Below, in pieces: positions 1 through 64,000 of a DNA stretch of 64,000 nt. The translations under genes were made by a program, and so were the position numbers. The notes beneath the pieces are model-generated. The model had not been told where the DNA came from. It made no database searches and saw only the letters and a program-made list of their open reading frames with translations. Origin of the DNA: Multifurca ochricompacta (taxonomy: Eukaryota; Basidiomycota; Agaricomycetes; Russulales; Russulaceae); NCBI GenBank assembly GCA_022496185.1, contig WTXG01000104.1, forward strand, positions 62,001 to 126,000, written 5' to 3'. Every line of letters begins with the position of its first letter. Position 1 is the first letter of the stretch.

Positions 1-263
1 AGTATGCAGCATCTCAACCTGATACCAAAAACAATGAAGAATGGCCAGATGACGAATGGATTATAGCTTAAGTAGTACAGTGTTATTCTAGGCTATCAGA
101 CTTGAAATATAAATATCTACCCTTACCCGCAGGTATACGACCCGTGGTGTACCCGTACCTGTAGTATGGCAAACCCATACCCTTGGTGTAAGGGTCCAGG
201 TACATACAGGTACGGGTACAGGTCCATGTGTTTTTACCCGCGGGTTACCCGTGGCGAACACTA
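1..263 (+). mobile_element. hAT-1: right end of a hAT-type DNA transposon (left end outside window)
   Basis: Positions 118-263 are dense in short ACCCG/CGGGT and GGTACGGGTA motifs in both orientations, and the stretch ends at 263 in ...GGCGAACACTA. Read inward, this gives TAGTGTTCGCC..., resembling the TAG-starting termini of the other hAT elements in this window. Subterminal arrays of short motifs are typical hAT transposase binding regions. The left end and target duplication cannot be checked, so the class is inferred by analogy with the four elements here that do show 8-bp duplications. Confidence 0.5.
3..71 (+). CDS. C-terminal tail of a possible hAT transposase (partial)
   Basis: An open frame enters from the left edge and stops at TAA 69-71. 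Its last 22 residues are acidic and tryptophan-rich (ending EEWPDDEWIIA). It sits about 190 bp inside the hAT-1 terminus, where a transposase stop would be expected. No domain is visible in so short a piece. The transposase assignment rests only on position, so it could be an unrelated ORF. Confidence 0.3.
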   Translation, partial: YAASQPDTKNNEEWPDDEWIIA

Positions 264-463
264 AGTACTTGGCATCTGCCTCAACAAGTTAGCATCCACC
301 CTTCTCATTGTTCTCACAAGTGGTCATCATGGCCCATTTAATCCTGCAAGCCAATGATAGTCTTCTAAGCACCAGGTGTGTCCCTGTGAAGCACGCGCCG
401 CAAAGTTAAGTTTCGCTTGGAGGGATCTTCCAATGACACACAACACCAGCGAAACGCGCCGAG
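264..463. other. Unique spacer upstream of the zinc-finger fragment
   Basis: Ordinary unique-looking sequence with no repeat arms, LTR ends or long frame. If 464-593 is the start of a host gene, this would contain its 5' UTR and promoter. No TATA box or other clear signal is visible. Confidence 0.3.
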
Positions 464-593
464 ATGCGCGAATGTCCCATTTGTAATGAACACATCCCAA
501 TTCGTCTACTCGGTCAGCACCATACACTCAAAAGTGCACGCATACAGACCATCCTTGACCATGTTGGCGATCTCGAGGAATTCTCTGACCCAC
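464..593 (+). pseudogene. N-terminal fragment of a zinc-finger-like protein, cut by hAT-2
   Basis: The frame begins MRECPICNEHIPIRLLGQHH and runs 43 codons to the hAT-2 target duplication at 586-593. C-P-I-C plus the following IPIRLL and H resembles one half of a C2HC or UBZ-type zinc finger, but not enough is present to name a family. If hAT-2 and one TSD copy are removed, the frame stays open across 18096 onward into a proline-rich stretch. This supports real coding sequence disrupted by insertion. Function unknown. Confidence 0.4.
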
Positions 594-1272
594 TAGGGCT
601 GCACGCTGTCCATTTGATGGTGACGGCCGTCTATTTGACGGTGAGGGACAGGTACGGCTGACCTGTACACCTACTGTTTTTTGCACTCACTGGATTGCTG
701 ACAGTATGGTACGGGTATGGTATGGCCATTTTATGGTATACAGTAGTAGATGGTATTACTAGAGAAAATTAAGTTGAGCAGGATAGCATGAACAAGAAGC
801 TTAGAGCAATAAAGCAACAAATAGGCATATTCTTGGGGCTATTCTACACCTTTTTATGTAGTTTATGAGTACAATACCCAACAATCAACTTTACCAGCCA
901 TAATCTGAAACTCATAGAGGGACTTCAAGCATTTCATTTGCTTCTGTGAGCATGAGTAGTGTAAACAGGGCATACTGGAACATGAAATTCCTCAATAAAT
1001 GGAATTGTAGGTAAATTATCACAAAAGAGACATCAGAGAAACAATACCAAAACATGCCCCAAAAGGGGGCATCCAAAAACTATATTCGGGCTTGCACAAG
1101 GCAACTCCTGAAGCCAAGTGTGGTACATGCAAGCATACCTCCAACTGGACTCTGGCAGACCAAAATTCAATTACAATAAGGCAAAAATCAAATATCTAGA
1201 CTAATAGACAGCTCAATGATCCAGTGCAGTATCACCTTGCATGCGTGCAAGATGCAGCCACTTCTTGTCAGG
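594..1272. other. Left arm of hAT-2, no gene seen
   Basis: Holds the subterminal repeats (594-760, with GTACGG/CGTACC variants), then AT-rich sequence without a convincing frame. Small frames within it have no recognisable domain. Positions 1764-1859, beyond the MITE, are the same kind of sequence. Confidence 0.5.
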
Positions 1273-1763
1273 TAGTGATGTGCCTGGCCCAGCTCAAAGC
1301 TGGAAGCCGGGCCAAGCCGGGCCTGTTTGGGCTGGGCCAAGCCAGGCTGTTGTGACGGCCCAGCAAGGGCTTTGGCCCGGCTCAGAGAAACTAAAAGCCA
1401 AAGCCGCCGGCTCAGGCCGCGGCTTTCAACAGTACATACAAGTGCAATAGCAATCGTCAAAATAAGTAGAAATCTGATCACAAAGTGGTTGATTCGGGTC
1501 ACGTGATCATGTTTATCGCGGCATTTCAAACTTTTTCTTCGATATAGCTTTGCAATACGTAACACACTAAGTCAGATTTGGATTAGCTGCTAGTTATATG
1601 TCATAAAATTCTCTCTGCCAAAAGCTGCAGCTTGGGCCAAGCCGGGCCAGGGCCAAGCCATCTGTGGCGGCTTTGGCTTGGCCCAGACTTCAGGAAAGCC
1701 GGAGCCACCTCAGGCCGAGCCAAAGCCACGGCTTTTGGGCCAAGCCGGGCCGGAACATCACTA
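1273..1763. repeat. hAT MITE family, copy 1 (491 bp)
   Basis: Termini TAGTGATGT... and ...ACATCACTA are inverted, with a perfect 8-bp duplication TTGTCAGG at 1265-1272 and 1764-1771. Subterminal regions are packed with AGCCGGGCC/GGCCCGGCT motifs in both orientations, unlike the AT-rich middle. A second copy at 54800-55301 has the same ends and core. It has no coding capacity. Apparent frames through the GC-rich arms are artefacts of the repeats. Confidence 0.9.
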
Positions 1764-1859
1764 TTGTCAGGCAACGGAGGGAGATCGTGCCCCATCCACT
1801 AATCTAATCTGCTCCGCTCCATAATCCATAATATTGAGATGGGCCAGTTGCGACTGGAT

Positions 1860-2104
1860 TGTTAGGAACCGGGGACCGGACAGCCAGGCTCCTGTGGACT
1901 CGATCTCATGATCATGATAAGATAATCTAAAGTGTGTCAGATAATGATTCAGAGACATTGCACACACAACACATTCCTTCTGTCTTGTCACATTTAAATA
2001 ACTATATTTATTCTACTTATTGTCATGCTCCTCTGAGCAGTATAAAAGGTCACTATTCTGTACATGTTCACTTCAGTTTTGACCACATAAACTGAAGTGA
2101 GTAT
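1860..2104 (+). repeat. COP5: copia-type LTR relic, left part (COP2 inserted in it)
   Basis: Begins TGTTAGGAACC. It has a TATA box TATAAAAGG at 2041 and, 36 nt further, the hairpin CACTTCAGTTT / AAACTGAAGTG (2069-2079 with 2089-2099) followed by GTGAGTAT, closely matching COP3's LTR. COP2 inserted within that GTGAGTAT (TSD AGTAT 2100-2104). The relic resumes at 17786. The start is inferred from LTR form, as no flanking duplication was found. Confidence 0.6.
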
Positions 2105-2222
2105 TGTTGAACCAAGATACCGGTACAGAGGCTCCAGGATAGCGGTACGACATGATTGTGATCACGCGTAGATAACACAAGTAAGAACATGTTCATAATT
2201 AGCTAGATTACTTAGAATATAC

Positions 2223-2532
2223 TGTTGGAAGTGCAGCCATAGCATGCAATCAATTGATACCAGAGATGGTGGCCCGAGTCTGATCACTACCATATCAACG
2301 CAATGCAATATTCAGAGCATGCAGGTCATGCAATTTTCCTTTATCATAAAGACTCAGTAGCATAGTTAGAAACCTCAGTCTTTCTATTCCAAAGACTGAG
2401 GTCAGTACTCTCTGTGTTACAGCTACATTATTACTTTACTGATTCATTGTGTAGCTACGCATTTATAGGTATTAACAAATCATATAGTCTTTCTATTCCA
2501 AAGACTGAGCTACACATTTATAGCTCGCTACA
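2223..2532 (+). repeat. COP1 5' LTR
   Basis: Starts TGTTGGAAGTG, ends CTCGCTACA, 310 bp. It has a TATA-like TATCATAAA at 2342 and a predicted start 37 nt further at 2379. It differs from the 3' LTR at about a dozen sites, all of them C/T or G/A changes that can be derived from ancestral CpG. Confidence 0.95.
2373..2523 (+). promoter_or_regulatory. COP1 LTR start region: hairpin, GT-AG segment and its intron-less copy
   Basis: Exon-like e1 is 2379-2400. A GT-AG segment, 2401-2454 (54 nt, GTCAGT...TGTGTAG, branch-like CTGAT 16 nt before its end), separates it from e2 2455-2468. A 19-nt linker 2469-2487 follows. Then e1 is repeated exactly at 2488-2509 and joined directly to e2' at 2510-2523 (one CpG difference). 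An 11-bp hairpin (2373-2383 with 2391-2401) spans the e1/GT boundary. The same layout occurs at 8475-8619 in the 3' LTR. Confidence 0.85.
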
Positions 2533-2547
2533 GATTATGAGACCTGA
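2533..2547 (+). promoter_or_regulatory. COP1 primer binding site (half tRNA-iMet type, decayed)
   Basis: GATTATGAGACCTGA directly follows the LTR. It matches the COP2/COP3 site GGTTATGGGCCCTGG apart from G-to-A changes and end variation. That site is complementary to the anticodon stem-loop of initiator tRNA-Met, as in Drosophila copia. Confidence 0.7.
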
Positions 2548-5500
2548 GTTGCTCTAAATCAAATCAGAACACACCAGACAGAAAACCACCACACTCTAAG
2601 CAATGAGTTCCCTGACCAGCGCAGCAGCACCCAAAGTAGCAGCAGCAGCATCTGCAGCAAACTCAAAAGGAGCACGTCAATATGACATACCTCACTTGGA
2701 AGACGATGGTGGAAACTTCACATTCTGGAAGTACAGAGTTCAGATGGTCCTGAAACTGCGAAGATTGTGGTCTGTGGTTGATGGATCAGAGCCTCAGCCA
2801 GATGCCACAGCACCTCCTGAAGAACAGGAGGAATGGGCACTCAAAGATAGTGAAGCACAAGCACAAATATCGTTGACGCTCAAGGATGAACCCCTGAGTA
2901 CAGTCCTGTATGCGAAGACAGCCAAGGAATGCTGGGAGAAGTTATCAGTCTGTTATGAAGGCAAAGGAGAACAGAAGATCGTTTACCTTATCAACAACAT
3001 ATTCCGTTCCACCCTCTCGGACACAGAATCCCTCGAGCCCCAGATAAATGCCATTGTCAGGGCTGCCCATACCATATCCAACATTGGCTTGCCACTGGAT
3101 GACAAGCTTGTCACTTTCGCAATCATCTCCTCACTCCCAACCTCCCTATCCACTCTAAAAACCATCCTTTCTACAGCCAACCCCTCTTCCCTTACCGTTG
3201 AGCATGTCAAGTCACAAATAATTCTTGATGAACAATGCCGCGTTCAAGAATCGGGCCTTGGAGTGACTGCTTACTTCACGCGCTTGGCAAATACAGCTAA
3301 AAAGGGAAAAGAAAAGTCAGAAGAGGAGAAGACAAAGAAATGCTGCACTCACTGTAAGAAGTGTGGCCATGTGGTGGAAGAGTGTTGGAAACTGGAGAAG
3401 GAAAATGAGGCCAAAGCGAGCAGCACCAGAGATGATACACAGAAACCCCCAAACGCTACAGCCAAAGTCACATTTACTGGAGGCCAGGCACCTGCCAGCG
3501 ACAGTGCACTGCAAGGGGATGGCCCCATACTCCTGTTCAAAGTGCTACAAGCCCTATCATCACGCATTGATCTCAATCAGCAATGGATCATCAACTCCGG
3601 AGCATCATGTACCATGTGCTCCCATCGGAACTGGTTTTTCAATTTCAAAACACTCACCAATCCAGTAAAAATTGTCTTAGGTGACAACAGCAGTATCCTC
3701 AGCACTGGGATTGGTTGCATCCATGTCCAAATGATGGCAAATGGAAAGTGGAGTGATGCCATTCTCCAAGATGTCCTATATGTCCCAGAACTGCACGGAA
3801 ACTTGTTATCTGTTGCCCAACTTGCCAGTCATGGAGCCGATGTGCATTTTACCAAGAACTCCTGTCAGATCTACAGTCAGACTGGAGTGCTTACCTGTGA
3901 GGGCCACCTCGAAGGCAACCTCTACACAATGGATGCCTGCACCATAGCTCTGGAGAGAGTCCAGATTGCTCAGGTTGATGTTTTCCCAGTTGAAGGAGCT
4001 GAGGATAATGACGTAGCTTTGGTCGCAAGACACTCAGTGGCAAAAGCTGACCTACACACCCAGCACTGCCGCCTCGGCCATCTAAATGTCGATGCTGTTC
4101 TCCAAATGATGCAAAAGGGGATGGTTAAGGGGATGGACATTACCTCAAAAACCAGTCCACCTGTCCTCTGTGAACCATGCCTCAAAGGGAAGCAAACACA
4201 TACTGAGATCCAGAGGGAAACTGGGACCAGATCAACCCAAGTCCTAGGGCGAATCTTCTCGGACGTCTGTGGCAAGATGCCACGATGATCTCACCAAGGA
4301 TTTGAATATTTCGTCACCTGGGTGGATGATAAGTCCTGAAGAGTTTTTGTCACTGGCCTGCGCAAAAAATCCAAAGTGACTCACCATCTACAACGCTTCA
4401 TAGCTCGCGCAGAAGTCGAAACAGGTCAGCAAGTAAGAGTGCTGCACATGGATGGAGGGGGCAAATACATTGCCACCATGGCCCAGAGGTTCCTACAAGA
4501 CAAAGGCATCAAACACAAAATGACGACGCCGGACACACCTCAGCATAATGGAGTTGCAGAGTGCATGAACTGGACGCTTCTCAATAAAGTCCAGACAATG
4601 CTCATTGATGCAGATTTGCCTGACAATTACTGGTATGATGCTTTAGAGTATGCAGCTTATCTGCACAATGTCACACCCACCCGTGCCCTGGAGGACTCCA
4701 CCCCTGATGAAGCTTGGAGTGGCAATAAACCTGATGTTTCCCGTTTGCGTGTTTTCGGCTGCAGAGCGTTTGTGCACATCCCAGCAAAGTATCGCACCAA
4801 GCTCGGTGCATGGTCCATCTTGTGCACATTCTTGGGGTATGCTCGGAGTTGCAAAGCTTATTGTCTAGTGCATCGCCCAATGGGCCATTTCTACGAGTCA
4901 TGCGACGTTGTATTCAATGAAGGGGGGCCAGCCAGTGAAAGAGTCGTCATTGAATTCGACAATACAGAGCCCAGTGAGGGCAATAAAAACGAAAACATTA
5001 TAGAGCTGCTACCTAATACACCAGTGCAAAACCCTAGCCAACTTCAGCAAAGTAGCAACAGCGAAGTAGAAAGTGCACTCACAGAGACCCCTGCATCTGC
5101 ACCGACATTGACACCAACACCTATCACCACCTGACCAAAGCAAACCGCACGCCCCCCTATCCACGACGATGACCCTTGTTACTCTGTTAGTTCCTACAAA
5201 ACAAAAGGGAACCCTACAGAGCAAGCCAACATCGCACAACCTGAGTTAGCAAGTGACCCACGCACCTTCAAAGAAGCTATGGTGCAACTCAACACCGGCA
5301 AATGGGAAGCTGCTTGCCAGGAAGAGATGCGATCGTTTGAGGCCATGGGAGTGTACGAAGTCGTCGAACGTCCCACAGGGCGCAAGGTGGTTGGCAGCAA
5401 ATGGGTGTTCCGCACGAAGCATGGGCCAACTGGAGAGGTCTTGAGGCACAAGGCTCGTATTGTCACACAGGGATTCACTCAAGTTGAGGGAGTTGACTAT

Positions 5501-7089
5501 GTTGAAACATTTGCCCCAGTGGCAAAGTTTGCATCGCTTCGCGCAATCCTCGCACTAGCAACTGAATACAACCTGGAAGTTCACCAAATGGATGTGAAGT
5601 CAGCATACCTGAATGGCAAACTAAAGGAAGAAATTTACATGGAGCCACCTCCCGGTTTTGACGTTCCCGAGGGGATGGTACTCCGACTTATCAAGGCAGT
5701 CTATGGAACAAAGCAAGGCAGCCGCGTCTGGTATCAAGACATCAGAGCTAAGCTTGAAAACATAGGATACCAACACACCGAAGCTGACCATGCAGTTTTT
5801 GTCCGCCACAGAAACGCAAAGTCCTCTATCATTGCTCTCTACGTTGACGACATCACTATGGTGTCAAAGGACCTAAAGGAGATCAATGAAGACAAAGAGG
5901 CACTCGGAAATGCCTATGAGATGACTGACCTGGGCGAAATCACCTGGATTCTTGGGATGCACATCATGCGTGACTGCAAGGCCAGATGGATGGCGCTCTC
6001 CCAAGAAAAATACATTGAAGAAATCTTGACGCGTTTTGGCAAATCCGATGTGCGACCCATTAGCACCCCCACCCTCACAAACGAGCATCTAAGGAAACTC
6101 GACTCACCAACAGTTGACGTCAAAAGGTACCAGCAAGCAATCAGCGCCTTGATGTACCCTATGCTCGGCACCCGTCCTGACCTAGCATACACTATTGCAG
6201 TGCTTGGGAGGCATGCTGCGAACCCTGGGGAAGAGCATCAGCAAGCTCTAAACCGCGCTTTCTGTTACCTTAGAGCTACGAGCGGCACGAAGCTTGTCTT
6301 CAAACGTGACACACCTAAGGGAACTGAGCTGTATGGCTATGTTGACGCTGACTGGGCCAGTGACGTGAACGATTGGAAGTCCACATTGGGTTTCATTTTC
6401 CTACTTGCTGGAGGAGCCATTAGCTGGAGCTCTAAGAAGCAACCATCCATCACGCTATTGAGCACTGAAGCCGAGTATATTGCTGGAGCTCATGCTGCAA
6501 AAGAAGCTGTCTGGTTATGTCGGTTACTAGCTGAGATCCACCAGAAAAGTGACTCACCAACAACCCTCTGCATGGACAATCAATCTGCAATATTCGTTGC
6601 CCAAAACCCCAAGTTCCATGATCGCACCAAACTAGGGCCTAGCACGAGTGCACTCGTGAGTTACCCGGATCCAAACTCATGGGTATTTAGATTAGATAAT
6701 CCCATACTTGGATCTGCATGAGTATGTTCCCACGGATCACCCAGAGCCGCGAGTCCTATACTCACATGGATCCGAGTACTCGTGGGTATACTCGTAGGTT
6801 TACTTGTAAGGTTTGAGGCAGCCAGAGATCTTCATCTTGCATACACAGAAAGAATATATATATTACTACAATCCCACGAAGTTTCAAGTCAGATCATGCA
6901 TCCGATCCAAAATAAAACAAGAATCAGTTACAATATCTATAGAAATGTGAAAAAATGCGAAAAAATGCGAAAAAATGCGAAGTGTGGGGTGCGCCGATCG
7001 GACCGTGCATTGCCTTCCTATCTAGGAAGGTAGGCTTAAGAATGCACGCATTGGCACATGTCGGTACAGAGATGCCAGGATCACACCTA

Positions 7090-7783
7090 ATTGATAAGAT
7101 CAAAAACACGTTCACAATTAATTAGATACTTAGGATATACATCTAAGTGATAAGATCAAAAATGTGTTCACAGTTAATTAGATACTTGGGATATACATCT
7201 AATACAAGTGATAAGATCAAAATGCGTTCACAATTAATTAGATACTTGGGATGTACATCTAAGTGATAAGATCAAAAATGCATTCACATTTAATTAGATA
7301 CTTAGGATATACATCTAATACAAGTGATAAGATCAAAAATGCGTTCACAATTAATTAGATACTTAGGATGTACATCTAAGTGATAAGATCAAAAACGCGT
7401 TCACAATTAATTAGATACTTAGGATGTACATCTAAGTGATAAGATCAAAATGCGTTCACAATTAATTAGATACTTAGGATGTACATCTAAGTGATAAGAT
7501 CAAAATGCGTTCACAATTAATTAGATACTTGGGATATACATCTAAGTGATAAGATCAAAAATGCATTCACATTTAATTAGATACTTAGGATATACATCTA
7601 ATACAAGTGATAAGATCAAAAATGTGTTCACAATTAATTAGATACTTGGGATGTACATCTAAGTGATAAGATCAAAAATGCGTTCACAATTAATTAGATA
7701 CTAAAGATATACATCTAAGATAATACAAGTGATAAGATCAAAACGCATTCACAATTAAATAGATACAAGTGATAAAATCAATT
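7090..7783 (+). repeat. Minisatellite of about 12 units, 55-61 bp
   Basis: Repeat core GTGATAAGATCAAAAATGCG then TTCACAATTAATTAGATACT and GGATATACATCTAA. Some units carry an extra TACAA, giving two length classes. The unit resembles the COP2 LTR around 2190-2222 and 8634-8645 (TTCATAATTAGCTAGATTAC...ATACATCTAAGAT). It therefore looks like a tandemly amplified piece of a COP2-type LTR captured inside hAT-3. Confidence 0.9.
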
Positions 7784-7827
7784 CTGCATAACCCTATATA
7801 TAATATATTGTGTGTCTTTACCAGTGA

Positions 7828-7905
7828 GGCTGGGTGGCTTAGTGGTTAGAGCACCGGACCAAGCTTGTTCCTGGAGGTCTCAGGTGTTCAATCCATGTTT
7901 CTGCC
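7828..7905 (+). ncRNA. Degenerate tRNA-like sequence (SINE or tRNA relic)
   Basis: Box A-like TGGCTTAGTGG and box B-like GTGTTCAATCC are correctly spaced. A 5' GGCTGGG and 3' TTCTGCC pair at 6 of 7 positions with wobbles, but the T stem is poor. It shares CTTAGTGGTTAGAGCACCGG with little change with the better preserved tRNA-like unit at 23449-23523, so both may come from one tRNA-derived family. Not a functional tRNA gene by eye. Confidence 0.55.
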
Positions 7906-8318
7906 ATTATCTGTTCTAGGTTGACGAGCCTAGTAAAAAAATAATTTTATATAATAATTTTCCCACGAGTATTCTGCAAGTACCCATGCAGGTACCCAGG
8001 GTGCCAAAATCAATACCCAGATCTGCATGAGTATTTTCCCATGGATCACCCGGATCCGCGAGTATCAATACCTGTGAGTTTTCCCACGGCTCTACTCAAA
8101 AAACTCGCGAGTTACCTGGACTTGTGCTATGCCCTACACCAAACACATCGAGATAAGGCATCACTTCTTGAGGCACATGTGTGAAAACCAAGTCATCGAA
8201 TTGAAATATGTGCCGACAGAAGAGCAACTTGCTGATGTGTTGACAAAGGGCCTTGTCCGCAAGAAACACAAGAAGTTCATAGACACAATGGGAGTTCAGC
8301 GTGCAGGCTAAGGGGGCA

Positions 8319-8628
8319 TGTTGGAAGTGCAGCCATAGCACACAATCAATTGATACCGGAGATGGCGGCCCGAGTCCGATCACTACCGTATCAACACAAC
8401 ACAATATTCAGAGCATGCGGGTCGTGCAATTTTCCTTTATCATAAAGACTCAGTAGCATAGTTAGAAACCTCAGTCTTTCTATTCCAAAGACTGAGGTCA
8501 GTACTCTCTGTGTTACAGCTACATTATTACTTTACTGATTCATTGTGTAGCTACACATTTATAGGTATTAACAAATCATATAGTCTTTCTATTCCAAAGA
8601 CTGAGCTATGCATTTATAGCTCGCTACA
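8319..8628 (+). repeat. COP1 3' LTR
   Basis: 310 bp, preceded by the purine tract AAGGGGGCA (8310-8318). Same length as the 5' LTR with no indels. The differences are CpG-type transitions. Contains the second instance of the hairpin/intron/intron-less-copy layout (e1 8475-8496, GT-AG segment 8497-8550, copy 8584-8619). Confidence 0.95.
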
Positions 8629-8862
8629 TATACATCTAAGATCGGGCATGTGATCAAATCACATCAATAACAAGATAACACACTCGTATAATTAAGTAGC
8701 CGATATAGTACATTAAATTGTATATAAACTACTGTATAACTGCTATAGATTAAGCAGTTGCTATCACATTAACGACTGCATCTAAGTCTCAAAGTAAAAC
8801 AAAGGTGAGATAGCTAGCAGTAATGTAGTATCTAGTGTAGGCTGCACCATACCTGTTCTATA

Positions 8863-8877
8863 GGTTATGGGCCCTGG
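8863..8877 (+). promoter_or_regulatory. COP2 primer binding site (half tRNA-iMet)
   Basis: GGTTATGGGCCCTGG starts at the first base after the LTR and is identical to the COP3 site. It is complementary to the initiator tRNA-Met anticodon arm (CCCAUAACC), the copia-type internal tRNA priming mode. Confidence 0.85.
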
Positions 8878-8886
8878 TGGGCATCT

Positions 8887-9106
8887 TGCGCCTTTATGGC
8901 TGCAATACACACTCTGTGCCTTTAATGGCTGCAATAAACATTTTCTGCGCCTTCAATGGCTGTGATAAGTGTCTGCGCCTATATGGCTGCAAAAGTAGAT
9001 GCTACCAGTGAATGCAACGTTCATGCGCCTTTATGGCTGCACTGCTAATGTGCCTTTAAGGCTGCATAAAAACTACTAAGCTCACCATTGCACCTTTATG
9101 GCCGCA
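8887..9106 (+). repeat. COP2 leader: seven dispersed copies of a 17-18 bp motif
   Basis: TGCGCCTTTATGGCTGCA and close variants occur near 8887, 8915, 8946, 8972, 9023, 9048 and 9089, separated by irregular spacers, all in one orientation between primer site and gag. Variants differ mostly at single positions while the GCC...GGCTGC core is kept. Role unknown; RNA packaging or dimerisation, or a bound protein, are possibilities. The rest of 8634-9237 is leader without a gene. Confidence 0.85.
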
Positions 9107-9237
9107 TCTATGGTTTCTAAGAGCCTGAGTTCTGTTTTGTGCTCTGAGTATCTTTTGTCGCATTCAATGCTGACTATGGCTTCTTTTACAGAAACCATTT
9201 ACTCACGCTTCCAAAAACACTTACTCAAATCTTAACA

Positions 9238-10716
9238 ATGTCGTCTCAACTGACAATTGCCGTTCCTGTCTTTGATGGATCTAACTATTCCGCTTGGGCC
9301 AATGTGATGAGGGCTTTCCTTATGTCTAGTGGGCTTTGGGAGGTCATGAATGGCTCCGACCCTTGTCCTAATGCCAAGGATGAACAGAACCCTACTGAAG
9401 ATGAAAAATTACTTCAGAAGGAATGGGACCGCGCTGATAACAAGGCGATCAGCACTATAATCTTGAGGCTGTCCACTGCGATCCAGCATGAACATACCTC
9501 AACTGGCTCTTCCTTTCTTATATGGATCAGTCTAAAGAGCAAGTATGGCTCAGTGGGGCCCGCTGCAATCTTTAGGGACTTCAAAGAAGCCCTAAACTTT
9601 CGCCTGGACTCTGCCAAGCACCCCTTGCCTCAGATTAACCACCTTGAGGTTGCCTTTGAGCGCCTTGAGACCAATAGTGTCACCATCCCTGATGTCTTGC
9701 AGGGCATGCTCCTGCTCCATACGCTCCCTCCCAAATGGGAGGCCCTTATCCCCACCATCCTTGTTGGAAGATCTCCTTCCAACATTAATCTAGCCGTAAT
9801 CCGCAATGCCGTGCTTGCTCAGTGGGAGCAAGATTGATCCAGGGGTAAGAACCCTCATGCAGCTAATAAGCTCTCGGCAATCAAATGGAAGCAGGGTGAC
9901 CCTCGCTTTAATCAGCAGAAACACTTTGGTGGCAAGCAGCCAGAGCAAGCGGAGAAACAGTCGGATCAGAAATTCCAGCATGGGTGCTGTGCCGGGAAGA
10001 AGTACAGAGATAATCAGCAGTCCAAGGGACAGCAGCATTCTCACATCGCCAATCAGGCATTCTTCCCTCCTCCTCATCTCATGACCACACCATCCATTCC
10101 CTCACCTCCTGTGTTTAAATCTCATTACAGGAATGGAAGGCCTCGCATCGTGATGTGTACCACACCTAAGGAGTGGATCCCTGGCCGCTATCAAGCGTTT
10201 AACCAAGCCTTGGATCTGTGTGACAATATAGGTGTGCCAGGGACCTCTCGTAACATTAAACTGCTTGAGGCCCACATCACTGACCAATTCTCAAGAGCGT
10301 CATCCAGTAAGACCAAACTGGAGGACCTTGAAGAGGATGGAGATGAGCTGCCCTGCAAGAAAACCAGATCCCCCTCACCTATCGACATTGATTCAGAAGA
10401 CGAGGAGGAGGACCCCAATAATCCTCTGGATTGGGGTTCTGATCATCTTGATGATCAGTTGGCTGATCTGGCTGGTCTAGACGAGGATGACGATCAAGAT
10501 GTGTATGTCCCTCCTTTCCTTCTACCCTGCAAAGCTCATAGACGCATTTATGCTTCTTTAGTTTGTGCTTCTAGGGAACCCCCTATTGAGAGCCGTTGTT
10601 ATGCAGGAGTAAACAGCACAGTACATGACTTTAGGTCATGTACCAATATATTTGAGTTGCGGCATAATTGCCTGTGTGCTAAATGTAAAGGAAAGACTAC
10701 AGACGATAGCCATATA
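9238..10716 (+). pseudogene. COP2 gag and gag-protease linker
   Basis: Starts MSSQLTIAVPVFDGSNYSAW, a typical copia gag opening. One in-frame TGA at 9835, then the same frame continues through a basic/glutamine stretch, an acidic run (SEDEEEDPNN, DEDDDQD) and a cysteine pair CLCAKCKG just before the TC-1 insertion at 10717. It resumes at 12329 in the protease. Inactive. Confidence 0.85.
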
Positions 10717-12326
10717 CAGTAGCCCACAAAACCATTCCAATGTTTGGCCACCCTGAAGAGATTGACCTACCACACAATGAGAATAATTTCCAAAATTAGT
10801 AGAAATTAGTAGATGACAGTGTAGCATCTAAGCTTCAATTACAGCCTATAATAATGTCAATTGGATCAGTGGTTCATGATATATAAAATGTTTTGTGAGG
10901 CATTATCATTGGAACGGTTTTGTGGCCAACATGTGAGATGACAAAACCGGTATCTGGTGGTCATGGGAATGCATTGACAGTCATGTGACAATGTTTAATA
11001 AGTTGAACACACACCAAATAATCATCAAGAACACTTGCTTCTTACCATGCATGCCCTCTCTGCTGCCAAAAGGACTCACATCATCTCCCTCCTCACTTCA
11101 GGCAAATCTGCCCATAAAGTGTCAACTATGACTGGCCATGGCACTATTATCATCTCAAGATGGGTCATAAATACTGCCCTTACCATCCCAAGTCAAATGG
11201 AGGGAGACCAAGGAAGCTGACAGAGAGAAATGCTCAGCATGCTGTTTGCCTTATCTCCTCTGGCAGGGCAGACACAGATGTGGAAGTGACTAGAGCACTT
11301 CAGAAGTTGTTAATGGGTTCCTCTATCAACATAATATGCCCATCCATCCTCCCATCAAGTTTTCAAGCCATAACTGGCCCCTCCCATATCATACACCCCC
11401 ATTCCATCATAAGTGCAATAGGCCACAAAACCAATCCAATGACATTGTTACACAAAACATTTTATATATCATGAACCACTGACCCAATTGACATCAGTAT
11501 AGGCTCTAAGTGACACTTAGATGATACAATATCATCTACCAATTTCTACTAATTTTGGAAATTATTCCTATGGTGTGGTTGGTCAATCTCTTCAGGATGG
11601 TTAAACATTGGAATGGTTTTGTGGGTTACTGTATGATGGAATGGGGGTGTATGATATGGGAGGGGCCAGTTATGGCTTGAAAACTTGATGGGAGGATGGA
11701 TGGGCATATTATGTTGATAGAGGAACCCATTAACAACTTCTGAAGTGCTCTAGTCACTTCCACATCTGTGTCTGCCCTGCCAGAGGAGATAAGGCAAACA
11801 GCATGCTGAGCATTTCTCTCTGTCAGCTTCCTTGGTCTCCCTCCATTTGACTTGGGATGGTAAGGGCAGTATTTATGACCCATCTTGAGATGATAATAGT
11901 GCCATGGCCAGTCATAGTTGACACTTTATGGGCAGATTTGCCTGAAGTGAGGAGGGAGATGATGTGAGTCCTTTTGGCAGCAGAGAGGGCATGCATGGTA
12001 AGAAGCAAGTGTTCTTGATGATTATTTGGTGTGTGTTCAACTTATTAAACATTGTCACATGACTGTCAATGCATTCCCATGACCACCAGATACCGGTTTT
12101 GTCATCTCACATGTTGGCCACAAAACCGTTCCAATGATAATGCCTCACAAAACATTTTATATATCATGAACCACTGATCCAATTGACATTATTATAGGCT
12201 GTAATTGAAGCTTAGATGCTACACTGTCATCTACTAATTTCTACTAATTTTGGAAATTATTCTCATTGTGTGGTAGGTCAATCTCTTCAGGGTGGCCAAA
12301 CATTGGAACGGTTTTGTGGGCTACTG
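10717..12326. mobile_element. TC-1: palindromic (fold-back) Tc1/mariner element, 1610 bp
   Basis: Ends CAGTAGCCCACAAAACC and its inverse, with TA duplication (10715-10716, 12327-12328). Arms of equal length, 694 bp (10717-11410 and 11633-12326), are near-perfect inverted copies. Each encodes the same N-terminal Tc1-type helix-turn-helix fragment (LSAAKRTHIISLLTSGKSAH...ISRWVI), on + at 11035-11220 and on - at 11823-12008. The 222-bp centre is another copy of the ~210-bp terminal region. No DDE catalytic region, so non-autonomous. Confidence 0.9.
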
Positions 12327-12328
12327 TA

Positions 12329-15300
12329 ACATGGCTCTTAGATTCAGGTGCTTCATTGCACTTTACCTTTTCTCTCGACAATTTCATTGAGTATGAGGAC
12401 ATGGCGAACCCTGAGCCTGTTAAAACGGCTTCTAAGCCAATCTATATCAAAGGGAAGGGTACAGTTCTACTAGAACATGATGTCACATACAATGGAGTCA
12501 CTAGAACGCGCACTACACGCTTATATCCAGTATATTACATTCCTGATATTACTGGGAGACTCCTGAGTGTCAGAGAATTTCTTAAGCAAGGGCTGAATGT
12601 CTATGGGGACGAACACCAATTAACCTTGCGCAATAAGGGATCCAAAGTCCCTGTTATTCAATGCCATCCGGCGATTCCTGGCCAAACTATCTATTGGCTT
12701 CATTCTAAGATCGCAAATTTATGATCTTACTCCACAATCTACACTGTAGATTATGATCAAATGCATAAGTGCCTAGGACATCCTTCAAAGGAAGTCTTAC
12801 GTCATGCCAAAGATCACACTAAGGGATTCCCCCGAGATCTATCTTATCTGAAGACAGCTCCCTTATGCCCGGGATGTGCACAAGGCAAGATGCCTTCACA
12901 ATCTTATCTCCCGTCTGAAACATGTGCCTCAAAGCCATTTGAGCACATTCATTCAGATCTGAAGATCTTCCTGGTAGAATCTTATCATAAATACAAATAT
13001 TTTATCAGCTTTATTGATGATTATATGTCATTCACGTGGATTGTCTGTTTGTGCACTAAGTCTGCTGCAATAAATGCTTTGCGACAATTCCTTGCCATGA
13101 TCAAAAATCAACATAACACCACCATTAAAGAGTGGATGTCTGATGCTGGTGGCAAATACAAGTCTGATGTATTTATGAATGTACTAAAAGATGAAGGGAT
13201 AAAAATCCTACAGAGCATGCCTCATACTCCCCAACAAAACGGCTGTGCAGAGTGCTTCATGCGCACTTGTATGGATAAAGCACAATTGATGCGCATTGAG
13301 TCATGTCTTCCAGACTCTTGGTGGGAATTTGCTGTATTGCATGTGGTGCATCTCTACAATAGGACTCCTGTACATCGCCTGAAATGGCAGACACCTTATG
13401 AAAAAATACATGGAGAGGCACCAGAGATATCTCATTTGCATGTCTTTGGATGTGGTGTGTATGTCTACATTCCTGAAGAATGTCGCAGCAATAAACTAGC
13501 ACCTAAGTCAGAACTTATGGTGTACATTGGGCAGGCAGATGGCATTAAAGGCCATCTGTTCATGAGGCTTAGCAATAATCAATTATACACACAAGCTACA
13601 GCCCTCTTTGATGAGAATCTCTTCCCTAAGTGTGATTCCACCAGACAGCGTGGAGTTACAAAACTGAATGAGCCTCTACATACTGAAGGGCTGGATACAC
13701 AGCCCATTCCTTTAGTGGACGATGATGATTTCCTACCATCTTGCCTTCCACCTTCCAAACAAATAGAAGGACCTCAGGTTCTTGACGAAGAACCTAGCGC
13801 TTCACAGCCAGAGGTACCCTTGCCTTCTCCTGTGCCAGAACAACAACCAGTGCCTTTGCGGTGCTCTACACGGGAAAGGAAAGTTGCACTTCACCCTGGG
13901 AATGTCTATGGGGATAACAGGCACCCTGTTGATCAGATTACAGACATTCAGTGGATGCGGCAATGGAGACGAGCAGTGGAACCTCGGGGTAGCTCCCCAA
14001 TTCCATCCGCGCGTTTGAGACAGGTTCCTGGTCCTAGTCTCGACACTCCAGCCTGCACTAGCGATGATCCGCTTACACCCATAAGGGGGAGTGATGATGA
14101 AGTTGAGGATCTAGTAGATCTCATATCTCAACTAGCCCAGGAAGGGGGAGGAGAATTTGTGAATTATCTGCTCGCCAAAGCAGTTCCACATGATTCACAG
14201 CCACTAGACATGTCCAATATATGAGAGTGGACATATAGAGATATTTTGTGCATGCCTGACGCGCAACAAAAGGAATGGAAGACTGCCTGTCATGATGAAC
14301 TTGAGGCACTTTGCAGATGGAATGTCTTTACACTTGTGGACCCTCCCAAAGGGAGGAAGACAATAAAAAACAGATGGGTCTTTGACCAAAAATCTGATGG
14401 TCGTAAGAAAGCTAGGCTTGTTGCCAAAGGCTTTTCTCAGGTTGAAGGCATTGACTTTAATGAAATATTCTCGCCTGTTGTAAGGTTTGAGACTGTCCAG
14501 TTGATGCTTGTGCTTGCAGCGCTTGAGGATTGGCACATCACTGGATTAGATGTCAAAAGCACTTTCCTGTATGGTGAACTAGATGAAGAGCTATACATGG
14601 AACAACCTGAAGGTTTCAAAATTAAAGGACAAGAAACCAAAGTGCTACGACTACAATGCGCCATTTATGGTCTTAAACAAGCTGCCTTAGCATGGTGGAA
14701 GGTGCTGGATAAATCCATGGCAGCGATGGGCTGTAAATGCCTACTCTCAGACTCAGGCCTATTTCTATATAAGGCTAATAATGGGTCAATTGTCATCATC
14801 ATTGTATATGTCGATGATGCGTTATTTATGGGAAATGACAAAGTCCTAGTCAGAAAATTAAAAACTGACTTTATGAACAAATGGGAGTGCAGGGATCTAG
14901 GAGATACAAAGGAGTTCTTGCGAATGCACATAACTAGGAAGGATGGCAAAATTCTACTTGATCAACAGCCATACCTAACTAAAGTGCTGCAACAGTTTGG
15001 GATGCTCAACGCAAAATTTGCGCCCACTCCTCTCCCAGAAGGCTATCATCCAGAGCCTAACACTGAACCTGCCAATCCTTCCATTCATTCAAAGTTCCAA
15101 CAAGTAATCAGCTCATTACTTTACATTATGTTGGACACGTGACCAGATATTGCCTTTGCAGTGACAAGGCTATCTCAATTTGCCGCTAATCCATCTCAAG
15201 ATCATCTTGATCGAGCACTGTATATCTGCCGATATTTAGCTGGCACATCCGATTACACGCTTATCTACAATGGCAGATCAAATGGCGGATTGATCGCATG

Positions 15301-15438
15301 CACTGATTCTGATTGGGCGTCAAACCCAATAGATCACCAATCTACTACTGGATATATGGTGAAAATAGCAAATGGGATATTCAGCTGGAATTCTAGAGCG
15401 CAAAAGACCACAGCGCTCTCATCCACTGAAGCAGAATA
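12329..15438 (+). pseudogene. COP2 pol: protease, integrase, RT, start of RNase H
   Basis: One frame with TGA stops at 12722, 14222 and 15140. Protease TWLLDSGASLHFT (intact DSGA) near 12331. Pre-integrase MHKCLGHPSKE...CPGCAQGK. Integrase D at FIDDYMSF, then SDAGGKYKSDV and HTPQQNGCAE. RT KNRWVFDQKSDGRKKARLVA, VKSTFLYGELDEELYMEQP and YVDDALFMG near 14809. RNase H CTDSDWASNP and STEAEYSA. Stops replace expected arginine codons (for example LDT*PDIAF for T-R-P-D), consistent with CGA to TGA. TC-2 interrupts after STEAEYSA. Confidence 0.9.
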
Positions 15439-17060
15439 CAGTGCCTCACAAAACTGAGTCAATGTTTTGCACTTTTGCACTGTTTGTTGAATATCACATC
15501 AGCCAAAACAAATATAAACAAAGTCTTGGTAGACCATAAAAGGTACAAGATAAGGGTTATGTAATGCAACAATGATTATGTAATTCTGATCAAAACCTGT
15601 GGAGCTATGCCCATTTCAAATTGGGGACTCATTGACTCAGTTTTGTGAGTGGGTATCAGAAATATCAGAATCTGATGCTCCATCAAATGTACAGCAACCA
15701 ATCCTTAATATATGGTTACCATAGTTGTCTTGATATTGATGGGACATGGAATAGAGCTATTTAACCATGGTTTACATTCCCAGAATATTATAATTTCCCA
15801 ATGCACCCCACCTCCTCTGCTCAGAAAGAAAACATGCACTCTCTGGCCTCTGAAGGTCATTCCACTGACACTATTGCCTCCAGACTCAGCCTCAGCCAGT
15901 CCACAGTCTCTAGGACACTCAGAACCCTCCTTCCCAACCATCAGTCACCTCATTTTGGTCATCTTTCCAAGCTCTCTGCTACCTCTGAACATGCTATCAT
16001 GATACAAATCACCACAGGAAAGGTTGGCAATGCTGTCCAGGCCACAAAGCACATCAATTCCATCATCCCCAACCATGTCTCTTCACAAACTGTGCACTGG
16101 GTTCTTAAATGACATTCATTCAAGGCTGTAACAAAGAAGAAAAGGCCACTACTCTCTGCAGTACATTGCAAGAAGCACTTAGCCTTTGCTTTGAAGTACC
16201 AAAACTGGACTGTGGAGGACTGGCATCTGACCCAAACCTGTTGATTTTGGTCTCATCTGACCAAATGACCCTCTTGCAGTCCTCCACAGTCCAGTTTTGG
16301 TACTTCAAAGCAAAGGCTAAGTGCTTCTTGCAATGTACTGCAGAGAGTAGTGGCCTTTTCTTCTTTGTTACAGCCTTGAATGAATGTCATTTAAGAACCC
16401 AGTGCACAGTTTGTGAAGAGACATGGTTGGGGATGATGGAATTGATGTGCTTTGTGGCCTGGACAGCATTGCCAACCTTTCCTGTGGTGATTTGTATCAT
16501 GATAGCATGTTCAGAGGTAGCAGAGAGCTTGGAAAGATGACCAAAATGAGGTGACTGATGGTTGGGAAGGAGGGTTCTGAGTGTCCTAGAGACTGTGGAC
16601 TGGCTGAGGCTGAGTCTGGAGGCAATAGTGTCAGTGGAATGACCTTCAGAGGCCAGAGAGTGCATGTTTTCTTTCTGAGCAGAGGAGGTGGGGTGCATTG
16701 GGAAATTATAATATTCTGGGAATGTAAACCATGGTTAAATAGCTCTATTCCATGTCCCATCAATATCAAGACAACTATGGTAACCATATATTAAGGATTG
16801 GTTGCTGTACATTTGATGGAGCATCAGATTCTGATATTTCTGATACCCACTCACAAAACTGAGTCAATGAGTCCCCAATTTGAAATGGGCATAGCTCCAC
16901 AGGTTTTGATCAGAATTACATAATCATTGTTGCATTACATAACCCTTATCTTGTACCTTTTATGGTCTACCAAGACTTTGTTTATATTTGTTTTGGCTGA
17001 TGTGATATTCAACAAACAGTGCAAAAGTGCAAAACATTGACTCAGTTTTGTGAGGCACTG
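15439..17060. mobile_element. TC-2: palindromic (fold-back) Tc1/mariner element, 1622 bp
   Basis: Ends CAGTGCCTCACAAAACTGAG and inverse, TA duplication at 15437-15438 and 17061-17062. Arms 783 bp each (15439-16221, 16278-17060), 56-bp spacer. Both arms encode the same Tc1 helix-turn-helix domain (IASRLSLSQSTVSRTLR; + 15801-16112, - 16387-16698). The minus strand through the spacer reads WTVEDCKRVIWSDETKINRF, the first-aspartate region of the DDE domain. Arms carry direct repeats of the terminal motif (ACTCACAAAACTGAGTCAATG-like, near 15629 and 16850). Confidence 0.9.
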
Positions 17061-17062
17061 TA

Positions 17063-17387
17063 CATGTCGCTTTCTGACACAATGCGACAGATTGTATGGA
17101 TCAAATCGCTTCTAAGCGAAATTGGCATTGATCTAGGACCTGTTCCCCTCTGCAGTGATAACCAAGGCTCCATCTTTATGGCCTCTAATCCTGTACAAGA
17201 GTGATGGATAAAACATATTGATATCCGCTTCCACTACATTAGACAAATTGTACAGGAGAAGAAAATCGAGCTATTCTTTATAGAAGGCTCTGAAAATCCC
17301 ACAGACATGTTCACCAAGAATTTGGGACGCATCAAATTCCTGAAATTCAGGAGTCAACTTGGGCTAGAGATTAACTCGCCTAAGTAG
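17063..17387 (+). pseudogene. COP2 RNase H C-terminus
   Basis: Continues the frame after TC-2: MSLSDTMRQIVWIKSLLSEI, SDNQGSIFMASNP, then TGA 17202 where RSKHIDIR is usual, KHIDIRFHYIRQIV, NPTDMFTKNLGR and stop TAG 17385. These are the canonical copia C-terminal motifs. Confidence 0.88.
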
Positions 17388-17434
17388 GGATAATTGCTTA
17401 GCATGCTTAGCAGCGGCACTTAGCAAGGGGGAGT

Positions 17435-17780
17435 GTTGAACCAAGATACCGGTACAGAGGCTCCGGGATAGCAGTACAACATGATTGTGATCACGTGTAG
17501 ATAACACAAGTAAGAATGCATTCATAATTAGCTAGATTACTTAGAATATACATCTAAGATCGGGCATGTGATCAAATCACATCAATAACGAGATAACGCA
17601 CTCGTATAATTAAGTAGCCGATATAGTACATTAAATTGTATATAAACTACTGTATAACTGCTATAGATTAAGCAGTTGCTATCGCATTAATGACTGCATC
17701 TAAGTCTCAAAGTAAAACAAAAGTGAGATAGCTAGCAGTAATGTAGTATCTAGTGTAGGCTGCACCATACCTGTTCTATA
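17435..17780 (+). repeat. COP2 3' LTR (346 bp)
   Basis: Preceded by purine tract AGCAAGGGGGAG. Starts TGTTGAACC and ends CTGTTCTATA, an atypical TG...TA end confirmed by the adjacent AGTAT duplication and by the same end before the 5' primer site. Differences from the 5' LTR pieces are few and mostly CpG-type transitions. Confidence 0.92.
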
Positions 17781-17785
17781 AGTAT

Positions 17786-17854
17786 TAGTTAGTTTATCTT
17801 ATCTCTTATCTTTACCATATTTAGCTAACACTTATCTGCTATCTAAATAGGTAA
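17786..17854 (+). repeat. COP5 LTR relic, right part
   Basis: Continues the GT-AG-like segment begun at 2097: TATCTTATCTCTTATC..., branch-like GCTAAC, and AATAG followed by GTAAAGATACTATAG. This corresponds to the region up to the linker in COP3's LTR. The intron-less copy expected next is absent and unrelated sequence follows. The exact end is uncertain. Confidence 0.5.
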
Positions 17855-18087
17855 AGATACTATAGTGGGGGAGTTTTGGTGGCTTAATGACAAGATTAAA
17901 GCTCATTCAGTCAATGCCATCCATGCTGTCTAATGCCGTCTACAGCCATTTTTTGATGGGTTTGGACGGCGTTTTCTGTACCCGTAACTGTCCATCTCAA
18001 TGATTGACTTGAGCTGCTACGGTACGGGTACAGCACCGTACTACGGCACTGTCATACTGTAAGCTACAGGTACAGCGCGCAGCCCTA
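17855..18087. other. Right arm of hAT-2, no gene seen
   Basis: Contains subterminal GGTACGGGTACAG and CCGTAC motifs and the terminal AGCGCGCAGCCCTA. No coding frame. Confidence 0.6.
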
Positions 18088-18095
18088 TGACCCAC

Positions 18096-19130
18096 ACGCA
18101 CTGGCTCACACACTGTACGTCACACCAACACCACCGCCACAACTCCTACCCCCACCTCCACCCATTCCAACTCAAATCCCTGTCCCTTGCTCATTTACCC
18201 CCCATACATCTCAGGCAGTATGATCATCCGGCTTTTGGTGCTCTGTTGGCCGATCTAGAGCATTTGGAGATACATAGTGCTGGTACAGACGCGTGGACTG
18301 ACCTTGTCACAGATCCGCTACCGCCTGGGCTCATCTCCCTCTGCGAACCCTTCTTCTCACACACCTTACCCCATCAGATCTTGACTGCACTGAACGTAAT
18401 GACGATGACGACAATACCAAGGGGAATGGCAATAGCGATGACACAGAACCTTGTTCATCTTGAGGTGCTCTCCCTATCCTTCTCCAACCCCATTGGTGTT
18501 TTCTACATCACCTACTCATTCGCGGACCTCTATTTCCCATGCCTTTGTGCGCTACGATTGCAACATGTCCAGTTCTCTGGAGCGTGTGATGCCGAATGGT
18601 TCATCACAAGGCATAGTGCCATGTTACTTGAGCTCCACCTTGCACATTGCCAATATGCTGTCCCACAGAATTCTGCAGGCCAACAAGCTGTTGATGCCGT
18701 GGGTGTGATAGCAGTGGCGGTGGCGGCAGCAGCAGCAGTAGCAGCAACAGGGACAGGGCACAGCGGTGGTGAAGAACTTGTCATGCCTGATGAGGATGGT
18801 TTCAATGATTGGCCTGTTGTCCTGCGGCCGTGGTCAGACATGTACCTCGAGTTTGCGAACAAGCTCGATTGATTGGTGTTCTTAGATGTGCAAGATCCCT
18901 GATGGATGAGTTTCCCGACTGATATGTGGCTTATTCTCCCCAAGACATGATGCAATTTTTGGAAGAGGGCCAGGAGGAAGTACGCGCGCTTGAGATCTTT
19001 CGACGGATGGTCAAGGAATGTGTGGAATGTTCGGGTATGGAGTATAAGCATGAGTTTTTTTTAAACATTTTTGGTGGAAATGATCATGATTTTTTATTTT
19101 TTTAGCCACCCTCAGGATACCAGACGAGGA
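18096..19130 (+). pseudogene. Hypothetical leucine-rich gene remnant, downstream side of hAT-2
   Basis: The frame around 18200-18872 contains regularly spaced leucines: ALLADLEHLEIHS, LVHLEVLSLSFS, LCALRLQHVQFS, MLLELHLAHC, as in LRR/F-box-like proteins. Immediately after the TSD a different frame (FSDPHALAHTLYVTP then proline-rich) continues the zinc-finger fragment at 464-593. Whether both belong to one gene is unclear. After 18872 another frame gives MMQFLEEGQEEVRALEIFRRM, with a possible intron at about 19035-19105 ending TTTTTTTAG. At least one shift and one stop suggest a pseudogene. Function unknown. Confidence 0.45.
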
Positions 19131-19231
19131 CGATCCTCCTTTCTCTCTAACCACCATCATCAAGCTTGAGCCTTGCTCACTTTGCTGGTTGTTTAGTTTA
19201 GAAAAATACATACCTTGCCTACACTGTTAGA

Positions 19232-19758
19232 ATGGACAACCCTATGGGTGGTCCACCCCTACACCCTGAGCAATGGGATGATGACTACGTCCCATTGTCC
19301 TCCCCTCCTGTCATGTTCTCCCCCCCTGGGGGCCAGGCCAACCCCATCTCCATCCTGTCCTCTTTGCACTGAACTGGCTCCTCCGTGCAGGCCATCGACA
19401 TTGCTGCTGAACCCACCCCTCCACTGCTGTACCAGCAACCTCGCCTTTCAGGCCCACCCCAATTAGTTCTCCAGGTCAACAACCCACTTTGGGACAATGA
19501 CCCACCCTGCACTACCAACTGTGCAGATGCTGTCATTGACATGGCTCCTGTTTACCCTCTGGACATCTTCATGTCCAACATCCAGATTCCTGCTGTGGAC
19601 ATTCAGCTTGTGAACATGCCCATGGAGCAAGTCCGCACTGACCTGATCCAACTTCAACACCTTGCTGCAGGGCATTCCCTGTACTACTGGGCCATGGATC
19701 TCATCCCTCAGCCCATCAATGACCTGAACATGTTGTTGCACCATGCCACAGGAGCGGC
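19232..19758 (+). pseudogene. LINE ORF1-like gene, 5' part (cut by GYP1)
   Basis: Starts MDNPMGGPPLHPEQWDDDYV, one in-frame stop (TGA after SILSSLH), then open to the GYP1 target site GCGGC (19754-19758). The joined frame continues exactly at 38300. Proline-rich N-terminus. See the 3' part for the only family-level clue. Confidence 0.55.
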
Positions 19759-20596
19759 TGTTACACCTGGTGCAGGCGTTCAGCACGACATGTGGCGAGT
19801 CATGTAGCAAAACTATGAAGTCAAGTGTGCACTGTCTTTCAAGTACACGGAGATCGGATGAGGAGTCAATACCAAGGAGCTAATCCCTTAGTATCGGTGA
19901 GCAGAAGAGTGCCAGAAGCACTGAGATGATTCAGGAGTCAGGTCTTAGGATCACCCAGAAGGTAATGCACCAAGTCAATTAAGAAGTCAAGTCTAAGGTA
20001 TACAGGCTATCTAGGCAGGCCTTATATACATAATAGAAGTCAGAGTCTGAATCAGAGTACTGCACTCAGTGTATCAATGAAGTTGTAATCTAGCTAAATG
20101 GGGAACGGAGTCAATGTAATGCTCAGTGGGGCATTGCTGTGCGACATGCACTGGTTGGCGCAAGTCCACAGACACTTGGTCCAGCACTAGTCAGCCACAT
20201 CTGTGGCACCCGACACTGTGGGTCTGGGATCTACAACAAGCCTGGCATAACAGGGCCAGGCTCTTAGCTTCAGGGTGGATAGGAAGTTGTGCTATAACCA
20301 AGCACAGAGAAAGATGGGAAGAGTCAGCCAAAGGGAGCTAATCCCCTAAGGCTGTTGAGTGGGAATCAGGCTCAGCTGCAGTGCTGGAAGCACATCAGGC
20401 AAACTGGGCTCAAAGGAAGCAAAGGAGGGGAAACCAGAGCAGCAACAGCATCTGGGTCAAGGGGTGAGATCTGGAGATGAAGTGCACACCCATTGCCAGA
20501 GGCAATGGGGTCCTTCCAGTGACGCAAAGAAAGCAAAGGGGACTTAGAAGTCCAGTCTGTATTCCATGATCAGGGAAACTCTAGGCTGAAGGCCCA

Positions 20597-21175
20597 TGTA
20601 ACATGTATTTTTGATTTTTGCATTTTGGCATTTGACCTCGTGTTTCGGTGTTTCATCACTTATCACTCCAAGCCTATACATATTAGGCTTCTCTTTTTAT
20701 TTACATCTAGACTAGCATGACTTCTAATGACGTAGCCCCTCCTTATCCACCTACATCTCCCACTGGTTTGCCCAGACTGCTCACCCCTCCATGATGTAGC
20801 TGTGACATAGCTATGATCCAGTCCTATCAGTCGTCATAGGCCTAGATAGTTATGTTAGATTACTGTCAATATCCCTGTATTTAAGGACCTACCAGTTCAC
20901 AGAGACAGACCAAGTCTGTTCTCCTGTGCCAATACAGGTGTTCCATATCAGACAGAAACCTTGATTCCACTTGAGCCCCTAAGCCGTGCCTTAGGAGTCT
21001 TCGTCCCCAGTATTTAGTGACAGGACTGTGCGTCTCTGTCCAATTTCGACTCGCGCGCGCGTCTGCTGCGACCTACAGAGCTTGAACAACTTGGTGATCG
21101 CCTTGAAACATTGACACTTGATTTAACCTCCTTGATGCGAATTGACTTGCACACAGCTAGCACCTGGCTGTGACA
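20597..21175 (+). repeat. Solo LTR, family M/N (579 bp)
   Basis: TGTAACATG...CACCTGGCTGTGACA with TSD GCCCA at 20592-20596 and 21176-21180. The 3' end and the hairpin AGACAGACCAAGTCTGTTCT link it to the GYP2 LTR (45646-46219), the GYP4 LTR and the solo LTR at 42234. Confidence 0.9.
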
Positions 21176-21659
21176 GCCCAAGAGGTCAAATCTAAAGTCC
21201 TACTAACTGTCTACAGCATCTTATATACTGTATCAGAGGTCTAGATTGTAGCTAATCTGGGTACAGTCTGGGTCAGGTCCTTATCAGCAAATGGCAGAGA
21301 AGCTGCCATGAGTCAGGTCCAAGATGGGAATAAGTCCCATCAGAGTAGGGGTCTGGTATGGGAACAATACCACAAGGTCGGTGTGGGAGCAACAGGCTCC
21401 ACAGGAATCAGGGCAAATGTGAGACAATAAGTCCAACAAAGGATAGAGTGGTGTGGGAGTATTCCCACAGGAGTCAGAGAAGCAAATGATAAGCCAGATG
21501 GGCCATGTGATCAGAAAGGGGTAAATGATCAGATAAAGATGCTGTGATTAAAGTCAAAGATCACATGGTCCAGGGTCACATGGTCAAGGGTCACATGGTC
21601 AGGGATCACATGGCCAGGGGTCACCTGACTGGCAGAGGGTCAATACAAGCCAAGGTCAG

Positions 21660-22234
21660 TGTTACGTCCAGTGTGGGACGTTCCACACGACTTGTGTGAC
21701 AGTGTGATACAGGAGTTCGGATAAGAAACCAATAAGGTCCCTTGGAGTGAAGTGTGACGAGTCAAAGTCAAAGAGGCTGTACTCTAAGACGATGGTGAGC
21801 GGAAAGTGCCAGAAGCACTTGAGACAGACAGATGTTTCAAGAGGACAAGTCCAGAAGACTAGCACTGATGTATTCAATAAGTTGAGTCTAAGGTCTACCG
21901 GGTAGCTATAGCGGACTTATATACGTAAGGTAGTGGGCATCTACGAGATAAGGATACGGAGTCAAGTGGGCCCGAATATCTGAAAGCGGAGGGCGTAAAG
22001 CCTGGCTTCTACTGATAGGGGATTAAGTAAATGTCCGATCATATGATAAGGAGATAAGCGATAAGCGAAAAAGCAAGTAGGTAAACATGGACAAGCAAAC
22101 GAGTCACAGGGATGGACGAAGGGCATGTGACGGATCCCACGATGGAGACGTGATCTGGAAGTGAAGTGTGGGCGGCAAGGAGGGGTTATCGTTGGGCAAG
22201 AAAAAGAATATGGGAAGCGATGGGGTTCGTAACA
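21660..22234 (-). repeat. Solo LTR, GYP5 family (575 bp)
   Basis: TGTTACGTCCAGTG...GGGTTCGTAACA with TSD GTCAG at 21655-21659 and 22235-22239. Matches the GYP5 LTR at 62895-63473 and solos at 26513 and 47595. Confidence 0.92.
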
Positions 22235-22834
22235 GTCAGAGATTAGATTGGCAGGGACAGTGTCAGAGATCCTGTGGGTGTCAAGCACAGGGACAGGGGT
22301 ACTGGCCAAGGCATAAGCCAAGGCAACAAGGAAGGGTGGTGTACATCCAACAGTGTAGCAGCAGAACTACTGGCAGGTTAGGTGTAAATGGCAGCAAAGG
22401 GGGTTGGTCCTATGAGCAGCAGGTCACAGGTCTCAGGGTAAGGTCCTGGGCACACAGGCCACAGGCATCAGGGATCAGGGGCCAAAGAGGGCAGGAGACA
22501 GTGGTTTGGTGAAGGGGAAAGGTCAAGGGTGGTGTAAGGGAGCTGGTTCGGTGTGAGGAAGGGAAAAGAGTGGGGTTGTAACAGTCAAGGTGGGCCAGGT
22601 GAGAATATATGTAGATGGATCCGGTAGAGTTGCGATTCTGGTGGGAAAATATGTAAGAGTTCTGATGTAAAGTACAAGTCACAGATAAGTGAGAAGTTGA
22701 GTCATAGATAAGGAACAAACAAGTACAATGTCAGTCACAACACAATCAACTAGGGACAAGCACGACCAAACAGCAAGTCATGTGAAAAGAAAGAGGAAAC
22801 AAGATGACATAGCAGGGTTTGTAACATTACCCCC

Positions 22835-23375
22835 TCTCTAAGTCCTAGCAGAGCCAGCTAGATCGGCATACCATTGTCATCCTGGACCAAGGAGAGGTAG
22901 TCATCGGCTACAGCATAGTGGTCCGCATCATAGTTCTCCTTTTCTTTGTCTGCAGGGCAAACGTGTGTTCATAGAAAACCGTAGGGCCCTTGTCTCCCAC
23001 AGTGAAAGCAGCCATCATAAACATGACAGTCGATCTCTTGATGGCCAGCATTGTGAGAGAGACATTTGCCACACCACCCTGATGGGTTCTGGATGGTGGG
23101 AGCCTGCATGAGTCATCAAAATAGGCATTGGCAACTCCAGTGCGAGGTGCTCTGGCAATGTCGACATCATTTCTTGGCCATGGGACAACACCAGCTAAGG
23201 TGGTACTTGCTGTTACAGCGCCAGCAAAGCTTACTGTTGGGGTTTTCATGGAGGCGTGGCATTTCAAAACAGTGGGGATTAAGCTGGGGTGCAAGGTTGA
23301 GACAGCGACAGGGAAGGGGCTGAGCGAAAATATCAGCGTACCATTCAGATATGATCTGGTAGGCCTCTCCTTGTT
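22835..23375 (-). pseudogene. GYP1 C-terminal zinc-knuckle array
   Basis: Minus-strand frames recover PRLHENPNSKLCWRCNSKYHLSWCCP then further C-x2-C pairs in the pattern seen intact in GYP5 (63505-63945) and decayed in GYP3 (53415-53880). It lies between the post-chromodomain region and the purine tract GAGAGGGGGTAA next to the LTR. Frame changes show decay. Possible role: nucleic-acid binding by the C-terminal part of pol. Confidence 0.7.
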
Positions 23376-23380
23376 CTAAT

Positions 23381-23602
23381 TGTTGGCCCACATGCACTCC
23401 AGCAAAGGGACCTTAAGTAAGACCCTAACCCACGCTCTAGAAAAGGAATGGCCACGTTGGGGATTGAACCCAAGACCTCTGGACAATCCGGGTCCGGTGC
23501 TCTAACCACTGAGCTACACGGCCTGGGTTCTACATGGAGCATAACCTTATATACCAAGGTCATGTGAGAGTTGCATTGTGTGGCACTACACTTGTGTCAA
23601 CA
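23381..23602 (-). mobile_element. Miniature solo LTR (222 bp) containing a tRNA-like Pol III unit
   Basis: Ends TGTTGG...GTCAACA with a perfect 5-bp duplication CTAAT at 23376-23380 and 23603-23607. The empty site is preserved in GYP3 near 53881. Minus strand has TATATAAGG upstream, then the tRNA-like unit, then TTTT. The form fits a TRIM-type (very small LTR) element reduced to a solo LTR. Confidence 0.85.
23449..23523 (-). tRNA. tRNA-like unit inside the miniature LTR
   Basis: 75 nt on the minus strand: acceptor GGCCGTG pairs with CGTGGCC at all 7 positions (two wobbles), D arm GCTCAGTGGTTAGAGC, anticodon stem GGAC/GTCC with loop CCGGATT, T arm TTGGG-TTCAATC-CCCAA, discriminator A, then TTTT 4 nt later. 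Boxes A and B are good. The loop has C at the usual U33 position and would read GGA. A serine tRNA should have a long variable arm, absent here, so this is more likely a tRNA-derived promoter than a working tRNA. Confidence 0.6.
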
Positions 23603-23607
23603 CTAAT

Positions 23608-26507
23608 CTCGCCCTGATGCTTGCCAGATGATGCTCTATGTCAAAAACCCCTCGGTTGATTTTTACCATTTGTTGCTCGTAGTCGCAATGCTGCATCTCC
23701 AAGTTGTCCCTGAGCACCTGAAACTTGCACAACCATGCAATCTCGGTGGTCAGTTGTGGCATGCATAAGTCCCAGAGCACCTCATTAATGGCAAAGGCAT
23801 GTGGGTCGTGGGCCGAAAGGTGTTGTAGATGTTCTGGCCCTAAGACATAGTGAAGCTGGTTGACAACCTTTTCCTCTAAGTACACTGGGGCTCCGTAGAC
23901 TGGCCCTCCTTTCTCCAGGCAGCTGGTGACATCCATACCTTCGTTGGTGTAATAAATATATTTGGCCACTTCCGTGGTGCTGTCATTTCTGGATGATGGG
24001 ATCATAAGCAGAAAGTAAAATTGTGAGTCAGGGTTGTTTGGGAAGAATGGGAATTCTGGGGCCTTGTCACCAAAATCGATGTTGATCAGGTCATTGGGAT
24101 GGGGGTGTTTGGGCAAATTGAAATCTTCGTTGATATCGGCGGCTCTGAGCCCTTCGGCCACTTCAGTGGGCACATCGTAGTTAACAGGAGATAGTGGGTG
24201 AGAAGGAGGATGCAAAGGAGAAAGTAAGGGAAACACATCAATGGCAGCAGAGGTGTGGACGTTGGATGGTGACATAGGTATTGTTCTGGTCAGCTGTGGG
24301 GGAGGGAGTTGTCCAACAGCACATATTCTGACTTGCTCTTTATCTGCCTCTGGATGGCGTCTATAGAAGTCTCTGATGAGCTTGGGCACAAAGACATCTG
24401 CAGCAGGCTCCCACGAGTTGTCGGCATCAGGGAATCCCTTCCATTTGAACAGATAGTGGAGCTTCCAATTACACCCTCAACCCTTCCATTTCATGTCAGC
24501 GATATGTTCCACCTCCCATTCCAGCTCTCCATCAACTAGGTCAGGGGGAGGTCTGGGGAAATTCTGCCCATGAATAGAAGTTTCTTTGTACAGTGTTAGA
24601 AGACCAGCATGGAAAACAGGGTGTATCTTCCAGGTGGCAGGTAACGTGAGCTTGTACATGATGTCCAAGAGCTTCTGTTCGATTGAAAAGGGGCCATGGC
24701 GTCTGGGAGCTAATTTCGCCGTTGGGTGTGATGTGTGGATGTTACGCCCTTCTAACCAGACTTGATCTCCGACTTGATAGAGCGTAAACTTAGTGGGCTT
24801 CTCAGCCAGGGTCCTTTGCACCTTCTGGAGGTTTCTATTGGCTGATTCTTGTATCTCCTCCCATTGGCTGATACACTGTGTTACAGATGGTACATTTGTA
24901 GGTTTGTCTGCCCACGTGGTGCAAGGGTCCCATCCCATAATAAGGGAGAAGGGGGTGGTTTTTGTCATTCCATTTGGCCAACTGTTATGTGCGAATTCAG
25001 CCGTCGCCAGCCATTCTGCCCAGTCATCTTGTCGTTCATTACACCAGAATCGAAGGTACTGTTCCAACCATTGATTTGTACACTCTGATTGACCATCCAT
25101 CTGAGGGTGATATGCTGTGGAAATGTTTTGTTGGATGTCAAGACGTTTGCAAAGGGCTCGAGTGAACATGGATGCGAATTGTGGGTCTCAGTCAGAGATA
25201 ATCTTTTGGGGAAGTCCATAGTGCCAATAGACATGGTTCAGGTAAAGTTTAGCAACTCCTTCTGCTGATATTGTCTCGTTGCAAGGGATGAAGAGTGCGG
25301 CTTTCAAATAATCATGGTCTGTGATGGTGAGTATTGAGTCATATCCCTGTGACTGTGGCAGTTTGACGATAAAGTCCATGGCAATCATTTGGAACGGAGC
25401 TGTTGTGATTGGTGTGATAGGTGAGGGTGCCGGTGGTTTTGGGTGTGTGTTTACTTTATTTGCCTGGCATTCAGCACATCCTTTGACATATGCTTCAACG
25501 TCCTTTTTCATGTTTGGCCACCAGTAGTCTTGTTTGGTAAGGGCATAGGTATTTGTGATCCCAGGATGTCCTGCTGAGGGAAGGTCATGGTGAAAATGGA
25601 TCACCCCCCTCTTAATGTTGTCACCACCAGTGACAACCAATCGATCACCGTCTTTCCACCAGAGGCCGTTTTTCAGTTTTATGTTATGCGGCTCTGCCCA
25701 AGATTTGCACAGTTCCTGATTCATATTCTGTGTCACTTGGGCCCATAGATCCATGTCATGGAGGCTGATGACAGCGGTCTTTGCAAAAACGTCTTCTGGT
25801 AAGACAACGATATTGTCATTGTCATTTTCTCCTTCGTCCCTGCCAGTTGGTCTGGACAAGGCATCGGCTTATGCATTACAGGCCCCAGGTAGGTGCTTGA
25901 GCATAAAGTTGTACTCTTCAAGCTCCAACACTTTGCGTGCTACTCATCGACTAATTTTATGAGGTTCTCGCCAGTAGAGAAGGTTGGAGTGGTCTGTATA
26001 GATGATGGTTTTGTGTGGGGATCCAGCCAGATATGGTCACCAGTGTCGTAAGGCTTTTACAATAGCTAGTAATTCCCTGTCCCAAATATCATAATTTCTT
26101 TCTGCCAATGAGAATGTTTCTGAGTAGAATGCAACTGGATGAAGGATCCCTCTGGTATCTCTCTGTGACAAGACTGCCCTGTTGGCATACATGGAGGTGT
26201 CAACTTCTAGTTCAAAGGGTTTCACTAGGTTGGGTTGTATAAGAACCAGTTCGGAACTGATAATCGCTTTTATCTGGTCGAATGCCCTCTGCTGTGGTTC
26301 ATCCCAGTGCCATGGTGTATCCTTCTTCAAGAGATCATTAAGTGGTTGGGCAATGGCCAAAAATCCTTTGATGAAGCATTGGTAGAAATTACAGAAGCCG
26401 ATGAATGATCTGACATCCTTGGTACACTGAGGGATGGACCAGTCTTGAATGCCTTGTACTTTTACAGGGTCCATGCGTACTTGCCCCCCTTCTAGGATGA
26501 CACCTAG
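23608..26507 (-). pseudogene. GYP1 pol 3' half: RNase H, integrase, chromodomain, extension
   Basis: From right: RT/RNase H end (GFCNFYQCFIKGF, VDTSMYANRAVLSQ, YDIWDRELLAIVKAL) at 26037-26474; integrase zinc region (HHDLPSAGHPGI...CAECQAN) and core (MDFIVKLPQSQGYDSILTIT, ISTAYHPQMDGQSE) at 24980-25859; GPF/Y-like HGPFSIEQKL and a chromodomain ([28 protein letters not shown]) at about 24390-24560; then a ~260-residue conserved extension ([18 protein letters not shown] onward, 23608-24389) without a known domain. Stops at several points. Confidence 0.88.
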
Positions 26508-26512
26508 ATATT

Positions 26513-27100
26513 TGTTACGTCCGGTGTGAGACGTTCCGCACGACTTGTGCGACGGCTTCGTCGTGTATTCAGATAAGAGGCCAATAGGACCTCTTGGAGT
26601 TTTGGGTGAAAGAGTCTAAGTCAAAGGGGCCAATCCCTAATGACGAAGTTGAGCAGAAAGTGCCAAAAGCACTGAGACAATCGAGTCAAAGAGGTTCAAA
26701 GGAGAGTCCAGAAGACAAACACCGATGTATTCAATAAGTCGAGTCTGAGGTCTACAATGTAGTTACAGCGGACTTATATACGTAATCGAATGGGCGTCTA
26801 TAGATAAGATATCGGAGTCAAAGTGGGCCCAAATATACGAAAGCGGACGGCGTAAAGTCGAGCTTCTGATAGGGAATTAAGTAAGTGTCCGGTCATAACG
26901 ATAAGGGATAAGAGATAGAAGATAAGAGTCCAAACATAGGTACAGTGGCATAAACAAAGGCAAATACGGTCACGGGGAAGGGAGCAGGGCATGTGAAGGA
27001 TCCCACGATGGAGACGTGATCTGATAGTGTAAGGTAGGTGGCAAGGAGGGGTCATCGTTCGGTAGGAAGAAGAAAGTCGGAAGAGACGGGGTTCGTAACA
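26513..27100 (-). repeat. Solo LTR, GYP5 family (588 bp), in GYP1 RT
   Basis: TGTTACGTCCGGTGTG...GGGTTCGTAACA with TSD ATATT at 26508-26512 and 27101-27105. It splits the RT sequence between LGVILEG and TVKNCQIL-type motifs. Confidence 0.93.
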
Positions 27101-27105
27101 ATATT

Positions 27106-28064
27106 TGACAGTTTTTTGCTTGAAGGAGCATTTGGCGGGTTTCAAATAAAGGTCGTGTGCCACTAGGATTTTCAGTACTTCGTGAACTCAGGTTCAGTGA
27201 TGATGGATGTCATCTTTGGTGGCCACTAGGATATCATCCATGTAGACAACTACTTCTTCAGTAAGGATCAGATCTCGAAAAATGTGATTCATCATGGACT
27301 GGAAGGTTGCTGGTGAATTTGTCAGTCCAAAGAACATGACATTGGGTTCGAAAAGTCCCTGATTGGTCTTAAAAGTGGCTTTGGGTTGGTTGCCTTCTCG
27401 AATACAGATGTTATTGTAACCCCAGCAAATGTCCATCTTTGAGAACAGGGCTTTGTCGCACATTTTATTGATAATTTCCGAGATCAGAGGAAGTGGGTAG
27501 TTGTTTTTCACTGTAAGTTCATTAATCTGTCTGTAGTCCTGTACTGGTCGCAGTTTCCTGTCCTTCTTTTTAATGAAAAAGAAGGGTGAAGCATAGGGTG
27601 AATTGGAGGGTCATATATATCCCTTTGCCAGGTGTTCCTCCAGGAAGGTGGAGAGCGCCTCCTTCTCTGGTTGAGACAGCAGGTAGATCTTACAGTCCAC
27701 TGACTGTGGGGCATCTGGAATGAAATCAATAGCATGATCCCAGGGTCGAGAGGGGGGGAAGCATTGCAATTCCTCCTCCGAGAAGACTTTCCAATGTTGG
27801 TGGTATTCCACAGGGACTGCTTCTTCAAACATCTTTTCTGGGTTCTTTTGTGCCTCCGCCTGGGCCAATTCCGATGCCTTCGTAACATAGCAATACACCT
27901 GATTGACAGGTTCCATGTCACTCCAGGTGACAGCCGATCCCATGATGATAGCATGGGTGAGAGGGTGTTGCACAGCATAGTTGTATCCCAAAGATGTGAT
28001 AAGGACCAGGTAAAAATCTTTGTCCATTGTTGCTTCCGCCCAGTTGATCTTGGGCTTGAATGCT
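27106..28064 (-). pseudogene. GYP1 reverse transcriptase core
   Basis: 27194-27511 reads [39 protein letters not shown] and catalytic VVYMDDILVATKD. Upstream 27611-28027 contains FSEEELQCFPPSRPWDHAID and KEALSTFLEEHLAKGYI, the usual region between protease and RT. One stop and one frame change separate the two. Confidence 0.9.
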
Positions 28065-28146
28065 GCTAATGTTACAACCCCACTCTTTTCCCTTCCTCAC
28101 ACTGAGCCAGCTCCCTTACACCACCCTTGACCTTTCCCCTTCACTA

Positions 28147-28554
28147 TGTTGAGACGGACCCAAAGCCACCGGATCAACCCGAGTGGCATTACCGCCATGC
28201 ACGCTTGTGGCGTGCTTTGACTGATTGATAAAGGACAATCCACAAACGCTCTTTATTCTCTCTTGTGACTGTAGGACAATGGACTTAGATAGTATTGTTC
28301 TACAAACTAGGATTACACTCTCTTTTAGTATTTAAGGACATCCCTTCGTGTAGTTGTCACTTCAGTTTTAACCAACTAAACTGAAGTGAGTATTACTTAT
28401 CTTATCTCTTACCTTACTTAGTTAACGCGTTACATCACACAGTTATCGCTACTAAACTAGGTAAACATAATATTATTAGTTTTAACCAACTAAACTGAAT
28501 TATCGCTACTAAACTAGGTAGCGCTTATCTAACTCGCTGCTGCTCAAATCGACA
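28147..28554 (+). repeat. COP3 5' LTR
   Basis: TGTTGAGACGG...AAATCGACA, 408 bp. TATTTAAGG at 28329, predicted start 37 nt downstream at 28366. Identical to the 3' LTR at 33015-33422. Confidence 0.97.
28358..28517 (+). promoter_or_regulatory. COP3 LTR start region: hairpin, GT-AG segment and intron-less copy
   Basis: e1 TTTTAACCAACTAAACTGAA (28366-28385); GT-AG segment 28386-28442 (57 nt, GTGAGT...CACACAG, branch-like GTTAAC); e2 TTATCGCTACTAAACTAG (28443-28460); 19-nt linker 28461-28479; then e1 (28480-28499) joined directly to e2 (28500-28517), both exact. Hairpin CACTTCAGTTT/AAACTGAAGTG (28358-28368, 28378-28388) has its 5' arm upstream of e1 and its 3' arm over the e1/GT donor. The same layout occurs at 33226-33385. 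Confidence 0.9.
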
Positions 28555-28569
28555 GGTTATGGGCCCTGG
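28555..28569 (+). promoter_or_regulatory. COP3 primer binding site (half tRNA-iMet)
   Basis: GGTTATGGGCCCTGG abuts the LTR and is complementary to the initiator tRNA-Met anticodon arm, as in copia. Confidence 0.9.
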
Positions 28570-28943
28570 CCGTATCTAATCTAATCCAGAAGAAGATCCA
28601 CCCAAGATTACACAAGCTCCCTTCCCCTATACACGCACTGTTTTTCTCTCACTCAAAAGGCGAGCCTCTGTTCCATGTCTATCACGATCTCATCTCCCCA
28701 GTCCCTGGAACTGGTGGACTGATGTAGACTGGGCCCCTAATCAGGGCTTCCCACGAGCCGTGCGATGGAGCGTGGCGACGCTGAAGCACGTGTGAGTACT
28801 CTCTCGGGCCCTTTGACGGACCGAGAGGCTGGATCCTTAGTGGATTCAGGGCGCACAGTTGATACATCAGAGATCGATCGGATCTTCACTATCTGGGTCT
28901 AACTGCTCCGCTCACCCAGATTGGCAAATTACTAAGCAGCACT
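28570..28943 (+). other. COP3 leader
   Basis: Untranslated region between primer site and gag-pol ATG. No repeat or competing long frame. The ATG at 28944 is preceded by GCAGCACT. Confidence 0.7.
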
Positions 28944-31900
28944 ATGGCCCCCTCTTTTTCCTTTCCCCCTTCTGCCGCGATCGAGGTCCTTGACGGATCT
29001 AACTGGTCCACTTGGTCATCACGCATGATGGCCCTGTTCCGAATGAACGGCGTCCGAGATCATCTAACCGAAGACAAGCCCAGCACACCCTCAGCCGACT
29101 GGAACACCTTAGAAGGTGTTCTCCAAGGCATTCTTGAACTTTACACTCAGAAGGATGTCTGGCAGACCGTCTCGGACGACAAATTATATGCCACCTGCAA
29201 GGACAAGTGGGACCAGCTCAAGAAAGTATACGGAGGCGTCAGATCCATGTCCGCGTTCAACACATGGGTCGCGCTCACTAGCACAGCGCTCGACGACTCG
29301 TCTCCAATGCTTCCTCAGTTGCAGAAGTTAAACGATGCACGCGTTACTCTCAAAAATAATGAGATGGAGATTTCAGATCTCCAATTTTGCTTCATCCTCA
29401 TCAAGGCGCTGCCGGACTCATACTCGGCGGTCGCGTCTACCATCTTAGCTACCGGAGCACCGGTGGACCTTTCCCCACTAACCATACAAGAGCGAATCAT
29501 AAATGAGGAAGGTCGACGGTCCGGTTCCTCCGCCGCACTCAACAAGTCCGCGCCCGTCAAAAAGCCTGATAACAAAGACAAGAAGGCTACAAAATGCTTC
29601 TACTGTCAGAAAAAGGGGCATCGGATTTCCGAGTGCAGGAAGAAAAAGAAGGATGAGGAGGACAAAAAGGCAGCAGAGTCCGGGCAAAACAAGGCAGTTA
29701 ACGCACATCTAGCCACAACATCGGCATCTATTGTAGAAGTTACCGATGACACTAATGATATCCGCGTTTCTTTGTATGCTGCCGCCCGATCTCGCTGGAT
29801 GATGGACTCCGGCGCAACGCATCACATAACCCCGCACCGATCTGACTTCACAGAGTATGCACCCATGAACGGGACTGTCCGCCTAGGCGACAACTCCAAC
29901 GTCAAACAAATCGGTGTCGGGAAGGTGGTCTTCAAAACCACTCTTGGGAGTCGAGATTCTGAGGTTACCCTGAATAACGTTCTTCACATTCCAGATGTTC
30001 GGACGCGCTTCATCTCTACGCGCGCTCTTGCACAAAGGGGTGCTCAGATCTCATTCACTGATAAGTTTTTCACTATCACGGTACAAAACCGGAAAATCGC
30101 GCAAGGGTACCTGGAGGACAACCTCTATTGGCTGGATGCCTCCATCTCCGCCCTTCACGCGCACACGCACACGCACACGTCTCATCCTATCGACCTTTGG
30201 CATCGCCGTATGGGGCACATGTCTTACAACGCCCTCAAACGGTATCATTCTTCCGTAAAAGGAATCTCGCTTGATGCTTCGATCGTCTCCGACCAGTCGC
30301 CATGTTCCGGGTGTGAATTTGGGAAACAGTCGCGGCTACCCTTTTCGGTCTCTCACAAGCGCTCGGATCGGCGTCTACAAATCGTTCACAGCGATCTAGC
30401 CGGCCCGATGCAGAAACAGTCTCTCCAAGGCGCGCTTTACATCGCAACGTTTGTCGATGACTATTCCAGACATGGGGTAGTGTACTTTCTCCGAAGCAAA
30501 GATCAGCTTGCCGCCGCGTTCAAAAAGTTCCTCTCCTGGGCTGAGACCCAGACGACTGAGAAACTGCTTACGCTGCATTCTGACCGCGGGGGGGAGTTCT
30601 TATCAGGCGCCGTGAGAACTGTACTGGACCAAAAGGGGATCGAACATAAGCTAACGATGCCAGGTTCGCCGCAACAAAACGGCATAGCTGAGCGATGGAA
30701 TCGGACCATCATGGACAAAGCGCGGGCGATGCTACATGGCGCCGGCTTGTCCCTCGGCTTCTGGGAGCTGGCAGTGGATACTGCCGTTCACACTTACAAT
30801 AGGACTCCCAGCAGAACGATAGGTTGGCGCACGCCGCATGAGCTCTGGAGTGGTGGTCACGCTCCGGATGTCTCATATTTCCGAGTCTTTGGCTGTAAGG
30901 CATATGTACACGTGCCTGAGAACAAGCGTAAGAAGCTCGATCCGCGATCGGTCGAGATGACGCTTGTAGGGTATGAGCCGGGTTCTAAGGGTTACCGGTT
31001 CTGGAATCGACATACCCAATCAATAGCTCTGTCACGCGATGTAGCGTTCGACGAGAGTTCCTTTCCTTTTCGGGAGAGCAGCCAGCCGTCTGCCTCGCCC
31101 GCACAACCCCCGGTCCTTGAAGGACCACTGGCCGTCACTGTCCCCACGTCCTCCGCTATCCCAGCAATCGCTTCCGGAGTGGCCGCTCCGCCAAGGACGC
31201 CATCTCCACCAGCTACCCCACAACGCCTTTCAGGTCCTGAACCCGAAGTCTTAGACGCTTCCCCCACTTATGCACCCACTTCCCGTATTCTCCAGTCCCG
31301 ACGTCGCGCAGACTCCACCTCGGAGGATCTCCCGCGGCTGCGGCCAAACCCTCGGCGAAACCCTCGTTACTACAACGAGGACAATGCCGCACTTGATGCA
31401 AACGGGAGACTGGGTCACACGGCACTTCTCGCAGCTGCCGCTTATCACGATCCGTTGACTTTTCGGGAGGCTATGAACTCGGAGTTCGCCGATGAATGGC
31501 AAGATGCCTGTCAATATGAGATCGACGCGCTTGCCAAGAACGGCACCTGGACCTTGGTCGATTTACCCGCGGGCCGGAAACCCGTCAAATCTAAATGGGT
31601 ATTCAAGCGCAAAGCCGATGGACGCTTTCGCGCGCGTTTGGTAGCTAAGGGATTTACGCAGATACAGGGGATTGATTACGATGAAACCTTCTCACCAGTT
31701 GCCCGGTTTGAGTCGTTGAGACTCTTGCTAGCGTTGGCCGCGCTAGAGGATTGGGAGATCCATCAAATGGACGTCAAGTCGGCGTTCCTTAACGGGTTAC
31801 TGGATGAAGAGATCTATATGGAGCAACCACAAGGTTTCATCAGCTCCGGCCAGGAGAACAAGGTTTGTCTCCTCAAAAAGGCAATTTACGGCCTCAAGCA

Positions 31901-32987
31901 AGCCTCACGCGCATGGAACTTACAATTCCATGGAGTTCTATTGGAGCTCGGCTTCACGCGCACCTACTCCGATGCGGGAGTTTACGTGTTTCATCGCCAA
32001 GACGGGGAGGGTACAGTAATTATCATCCTCTATGTCGATGACATCACACTTCTAGGCGACTCTGCCCAAGAGATAACCAAGATCAAGTCCACATTATCTA
32101 AGCGCTATGATATGACAGACTTAGGCGAAATCGACTCTTATCTCGGAGTCCGGATCACTCGCAATCGTTCACTCAAACGCTTGGACATTGACCAATCAAG
32201 GTACATCTTAGAGATCGTCGAACGCTTTGGGATGGCGGATGCGAACCCCGCACGCACTCCACTTCCCGCTGGTGCTGAGGCACACCTGGTAAAGCACACT
32301 GCGCAGGCAACACCCTCTGAAATCAAGCAATACCAGCAGATCATAGGCAGTCTCCTGTACGTGCAAATCGGGACTCGCCCAGACATTTCTTTTGCAGTCG
32401 CGCGGCTAGCTCAGTATGCCGCAAACCCTTCACCCCAACACCTCCGTCTTGCCAAGTACGTTCTCGCCTACCTCAAAGGTACAGCAGACCTTCGGCTTCG
32501 CTACGATGGAGCGCGCGGAGATGGCCTTGTTGGCTACTCGGACTCTAGTCTTGGAGACGACGCAGACGACTACCATTCCACCTCGGGCTACGTTTTCCTT
32601 CTCGCCGATGCCGCTATCTCTTGGACATCACGCAAGCAGAAGACAGTGGCTCAAAGCACCACACACGCCGAATACATGGCGATGGCCGACGCGGCCAACC
32701 AAGCCGCCTGGTACCGCAGTTTCCTCTCGGAGATCGGCTACGACGTTTCCGATCCGATTCCCTTACACGGCGACAACAAAGGCGCTGTCGACTTGGCGCT
32801 CAATCCCGTGACCGGGAGACGATCAAAACATATCTCCATCAAGTATCATGCAATCCGCGAATACGTCGAAAAAGGCTTCATTACTCTTATCAGGACGCCG
32901 ACCAATGACATGCTCGCTGATGGTTTTACTAAGCCGCACGCTCACGTGCAGCTCACTGATTTTGTCACCGGATTAGGTTTACTCTGA
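28944..32987 (+). CDS. COP3 gag-pol polyprotein, intact
   Basis: 1347 residues, within the usual copia range. Gag (UBN2-like) to ~215; CCHC knuckle CFYCQKKGHRISEC ~217; protease MMDSGATHH ~287; pre-integrase HRRMGHMSYN...CSGCEFGKQ ~420-455; integrase catalytic D in HSDLAGPM ~481, DDYSRHGV, HSDRGGEF ~546, SPQQNGIAERWN with catalytic E; RT KSKWVFKRKADGRF, QMDVKSAFLNG ~941, ILYVDDITLLGD ~1029; RNase H SDSSLGDD ~1199, STTHAEY, DNKGAVDL, KHISIKYHAIREYV. All catalytic residues present, no stop or shift. Start chosen as the first ATG (MAPSFSFPPS) before IEVLDGSNWSTW. Translated as one polyprotein and cleaved by its own protease (family knowledge). Confidence 0.98.
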   Translation: MAPSFSFPPSAAIEVLDGSNWSTWSSRMMALFRMNGVRDHLTEDKPSTPSADWNTLEGVLQGILELYTQKDVWQTVSDDKLYATCKDKWDQLKKVYGGVRSMSAFNTWVALTSTALDDSSPMLPQLQKLNDARVTLKNNEMEISDLQFCFILIKALPDSYSAVASTILATGAPVDLSPLTIQERIINEEGRRSGSSAALNKSAPVKKPDNKDKKATKCFYCQKKGHRISECRKKKKDEEDKKAAESGQNKAVNAHLATTSASIVEVTDDTNDIRVSLYAAARSRWMMDSGATHHITPHRSDFTEYAPMNGTVRLGDNSNVKQIGVGKVVFKTTLGSRDSEVTLNNVLHIPDVRTRFISTRALAQRGAQISFTDKFFTITVQNRKIAQGYLEDNLYWLDASISALHAHTHTHTSHPIDLWHRRMGHMSYNALKRYHSSVKGISLDASIVSDQSPCSGCEFGKQSRLPFSVSHKRSDRRLQIVHSDLAGPMQKQSLQGALYIATFVDDYSRHGVVYFLRSKDQLAAAFKKFLSWAETQTTEKLLTLHSDRGGEFLSGAVRTVLDQKGIEHKLTMPGSPQQNGIAERWNRTIMDKARAMLHGAGLSLGFWELAVDTAVHTYNRTPSRTIGWRTPHELWSGGHAPDVSYFRVFGCKAYVHVPENKRKKLDPRSVEMTLVGYEPGSKGYRFWNRHTQSIALSRDVAFDESSFPFRESSQPSASPAQPPVLEGPLAVTVPTSSAIPAIASGVAAPPRTPSPPATPQRLSGPEPEVLDASPTYAPTSRILQSRRRADSTSEDLPRLRPNPRRNPRYYNEDNAALDANGRLGHTALLAAAAYHDPLTFREAMNSEFADEWQDACQYEIDALAKNGTWTLVDLPAGRKPVKSKWVFKRKADGRFRARLVAKGFTQIQGIDYDETFSPVARFESLRLLLALAALEDWEIHQMDVKSAFLNGLLDEEIYMEQPQGFISSGQENKVCLLKKAIYGLKQASRAWNLQFHGVLLELGFTRTYSDAGVYVFHRQDGEGTVIIILYVDDITLLGDSAQEITKIKSTLSKRYDMTDLGEIDSYLGVRITRNRSLKRLDIDQSRYILEIVERFGMADANPARTPLPAGAEAHLVKHTAQATPSEIKQYQQIIGSLLYVQIGTRPDISFAVARLAQYAANPSPQHLRLAKYVLAYLKGTADLRLRYDGARGDGLVGYSDSSLGDDADDYHSTSGYVFLLADAAISWTSRKQKTVAQSTTHAEYMAMADAANQAAWYRSFLSEIGYDVSDPIPLHGDNKGAVDLALNPVTGRRSKHISIKYHAIREYVEKGFITLIRTPTNDMLADGFTKPHAHVQLTDFVTGLGLL

Positions 32988-33014
32988 TCTGGGATTGTCT
33001 TAATCACGGGGGAA

Positions 33015-33422
33015 TGTTGAGACGGACCCAAAGCCACCGGATCAACCCGAGTGGCATTACCGCCATGCACGCTTGTGGCGTGCTTTGACTGATTGATAAA
33101 GGACAATCCACAAACGCTCTTTATTCTCTCTTGTGACTGTAGGACAATGGACTTAGATAGTATTGTTCTACAAACTAGGATTACACTCTCTTTTAGTATT
33201 TAAGGACATCCCTTCGTGTAGTTGTCACTTCAGTTTTAACCAACTAAACTGAAGTGAGTATTACTTATCTTATCTCTTACCTTACTTAGTTAACGCGTTA
33301 CATCACACAGTTATCGCTACTAAACTAGGTAAACATAATATTATTAGTTTTAACCAACTAAACTGAATTATCGCTACTAAACTAGGTAGCGCTTATCTAA
33401 CTCGCTGCTGCTCAAATCGACA
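33015..33422 (+). repeat. COP3 3' LTR
   Basis: 408 bp, no difference from the 5' LTR found by eye. Preceded by CACGGGGGAA purine tract. Confidence 0.97.
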
Positions 33423-34594
33423 CACTAAACCACTGTCTCCTGCCCTCTTTGGCCCCTGATCCCTGATGCCCTTGGTATGCTGCCTTGGGACCTTCTTGAT
33501 GCCTGTGGCCTGTGTGCCCAGGACCTTACCCTGATGCCTGTGACCTGTTGCTCACAGGACCAACCTCCCTTGCCACCATTTACACCTAACCTGATGGTAG
33601 TTCTGCTGCTATACTATTGGATGTACATCACCCTTCCTTATTGCCTTGGCTTATGCCTTGGCCAGTACCCCTGTCCCTGTGCTTGACACCCATAGGATCT
33701 CTGACACTGTCCCTGCCAAACCTGACTCTGCACACAAGACAACTTTGGCTTGCATTTGCCCCTCCAGACCACATGACCTGTAGGCACATGACATGGACTC
33801 AAAGCCATGACCTATCATGTGACCCCCTTTGACCATGTGACCTTGGGCTTTGATCATGACCCCTTAGATCATCTGACCCATCAGTCACTTGACCCTCTTC
33901 TCTGATTCCTGTGGGAGTATTCCCACACTGATCTGACTCCTGTGGGACCTGTTATCTCCCCATTTACCCCTGACCCTGGTGGGAATCCTCCCACACTGAT
34001 ATGACTCCTGTTGGGCTGTCCCACATGATTATGCTTCTGATAAGGCTTATCCTTATCATGGACTATATTTGACATCTTATCTGCTATTGGATGATAAGGA
34101 CTCTGACCCTGTTCCTGATTAGCTACAAACCAGATCCCCATACAGTATATAAGACCCTGTAGACAGTTTGTACAACCCCAGATTTGACCTCTTGTGCCTT
34201 CAGCCTAGAGATCTTAGACCTCAATACATCAGAAGCCTTTTCCCCCTCTTTTGCGTCCTTGAGATCCCTGCAGGGACCCCCATTGCCTCTGGCAATGGGT
34301 GTGTACCCTTCCCTTTGAACCCCTTTGCCATCTCCTAGGGCTCCAGTGTGCTCAGTGCATTTCCGGCACAGCAACTGGGCCCTGTCTCCACTTAACAGCC
34401 TTAGGGGATTAGCTCCCTTTGGCTGGCTCATCCCGTCTCCCTCTGTGCTTGATTATAGCACCAAACCTTAACCGATCCCAAAGCTAAACAGTGCCCAGAG
34501 TCTAGCCTTATCGTGCTAGGCTCATGGCTGAGGTAATGGACCCGCGCCGACCCATGCACGCCGCACAGAACGCTCCGCTGAGTGTAACAGCTAA

Positions 34595-35098
34595 CCATGG
34601 GTACCCTAAAACCATGTCTTCGTCCCCTAAATCTGTAATGAGGAAACAGAGTTGCTTGGTCTGCTCCCCAACCTGTACTTCCAAATCACAACAATGTGTG
34701 ATCTTTCCGGCTTTGTTAGCCGTCCCATCTATGTTCCAAATGTTCTTCTCTTGGGGGAGTAATTGTGTCCCCAATCCCAGCACTCTCTGGAGTCTCTGGC
34801 TGATGAAGTTATCCATTGCTCCAGAGTCAATCAATATCTGTCTGTTGGCCGTCTTCTGTTTGGTTTCAAAGTGTACTGGTATTTTTAAAGACTTGAAATG
34901 ACTAGTGTACACAAAAGTTACATGGAGTGCTCTTGCCCAGGCCGATGGGGTCGAGCCGATCAAAAATCCTTTTGTCCAAAGGCCTTATCGACAAGCAGGG
35001 CACATACTGCCTTGTCCTCATTCATCATGTGCTCCCATATGGCTGCTGCCTTCTGTTCTTTGGTCTTTGGGGCAGTTGCTGGATTTTCTTTGACTGGG
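34595..35098 (-). pseudogene. GYP1 protease region
   Basis: Minus strand: HFKSLKIPVHFETKQKTANR, then ILIDSGAMDNFISQRL (aspartic protease DSGA), then DEDMVLGYPWLA, which is cut by the family G solo LTR at 34594. Confidence 0.88.
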
Positions 35099-35103
35099 GT
35101 GGG

Positions 35104-35679
35104 TGTCATGAACTGACACCCTACAAGACCTCCTGACCCCCCAGGAATCCCCAGACACTCCCAGAGACCTTGTAGAACCCCCAGAGACGAAGATAACCCT
35201 AGATTAAGACCAGAGAAGGGCTGGTCCGGACCAGGGCCAGACTCCTGCCAAATTGGAGACTTGTGGGAAGAGTACTAACAGAACCCCACAATGCCTAAAC
35301 AGCAGTCCACAAACTGCGGACTGCAGACTGTGGATTTCTAAGCCCAAAAGTGGGGCTATTCTCATTGGTGGATCAGTAGGGAGTTAAAGCGAAGTTAACC
35401 TCCCCTAAAGTGGTGCACAGACCAAAGTCCCAGTTGTAATTACATATATAAACCCTTTAGGAATAGAATGGACAGCTCCAGACTGTCCACTTGTGATCTG
35501 GTTCCTGATTACCTAGGAGATCAGCCCCACCTTGTGGAAGGCTTCTCATCCCTTGCCCTTGAGCTGTTCGCTTCATCTCCCTTGCACTTTCACCCTCACT
35601 CTCATCCTTTGCCCACTTCCAAATCCCTTCCCCTTCGCATACAACCCACTGTCCAGGCAGTCAACAGTGAGTTGTAACA
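35104..35679 (+). repeat. Solo LTR (576 bp), distinct family
   Basis: TGTCATGAACTGACACC...GAGTTGTAACA with TSD GTGGG at 35099-35103 and 35680-35684. TATATAAACC near 35453 followed by hairpin TGGACAGctccagaCTGTCCA. Confidence 0.9.
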
Positions 35680-35684
35680 GTGGG

Positions 35685-35987
35685 TAGGTTTTGTGCAGGC
35701 GGTGTCATGGTAGTAGTGGCCACCATTGCTTCGGCAGCACAGACTGTCTTCTTTGGGCAGAATCGCGACATATGCCCTTGTGCTCAGCAGTGGAAGCAGC
35801 GCCCTTCCTTCATGAGGCTTCTCTTTTCATCGTTGGTGAGAGCTGCATGGGCTTTGGTGTGATCTGCCGACGTGTCCATGGCATTGGGGTCTCAGGAGGG
35901 AGTAGGTTTTACTCCAAATGCCGCCTTCCATTGGTCACGGGTTTTACCCTTCTTGGTATCCACTCCAAAGCATGTTTGGAAGTCTAA
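35685..35987 (-). pseudogene. GYP1 gag C-terminal part with CCHC knuckle
   Basis: Minus strand: FGVDTKKGKTRDQWKAAFG, then MKEGRCFHC-stop-AQGHMSRFCP: the CCHC knuckle carries a TGA in the middle. Bounded by two solo LTRs. Confidence 0.8.
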
Positions 35988-35992
35988 GTAGT

Positions 35993-36597
35993 TGTTACGC
36001 TCAGAGGGGCATACGCAGTTGAGTGCGGGTGGCTAGGTCACAAAGACAAGGTCAGGACGATCTTGGGTCAATGCAGAAGACAATAAGTCCAACGCTATGC
36101 TCAGTCACAAGCCAATCAGTGTGCAAGGCCCCAGAAGGACAAAGCACCAAAGAGAGGAGTCCGGGTGGTGAGACGCAAGGAAGGAAGTTAAAGGTCCACA
36201 AGGCTACTGATTGTCACAGGAGCTCAAGATGGGGAACCATCTGAGCGAGACTAGCTAGGGTATATATACATGCTGGTACTAGCTTAGTCATCCGTTCTTA
36301 TCAGGCTTATCTAGACGCTTGTGGTTCTGGACATGTGACTATGGAACCTTCCATCAGAACCAGTGCCACTGTCTTCCCACGTCAACTAAGGTTCAGGGTC
36401 CTTCTGTACACGAGGCATCAAACCTTACTGTCACGTGATCTGCTTCTGTACCTCATGCTGTATCTGTCTTCTGGACTTCGGCGTGGGACATCATGACTAA
36501 GCTGGCGATGTCCTTGCGGACCCAGCGCGGCTACTGTCACTGCTTGTGTGTCTCCCACGTCTTGCCGTCTGTCGGGTACGCTGGGTAGGTCGTGACA
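35993..36597 (-). repeat. Solo LTR (605 bp) in GYP1 gag
   Basis: TGTTACGCTCAGAGG...GTCGTGACA with TSD GTAGT at 35988-35992 and 36598-36602. Minus-strand TATATATACCC near 36262. An apparent extension of the gag frame (to 36418) is LTR sequence, not gag. Confidence 0.9.
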
Positions 36598-36602
36598 GTA
36601 GT

Positions 36603-37678
36603 CCTGCTGCTGTCTTCTGGCAGCATTTGTCCACTGGCTCCATGACTCAGGGTGATGGAATTGAATGATATTCTTTACCAGGGGGTTGGGCAATCCCTGG
36701 GAGAAGAGGTCAAGTGTGGCCTCTTTGTTTACATCATACCCCGCTCTTTTGGCCAGGTTGCAGAATCTGGCTACATAGCCATCTAAGTCCCCTCTCTCCA
36801 TCTTAAGGGACTTCAATTCTCTGGCGGCCTTCTGCTTGGCCTGCCCATCCGTGAAGGTGTCTTTAAATCTCTGCACCACTATATCCCACAAATCCTCGTC
36901 TGTGGTTCTGATTCTGGCTGTAACTCTATCATTCAGCCATTCAATCTGCTCCATTGTCCAATCGTCAACAGAGTCTCCTCTGATAAGTGAGAGGAAAAGG
37001 TTGGTTCGTTGGAAAGGGTTCACAATCTGCGGGATGTCATGATTGAAGTTTTTGAATGTCTCAAACTCAAGCATGAACTTCTTGCTCTGGGATCAGTTGC
37101 CGGTGAACATAGTTGGCAGGACTCCCATAAGTCGTCCTGATGGGGGAGGGAGGTTCAGAGCAGGGACAGCTGGAGCAGGGTCTGGCAATTGTGCAGCAAT
37201 GGTTGACATTGTTGGATAAGTGATGGTCGGGGTGTCTGAGGTTTGTTGTGTGATCTGGGGAGACTAAAGCAGGTATTCTGAATGTAGTACTCTTGGGTGC
37301 AACTGTCGGAGCCGTAAAACTAGTGGCTATGACTTGTGCATCTTCACTGCTTTCTTCAATGTATTCTTCATTTTCTGAGTCTGTGACAATGGCTGGAGGA
37401 TTTTCTCTCCAAGGCCCTAAGCTGTATTCTGGTGGGGCAGGTCCTGTGGTAACCCAGGAATGATGGCTTCTAGAGTAACGGATACGATACCAAACCCGTT
37501 TCTGTTCGTCGTATTCAACTGGCTGGTACTGATCGTCGTGATAGATGTAGTATCCAAACTCGGTTTCAAAATCTTTCCAGACGGCAGAGCCAAGGACTTG
37601 TTGTGAAAGATTATCCTCATCTCGTTGGTCGATGAGTTCTTCATTGTGCAAGGTCTGGCTTTGGCTAGATGAAGCCAC
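36603..37678 (-). pseudogene. GYP1 gag
   Basis: 37067-37678 starts MASSSQSQTLHNEELIDQRD and is rich in acidic and Tyr residues. A frame change near 37090 leads to KKFMLEFETFKNFNHDIPQ, then FLSLIRGDSVDDWTMEQIEW, DTFTDGQAKQKAARELKSLK and GDLDGYVARFCNLAKRAGY, the retrotransposon-gag pattern of Ty3/gypsy, to the solo LTR at 36602. Confidence 0.85.
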
Positions 37679-37687
37679 GGTGGGAGG

Positions 37688-37698
37688 AGACTCAACTT
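37688..37698 (-). promoter_or_regulatory. GYP1 self-priming site
   Basis: Minus strand AAGTTGAGTCT lies 2 nt after the 5' LTR end. It is perfectly complementary (11 nt) to AGACTCAACTT in the LTR (37926-37936 on the plus strand), which begins about 36 nt downstream of TATATAAGG, at the predicted RNA 5' end. This is the Tf1/sushi-type self-priming arrangement. Confidence 0.8.
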
Positions 37699-37700
37699 AA

Positions 37701-38294
37701 TGTTATGCCTGGTGTGGGCATTCAGCACAACGTGTGGCGAGTTGCGTAGCAAAACTACGAAGTCAAGTGTGCACTGTCTTTCAAGTACATGGAGATCGGA
37801 TGAGGAGTCAATACAAAGGAGCTAATCCCTTAGTATCAGTGAGCAGAAGAGTGCCAGAAGCACTGAGATGATTCAGGAGTCGGGTCTTAGGATCACCCAG
37901 AAGGTAATGCACCAAGTCGATTAAGAAGTTGAGTCTAAGGTATACAGGCTATCTAGGCAGGCCTTATATATGTAATAGAAGTCAGAGTCTGAATTGGAGT
38001 ACTGCACTTGGTGTATCAACAAAGTTGTAATCTAGCTAAATGGGGAACGGAGTCAAGGTGGGCCAGGTGAGAATATATGTAGACAGATCCAGTATAGTCG
38101 TGATTCTGGTGGGAAAATACGTAAGAGTTCTGATGTAAAGTATGAGTCACAGATAAGCAAGAAGTCGAGTCATAGATAAGGAACAAACAAGTACAACGTC
38201 AGTCACAACACAATCAACTAGGGACAAGCACGACCAAACAGTGAGTCACATGAAAAGAAAGAGGAAACAAGACAACGTAGCAGGGTTTGTAACA
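37701..38294 (-). repeat. GYP1 5' LTR (594 bp)
   Basis: On the plus strand TGTTATGCCTGG...GGGTTTGTAACA, followed by TSD GCGGC. Minus-strand TATA box near 37965. Confidence 0.93.
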
Positions 38295-38299
38295 GCGGC

Positions 38300-40080
38300 T
38301 GCCATTGCTGCTGGACTCTTGGATTGTGGCATCCACAACACTGGGGATGATGTCTCCATCTGGGGTCTTGACTCCTCCTGGCACAGGCTTGTCTGTGGTC
38401 TTTTGGCTGCTACCATTTGAGGTGCACTGTGCTCGCCTCACTTACTTACCCTGACAGATGACATGGGGGCCCCTTGGTTGGATGCTACTTTGGTCCACCC
38501 AGATGTCCCCATGGTCAACATGCCCTGGGAGCACATCCTAGTGCTCCTGCATCAACTCTTGGACCTGTTTAGGCCCACTAACCCCACCGATCACACTGCA
38601 GCCCTGGACCAAATCTCTGCTGCCTATCATGCACACCTCGTTGCTGCTGCCAAGGCCCAGACCAAAGCAGACTTTCTGATGTCCAATGAACCTACTGCCA
38701 TGTTGGATGCTATCCGCAACCAGGCCTGGCATGAACTTGAGGCCCAATGTGCCACCATCATGGAGGAAGTCTGCTGTGAACTACATGATGAGATATCCTG
38801 GGACCTTGTGTCCTGGAGGGTGTCTTACCATGAGCAACAATTCCAAGCCACCTGGGTTGAGGTCGACAGCACCCTTGCTGCTGACTTTGCCTGGTCATCT
38901 GCCACTGACCTTGAGTGCACCCCCCAGAAAAAAACCAAAGTCATCAAACAACGACCCTCGATTGCTAGCCCCCCAACCCCCCTCTTCCTAGGTGACAATG
39001 ATTCAATGCCCATGTCATCCACGGTCCCATCCCAGGCAGTGTTGCCAGACAGCTTGCCCAAATGCAAACAACACCTGCTCCCTCCCCCACCTACCAACAT
39101 CTCCATGGGCTCAACCCAACAGGACTTGGCAGTCAAGATGGAGATCATGGACGACCTCAACCAGCGCCCCATGACCCCCCTTTCCTACCTGGACCCTACC
39201 CCCCCACCTCCTGCCCCACCCACATCTGAACTCCCCATTCTCAACTCATTCCTGGGGAAATTCAACAAGGTCAATCGGGCCCTCAACGTTATCATAAAAT
39301 GCATCTTGGTACTAGATGGTAAGCCTGTCACTGCCGCTTCTGCCATGGCCCCCCCTTCCTGCCCTGTGCCCATTGTGGCTGCCTCCACCCCCACTGATCG
39401 CCTGGCCCCACAACATGCTGCCCCGCCTGCATGACCTGCAGCGGCCACACCACCAACCACACTGGCTATGGGCCCCATCATCACACCACAAATGATGGCC
39501 CAACAGCAGGCTGCCCTCACCTTTGCCCAGGCCCCTGCAGCGAAACAGAACCGCACTGCTTCTGGCCAGCCCAAACGCAATGCCAGGCCCCCCACCACCT
39601 CACTCACTACTGCCCTGGTCAACCCCACAGTGATTGAGATGTCTGTCCTGCTGGTGCCCCTGCCACAGAAGACCCTCTCCTGGGGCATGGCCCCTGCACC
39701 AGAGCTTGTTCTCCAATGCAGGGCTGCCTTTCTCAAAGCCCACCCCACTGCCCCCCCCTTCTCAGTGGATGCTGGTCCATCGGTGTTGACAAGAGTGAGG
39801 GCAACTTCATCCTCACATTTGCAGGTGTTGTACCTATCACCTCCCTTCTCCCTCTTGAACCTACCCTCCAGAAAATCTTCCTGGGTGGTTCCTTGGTCCC
39901 CACTCATGGATGGACCTGGTTCCAAATGAGGAACATGCTCACTTCTGACAGAAGTGGGGTGGTCTTCTCTCCTGCTGCCCTCTAGCAGGAGCTCTGGAAG
40001 AATGTGATCTTCCAAGACACCCTCTTTCCTGCTCCACCCTGTTGGCAGATTAATCCTGCCAACATCTGTGATGCTTTTTG
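38300..40080 (+). pseudogene. LINE ORF1-like gene, 3' part
   Basis: Joined to 19232-19758 without GYP1 the frame is continuous: AAIAAGLLDCGIHNTGDD..., stops TGA just before 38463 and at 39432, then MGPIITPQMMAQQQ to about 39770. A shift then leads to GVDKSEGNFILTFAGVVPI...GGSLVPTHGWTWFQMRN and FQDTLFPAPPCWQINPAN. The last part resembles the C-terminal region of LINE-type ORF1 proteins common in fungal genomes, from memory of the pattern. No RT is present here. It could instead be another repeat-associated gene. Stops are TGA. Confidence 0.5.
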
Positions 40081-40128
40081 TTGATGTACTGGTTTGTGAT
40101 GTGTGTGTAATTTTTTGTGACAGTTTTT

Positions 40129-40434
40129 TGTAAGAGCTAGAAAAGCAAGTAGCTCAGTCTTTGGAACAGAAAGACTATATTGCTAGGTAATACCTAGAAA
40201 AGTGAGTAGCTACACAGAGAATTAGTTAAAGGCAATGTAGCTATAAAATGAATGATACTGACCTCAGTCTTTGGAACAGAAAGACTGAGGACACTAACTA
40301 TGCAAATAGTCCTATAATAAAGTAAGAAATTTGCACAATACCTCATGCATTGTGTAGAATGGCCTCAATATGATCAATCCCAGGCCGCCATCTCTGGTAT
40401 CAATATGGCTGCATGCTGTGGCTGTATTCTAACA
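40129..40434 (-). repeat. COP4 3' LTR (306 bp)
   Basis: Plus strand TGTAAGAGCTAG...GTATTCTAACA. Minus strand begins TGTTAGAATACAGCC, like COP1's TGTTGGAAGTGCAGCC. Confidence 0.92.
40137..40290 (-). promoter_or_regulatory. COP4 LTR start region: hairpin, GT-AG segment and intron-less copy
   Basis: Minus strand: e1 40284-40263, GT-AG segment 40262-40210 (53 nt, GTCAGT...TGTGTAG with branch-like TTAACTAAT), e2 40209-40194, 19-nt linker 40193-40175, then e1 copy 40174-40153 joined to e2 copy 40152-40137. The e1 units are identical to each other and differ from COP1's e1 by one base (CTG for CTA in the loop) in both copies. The e2 copies differ only as CA versus TG. Confidence 0.88.
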
Positions 40435-41345
40435 CACCCCCTCAGCCTGCATGCTGAATTCCCATCACTTCTGTAAACTTCTTGTGTTTCTCCTGCACAA
40501 GGCCCTTCATCAACACATCTGCAAGTTGCTCTTCTGTTGGTACATACTTCAATTCAATCTCTTGGTTTTCGTGCATGTGCCTCAAGAAGTGATGTCTGAT
40601 CTCAATGTGTTTGGTGCGATCATGGAATTTGGGGTTTCAGGTGACTGATATCGCAGATTGGTTGTTCATGTAAAGGGTAGTTGGTGAGTCATCCTTCTGG
40701 TGGATTTCAGCTAGTAGCCAATGCAACCAGACAGCCTCCTTCATGGCATGGGCTCCTGCAATATACTCTGCCTCTGTACTTGATAGCACAATTGAAGGTT
40801 GCTTCTTTGAGCTCCAACTTATCGTGCCTCCAGCTAGCATGAAGACAAAACCCAAAGTTGATTTTCAATCATTGACATCACTAGCCCAATTGGCATCAAC
40901 ATAACCTTGCAGCTCAGTTCCTCTAGGTGCATCACGTATGAAGACAAGCTTCATGCTGCTTGTGGCTCTAAGGTAACAGAACATGTGATCTAGGGCTCAC
41001 TGATGTTCCTCTCCAGGATTCACAGCATGTCATCTGAGTGCAGTGACTGTGTATGCAAGGTCTGGGTGGGTGCTGAGCATGGGATACATCAAGGCACCAA
41101 TGGCTTGCTGGTATGCCTTGACATTGACAGTGGGTGAGTCAAGTTTGATTAAGTGCTCATTTGTGAGAGCAGGTGTGCTGATGGGTCAAACATCAGATTT
41201 TCCATAACATGCCAAAATCTCATCAATGTATTTTTTCTGGGAGAGTGCCATCCAACCTGCTTTCCAGTCACAAGTGACATGCATCCCAAGAATCCAGGTA
41301 AGCTCACCAAGGTCTGTCATTTCATAGACCCTTTTGAGTGCCTCC

Positions 41346-41859
41346 TGTTGACACAAGACGTGTCTGGAGATGCTTCAGGCATCTAAGGATCGCTTTAGCT
41401 GTAGATAAGATTAGATTAGGTTCCGGAGTTTCGGACTTTTTATGTTATCTTTATTACATTTCTTTCTCACCTTACTCAGCTGATTAGTGATGGACTTAGT
41501 AATGCGCAGTAAGCATGTGATATCTCTTTGGCCAATGGCCTTTATCCCTCTCTGTTTATTGTCTGGCACTTGTGGACTTATTCCCAGTGCGCACAGACCA
41601 TTTCCCCTGGCCCCTATGGGTATATAAGGGTGTCTGTTTCATCTCTTCCACTTCAGAGTTCTTCTAACCTCTGAAGTGTAAGTTCCCTTTACTCTACTCT
41701 CTCACTACCTATAGACTAACCTATTATATTAGACTTGTCTTTCTTTAGGTGTGTAGATAGTAATAATAGAGTTCTTCTAACCTCTGAAGTACTTGTCTTT
41801 CTTTAGCCTAACCCGCTACTAACCGCAGTCAGTATAACCAGCAGCATGATTGTTTGACA
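41346..41859 (+). repeat. Solo copia-type LTR (514 bp) with intron/intron-less copy layout
   Basis: TGTTGACACAAGACG...TGTTTGACA, TSD CCTCC at 41341-41345 and 41860-41864. TATATAAGG at 41621; 36 nt on, e1 41657-41677; GT-AG segment 41678-41732 (55 nt, GTAAGT...ATATTAG, branch point GACTAACC); e2 41733-41748; 21-nt linker 41749-41769; then exact e1 41770-41790 joined to exact e2 41791-41806. Hairpin CACTTCAGAG/CTCTGAAGTG over the donor side of e1. Confidence 0.92.
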
Positions 41860-42233
41860 CCTCCTTATCCTCATTTATATCCTCCAGAGTTTTAGATGCC
41901 ATGGTGATATCATCAATGTAGAGTGCAATGATGGATGGGATATTGTTTCTGTGGCAGACAAACACAGCGTGGTCAGCCTTGGTGCATTGATATCCAATGC
42001 TTTCTAACTTCACTCTGATATCTTGGTACCATATGTGGCCACCTTGCTTGGTGCCATACACCACCTTGACTAGTCAGAGTACCATGCTCTCAGGGATGTT
42101 GAAACCCAGAGGTGGTTCCATATATATTTCTTCCTTGAGCTCACCATTAAGATATGCCAACTTCACATCCATTTGGTGTACTTCAAGATCAAACTGTGTT
42201 GCCAATGCAAGAATTGCGCAAAGGGATGCAAAC

Positions 42234-42752
42234 TGTGACAGATTCTACACTGGCCAAGGTGACATGAGATTGACTGACAAAGAAACAGACTTTTATTTGA
42301 AACACTACATTACTGTTGCTTACTGAGGGCTCAACCCCTCCACATTCTCCTTGGTTCTAGCTAGTTCTACTGTGCAACCACTAGATCATACATCATAGTA
42401 CCAGAACCTTCTACCCACTATGACATAGCTAAACCCACCTGTATTTAAAGTGCAGTAAAGTAGAGAGACAGACCTAAGTCTGTTCTCTTGTGTTCAATCA
42501 AAGGTGCTTTGGACTTCATTGAATCCTCTCAGTTAGAGCCCCACTTGAACTCTCCAAGATGTGACTTGGAGAGCCTTCATCATCTTGAACTTGTTGCAGG
42601 ACTGAGTGTCTCTGCTGTCGACTTTGATTCTCATGCGCATGCCCTTTGACTTCATTGTGGGCTTGAACCAAATTTGCTCTTGCTGTGACCTTGAATCTTG
42701 ACTTGTCTTGCTCCCATCCAACCCCGACACAGTTCTGCACCTAACTGTGACA
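42234..42752 (+). repeat. Solo LTR, family M/N (519 bp)
   Basis: TGTGACAGATTC...CACCTAACTGTGACA, TSD CAAAC at 42229-42233 and 42753-42757. Contains hairpin AGACAGACCTAAGTCTGTTCT near the predicted start. Confidence 0.92.
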
Positions 42753-43552
42753 CAAACTTTGCGACAGGTGCAAAAGTCTCATCATAGTCAACACCTTTGA
42801 CTTGTGTGAAACCCTGTGCCACAATGCGAGCTTTGTGCCTCAAGACTTCTCCCATGGGTCCATGCTTCATGCGGAACACCCATTTACTGCCAACAACTTT
42901 ATGTCCATTTGGGCACAGGACAACCTTGTACACGCCCATGCTTTTGAATGATTGCATTTCTTCCTGGCAGGCCACATCCCACTTGCTGGCATCAGGTCAT
43001 GCCATGGCTTCTTTGTAGGTATGTGGGTCACTTGCTAGGTCAAATGTTGCAATATTGACTTGTTCTGCAGGGTCCCATCTAGTTGCATAAGAACTGATGG
43101 AATAGCAAGGGTTGTCATTGTGGACAGGAGGATGTGTGGATCATTTGGGTCAGGTGGTAATGGTGGAGATGGGCATTGGTTCTGGTGCTGGGGGTTTGGT
43201 GAGTGCACTCTCAACTTCGCTATCACTACTTGGCTGATGTTGGCTAGTAGTTTTTGTTGGTGTAGTTATTGTATGTGGCTGAATGTTACTGTTTTTGCCT
43301 TCCTCCCTTGGCTCTGCATGTTTGGCATTGTCAATTTCAATGATTACTCATTCATGACGACTTCCTGGCCCCCCTTCATCAAATATGACATTGTGGGACT
43401 CAAAAAATCGGCCTGTTGAGTGATGTACCAATCTAAACACCTTGCACTGCTGCGCATAGCCGAGGAAAGTGCATTGGAGGGATTGTGCACCCAGCTTGGT
43501 GTGATACCTCTCAGGAATATACATGAACGCTTGGCATCCAAAGATCCGCAGG

Positions 43553-45002
43553 TAGTGAATAGCAGGGGTAACCCCTGGGTATCTTCATTGGTACCCATAC
43601 CCATACCCATACCCACTGCTACAGGTACGGGTAACCCATGGGTTACCCATGGGTCACCTGTGGGTTACCTGTGTGTAAACACATGCAAGTTCTTTGCTTG
43701 CATTGCGCATTTCGGATAACCGGCCTGGGACATCCCAGTCAAGGAGATACACAATGCATTCATTTGTGGCTACTCAGGATCCTTCAAAGATTCCTGTTTT
43801 ATATTCATAAGATTAAGATAATTCATTATTCTATTGTTGTTTTATTATTCTGGTTTCAATTTTATACAAGCACAACTAAAATCCACCCCAATATACAAAG
43901 ATGATTAGATTGATGTTATAGAACATTGATGAAAAGCCTGTCAGATAACCGCATAGAATGCAAAAATAATTGACAAATGTATAGTTATTGGCAGGGGTAA
44001 CCCCTGGATATTTGTTTTGATACCCAGGTTACCCATAAAATGAAACGTGTGCAAGTTCTTTACTTGCTTTGCACATTTTGGACACTTGGCCCGGTCCATC
44101 CCAGTCAAGGAGATATGCACTTGGATACAACACGTTCATTTGTGGCTACTCAGGATCCCTCAATAATTGCTGATTTATGTTCAGAAGATTAAGTTTATTC
44201 TTTATTTACATTATTATTTTATTTCATTTTGTGGAACAGGCATGGCACAGGCTTGTACTTTAGATGTACTATATCAGCTACTAGATTAAATGAATGCGTT
44301 ATCTTGTTATCTCGTTTAACGATGTAATTTGATCATATGTCAGATCTTAGATGTATATTCTGTGTATCTAATTAATTTGTGAATGTGTTTCTGTTGTGTT
44401 ATCTATGCATGATCACAATCTTGTTGGACCAATGGAAAATCAAAGCCATGATTGTTAAGTCAACCTTCCTTAATAGGAAGGAGATCAGACCAATATGCTG
44501 GTCCATGCGATGCAATGTAGTCGCTGCTCTATGCAGCCTGTAGATACATGCAGGCCTTGTTTCAGTAAAGTAATTTGATAATTAGATTATAGAATAGTCT
44601 AAAGTAGTCTAGAGTGTATTTTAGATAGTGCCAGACCGGCAGAATTGATTGCGCATTAATAAAACAGTTGCATCATGATTTTCAAGAGAGTGGATCACTG
44701 ATAACACTTTTATTTTACATCGCACCATTGATCTGCTTTGATATTTCATAGGATAACACTAGAATATATTTACAGAAACCCTGTAGCATACATCAAATTA
44801 AATCTTGTCATTTGTTTGCTACAGATGTATTTTATCATTAAATTTCTGCTGATCTTGTCAATGACCAATGGCCACTTATACCTGCCAAACCTGCTGTGCA
44901 GGTATGGGTTTCTGGCAGGTTGGGAGTTGTATACCCATACCTGTACCCATCAAAACCCGCAGCGCTTACCCACGCGGGTATGAAAACCCTTGCTGATCCC
45001 TA
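43553..45002. mobile_element. hAT-4: non-autonomous hAT element in COP4 (1450 bp)
   Basis: Ends TAGTGAATAGCAGGGGTAAC and (inverted) TAGGGATCAGCAAGGGTTTT, perfect 8-bp duplication TCCGCAGG at 43545-43552 and 45003-45010. Subterminal GGGTAACC/TACCCATG motifs. A ~200-bp part of its left end (43560-43860) is repeated imperfectly at 43985-44215. 44265-44560 is an inverted COP2-type LTR relic. No transposase. Confidence 0.9.
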
Positions 45003-45010
45003 TCCGCAGG

Positions 45011-45640
45011 TGAGAGATGTCTGGTTTGTTGCTGCTCCAAGCTTCTTCTGGGGTGGTGGCATCTAGAGCATGAGTGGGGGTGACATTGTGCAGGTAAGCA
45101 GCATATTCTAGTGTGTTGTACCAGTAGGTTTCAGGCAGATCAGCATCAAGTAACATTGTTCGGACCCTGTTGAGGAGTGTTCAATTCATCCACTCAGCAA
45201 TGCCATTGTGCTGAGGAGTGTCAGGTGTTGTCATCTCATGTCTGATGCCTTTATCTTGCAGGAACTTCTGGGCTGTGGTAGCAGTGTACTTGCCCCCTCC
45301 ATCTGTACACAGCACTTTGATTCTCCCCCTGGTTTCGACTTCCATGCGTGCAATGAAGGTTTTTAAGTGTTGCATGACCTTGGATTTTTTGTGCATGCCA
45401 GCTACAAAGACTTTCCATGACTTGTCATCCACCCAGGTCACAAAGTATCCATAACCTTGGTGGGATCACCATGGTAGCTTTCTGCACACATCAGAGAAGA
45501 CTCGGCCTAAGACTACAGTGGCTCTGGTTTCTGTGGACTTCTGGATCTCAGCACATGTTTGCTTTCCCTTAAGGCATGACTTGCAGGGGCCATGTGATGA
45601 TTTTCTCTTTCTCTTTGCATTATCCTTTCCTTTCTTATTC
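45011..45640 (-). pseudogene. COP4 integrase, broken
   Basis: Minus strand: CLKGKQTCAEIQ, WVDDKSWKVFVAGMHKKSKV, VLCTDGGGKYTATTAQKFL, TTPDTPQHNGIAEWMN, stop, LDADLPETYWYNTLEYAAYL, PDISHLRI, with hAT-4 inserted in the L-R-I-F-G-C motif. Ends at the GYP2 LTR. Confidence 0.88.
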
Positions 45641-45645
45641 TATAC

Positions 45646-46219
45646 TGTAACCACTTAGCTGATTATCAGTCAAGCACTGATGCTAACTGATAACAGAGGG
45701 TTCAACCCCTCTTACATGAGGTCTAGCCCCACCTTATCTTTCATATGACACAAGTGTACTTATCTATGATATCACTGTGATGCAGTTATGACTTCATTCA
45801 GTACATACTTGTATTTACCACTGGCTAGACCCCTTCCTAAACAGCATTACAACCATGTATTTAAGCCTACTAAACTCTAGGGAACAGACCTTAAGTCTGT
45901 TCTCCTGTGTTCAATCCAGGTGTTCAGAGCTCACTGTGAAATCCCCTTGAACTCTTCAAGTCGCGACTTGAGGAGCCTTCGAACCCCAGAAACTTGTAGC
46001 AGGACCGTTGCGTCGCTGCTCGACTTTGCCTCTCACATGTGCCCCTCTTGAGTCAGTGGGCTAGCTTATCTTGATCACCCTCTTGATCTTGATAGCTTGA
46101 CTGGTCTTGACTGTTGTCTTGACCTTGATTTCTCCTGATCAGTCTTGATAGGAGAACTTGCTTTGGATCACCTCAGATCCTGAACGACGACTTGACACAG
46201 TGCGCACCTAGCTGTGACA
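45646..46219 (+). repeat. GYP2 5' LTR (574 bp)
   Basis: TGTAACCACTTAG...CACCTAGCTGTGACA. TATTTAAGCC at 45858, then hairpin GAACAGACCTTAAGTCTGTTC (45882-45902). Predicted start about 45894. Confidence 0.88.
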
Positions 46220-46221
46220 TT

Positions 46222-46230
46222 AGAACAGAC
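46222..46230 (+). promoter_or_regulatory. GYP2 self-priming site
   Basis: AGAACAGAC, 2 nt after the LTR, is complementary to GTCTGTTCT at 45895-45903, the predicted RNA 5' end. The same 2-nt offset as in GYP1. Confidence 0.7.
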
Positions 46231-46827
46231 TTCTACAATCGAAAAAGAAGTAAGACTTACTGAATACACAAGGTGACAATGACGCGTCCCTTGTCCCAAC
46301 ACCCAGATGACCGCAACCTTGATCGCCAACCCTAGAATCGAAAGAATGAAACACATACCATCACTGCAAGGTGATGATGCCGCGTCCCTTGCCCAGAATA
46401 CCAGTTCGCAACGTCTTATACAGCCTGCAACCCCAGAACCCCGCTGTCTGAGGATACGTCTCTTGAAGACCAGTCCCCGCGACAATACCTAGTAACCGAG
46501 TCAGAACCACAGACATATGACAACTTACCACTCGACTTCCACAACCACTTTGCTTTGCTTGCTGCAGCTGACGACCTTCCGATTGACGTTGAAACCCAAA
46601 CACCCACACTGCGTACAATGACCACTTGACCCAACACCAGACAGGCACATTGAGAGGAAGACAGGACCATCGAACCACGCCACAATCAGCCAGAGCAAAG
46701 GTCCGAAGACCAAACACCTATAACCACCAGAACGTCAGGAAGAAACAGCAGAGGGAATCCTGACGAACCTACATTTGAACCCCTGGCCTCAGGACTAGGA
46801 ATAATAGGAACCAGTCCCAGAGGACGA
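46231..46827 (+). other. GYP2 leader
   Basis: About 600 bp between the primer site and the first clear gag ATG, with two imperfect copies of a segment containing CGCGTCCCTTG (46285, 46381). Minus-strand frames here show no known domain. Gag may start somewhat upstream of 46828. Confidence 0.55.
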
Positions 46828-48389
46828 ATGGAAGGCGTCCCTCCACCATTCTTCGATGGCGATAGATCCGATGCCATGGACTGGTTCGCCCAGTTAGAAC
46901 TTTTCTTCTTCTTGAATGAAAACGCAGCAACAGTTCAAAATGAATGCCTAAAGGTAGCCTATACTCTAGGCTTGATACGAGGACCAAGAGTCAATCGATG
47001 GACTGTCGAACAAATAAATTGGCTCTCCGCCATAAAAAATGGCAACATCCGAGTCATCGATATTTGGGACACCTTCAAAAAGACATTTAAAAACACATGG
47101 GCTGATGTTGCAGCAGGACAGAAAGCGCTACAAGTGCTTGACAAATTGAAAATGAAGGATGCCAATCTAGATGATTACATAGCCGAATTTTGCATGTTGG
47201 CTATCTGAGTGGAACTGCATATTGATGATCCGGCAGCCCGGCAATACTTTCACAGAGGACTCCCCACGCAACTAGTGGAAACTATGCTCATGATGGACCA
47301 GCCTCATACCTTTGAAGAAGCTGCTGCGTCGGCCAGACGTCATCATGCAAATTGGATCTACACCAGAGATCTACTGGGAACCCAAACACAAACATCTGCC
47401 GCACCACCACAAGGCAGTAAATTCACCTTCTACCAAAAACGCGGCCCAAATGAAAGGGAGACCACTACTATCAAAGTAATAATGACAGAAGAACAAGAGA
47501 GATTAAAGAAAGAAGGGCATTGTTTTGAATGCGGACACCTAGGGCATCTTGCCAGAGAATGCCCAAACAAGAAACCACGCATTGAAACCAAAGCTGTTAT
47601 GAATCCCGTCTCTCCCCATCTTTTTCTTCCTGCCCAACGACGACCCCTCTCTGCCGCCCACACTTCATTATCAGATCACATCTCCATCGTGGGATCCGTC
47701 ACATGCCCTGTGTCCCTCCCCATGACCTCTTTGTTTGTACATGTTGATCTGTCATTTTCCTTTGTTTGGACTCATCTTCTTATCTTCTTATCTTCTTATC
47801 ATACGACCGGACAATTACTTGGTTCCCTATCAGTAGAGGCCAGGCTTTATGCCCTCCGCTTCCAGATATTTGGGCCCACTTGACTCTGTGATTCTTATTA
47901 ATAGGCGCTCACCTCATTACATATATAAGCCTGCTGTAGACTACACTGTAGACTCAGACTCGACTTATTGAATACATTGGTGCTTGTCTTCTGGACTTCC
48001 CTTTGCTCCTTAAGGCTCAGATTGTCTCAGTGCTTTTGGCACTTCCTGCTCACCATTGTCCTAGAGTGCAGCCTCTTGGACTTTGACTCGTCACACTTTA
48101 CTCCAAGGGATCTAGTTGGTCCCTTATCTGAATCCATGTACCACGCTGTCACACAAGTCGTGTGGAACATCCCACACCAGACATAACAAAAGCACCAGCC
48201 CAGGCCACCACAATCACAGAAATACCACTGTTGACCGCAACAGTACCCATGACGTCAGAATCTACAAAGGATATCATCCCCACATTTGATGCTACCGCCT
48301 TCACCACCGCTCTTTGGACTATGACTGACGAACAACACCTTGCGTTGCAAGGACAATTCAATGGAGACGAGGATTTTTATATCGCCTGA
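46828..48389 (+). pseudogene. GYP2 gag (46828-47594 and 48194-48389)
   Basis: MEGVPPPFFDGDRSDAMDWF, DTFKKTFKNTWADVAAGQKA and LDDYIAEFCMLAI, then in-frame TGA 47206, HRGLPTQLVETMLMM, CCHC knuckle CFECGHLGHLARECP. The solo LTR 47595-48188 interrupts; gag continues APAQATTITEIPLL to GDEDFYIA, TGA 48387. The ending matches intact GYP4 gag (DDEDFYIA). Pol lies in another frame. Confidence 0.87.
47595..48188 (+). repeat. Solo LTR, GYP5 family (594 bp), in GYP2 gag
   Basis: TGTTATGAATCCCG...CCAGACATAACA, TSD AAAGC at 47590-47594 and 48189-48193. Plus-strand orientation, opposite to the other copies. TATATAAGCC near 47925. Confidence 0.92.
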
Positions 48390-51300
48390 ATGGTATGGCC
48401 TACATTCGGGCACTAGTCTTGCAACATGTATATAGATCCCCACTGAAAGCAATGAAGATCTTTGTCCCCATACATGGTGTGAAGAAAGAGGCCAGCATAG
48501 AAGCACTTGTTGATAGCAGTGCCACAGAAAACTTCATAAGTTTTCAAACAGTTATCAAACATAGACTCCCCACAAAACAATTAACCATCCCAAAACAACT
48601 ACAGAATGTGGATGGCTCTCCAAATGTGACCCGCGACATCCGACAATGTGTTGATCTCATGATTACTACAGATAACAAAATGCAACAACATCGGTTCTAT
48701 ATCACATCTATTGGAGCCGATGATATGATCTTAGGGTACCCATGGTTCATGGCTAATAATCCAAGTATAGATTGGTCACAAGGATGTTTACAAGAATCGA
48801 TCACAATTCAAGTACCACATGAACAGATCAAATGCGTGAATATTGCACAAGAACTAGCGATCAAGGCAAAAGATACCACCGAATGGACATGGGACCAAGT
48901 AGTACCCAAAGAATATCATCGCCACCAGAAGGTTTTCAGTGACCAAGAAGCCCAACATTTTCCTGCAGAACGACCCTGGGATCACAAAATCGAACTAAAA
49001 TCAGATGCACCTGCAACATTAGATTGCAAGATCTACCCACTTGGTCCAGGTGAACAGGACACGTTACACAAATTCCTCGAAGAACACCTACAAAAGGGTT
49101 ACATCACAGAATCGAAGTCACCCTATGCATCCCCATTTTTCTTTATTAAAAAGAAGGACAGGAAGTTGTGCCCAGTCCAAGACTATCGCAAGCTCAACAA
49201 CTGGACCATTTGCAACACTTATCCACTTCCCCTCATCCCAGAACTTATTGATCGTGTAAGAGGAAGTACACTGTTCACTAAGATGGATGTCCGGTGGGGC
49301 TACAACAACGTCCGCATCGTCCTGGAGGATCGATGGAAAGCTGCATTCAAGACAAATCGCGGACTCTATGAACCCAACATTATGTTTTTCGGCTTAACTA
49401 ATTCCCCTGCAACCTTCCAAACAATGATGAATGCGAAATTCTGTGCAGAACTCAATGAACATGATGCCTCAGGAAAAGCCTGGTTTACCATATATACAGT
49501 GGGTCAAAAAACTGTCCCAATGTTTGCACCATTTCTAGTATTCACTCTATAGCACCTCAGCATTTAGGAATCTGGTTATGGTGTGGCTGTATGTCTGAAA
49601 GCCCTGCGTCCTGGCTACCATGCCCAATTTGGATCAAAGAGATTGGCCATGATATAAGCATTTTATGATCAAATCAAATCAATCAATCATTGGGATGGTT
49701 TTTTGACCCACATTTTAAATCCACTATCTGCCCAATTACTACTTTTTTTCACCCCTTTTTGCCTTGGTAACTCCTTGAATCCTTTTAGTCATCCTTTCTA
49801 TAACCTTTTGCCATCATTCTGGTGCATTTTTATTCCACTCCTCCACCACCCTCTCCCACAACTCAGGTATCCCCTTGACTGGTTAAGAACCTTCTTCAGA
49901 TCCACCCAGAGGTGTCCAATGGGGCTAATATTTCAAGGGATTGGGCTATCCATACCAGGCTTCAATATTCCTGTCTTAAAACTGCTGGCTTGCCTTCTTG
50001 GAATTGTGTTTTGGGTCATTGTCCCACTGAAACATGCTTTCACCCTCCACCATTTCTTACTTTTCAAACCTTTCCACCACTCTGCCATCCAAAATATCAC
50101 AGTACTGGCATGGATTCATGATCCCCTAAACCCCTGTAAGCATTCCTAGTCCATTCCACCCCATACAAGACCAATACCATAAGTTCTTCCTCCTCCATGC
50201 TTGACTGTCAGGGTGGTGGTTCTGTCAGAGAGTGGTTACCATGAAAATTGGACAGTGGATGACTGGAAAAGGATCCTGTGGTCAGGTGAGACTATAATGA
50301 ACAGAATTGGTTCAGACAGAAGGAGCTACACTTGGGAAAAATAAGGGAGAACCACCCTCTGACAGAACCACCACCCTGACAGTCAAGCATGGAGGAGGAA
50401 GAACTTATGGTATTGGTCTTGTATGGGGTGGAATGGACTAGGAATGCTTACAGGGGTTTAGGGGATCATGAATCCATGCCAGTACTGTGATATTTTGGAT
50501 GGCAGAGTGGTGGAAAGGTTTGAAAAGTAAGAAATGGTGGAGGGTGAAAGCATGTTTCAGTGGGACAATGACCCAAAACACAATTCCAAGAAGGCAAGCC
50601 AGCAGTTTTAAGACAGGAATATTGAAGCCTGGTATGGATAGCCCAATCCCTTGAAATATTAGCCCCATTGGACACCTCTGGGTGGATCTGAAGAAGGTTC
50701 TTAACCAGTCAAGGGGATACCTGAGTTGTGGGAGAGGGTGGTGGAGGAGTGGAATAAAAATGCACCAGAATGATGGCAAAAGGTTATAGAAAGGATGACT
50801 AAAAGGATTCAAGGAGTTACCAAGGCAAAAAGGGGTGAAAAAAAGTAGTAATTGGGCAGATAGTGGATTTAAAATGTGGGTCAAAAAACCGTCCCAATGA
50901 TTGATTGATTTGATTTGATCATAAAATGCTTATATCATGGCCAATCTCTTTGATCCAAATTGGGCATGGTAGCCAGGACGCAGGGCTTTCAGACATACAG
51001 CCACACCATAACCAGATTCCTAAATGCTGAGGTGCTATAGAGTGAATACTAGAAATGGTGCAAACATTGGGACAGTTTTTTGACCCACTGTATGGACAAT
51101 ATTCTAATTCACACCAATCATGATCTCACCAACCACCGCTCCAAAGTCCATCACGTCTTAGATAAGCTCAGCAAATTGGATCTCTATCTCAAGCCTGAAA
51201 AATGCACATTTGAACAAACGTGAATAGAATACCTCGGTTTGATTCTCGAAGGAAATCAGGTGCATATGGATCCAGTAAAAGTAGAAGGAGTTGCCTCTTG

Positions 51301-51505
51301 GAGTATCCCCAAAACAGTCAAAGAAATCCGCTCATTCTTAGGTTTCTGCCAATTCTACCGACAGTTCATTCAGGGCTTCAGTAAAATAGCAGCCCCTTTA
51401 AATGCCCTTACAAGCGCAAAGAATCCATGGCAGTGGACTGCTAAAGAACAGAATGCATTTGATACCCTCAAACAACATGTCACCTCTCAACCCGTTCTAG
51501 CACAA
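48390..51505 (+). pseudogene. GYP2 pol: protease, RT, RNase H start (48390-49496 and 51093-51505)
   Basis: Frame is -1 relative to gag. Protease ALVDSSATENFIS (DSS replaces DSG), [88 protein letters not shown]-3 is inserted next to the catalytic motif, which reads YMDN instead of YMDD after joining. Then one stop, IEYLGLILEGNQVHMDP, SFLGFCQFYRQFI, QPVLAQ. Inactive. Confidence 0.9.
49497..51090. mobile_element. TC-3: palindromic (fold-back) Tc1/mariner element, 1594 bp
   Basis: Ends CAGTGGGTCAAAAAACTGTC and inverse, TA duplication 49495-49496 and 51091-51092. Arms 734 bp each (49497-50230, 50357-51090), 126-bp spacer. Plus strand from the spacer into the right arm reads NWTVDDWKRILWSGETIMNR and then FQWDNDPKHNSKKASQQF, the first and second aspartate regions of a Tc1 transposase, with stops. 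The left arm carries the second region inverted. Two terminal-motif copies lie in each arm. Confidence 0.92.
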
Positions 51506-52736
51506 TGTTACGACCCTACTCTTTTTCCTGACCCTGCACACCATGCCTTATTCTTTGCACCATCCTTGATCTCCTCCTTCTCTGGACCACTCTTTGATGC
51601 CCTTGGCCTGTTGCCTTGGGACCTTCCTTGATGCCTGTGGCCTGTGTGCCCAGGACCCTACCCTGATTCCTGTGACATTGTTCATAGGACTGACCTCCCA
51701 TGCTGCCATTTACACCTAACCTGCTGGTAGTTATGCTGCTACACTGTTGGATGTACACCACCCTTCCTTGCTGCCTTGGCTTATGCCTTGGCCACTGCTC
51801 CTGACCCTGTCCCTGTGCTTGACACCCATAGGAACCCCTGACATTGTCCCTGCCAATCTGACCAGTCCAGACAACTAGACGACTTTGGCTTGTACTTGAC
51901 CCTCTGCCAGTCATGTGACTCCTGGCCATGTGATCCTTGGCCATGTGATCCTTGACCATGTGATCCCTGACCCTGATCACAGCATCTTCATCTGATCATT
52001 TACCCCTTTCTGATCACATGGCCCATCTGGCTTATCATTCGCTTCTCTGATTCCTGTGGGAGTATTCCCACATCCACCCTGACTCCTGTGGGACCTGTTA
52101 TCTCCCCATTTACCCCTGACCCTGGTGGGAATCCTTCCACACTGATATGACTCCTGTGGGGCTGTCCCACATGATTATGCTTCTGATAAGGCTTATCCTT
52201 ATCATGGACTATATTTGACATCTTATCTGCTATTGGATGATAAGGACTCTGACCCTGTTCCTGATTAGCTACAAACCAGATCCCCATACAGTATATAAGA
52301 CCCTGTAGACAGTTTGTACAACCCTAGATTTGACCTCTTGTGCCTTCAGCCTAGAGATCTTAGACCCCAATACATCAGAAGTCTTTTTCCCCTTTTTTGC
52401 GTCCTTGAGATCCCTGCAGGGACCCCCATTGCCTCTGGCAATGGGTGTGTACCCTTCCCTTTGAATCCTTCTGCCACTCCCTGAAGGCTCCAGTGTGCTT
52501 GGTGTGCTTCTGGCACAGCAACTGGGCCTTGTCCCCACTTAACAGCCTTAGGGGATTAGCTCCCTTTGGCTGGCTCATCCCGTCTCCCTCTGTGCTTGAT
52601 TATAGCACCAAACCTTAACCGATCCCGAAGCTAGACAGTGCCCAGAGTCTAGCCTTATTGTGCTAGGCTTGTGGCTGAGGTAATGGACCCGCGCTGACCC
52701 GTGCACGCCACACAGAACGCTCCGCTGAGCATAACA
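51506..52736 (+). repeat. Solo LTR, family G copy 3 (1231 bp)
   Basis: TGTTACGACCC...CTGAGCATAACA, TSD CACAA at 51501-51505 and 52737-52741. Four CATGTGA motifs at about 13-bp spacing near 51911-51970. GTATATAAGACC near 52288. Confidence 0.92.
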
Positions 52737-52742
52737 CACAAC

Positions 52743-53333
52743 TGTAACACCTGATGCAGGCGTTCGTCACAATGTGTGTTAAGTCACGTAGCAAAACTAC
52801 GAAGTCAAGCATGTACTGTCTTTCAAATACACAGAGGTCAGGTGAGAAGTCAATACCAAGGAGCTAATCCCTTAGTACTGTTGAGCGGAAGAGTGCTGGA
52901 AGCACTGAGACAATTCAAGAGTTGGGTCTTAGGATCACCCAGAAGGTAATGCACCAAGTTGATTAAGAAGTCGAGTCTGAGGCATACAGGCTATCTAGGC
53001 AGGCCTTATATATGTACTAGAGTCGGAGTCTAAATTGGAGTAATGTACTTGATGTATCAACAAAGTCATAATCTAACCAAGTAGGAGATGGAGTCAAGGT
53101 GGGCCAGGTGAGAATATACATAGATGGATCTGGTATAATCATGCTTCTGGTGGGAAAATACATAAGCGTCCTGAGGTAAAGTACAAGTCATAGATAAGCA
53201 CAGCATGAGTCAGAGATAAGGAACAAACAAGTACAATGCCAGTCACAACAGAGTCAACAGAGGGGCAACCACGTCCAAACAGTGAGTCATGTGAAAGAAA
53301 AGAGAACAAGACGACATAGCAGGGTTTGTAACA
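52743..53333 (-). repeat. GYP3 3' LTR (591 bp)
   Basis: TGTAACACCTGATG...GGGTTTGTAACA; same family as the GYP1 LTRs. Next to it the purine tract (minus) GAGAGGGGGTAA. Confidence 0.9.
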
Positions 53334-53339
53334 TTACCC

Positions 53340-53885
53340 CCTCTCTAAGTCCTAGCAGAGCCAGCTAGATTGGCATACCATCGTCATCCTGGACCAGGGA
53401 GAGGTAGTCATCGGCTACAGCGTAGTGGTCTGCATTGTAGTTCTCCTTTTCTTCATTTGTGGGGCAAACATGTGTTCGTAGAAAACCGTAGGGCCCCCAT
53501 CTCCCACAGTGAAAGCAGCTGTCATAAACGTGACAATTGATCTCTTGGTGGCTGGCATTATGGGAGAGACACTTGCCACACCACCCCGACGGGTTTTGGA
53601 CAGTGGGGGCCTGTGTGAGTTGTCAAAACAGGCATTGGCAACTCCAGTGCGAGGTGCTTTGGCAATGTTGACATTGTTTCTTGGCCATGGGACAGCACCA
53701 GCTGAGGTGGTACTTGCTGCTACAGCACCAGCAAAGCTTACCATTGGGGTTTTCGTGGAGGCATGGCATTTCGAAGCAGTGGGGGTTGAGCCGAGGTGCA
53801 AGGTCGAGGCGGTGACGGGGGAGCGGCTGGGCAAAAATATTGGCGTACTGTTTGGATATAATCTGGTATGCTTCCCCTCATTCTA
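53340..53885 (-). pseudogene. GYP3 C-terminal zinc-knuckle array
   Basis: CLHENPNGKLCWCCSSKYHLSWCCP, CQHCQSTSHWSCQC, CGKCLSHNASHQEINC, CFHCGRWGPYGFLRTHVC in sequence on the minus strand with a few stops. Parallel to GYP5's open version. Confidence 0.78.
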
Positions 53886-56800
53886 ATCTCTCTCTGATGC
53901 TTGCCAGGTGATGTTCTATATCAAAAACCCCTCGATTAATCTTTACCATTTGTCACTCATAGTCACGACGCTGCATCTCCAGGTTGTCCCTGAGCGCCTG
54001 GAACTTGCGCAGTTGTGCAATCTCCACAGTCAGTCGTGGCATACATAAATCCTGGAGCACCTTATTGATCATGAAGGCATGTGGGTCATGGGCCGCGAGG
54101 TGTTGCAAATGTTCGGGCCCCAGCACGTAGTGAAGTTGGTTGACAGTTTTTTCTTCTAGGTAGACTGGGGCCCCATAGACTGGCCCTCCTTTCTCCAAAC
54201 ACCCAGCCACATCCATACCTTTGTTGGTGTAGTAAATATATTTGGCTACCTCCATGGTGCTGTCATTCTTGGATGACAGGATCATGAGTGGGAAGTAGAA
54301 TTGGGAATTCGGGTCGTTTGCCTCATCACCGAAGTCAACATTGATCAGGTCGTTGGGATGGGGGTGTTCGGGCAGATTAAAATCTTCACTGATGTCAATG
54401 ATTCTGTCCCCTTTGGCCACTTCGGCAGTCGCATCATAGTCAATAGGAGAAAGTGGGCGAGAAGGAGGATGCACAGGAGTAGATAGGGGAAACGCATCAA
54501 TGGTGGTGGAGGTGTGGACTCTGGATGGTGACATGGGTGTTGTTCTGGTTGATTGTGGGGGAGAAAGTTGTCCAGCAGCACATATTCTACCATGCTCTTT
54601 ATCTGCTTCTGGGTGGCGTCTATAGAAGTCTTTGATGAGTTTGGGCACAAAGACATCCACAGCAGGTTCCCACGAGTTGTCAACGTCAGGGAATCCCTTC
54701 CATTTGATCAAATAATGAAGCTTCCAATTGCGCCCTTGACCTTTCCATTTTGCATCAGCAATATGTTCCACTTCCCATTCCGGCTCTCCGTCAACTAGGT
54801 AGTGATGTGCCTGGCCCGGCTCAAAGCCGGAAGCCGGGCCAAGCCGGGCCTGTTTGGGCCGGGCCAAGCCAGGCCGTTGTGACAGCCCAGCAAGGGCTTT
54901 GGCCTGGCTCAGAGAAACTAAAAGCCAAAGCCGCCGGCTCAGGCCGCGGCTTTCAACAGCACATACAAGTGCAATAGCAATTGTCAAAATCAGTAGAAAT
55001 CTAATCACAAAGTGGTTGATTTTGGTCACGTGATCATGTTTATCGCGGCATTTCAAACTTTTTCTTCGATATAGCTTTGCATTACGTAACATACTAAGTC
55101 AGATTTGGATTAGCTGAACTATAACTACTGGTTATATGTCATAAAAGTTTCTCTGCCAAAAGCCGTGGCTTGGGCCAAGCCGGGCCAGGGCCAAGCTGTC
55201 TGTGGCGGCTTTGGCTCGGCCCAGACTTCAGGAAAGCCGGAGCCGCCTCAGGCCGAGCCAAAGCCGCGGCTTTTGGGCCAAGCCGGGCCGGAACATCACT
55301 ACAACTAGGTCAGGAGGGGGTCTAGGGAAATTCTGCCCATGAATGGAAGTTTCTTTGTATGGTGTTAGAAGACCAGCATGGAAAACGGGGTGTATCTTCC
55401 AGGTGGCAGGTAACATGAGCTTATACGTGACATCTGAGAGCTTCTGTTCGATTGAAAAGGGGCCGTGGCATCTGGGAGCTAATTTTGCCATTGGGTGTGA
55501 CATATGGATGTTGCGCCCCTCTAACCAGACTTGATCTCCAACCTGATAGGGTGTAAACCTAGTGGGCTTCTCGGCCAGGGTCCTTTGTGCCTTCTGAAGG
55601 TTTCTATTGGCCAATTCCTGAATCTCCTCCCATTGACCAATATGCTGTGTTACAGATGGTACATTTGTGGGTTTGTCTGTCCACGTAGTGCAAGGGTCCC
55701 ATCCCATAATAAGGGAGAAGGGAGTGGCTTTCGTCATTCCATTTGGCCAACTGTTATGTGCAAACTCAGCCATCGCTAACCATTCTGCCCAGTTGTCTTG
55801 TCGTTCATTACACCAGAATTGAAGATACTGTTCTAACCATTGATTCATACATTCTGACTGACCATCCGTTTGAGGGTGATATGCTGTGGAGATGTTCTGC
55901 TGGATGTCGAGGCATTTACAGAGGGCCCGGGCGAACATGGATGCAAATCATGGGTCCCGGTCCGAAATAATCTTTTGGGGGAGTCCATAGTGCCGGTAGA
56001 CATGGTTTAGGTAAAGTTTCGTGACTCCTTCTGCTGATATTGTCTTGTTGCAGGGGATGAAGAGGGCAGCCTTCAAATAGTCATGGTCCGTGATGGTAAG
56101 TATTGAGTCGTATCCTTGTGACTGCGGGAGTTTGACGATGAAGTCCATGGCAATGGTCTGGAAGGGAGTTGTCACTATTGGTGTGATGGGTGAAAGTGCT
56201 GGTGGTTTTGGGTGAGTGTTTACTTTGTTTGCCTGGCATTCTGCACATCCTTTGACATATGCTTCTACATCCTTTTTCATGTTTGGCCACCAATAATCTC
56301 ATTTTGCAAGGGCGTAGGTGTTTGCAATCCCTGGATGTCCTGCAGAGGGAAGGTCGTGGTGAAAATGAATCACCCCCCTCTTAATGTTGTCACCACTGGT
56401 GACAACCAATCAATCACTGTCTTTCCACCAGAGGCCATTCTTCATCTTTATATTATGCGGCTCTGCCCAGGATTTGCACAGCTCCTGGTTCATATTCTGC
56501 GTCACTTGGGCCCATAGGTCCATGTCATGGAGACTGACAACAGCGGTCTTTGCAAAAACATCTTCTGGTAGGACAATGATATTGTCATTGTTGTTTTCTC
56601 CTTCATCATGGCCGGTTGGTCTGGACAAGGCGTCAGCTCATGCATTACGGGCTCTGGGTAGGTGCTTGAGTGTGAAGTTGTACTCTTCGAGCTCCAAAAC
56701 TTCATGTGCCACTTGTCAACTGATTTTATGAGGTTCTCGCCAGTAAAGGAGGTTAGAGTGATCCATGTAGATGATGGTCTTATGCGGGGATCCAGCCAGA

Positions 56801-57167
56801 TATGGTCACCAGTGTCATAATGCCTTCACAATAGCCAATAGTTCTCTGTCCCAAATATCATAATTTCTTTCTGCCGAAGAGAACATTTCTGAGTAAAATG
56901 CCACTGGATGGAGGTTCCCTCCAGTATCTTTCTGTGACAAGACCACTCCATTGGCATACATGGAAGCATCAACTTCCAGTTCAAAGGGTTTGGCTAGGTC
57001 AGGTTGAATAAGAACTGGTTTGGAGCTGATGATCGCTTTTATCTGGTCAAATGCCTTCTGCTGTGGTTCGTCCCAGTGCCAGGGTACGTCCTTTTTCAAC
57101 AGGTCATTAAGTGGTCAAGCGATGGCCGAGAATCCTTTGACGAAGCGTTGGTAGAAGTTACAGAAAC
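53886..57167 (-). pseudogene. GYP3 pol 3' half: RNase H, integrase, chromodomain, extension
   Basis: RNase H MKKDVPWHWDEPQQKAFDQI, VDASMYANGVVLSQ at 56815-57099; integrase MKKDVEAYVKGCAECQAN, TAYHPQTDGQSECMNQW at 55228-56302; HGPFSIEQKL; chromodomain [35 protein letters not shown] at about 54640-54795; conserved ~250-residue extension to 53953. The hAT MITE at 54800-55301 lies between the integrase end (PPPDLV) and the chromodomain ([10 protein letters not shown]). Better preserved than GYP1 in this part. Confidence 0.9.
54800..55301. repeat. hAT MITE family, copy 2 (502 bp)
   Basis: TAGTGATGTGCC...GGAACATCACTA, perfect TSD CAACTAGG at 54792-54799 and 55302-55309. Same family as 1273-1763, with indels in the core. 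Confidence 0.95.
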
Positions 57168-57800
57168 TGTCACAGCCAGGTGTCTGCTGCATCTGATCAT
57201 GTTTCAAGGGGTCAAGAGCTCTCAAGATGCAGAGCGCACTCAAGATTCAAGGGGCTACTATAGAAGGCCCAGTCCAGGTCAAAGTTTCAGGTGCCCACGA
57301 CATTATGGAGGGGGCACATGCAGGAAACGAGTCGAGAGCAGTGGCAATCAGCCCTGCTAAAGTCACTGGGGAAGAAGGCTCTCCAAGCTGCTACTTAGGG
57401 AGTTCAAGGGGGTCTTTGTGAAGTCGAATACACCTGTATTAGGTACAAGAGAACAGACTTAAGGTCTGTCTCAGTAAATCTAGTAGCTTAAGTACATCTT
57501 GAGTGAGGCACAATCAGTAAATGTAAGCTAACTAGAAGGTTCCAACATGTATCCAAGTAACCATATGCTCCAGGGGTTATGCCCTGAGCTGAGATGAGAA
57601 GTAATAAGAGGGGTTGCACCCTCTGTAGCACAAGCATGATGTGCACTTAAACAAACAAATGATAAGTAATGTCAGTCCCTTGTCACATGACTTGAGGGCA
57701 GAGATTAGAAACTCGAAACCGAATGCACGCATGCGTGCGACTCGAAAAATGTCATGTTCTCGTCACAACCTGTGTCACAAAAATATCGCAAACCGTCACA
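57168..57800 (-). repeat. GYP4 3' LTR (633 bp)
   Basis: Plus strand TGTCACAGCCAGGTGTC...AACCGTCACA. On the minus strand it ends CACCTGGCTGTGACA like the other M/N-type LTRs, and has GAACAGACTTAAGGTCTGT near the predicted start. Purine tract (minus) ACAGAAGGGGTAA abuts it. Confidence 0.88.
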
Positions 57801-57829
57801 TTACCCCTTCTGTATCGTCCAGCTTGGCC

Positions 57830-58989
57830 TCAAGCTGAGCCAACATTGCGCATCAGGTCCTTAATACGAGGGAGAGCGCACAGGCTGCGGCGTCGACGTG
57901 GCTGTTTGGAGCTTCCAATGCTGCCTGCACAGAGTATTTCATGGAGTCTTGGATTGGGCGCATATTGTATAGCCTCATCTGGGTGCATGGGATGGTCCCA
58001 AGCATAAGCATAGGTCAGGTAGGGGAAGAGACAATGGTAGACATCGCCACAGGACAATGTGTTGACCACATTGCGAATGTCTTGGCCAACCTGTTCTTCC
58101 TGTCGTCGCCAGTGTGCCAGTTCACTGTGGATCATATCAAGTCGTCGAGTGGCATGTCGATAACACGAAACTTCCGCCCAGGCCCCGGGATCACGAAGGT
58201 TGTCCAGTGCTAAGCTGACCAGCGGGGAGAAGCCTTGATCTGGTTCAAAGAGACATTGCTGGAAGCGGGTAAGGATAGGGTTTGCTCTGCATGTGTATTG
58301 AGGGTAGGAACGGGTGTGCAATGGAAAATAAAAGATCAGTTGGTGGGCTCCCATAGTGCAAGCGATCTGGGGTCAGCACGTCGATATTCATAGGCAATGT
58401 AACAGGCGTCATATATGTGTCCACAACTGTCAGTGATCTGTTGGTGGAAAAAGAAGGGGGATTTCTTTCTATTGCGTTCAAATGGGGCTCCTGGATGGTC
58501 ATAGTGACCTGCAGCATGTGAGCCTGGATCGATTGCCTCGTTGCTCGATAGTTGTCCCGGTTCTAAGGTGTCTTGATGGTAGTCATCTAAGTGCTTGTCT
58601 TCAATATGAGTGTCAGCCTCCAGACACGCTTTAGTCCCTTGAAGTGTGTCCAGTGTTCGTTTGTGAGTATCTAGTTCGAGATCTTGATTGTGGGTGGTTA
58701 GGTTAGTAGTGGTAGCAATGTTCTGAGCTGGGTCCTCTTCCATGGTAAATGAGAAGTGAGTGAAAGGTTTGGATGAGGTCAGAGATGGGGGAAGTGTGGG
58801 TGCATTATGTGGGTATTTGAGGGCTCCTAAGGTAGCGGCGTCGTTGATGGCATCTACTGTCGGTCTAACAATCAAAATATCTGCAAGGGAAAAGGGACTA
58901 TGTTTAGAGGATGTCGCACTCATTCTGGGGGTTACTTTAGACAACTTCTTTGGTTGGAAGAGGTGGGTTGTGCGTTTGATTTGAGCCAT
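57830..58989 (-). pseudogene. GYP4 accessory ORF in the env position (unknown function)
   Basis: Two frames, 58336-58989 (MAQIKRTTHLFQPKKLSKVT start, 217 residues) and 57830-58354 (174 residues), overlap with a frame change, probably one former ~380-residue gene. No signal peptide, transmembrane segment or known domain. The second part has RLDMIHSELAHWRRQEEQVG, possibly helical, and ends in basic PRRRRSLCALPRIKDL. It starts 91 bp beyond the end of the pol frame. Env-position accessory genes occur in some gypsy elements, but nothing here indicates an envelope protein. Confidence 0.55.
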
Positions 58990-59080
58990 TATAAGAATTA
59001 TTGATAAGGTTAGCAGGCTATGGTTCAGATTAACGAAATTCAGGTGAGATTCAGGCGAAATTGGCGAAATTCACCCCATC

Positions 59081-62000
59081 TTAAGGGTGGTGCCGACCCT
59101 GGCACTTTGACAGTGAGTTGGAATAGGAGTTGAGAAGATCCAGTGCATGGCAATCGGCCTTGTCAACCCACGAGTTGTCGCTGGCCGGATAGCCTTTCCA
59201 GCTGACTAGATACTGCAATTTCTTTGATCGGCCATAAGTGCGGTGATTTAAAATAGCATCGATTTCATATTCTTCCTCCTGGTTAATCAGATCAGGCAGA
59301 GGTCTCATGTAGTTGGGGCCGTGGGTGTCGGTCTCTCGATAAGGTGTTAAGAGGTCAATGTGGAAAGTATCATGGATCTTCATGTGAGGCAGTAGGGCTA
59401 GTCGATAAGCCACTGGTGAAATACAGGTCAGGACTGTGAAAGGTCCATATGACGAGGGGCTAATTTTGAGGAGGGGAAATGTGTTTTGAGGTGCTTCCCT
59501 TCCAGCCAGACTTGCATCCAATCGCTAATTGTGGGCAGGTTGGTTGGGCTGCTGGTCATTTGAATGTGTCCTCTGCGCGCAAGCGCGCATCATGTAGTTT
59601 GCATAATGTTTGTCAACCTGTGGTACACTGGTGTCAGCAATTTCTGCTTTCCAGTCAAACTGTACGCCATGGATTAGTGCATGTGGGGAGAGCTTTGTCT
59701 TGTCATGTGGCCATGAATTGTGTACATATTCAGCTAATGGCAAGTACTCCACCCATTTATGTTGATCATGCTTATCCAAAGTCGGAGATATGTTCTAGCC
59801 AAAGATTCATACGCTCACTAGAACATCGTTTGTGGGTGAAATGCTGTAGACAAGTTTTGTCGAATCTGGAGAGTTTTTGCAAGTGCGCGCAGAAGTGTGA
59901 CATGAAATGTGGATGCGATCTGAAATGATCCGTTGTGGGATTCCAAAGAATGGGAAGAGGTGGCAGTAGTAGAGGGTAGCTATACCCTCTCCAGTAATCT
60001 CTTTGGTGCAGGGTATAAACCGGTGGCCTTTGAGCATCCTTGATCTACAATGGTCAATACTGTGTCATATTTTCTGGATGGCGGGAGATCCATAATTAGA
60101 TCCATAGCAATGTATTGAAACAGGCCAACCATAGCCAGTACGTCAAGTGGAAAAGTTGGCGCCTTCTTTGTAAGCTTTGGCTTATTCTCTTGACACTTGG
60201 CACATCCTTTGACATAATCGCGTACAAATTCTTTTAGATCGTTCCCTTCGTATTCGCGTTGGACTCACATGGTTTTGTCAATGCCCGGATGTCCTGCTAG
60301 GACGTGATCATGATAACGTTGGAGGATCTCACATTGCTTGGGGAGGGTGGCCAGAAAAGGTTGCTTCTTCGATTGTGATGTCTTGATAAATAATTCTGTT
60401 GGTAACACTGTAACTTCCTCATTATCTTCCGTGCCATGGTCTGCATCTGGCCGATGTGAGAGCATATCTGCAATGGTATGAAGCTTCCCTGGAACGTGTT
60501 CGAGTGTAAAATCAAAATCAGCAAGCTCTTGAAGCCACCTAGCTTGTCGGCAGTTTAGTTTCTGTGGTTGCTTGAAGTATTGGAGGTTATTATGATCTGT
60601 GTGCACTTGGACCTTATGCTTAGCACCCAGAAGATATTGGCGCCAAGATCTAAAGGCGATAATGATTGCAAACAGTTCGCGATTGTAGACGTCCCAGTTT
60701 CGCTGCGTTGCATCCAGAGTCTTCGATAGGTAGGCAATCGGGTGGAGTTGTCCTTCTAGATCCTTTTGACTGAGGGTGGCCCCGAGTGTGTATCCCAATG
60801 TGTCTGCATCTACAATGAACGGTTCTTTGAAGTTTGGCTGCATTAACACTGGTTGAGAGGTGACCCATTGTTTGAGGGTATCAAATGCTTCTTGCTCTGT
60901 TGCAGTCCACTTCCACTGATGTTTTGCGCTTGTGAGTGCGTTCAACGGGGCTGCGATCTTACTAAAACCTTGAATGAACCGGTGATAGAATTGGCAAAAT
61001 CCTAAGAATGATCAGATCTCCTTCACAGTCGTAGGTACCTTCCAGGTAGCAACTCCTTCCACTTTGATCAGATCCATATGTACTTGGTTCGCTTCCAAAA
61101 TAAGTCCGAGGTATTCTATGCATGTCTGCTCGAAGGCACATTTTTCCAGCTTAAGATATAGATCTAACTTATTGAGTTTATCGAGGATGTGGTGGACTTT
61201 GGATTGATGATTTCGGAGATCATGATTGGTATGGATGAGAATATCATCCATATACACAGTGAACCAAGCATTGCCAGTTTTGTCTCATTCATTTAGTTCC
61301 TCTCTAAATTCTGTGTTCATCATAGTCTGGAATGTTGCCGGGGAGTTTGTTAAGCCAAAGAACATAACATTAGGCTCATACAGGCCGTGGTTTGTCTTGA
61401 AGGCTGCCTTCCATCAGTCTTCTGGAACTATGCGGATATTGTTATACCCCCAGCGGACATCCATCTTCGTGAACAGGGTGCTGCCGCGGACTCGATCTAT
61501 TAGCTCTGGGATTAGCAGTAGGGGATAGGTATTCCAAACTGTCCACTCATTGAGCTTGCGGTAGTCCTGGACTGGTCTCAGCTTCCCATCCTTTTTCTTA
61601 ATAAAAAAGAATGGGGATGCATATGGTGATTTAGACTCACTGATGTACCCCTTCTGTAAGTGTTCTTCTAAGAACCTATTTAGCACATCTTGTTCCCCTG
61701 GCCCTAGTGGGTAGATCTTACAGTCCAGTGTTGCAGGCGCTCCTGGTTTTAATTCAATCCAATGATCCCAGGGTCTTGCTTTGGGGAATTGTTGAGCATC
61801 TTGGTCGCTGAACACCTTTTGATGTCGATGATATTCCTGGGGAACTATCTGATCCCAAGGGCGCTCCAGATCATTTTTTGCCTTAATCGCCAGTTCTTGG
61901 GCTATATTTAATCACTTAATGTATTCCCTGGGCACACTGAGTTGGATTGATTGCATGAGGCGCCCTTGTGCCCAATCTATGTGTGGATTGCTGGCGGCAA

Positions 62001-62361
62001 GCCATGGATAACCTAAGATCATTTGGTTGGTTCCAATTGATGCAATATAAAACCGATGTCGTTTGAGTTCATTGTTTGTAATTATGTCCAGATCAATGTA
62101 TTGGTTAATGTTGCCAGTAGCGTTGGGTGTTCCATCAGCATTGCATAGCTTCTTGGGGATTGTGAGTCATTTTGTCAGAAGTTGATGTTTGATAACCATT
62201 TTGTAATTAATGAAGTTTTCCATTGCACCACTGTCAATGAGTGCTTCGATGTTGGCCATTTCTTTCACACCTTGTAGGGGAATAGATACTTTCATTGCTC
62301 GAACTGGTGAAATGTATACATGGTGTGAAACTAGTGCTCGAATGAAGGCCACATCATTCAA
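59081..62361 (-). pseudogene. GYP4 pol, nearly complete
   Basis: Protease IEALIDSGAMENFINYK (62167-62361, intact DSGA); RT KGYISESKSPYASPFFFIKK, KMDVRWGYNN (61414-61815), MYMDDILIHTNHD (61257 downwards, intact YMDD); RNase H FIVDADTLGYTLGATLSQ, VHTDHNNL (60265-60945); integrase zinc-region H-x-H (LAGHPGIDKT) through CAKCQENK-type region, then KWVEYLPLAEYVHNSWPHDK (59525-59779); chromodomain YEIDAILNHRTYGRSKKLQY, WKGYPASDNSW (59081-59300). Stops at several TGA/TAG. Probably inactive. Confidence 0.9.
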
Positions 62362-62894
62362 GCAATATAAAAATCCTCGTCATCTTTAAAGTGGTTCTGC
62401 AACTCAAGGCGTTGGTCATCGGTTATTGTTTTCAGGGATGCCGCAAGTTCTGCGATGTTCACAGCTGGTTTCGAGGCAGCTGATCCGGTGGGTACTGCTG
62501 CAGTTGTCTGTGATACTTCAGTGATTGTGGTGGCCCGGGTCAGGGCGCTTGTGCTTGGCCAAGGTCTTTTGTTGGGGCAATCCTGGACCAGATGTCCTTG
62601 GTGTCCACACTTGAAGCAGCGTCCCTCCTTCTTATATTGTTCTTTCTCCTCTGTGGTAACTGCTTTCTTGATGACATCAATGTCCATCGCATTTGGGTCG
62701 CATCTACAAGGAAGCGTGAATTTGTTCCCTCGGTTATTGTTCCTATTACCAGTTGACGTTTTGTCCCCAAACATGCGCTGCATAAAGATCCAGTTCATGT
62801 GATGTTTCCTCACCAAGTTCGCCATCTCATCGAATGTCTGGGGGCTGTCCTGAGTGATCATAGTTTGTACAAGCTGCCGTGGTAACCCCTTTTG
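62358..62894 (-). pseudogene. GYP4 gag C-terminal half
   Basis: GLPRQLVQTMITQDSPQTFD, basic CDPNAMDIDVIKKAV, CCHC knuckle CFKCGHQGHLVQDCP, ending DDEDFYIA with TGA. The pol frame overlaps in -1. An apparent upstream start (MECPALDVTQ) lies in the GYP5 LTR, so the true N-terminus lies beyond the window. Confidence 0.88.
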
Positions 62895-63473
62895 TGTTAC
62901 GTCCAGTGCGGGACATTCCACATGACGTGTGTGACAGCGTGATAAAGGGGTTCGGATAGGAGACCAATAAGATCTCCTGGAATGAAGTGTGACAAGTCAA
63001 AGTCAAAGAGGCTGCACTCTAAGATGATGGTGAGTGGAAAGTGCCAAAAGCACTGAGACAAGCAGATGTTCAAGAGACAAGAGAGAGTCCAGAAGACTAG
63101 CACTGATGTATTCAATAAGTCAAGTCTGAGCTCTACAGTGTAAACTATAGTCGACTTATATACGTAAGAAGATGGGCGTCTACTGATAAGGATCATGGAG
63201 TCAAGTGGGCCCGAATATACAGAAGTGGAGGGCGTAAAGCCTAGCTTCTACTGATAGGGAATTAAGTAAATGTCCGGTCATACGATAAGGAGATAAGCAA
63301 TAAGAGACGATGTCAAAGGGTAAACATAAGCAAACAAGAGGGTCATGGGGATGGACGAAGAGCATGTGACGGATCCCATGATGGAGACGTGATCTGGTAA
63401 TGAAGTGTAGGTGGTAGCAAGGGGTCATCATTGGGCAGGAAGAAGAAAGTAGGAAGAGACGGGGTTCGTAACA
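62895..63473 (-). repeat. GYP5 3' LTR (579 bp)
   Basis: TGTTACGTCCAGTG...GGGGTTCGTAACA. Minus-strand TATATAAGTC near 63160. No matching duplication on its right, as expected for an LTR attached to its element. Confidence 0.9.
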
Positions 63474-63504
63474 TCACCCCCTCTTCTGGTTCTAGCAGTC
63501 CCGG

Positions 63505-63945
63505 CTAGAAACGACTCGTACCGTCATCATCCTGTACCAACTCCAGGTAATCGTTGGCTACATTACGGTCATCCATGCTGTATGATTCCAACTCCTGCGG
63601 ACACGCGTGGGTACGAAGAAACCCATACAGACCGTGCTGACCACAAGCGCGGCATAAGTCATAGATGGGGCAGTCGATCTCTTTATGCCCGGTGTTGTGA
63701 CGAAGGCACTTGCCGCACCAGCCCGACGGGTTGGTGATCGTCGGGGCCACCCCTACTCGTCGGAAGATGCAGTGTTGGCTCCAATGGAGATTGCTACGGC
63801 AGTGGCGACACCACTTGCGATTGAGTGGGCAGTTCCAGCTGATGTGGTACTTGCTGTCACAATGCCAGCAGGTCTCTCCACGGGGGTTTTCGTGTAGGCG
63901 TGGCATCTTGAGTCGACTTGGCAGCAGCGTTGTGGCCGCGCCCAA
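63505..63945 (-). CDS. GYP5 C-terminal zinc-knuckle array (open, partial)
   Basis: 146 open codons ending LVQDDDGTSRF. Motifs in order: CWHCDSKYHISWNC and CRHCRSNLHWSQHC (both C-x2-C-x4-H-x4-C), CGKCLRHNTGHKEIDC, CRACGQHGLYGFLRTHAC. Upstream the frame continues as ERYADTYVRPLP with one TGA near 63954. The first listed Met is probably not the true start; comparison with GYP3 suggests it is the C-terminus of pol. Likely binds nucleic acid. Confidence 0.75.
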   Translation of the reverse strand: MGAATTLLPSRLKMPRLHENPRGETCWHCDSKYHISWNCPLNRKWCRHCRSNLHWSQHCIFRRVGVAPTITNPSGWCGKCLRHNTGHKEIDCPIYDLCRACGQHGLYGFLRTHACPQELESYSMDDRNVANDYLELVQDDDGTSRF

Positions 63946-64000
63946 GGTTCAAGGGGGGAGGGGTCGCACATAAGTGTCGGCATACCTTTCAGCAATCGTC

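Follow-up and report, generated by a model that had tools for sequence, protein, structure and literature searches.

A copia element and the layout of its LTR

Within the window, by which we mean the whole 64,000-nt stretch analysed, lies COP3, a retroelement bounded by two LTRs of identical sequence that begin with TG and end with CA, and flanked by a 5-nt target-site duplication, CACTA (28142–28146 and 33423–33427). Its single frame (28863–32984) encodes gag_2 (111–223), rve (506–603) and RVT_2 (893–1134). Judged by gene order, with integrase before reverse transcriptase, and by its LTR ends and target duplication, COP3 is a Ty1/copia element; paired TG..CA LTRs and a 5-nt duplication were both found in COP3, the only element so checked. 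The 5′ LTR is directly followed by GGTTATGGGCCCTG, a putative primer-binding site of the half-tRNA type that would pair with the anticodon arm of the initiator tRNA-Met. The parts of COP3 named below are as follows.

28147–28554, forward strand: COP3 5′ LTR, 408 nt, TG..CA, boundaries set from the flanks
28329–28336, forward strand: TATA-like box, 35 nt 5′ of e1, found by eye
28357–28363, forward strand: U3 hairpin arm TCACTTC, before the presumed start, its partner being the last bases of e1 together with the donor
28364–28385, forward strand: e1, its first A being the presumed RNA 5′ end
28386–28442, forward strand: proposed intron A, GTGAGT..CACAG, 57 nt
28443–28460, forward strand: e2
28461–28517, forward strand: proposed intron B, GTAAAC..CTAG, 57 nt, made up of linker, e1′ and e2′
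28461–28477, forward strand: linker
28477, forward strand: hypervariable base, proposed strand-transfer junction
28478–28517, forward strand: e1′e2′ (e1′ 28478–28499, e2′ 28500–28517), pre-spliced copy and proposed landing site
28555–28568, forward strand: putative primer-binding site
33015–33422, forward strand: COP3 3′ LTR
33232–33385, forward strand: parts of the 3′ LTR, with e1 33232–33253, intron A 33254–33310, e2 33311–33328, and linker plus e1′e2′ 33329–33385

The initial annotation had described e1, a GT..AG segment, e2 and a linker followed by a second, uninterrupted e1e2 (here e1′e2′) in COP3, COP1, COP4 and a solo LTR. On re-reading the sequence we found this layout in all of them, with GT..AG segments of 57, 54, 53 and 55 nt and donors GTGAGT, GTCAGT, GTCAGT and GTAAGT, respectively, just as it had reported. 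The further LTRs of the window are listed here, together with a COP3-like LTR whose continuation at 17779 ends abruptly after the linker.

2377–2523, forward strand: COP1 5′ LTR, with e1 2377–2400, intron A 2401–2454, e2 2455–2468, and linker plus e1′e2′ 2469–2523
8473–8619, forward strand: COP1 3′ LTR, with e1 8473–8496, intron A 8497–8550, e2 8551–8564, and linker plus e1′e2′ 8565–8619
40137–40286, reverse strand: COP4 LTR, with e1 40286–40263, intron A 40262–40210, e2 40209–40194, and linker plus e1′e2′ 40193–40137
41621, forward strand: TATATAAG of the solo LTR
41655–41806, forward strand: solo LTR, with e1 41655–41677, intron A 41678–41732, e2 41733–41748, and linker plus e1′e2′ 41749–41806
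2074–2105 and 17779–17844: COP3-like LTR whose e1 is of another type (AGTTTTGACCACATAAACTGAA), interrupted by nested insertions that have GTATT at either side

The second copy, said to be exact throughout, is exact in both COP3 LTRs and in the solo LTR and departs from the first in COP1 (one mismatch between e2 and e2′ in the 5′ LTR, two in the 3′ LTR) and in COP4 (two mismatches between e2 and e2′). Likewise, the AG that had been taken to close every linker, at a length of 19–21 nt, belongs to the start of e1′, and the linkers are 17–20 nt long. With a tandem array at ~6.9–7.9 kb set aside, an exact-match scan of the window recovered just three LTRs, the two of COP3 and the solo LTR, COP1 and COP4 having been missed because of their e2 mismatches. 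COP2, a copia element at 8628–17783 with integrase and RT frames at 12725–15139 and LTR parts at 8628–8865 and 17546–17783, shows no such layout either by eye or in the exact scan; thus the layout is seemingly not a feature of every copia family.

The window is otherwise rich in repeats. It holds three long inverted repeats with arms that are 100% complementary (15437–17062, arms of 786 nt; 49494–51093, 744 nt; 10715–12328, 697 nt) and spacers of 54–220 nt, which may be foldback elements or assembly effects, and diverged tandem units at a spacing of 56–116 nt occupy 7047–7738, between the COP1 LTRs, with similar matches in locus L004.

A scan for the layout beyond the window had been set beforehand as a check. 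We scanned 68 loci of the same 53.8-Mb genome, retrieved with the COP3 LTR, an RT domain and the solo LTR, imposing neither donor nor acceptor, and found the layout in 66; the loci without a match were L008, a COP3-family copy, and L023. Among the matches listed, up to three per strand, the excluded segment always opens with GTAAGT or GTGAGT and closes with AG, save for tandem-repeat matches in L004 and a single odd one in L055. Across 20 loci of the COP1 family, the promoter-side landmark was present in 16 and a full parse was possible in 10. Searches of viral_contigs with one RT domain and with an alignment of three RT domains confirmed no relative, and the single relative found in genome_contigs, L155 (4451 nt), showed no such layout.

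The pattern CACTTC-e1-GTAAGT, which covers only the promoter side and first copy of one superfamily, had 1482 matches genome-wide, against 0 for a reversed-pattern control; since these LTRs are related by descent, such counts are not independent. That the layout reflects chance or an assembly artefact, for which only the repeat-rich window speaks, is extremely improbable in view of this contrast and of its absence from 20 dinucleotide shuffles of the window.

Intron-like features of segments A and B

A full parse was obtained for 73 of 88 distinct records, the other 15 being dropped for a locus end, an interruption or a failed match to e1′ or e2. Segment A ends in AG in all 73, although the parser picked that end by matching and not by AG. 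In 59 distinct LTRs, segment A measures 45–57 nt and segment B, the linker plus e1′e2′, 55–60 nt. Near the acceptor, where the initial annotation had also pointed out branch-like motifs, an ACTAAC-like CT(A/G)A(C/T) is present 12–14 nt before the end of segment A in 54 of the 59; in 53 of those 54 no other AG intervenes between this motif and the terminal one, and e2 is free of inner AG in 59/59. At the level of sequence, segment A therefore has the GT donor, branch site and first-AG acceptor of a spliceosomal intron. For comparison with the host, one actin-family gene gave GT..AG candidates in 4/4 gaps, those chosen being 49, 52, 53 and 68 nt (three of the four gaps offer further candidates), and none was found in three gaps of two other host genes.

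Segment B starts with GT and ends with TAG in 59/59 distinct LTRs, and its donor fits GTNNGT in 48, with poor donors in COP1 (GTATTA) and COP3 (GTAAAC). These weak donors would suit an alternative in which only intron A is spliced and the linker with e1′e2′ is trimmed by direct-repeat slippage during reverse transcription. Were A alone removed, however, arrays of e1e2-linker-e1′e2′ should accumulate, and the largest superfamily contains 0 such matches, against 1482 matches to the first copy of its long form; segment B would thus have to be removed too. As GTNNGT at the start of the linker in 48/59 also argues against slippage, we consider removal of A alone unlikely. Loss of both A and B would give the RNA a 5′ end indistinguishable from genomic e1′e2′-U5, so that the e1-e2-linker reads put forward in the initial annotation as proof of splicing would mark only a partly spliced intermediate.

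We also found 40 short LTRs (36 distinct) of the form U3-e1e2-U5, from which segments A and B are both gone; all 40 were read, and none keeps the linker. A primer-binding site lies within 120 nt in 11. We considered these LTRs as fossils of spliced RNA and dropped them as proof because C precedes e1 in 40/40, with 0 non-C forms; they did not, then, arise through a cDNA end with an extra base landing there. A deletion between the two copies of e1 is a simpler source that needs no splicing, and the short LTRs are accordingly no proof of splicing; they have probably, judging from that same base, gone through no further replication cycle since they formed. A stricter U5 pattern is matched by 28/40 short forms, compared with 4 forms lacking segment B only, an excess that is suggestive only.

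Concerted change of the two copies and a variable base at the proposed junction

Using landmarks that ignore the second copy, we assembled 96 records (88 distinct) into 24 clusters, of which 21 representatives had enough sequence; the promoter-side landmark required TC before e1, GTNAGT and short e1 self-pairing, which builds in donor uniformity and some pairing. In 19/21 representatives their own e1 was found again exactly downstream, and in none was the e1 of another type found; the two exceptions are L049, whose copies differ at three positions, and, in the window, the LTR at 2074 that an insertion has divided. A landmark-only parse of 50 AGAG-type LTRs, which comprise 12 e1 types and 17 e2 types, showed full agreement of the two copies in 45, and the remaining five have one or two base differences in one unit. 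Of 21 distinct e1/e2 combinations, 16 have matching copies; shuffling gave 0.86 on average and 6 at most. Even the most variable e2 column of the solo family (C9 G7 A2 T1 in 19 LTRs) has equal composition in e2′.

The claim that unit sequences are family-specific within a conserved architecture is thus borne out, in that e1 and e2 vary between LTRs and the second copy tracks the first within each. Because the copies stay matched across such varied e1 and e2 types, the second copy is apparently re-matched continually to e1 and e2, and on this comparison the pre-spliced copy looks to have been rewritten recurrently, not once. Mismatches between e1 and e1′ occur in L025, L049 and L054. In L054, e1′ has the sequence that serves as e1 in the short form L096, and exceptions of the L054 type could stem from transfer between two different RNAs.

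A single ancestral duplication could instead have been kept alike by selection, whether as a protein- or RNA-binding site or as homology for transfer. The e1 hairpin of the families that were folded and the homology that transfer would require are both in keeping with such selection, but it does not account for copies that remain matched while e2 varies in length and sequence, nor for a junction base that varies among near-identical COP3 elements, and we hold it to be very improbable.

That junction base, immediately before e1′, is the highest-entropy of 235 columns in 29 near-identical COP3 LTRs (T16 C9 A2 G2; 1.53 bits against a column mean of 0.04). It agrees in 10/10 presumed COP3 LTR pairs, taken as same-strand neighbours (eight 4–5 kb apart and two 17–20 kb apart), comprising six T-T, two C-C, one A-A and one G-G. 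In the solo family the same position ranks fourth of 424 columns (C8 T10 A1), and in COP1 it falls outside the top eight. Over the 73 parsed LTRs its composition is T41 C26 A4 G2, and in 100 listed of 472 linkers matching a single pattern it is T67 C21 A8 G4, or A 67, G 21, T 8 and C 4 on the minus strand; among same-strand neighbours 5–8.5 kb apart within those 100, some of which may not be true pairs, the base is the same in 14/17 and different in 3/17. The first e1, by comparison, is preceded by C in 1482 matches and by another base in 1. An untemplated, mostly purine minus-strand base added at the point of strand transfer would leave such a pattern.

A variable base at e1′ is also what would be expected had the RNA simply begun there, with an ordinary junction, no need of splicing, and e1-GT..AG-e2 as an upstream relic or regulatory copy that conversion keeps alike. 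Against such a start, the TATA-like boxes, located by eye, lie 33–35 nt before e1 and about 150 nt before e1′, and the single-copy short LTRs, including the 11/40 with a nearby primer-binding site, keep the TATA–e1 spacing. It would also leave unexplained both the donor, branch and first-AG acceptor of the missing segment and the concerted change of e1 and e2 with e1′e2′; we regard it as quite unlikely. Judged by the junction base the cDNA ends at e1′, and judged by the TATA-like box the RNA begins at e1; splicing would reconcile the two.

A proposed route to intron retention and its relation to known systems

Computed folds of COP1, COP3 and AGAG-type LTRs show a hairpin in which the last U3 bases, those adjoining e1, pair with the end of e1 and into the donor; the COP4 hairpin was inspected by eye only. 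The U3 arm raises the opening energy of the donor by at least 3 in 41/41 distinct LTRs (35 AGAG-type, 5 COP1 and 1 COP3), the mean being 4.9 kcal/mol for the RNA 5′ end, 12.1 once the U3 arm is included and 5.3 when that arm is shuffled, and only 4 of 1230 shuffles reached the opening energy of the LTR's own arm. The mean pairing probability of the donor was alike in the two contexts (0.24 vs 0.26), opening energy alone being different. Given a start at e1, the arm would be missing from the RNA 5′ end and kept in the 3′ LTR, and we therefore propose the hairpin as an end-specific switch: in the modelled fold it could bury the donor in the 3′ LTR only, although this switch is the least certain step of the scheme.

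From the start site through splicing and transfer to this switch, the route we infer is as follows. Transcription would start at the first A of e1, 33–35 nt after the TATA-like box, and introns A and B would be spliced from the RNA 5′ end, giving e1-e2-U5. Reverse transcriptase would copy this leader into minus-strand strong-stop DNA, often with one untemplated base added, and this DNA would anneal to the identical e1′e2′ in the unspliced 3′ LTR and be extended through the linker, e2, intron A, e1 and U3. Because extension would run through an unspliced 3′ LTR, each new LTR would keep both introns, and its e1′e2′ would be overwritten by the spliced e1 and e2 of the parent. Removal of the linker from the leader might also keep putative poly(A) signals of the 5′ LTR unused.

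The sequence data are best accounted for by the proposal of the initial annotation, that a leader intron is spliced from the 5′ end and the cDNA joined to the unspliced 3′ end, with splicing as the step that we infer; to it we add a probable second intron, recurrent rewriting, the junction fingerprint and the proposed switch. We put the probability that in every cycle the cDNA of the spliced 5′ end anneals to the pre-spliced copy, so preserving the intron, at roughly 0.8. The fuller version, a self-perpetuating intron with two micro-introns in R, a landing copy rewritten every cycle and a hairpin that spans the transcription start and hides the donor in the 3′ LTR only, with the same sequence spliced at one RNA end and retained at the other, would in our estimate be an even bet. 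These odds and those of the alternatives are rough and partly overlapping and need not sum to one, and splicing of intron A alone has the central steps of the model in common with it.

A retroelement that is copied via RNA would be expected to lose its introns. If the proposed route is true, an intron is retained in precisely the RNA segment that undergoes reverse transcription, and the problem of making identical LTRs has a new answer, in which the same sequence is processed differently at the two ends. Genomes of this kind would then hold a natural record of strand-transfer junctions and untemplated bases across many insertions, and the annotation of R and U5 in such LTRs would change. Among the literature matches listed, covering titles and abstract openings with most subscription literature outside, we found no precedent for an intron inside an LTR that is rebuilt from spliced RNA.

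In the Ty1/copia group (Ty1, copia and Tnt1), strand transfer to the 3′ LTR uses an R that is identical at both RNA ends. The elements described here share with that group the integrase placed before RVT_2 and, in COP3, the TG..CA LTRs and 5-nt duplication, and on the proposed route also the transfer to the 3′ LTR; they would differ in an R that is spliced at the RNA 5′ end and, at the 3′ end, unspliced and accompanied by a pre-spliced copy. HTLV-1, BLV and spumaviruses have a splice donor in or near R, so that they too have one within the leader derived from the LTR; their packaged genome is unspliced RNA, whereas for the elements described here we propose that reverse transcription acts on the spliced leader. 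The strong-stop DNA of Ty1 and HIV can end with one untemplated base, mostly a minus-strand purine, which here would be visible as a variable base inside the LTRs of many insertions.

The introns of the plant LTR elements Ogre, EVADE and BARE1 are not known to lie inside the LTR; the segment described here does, and we propose that splicing removes it from the reverse-transcribed 5′ end. Natural splicing in those three plant elements makes a subgenomic RNA, and in EVADE it takes out the protease portion (PMC12786077). The same paper recounts the 1985 experiment with an intron-marked Ty, TyH3, in which splicing took place between transcription and cDNA (PMC12786077). As told there, the new Ty copy is intronless, whereas in the LTRs of the window the intron is proposed to be kept by way of the landing copy.
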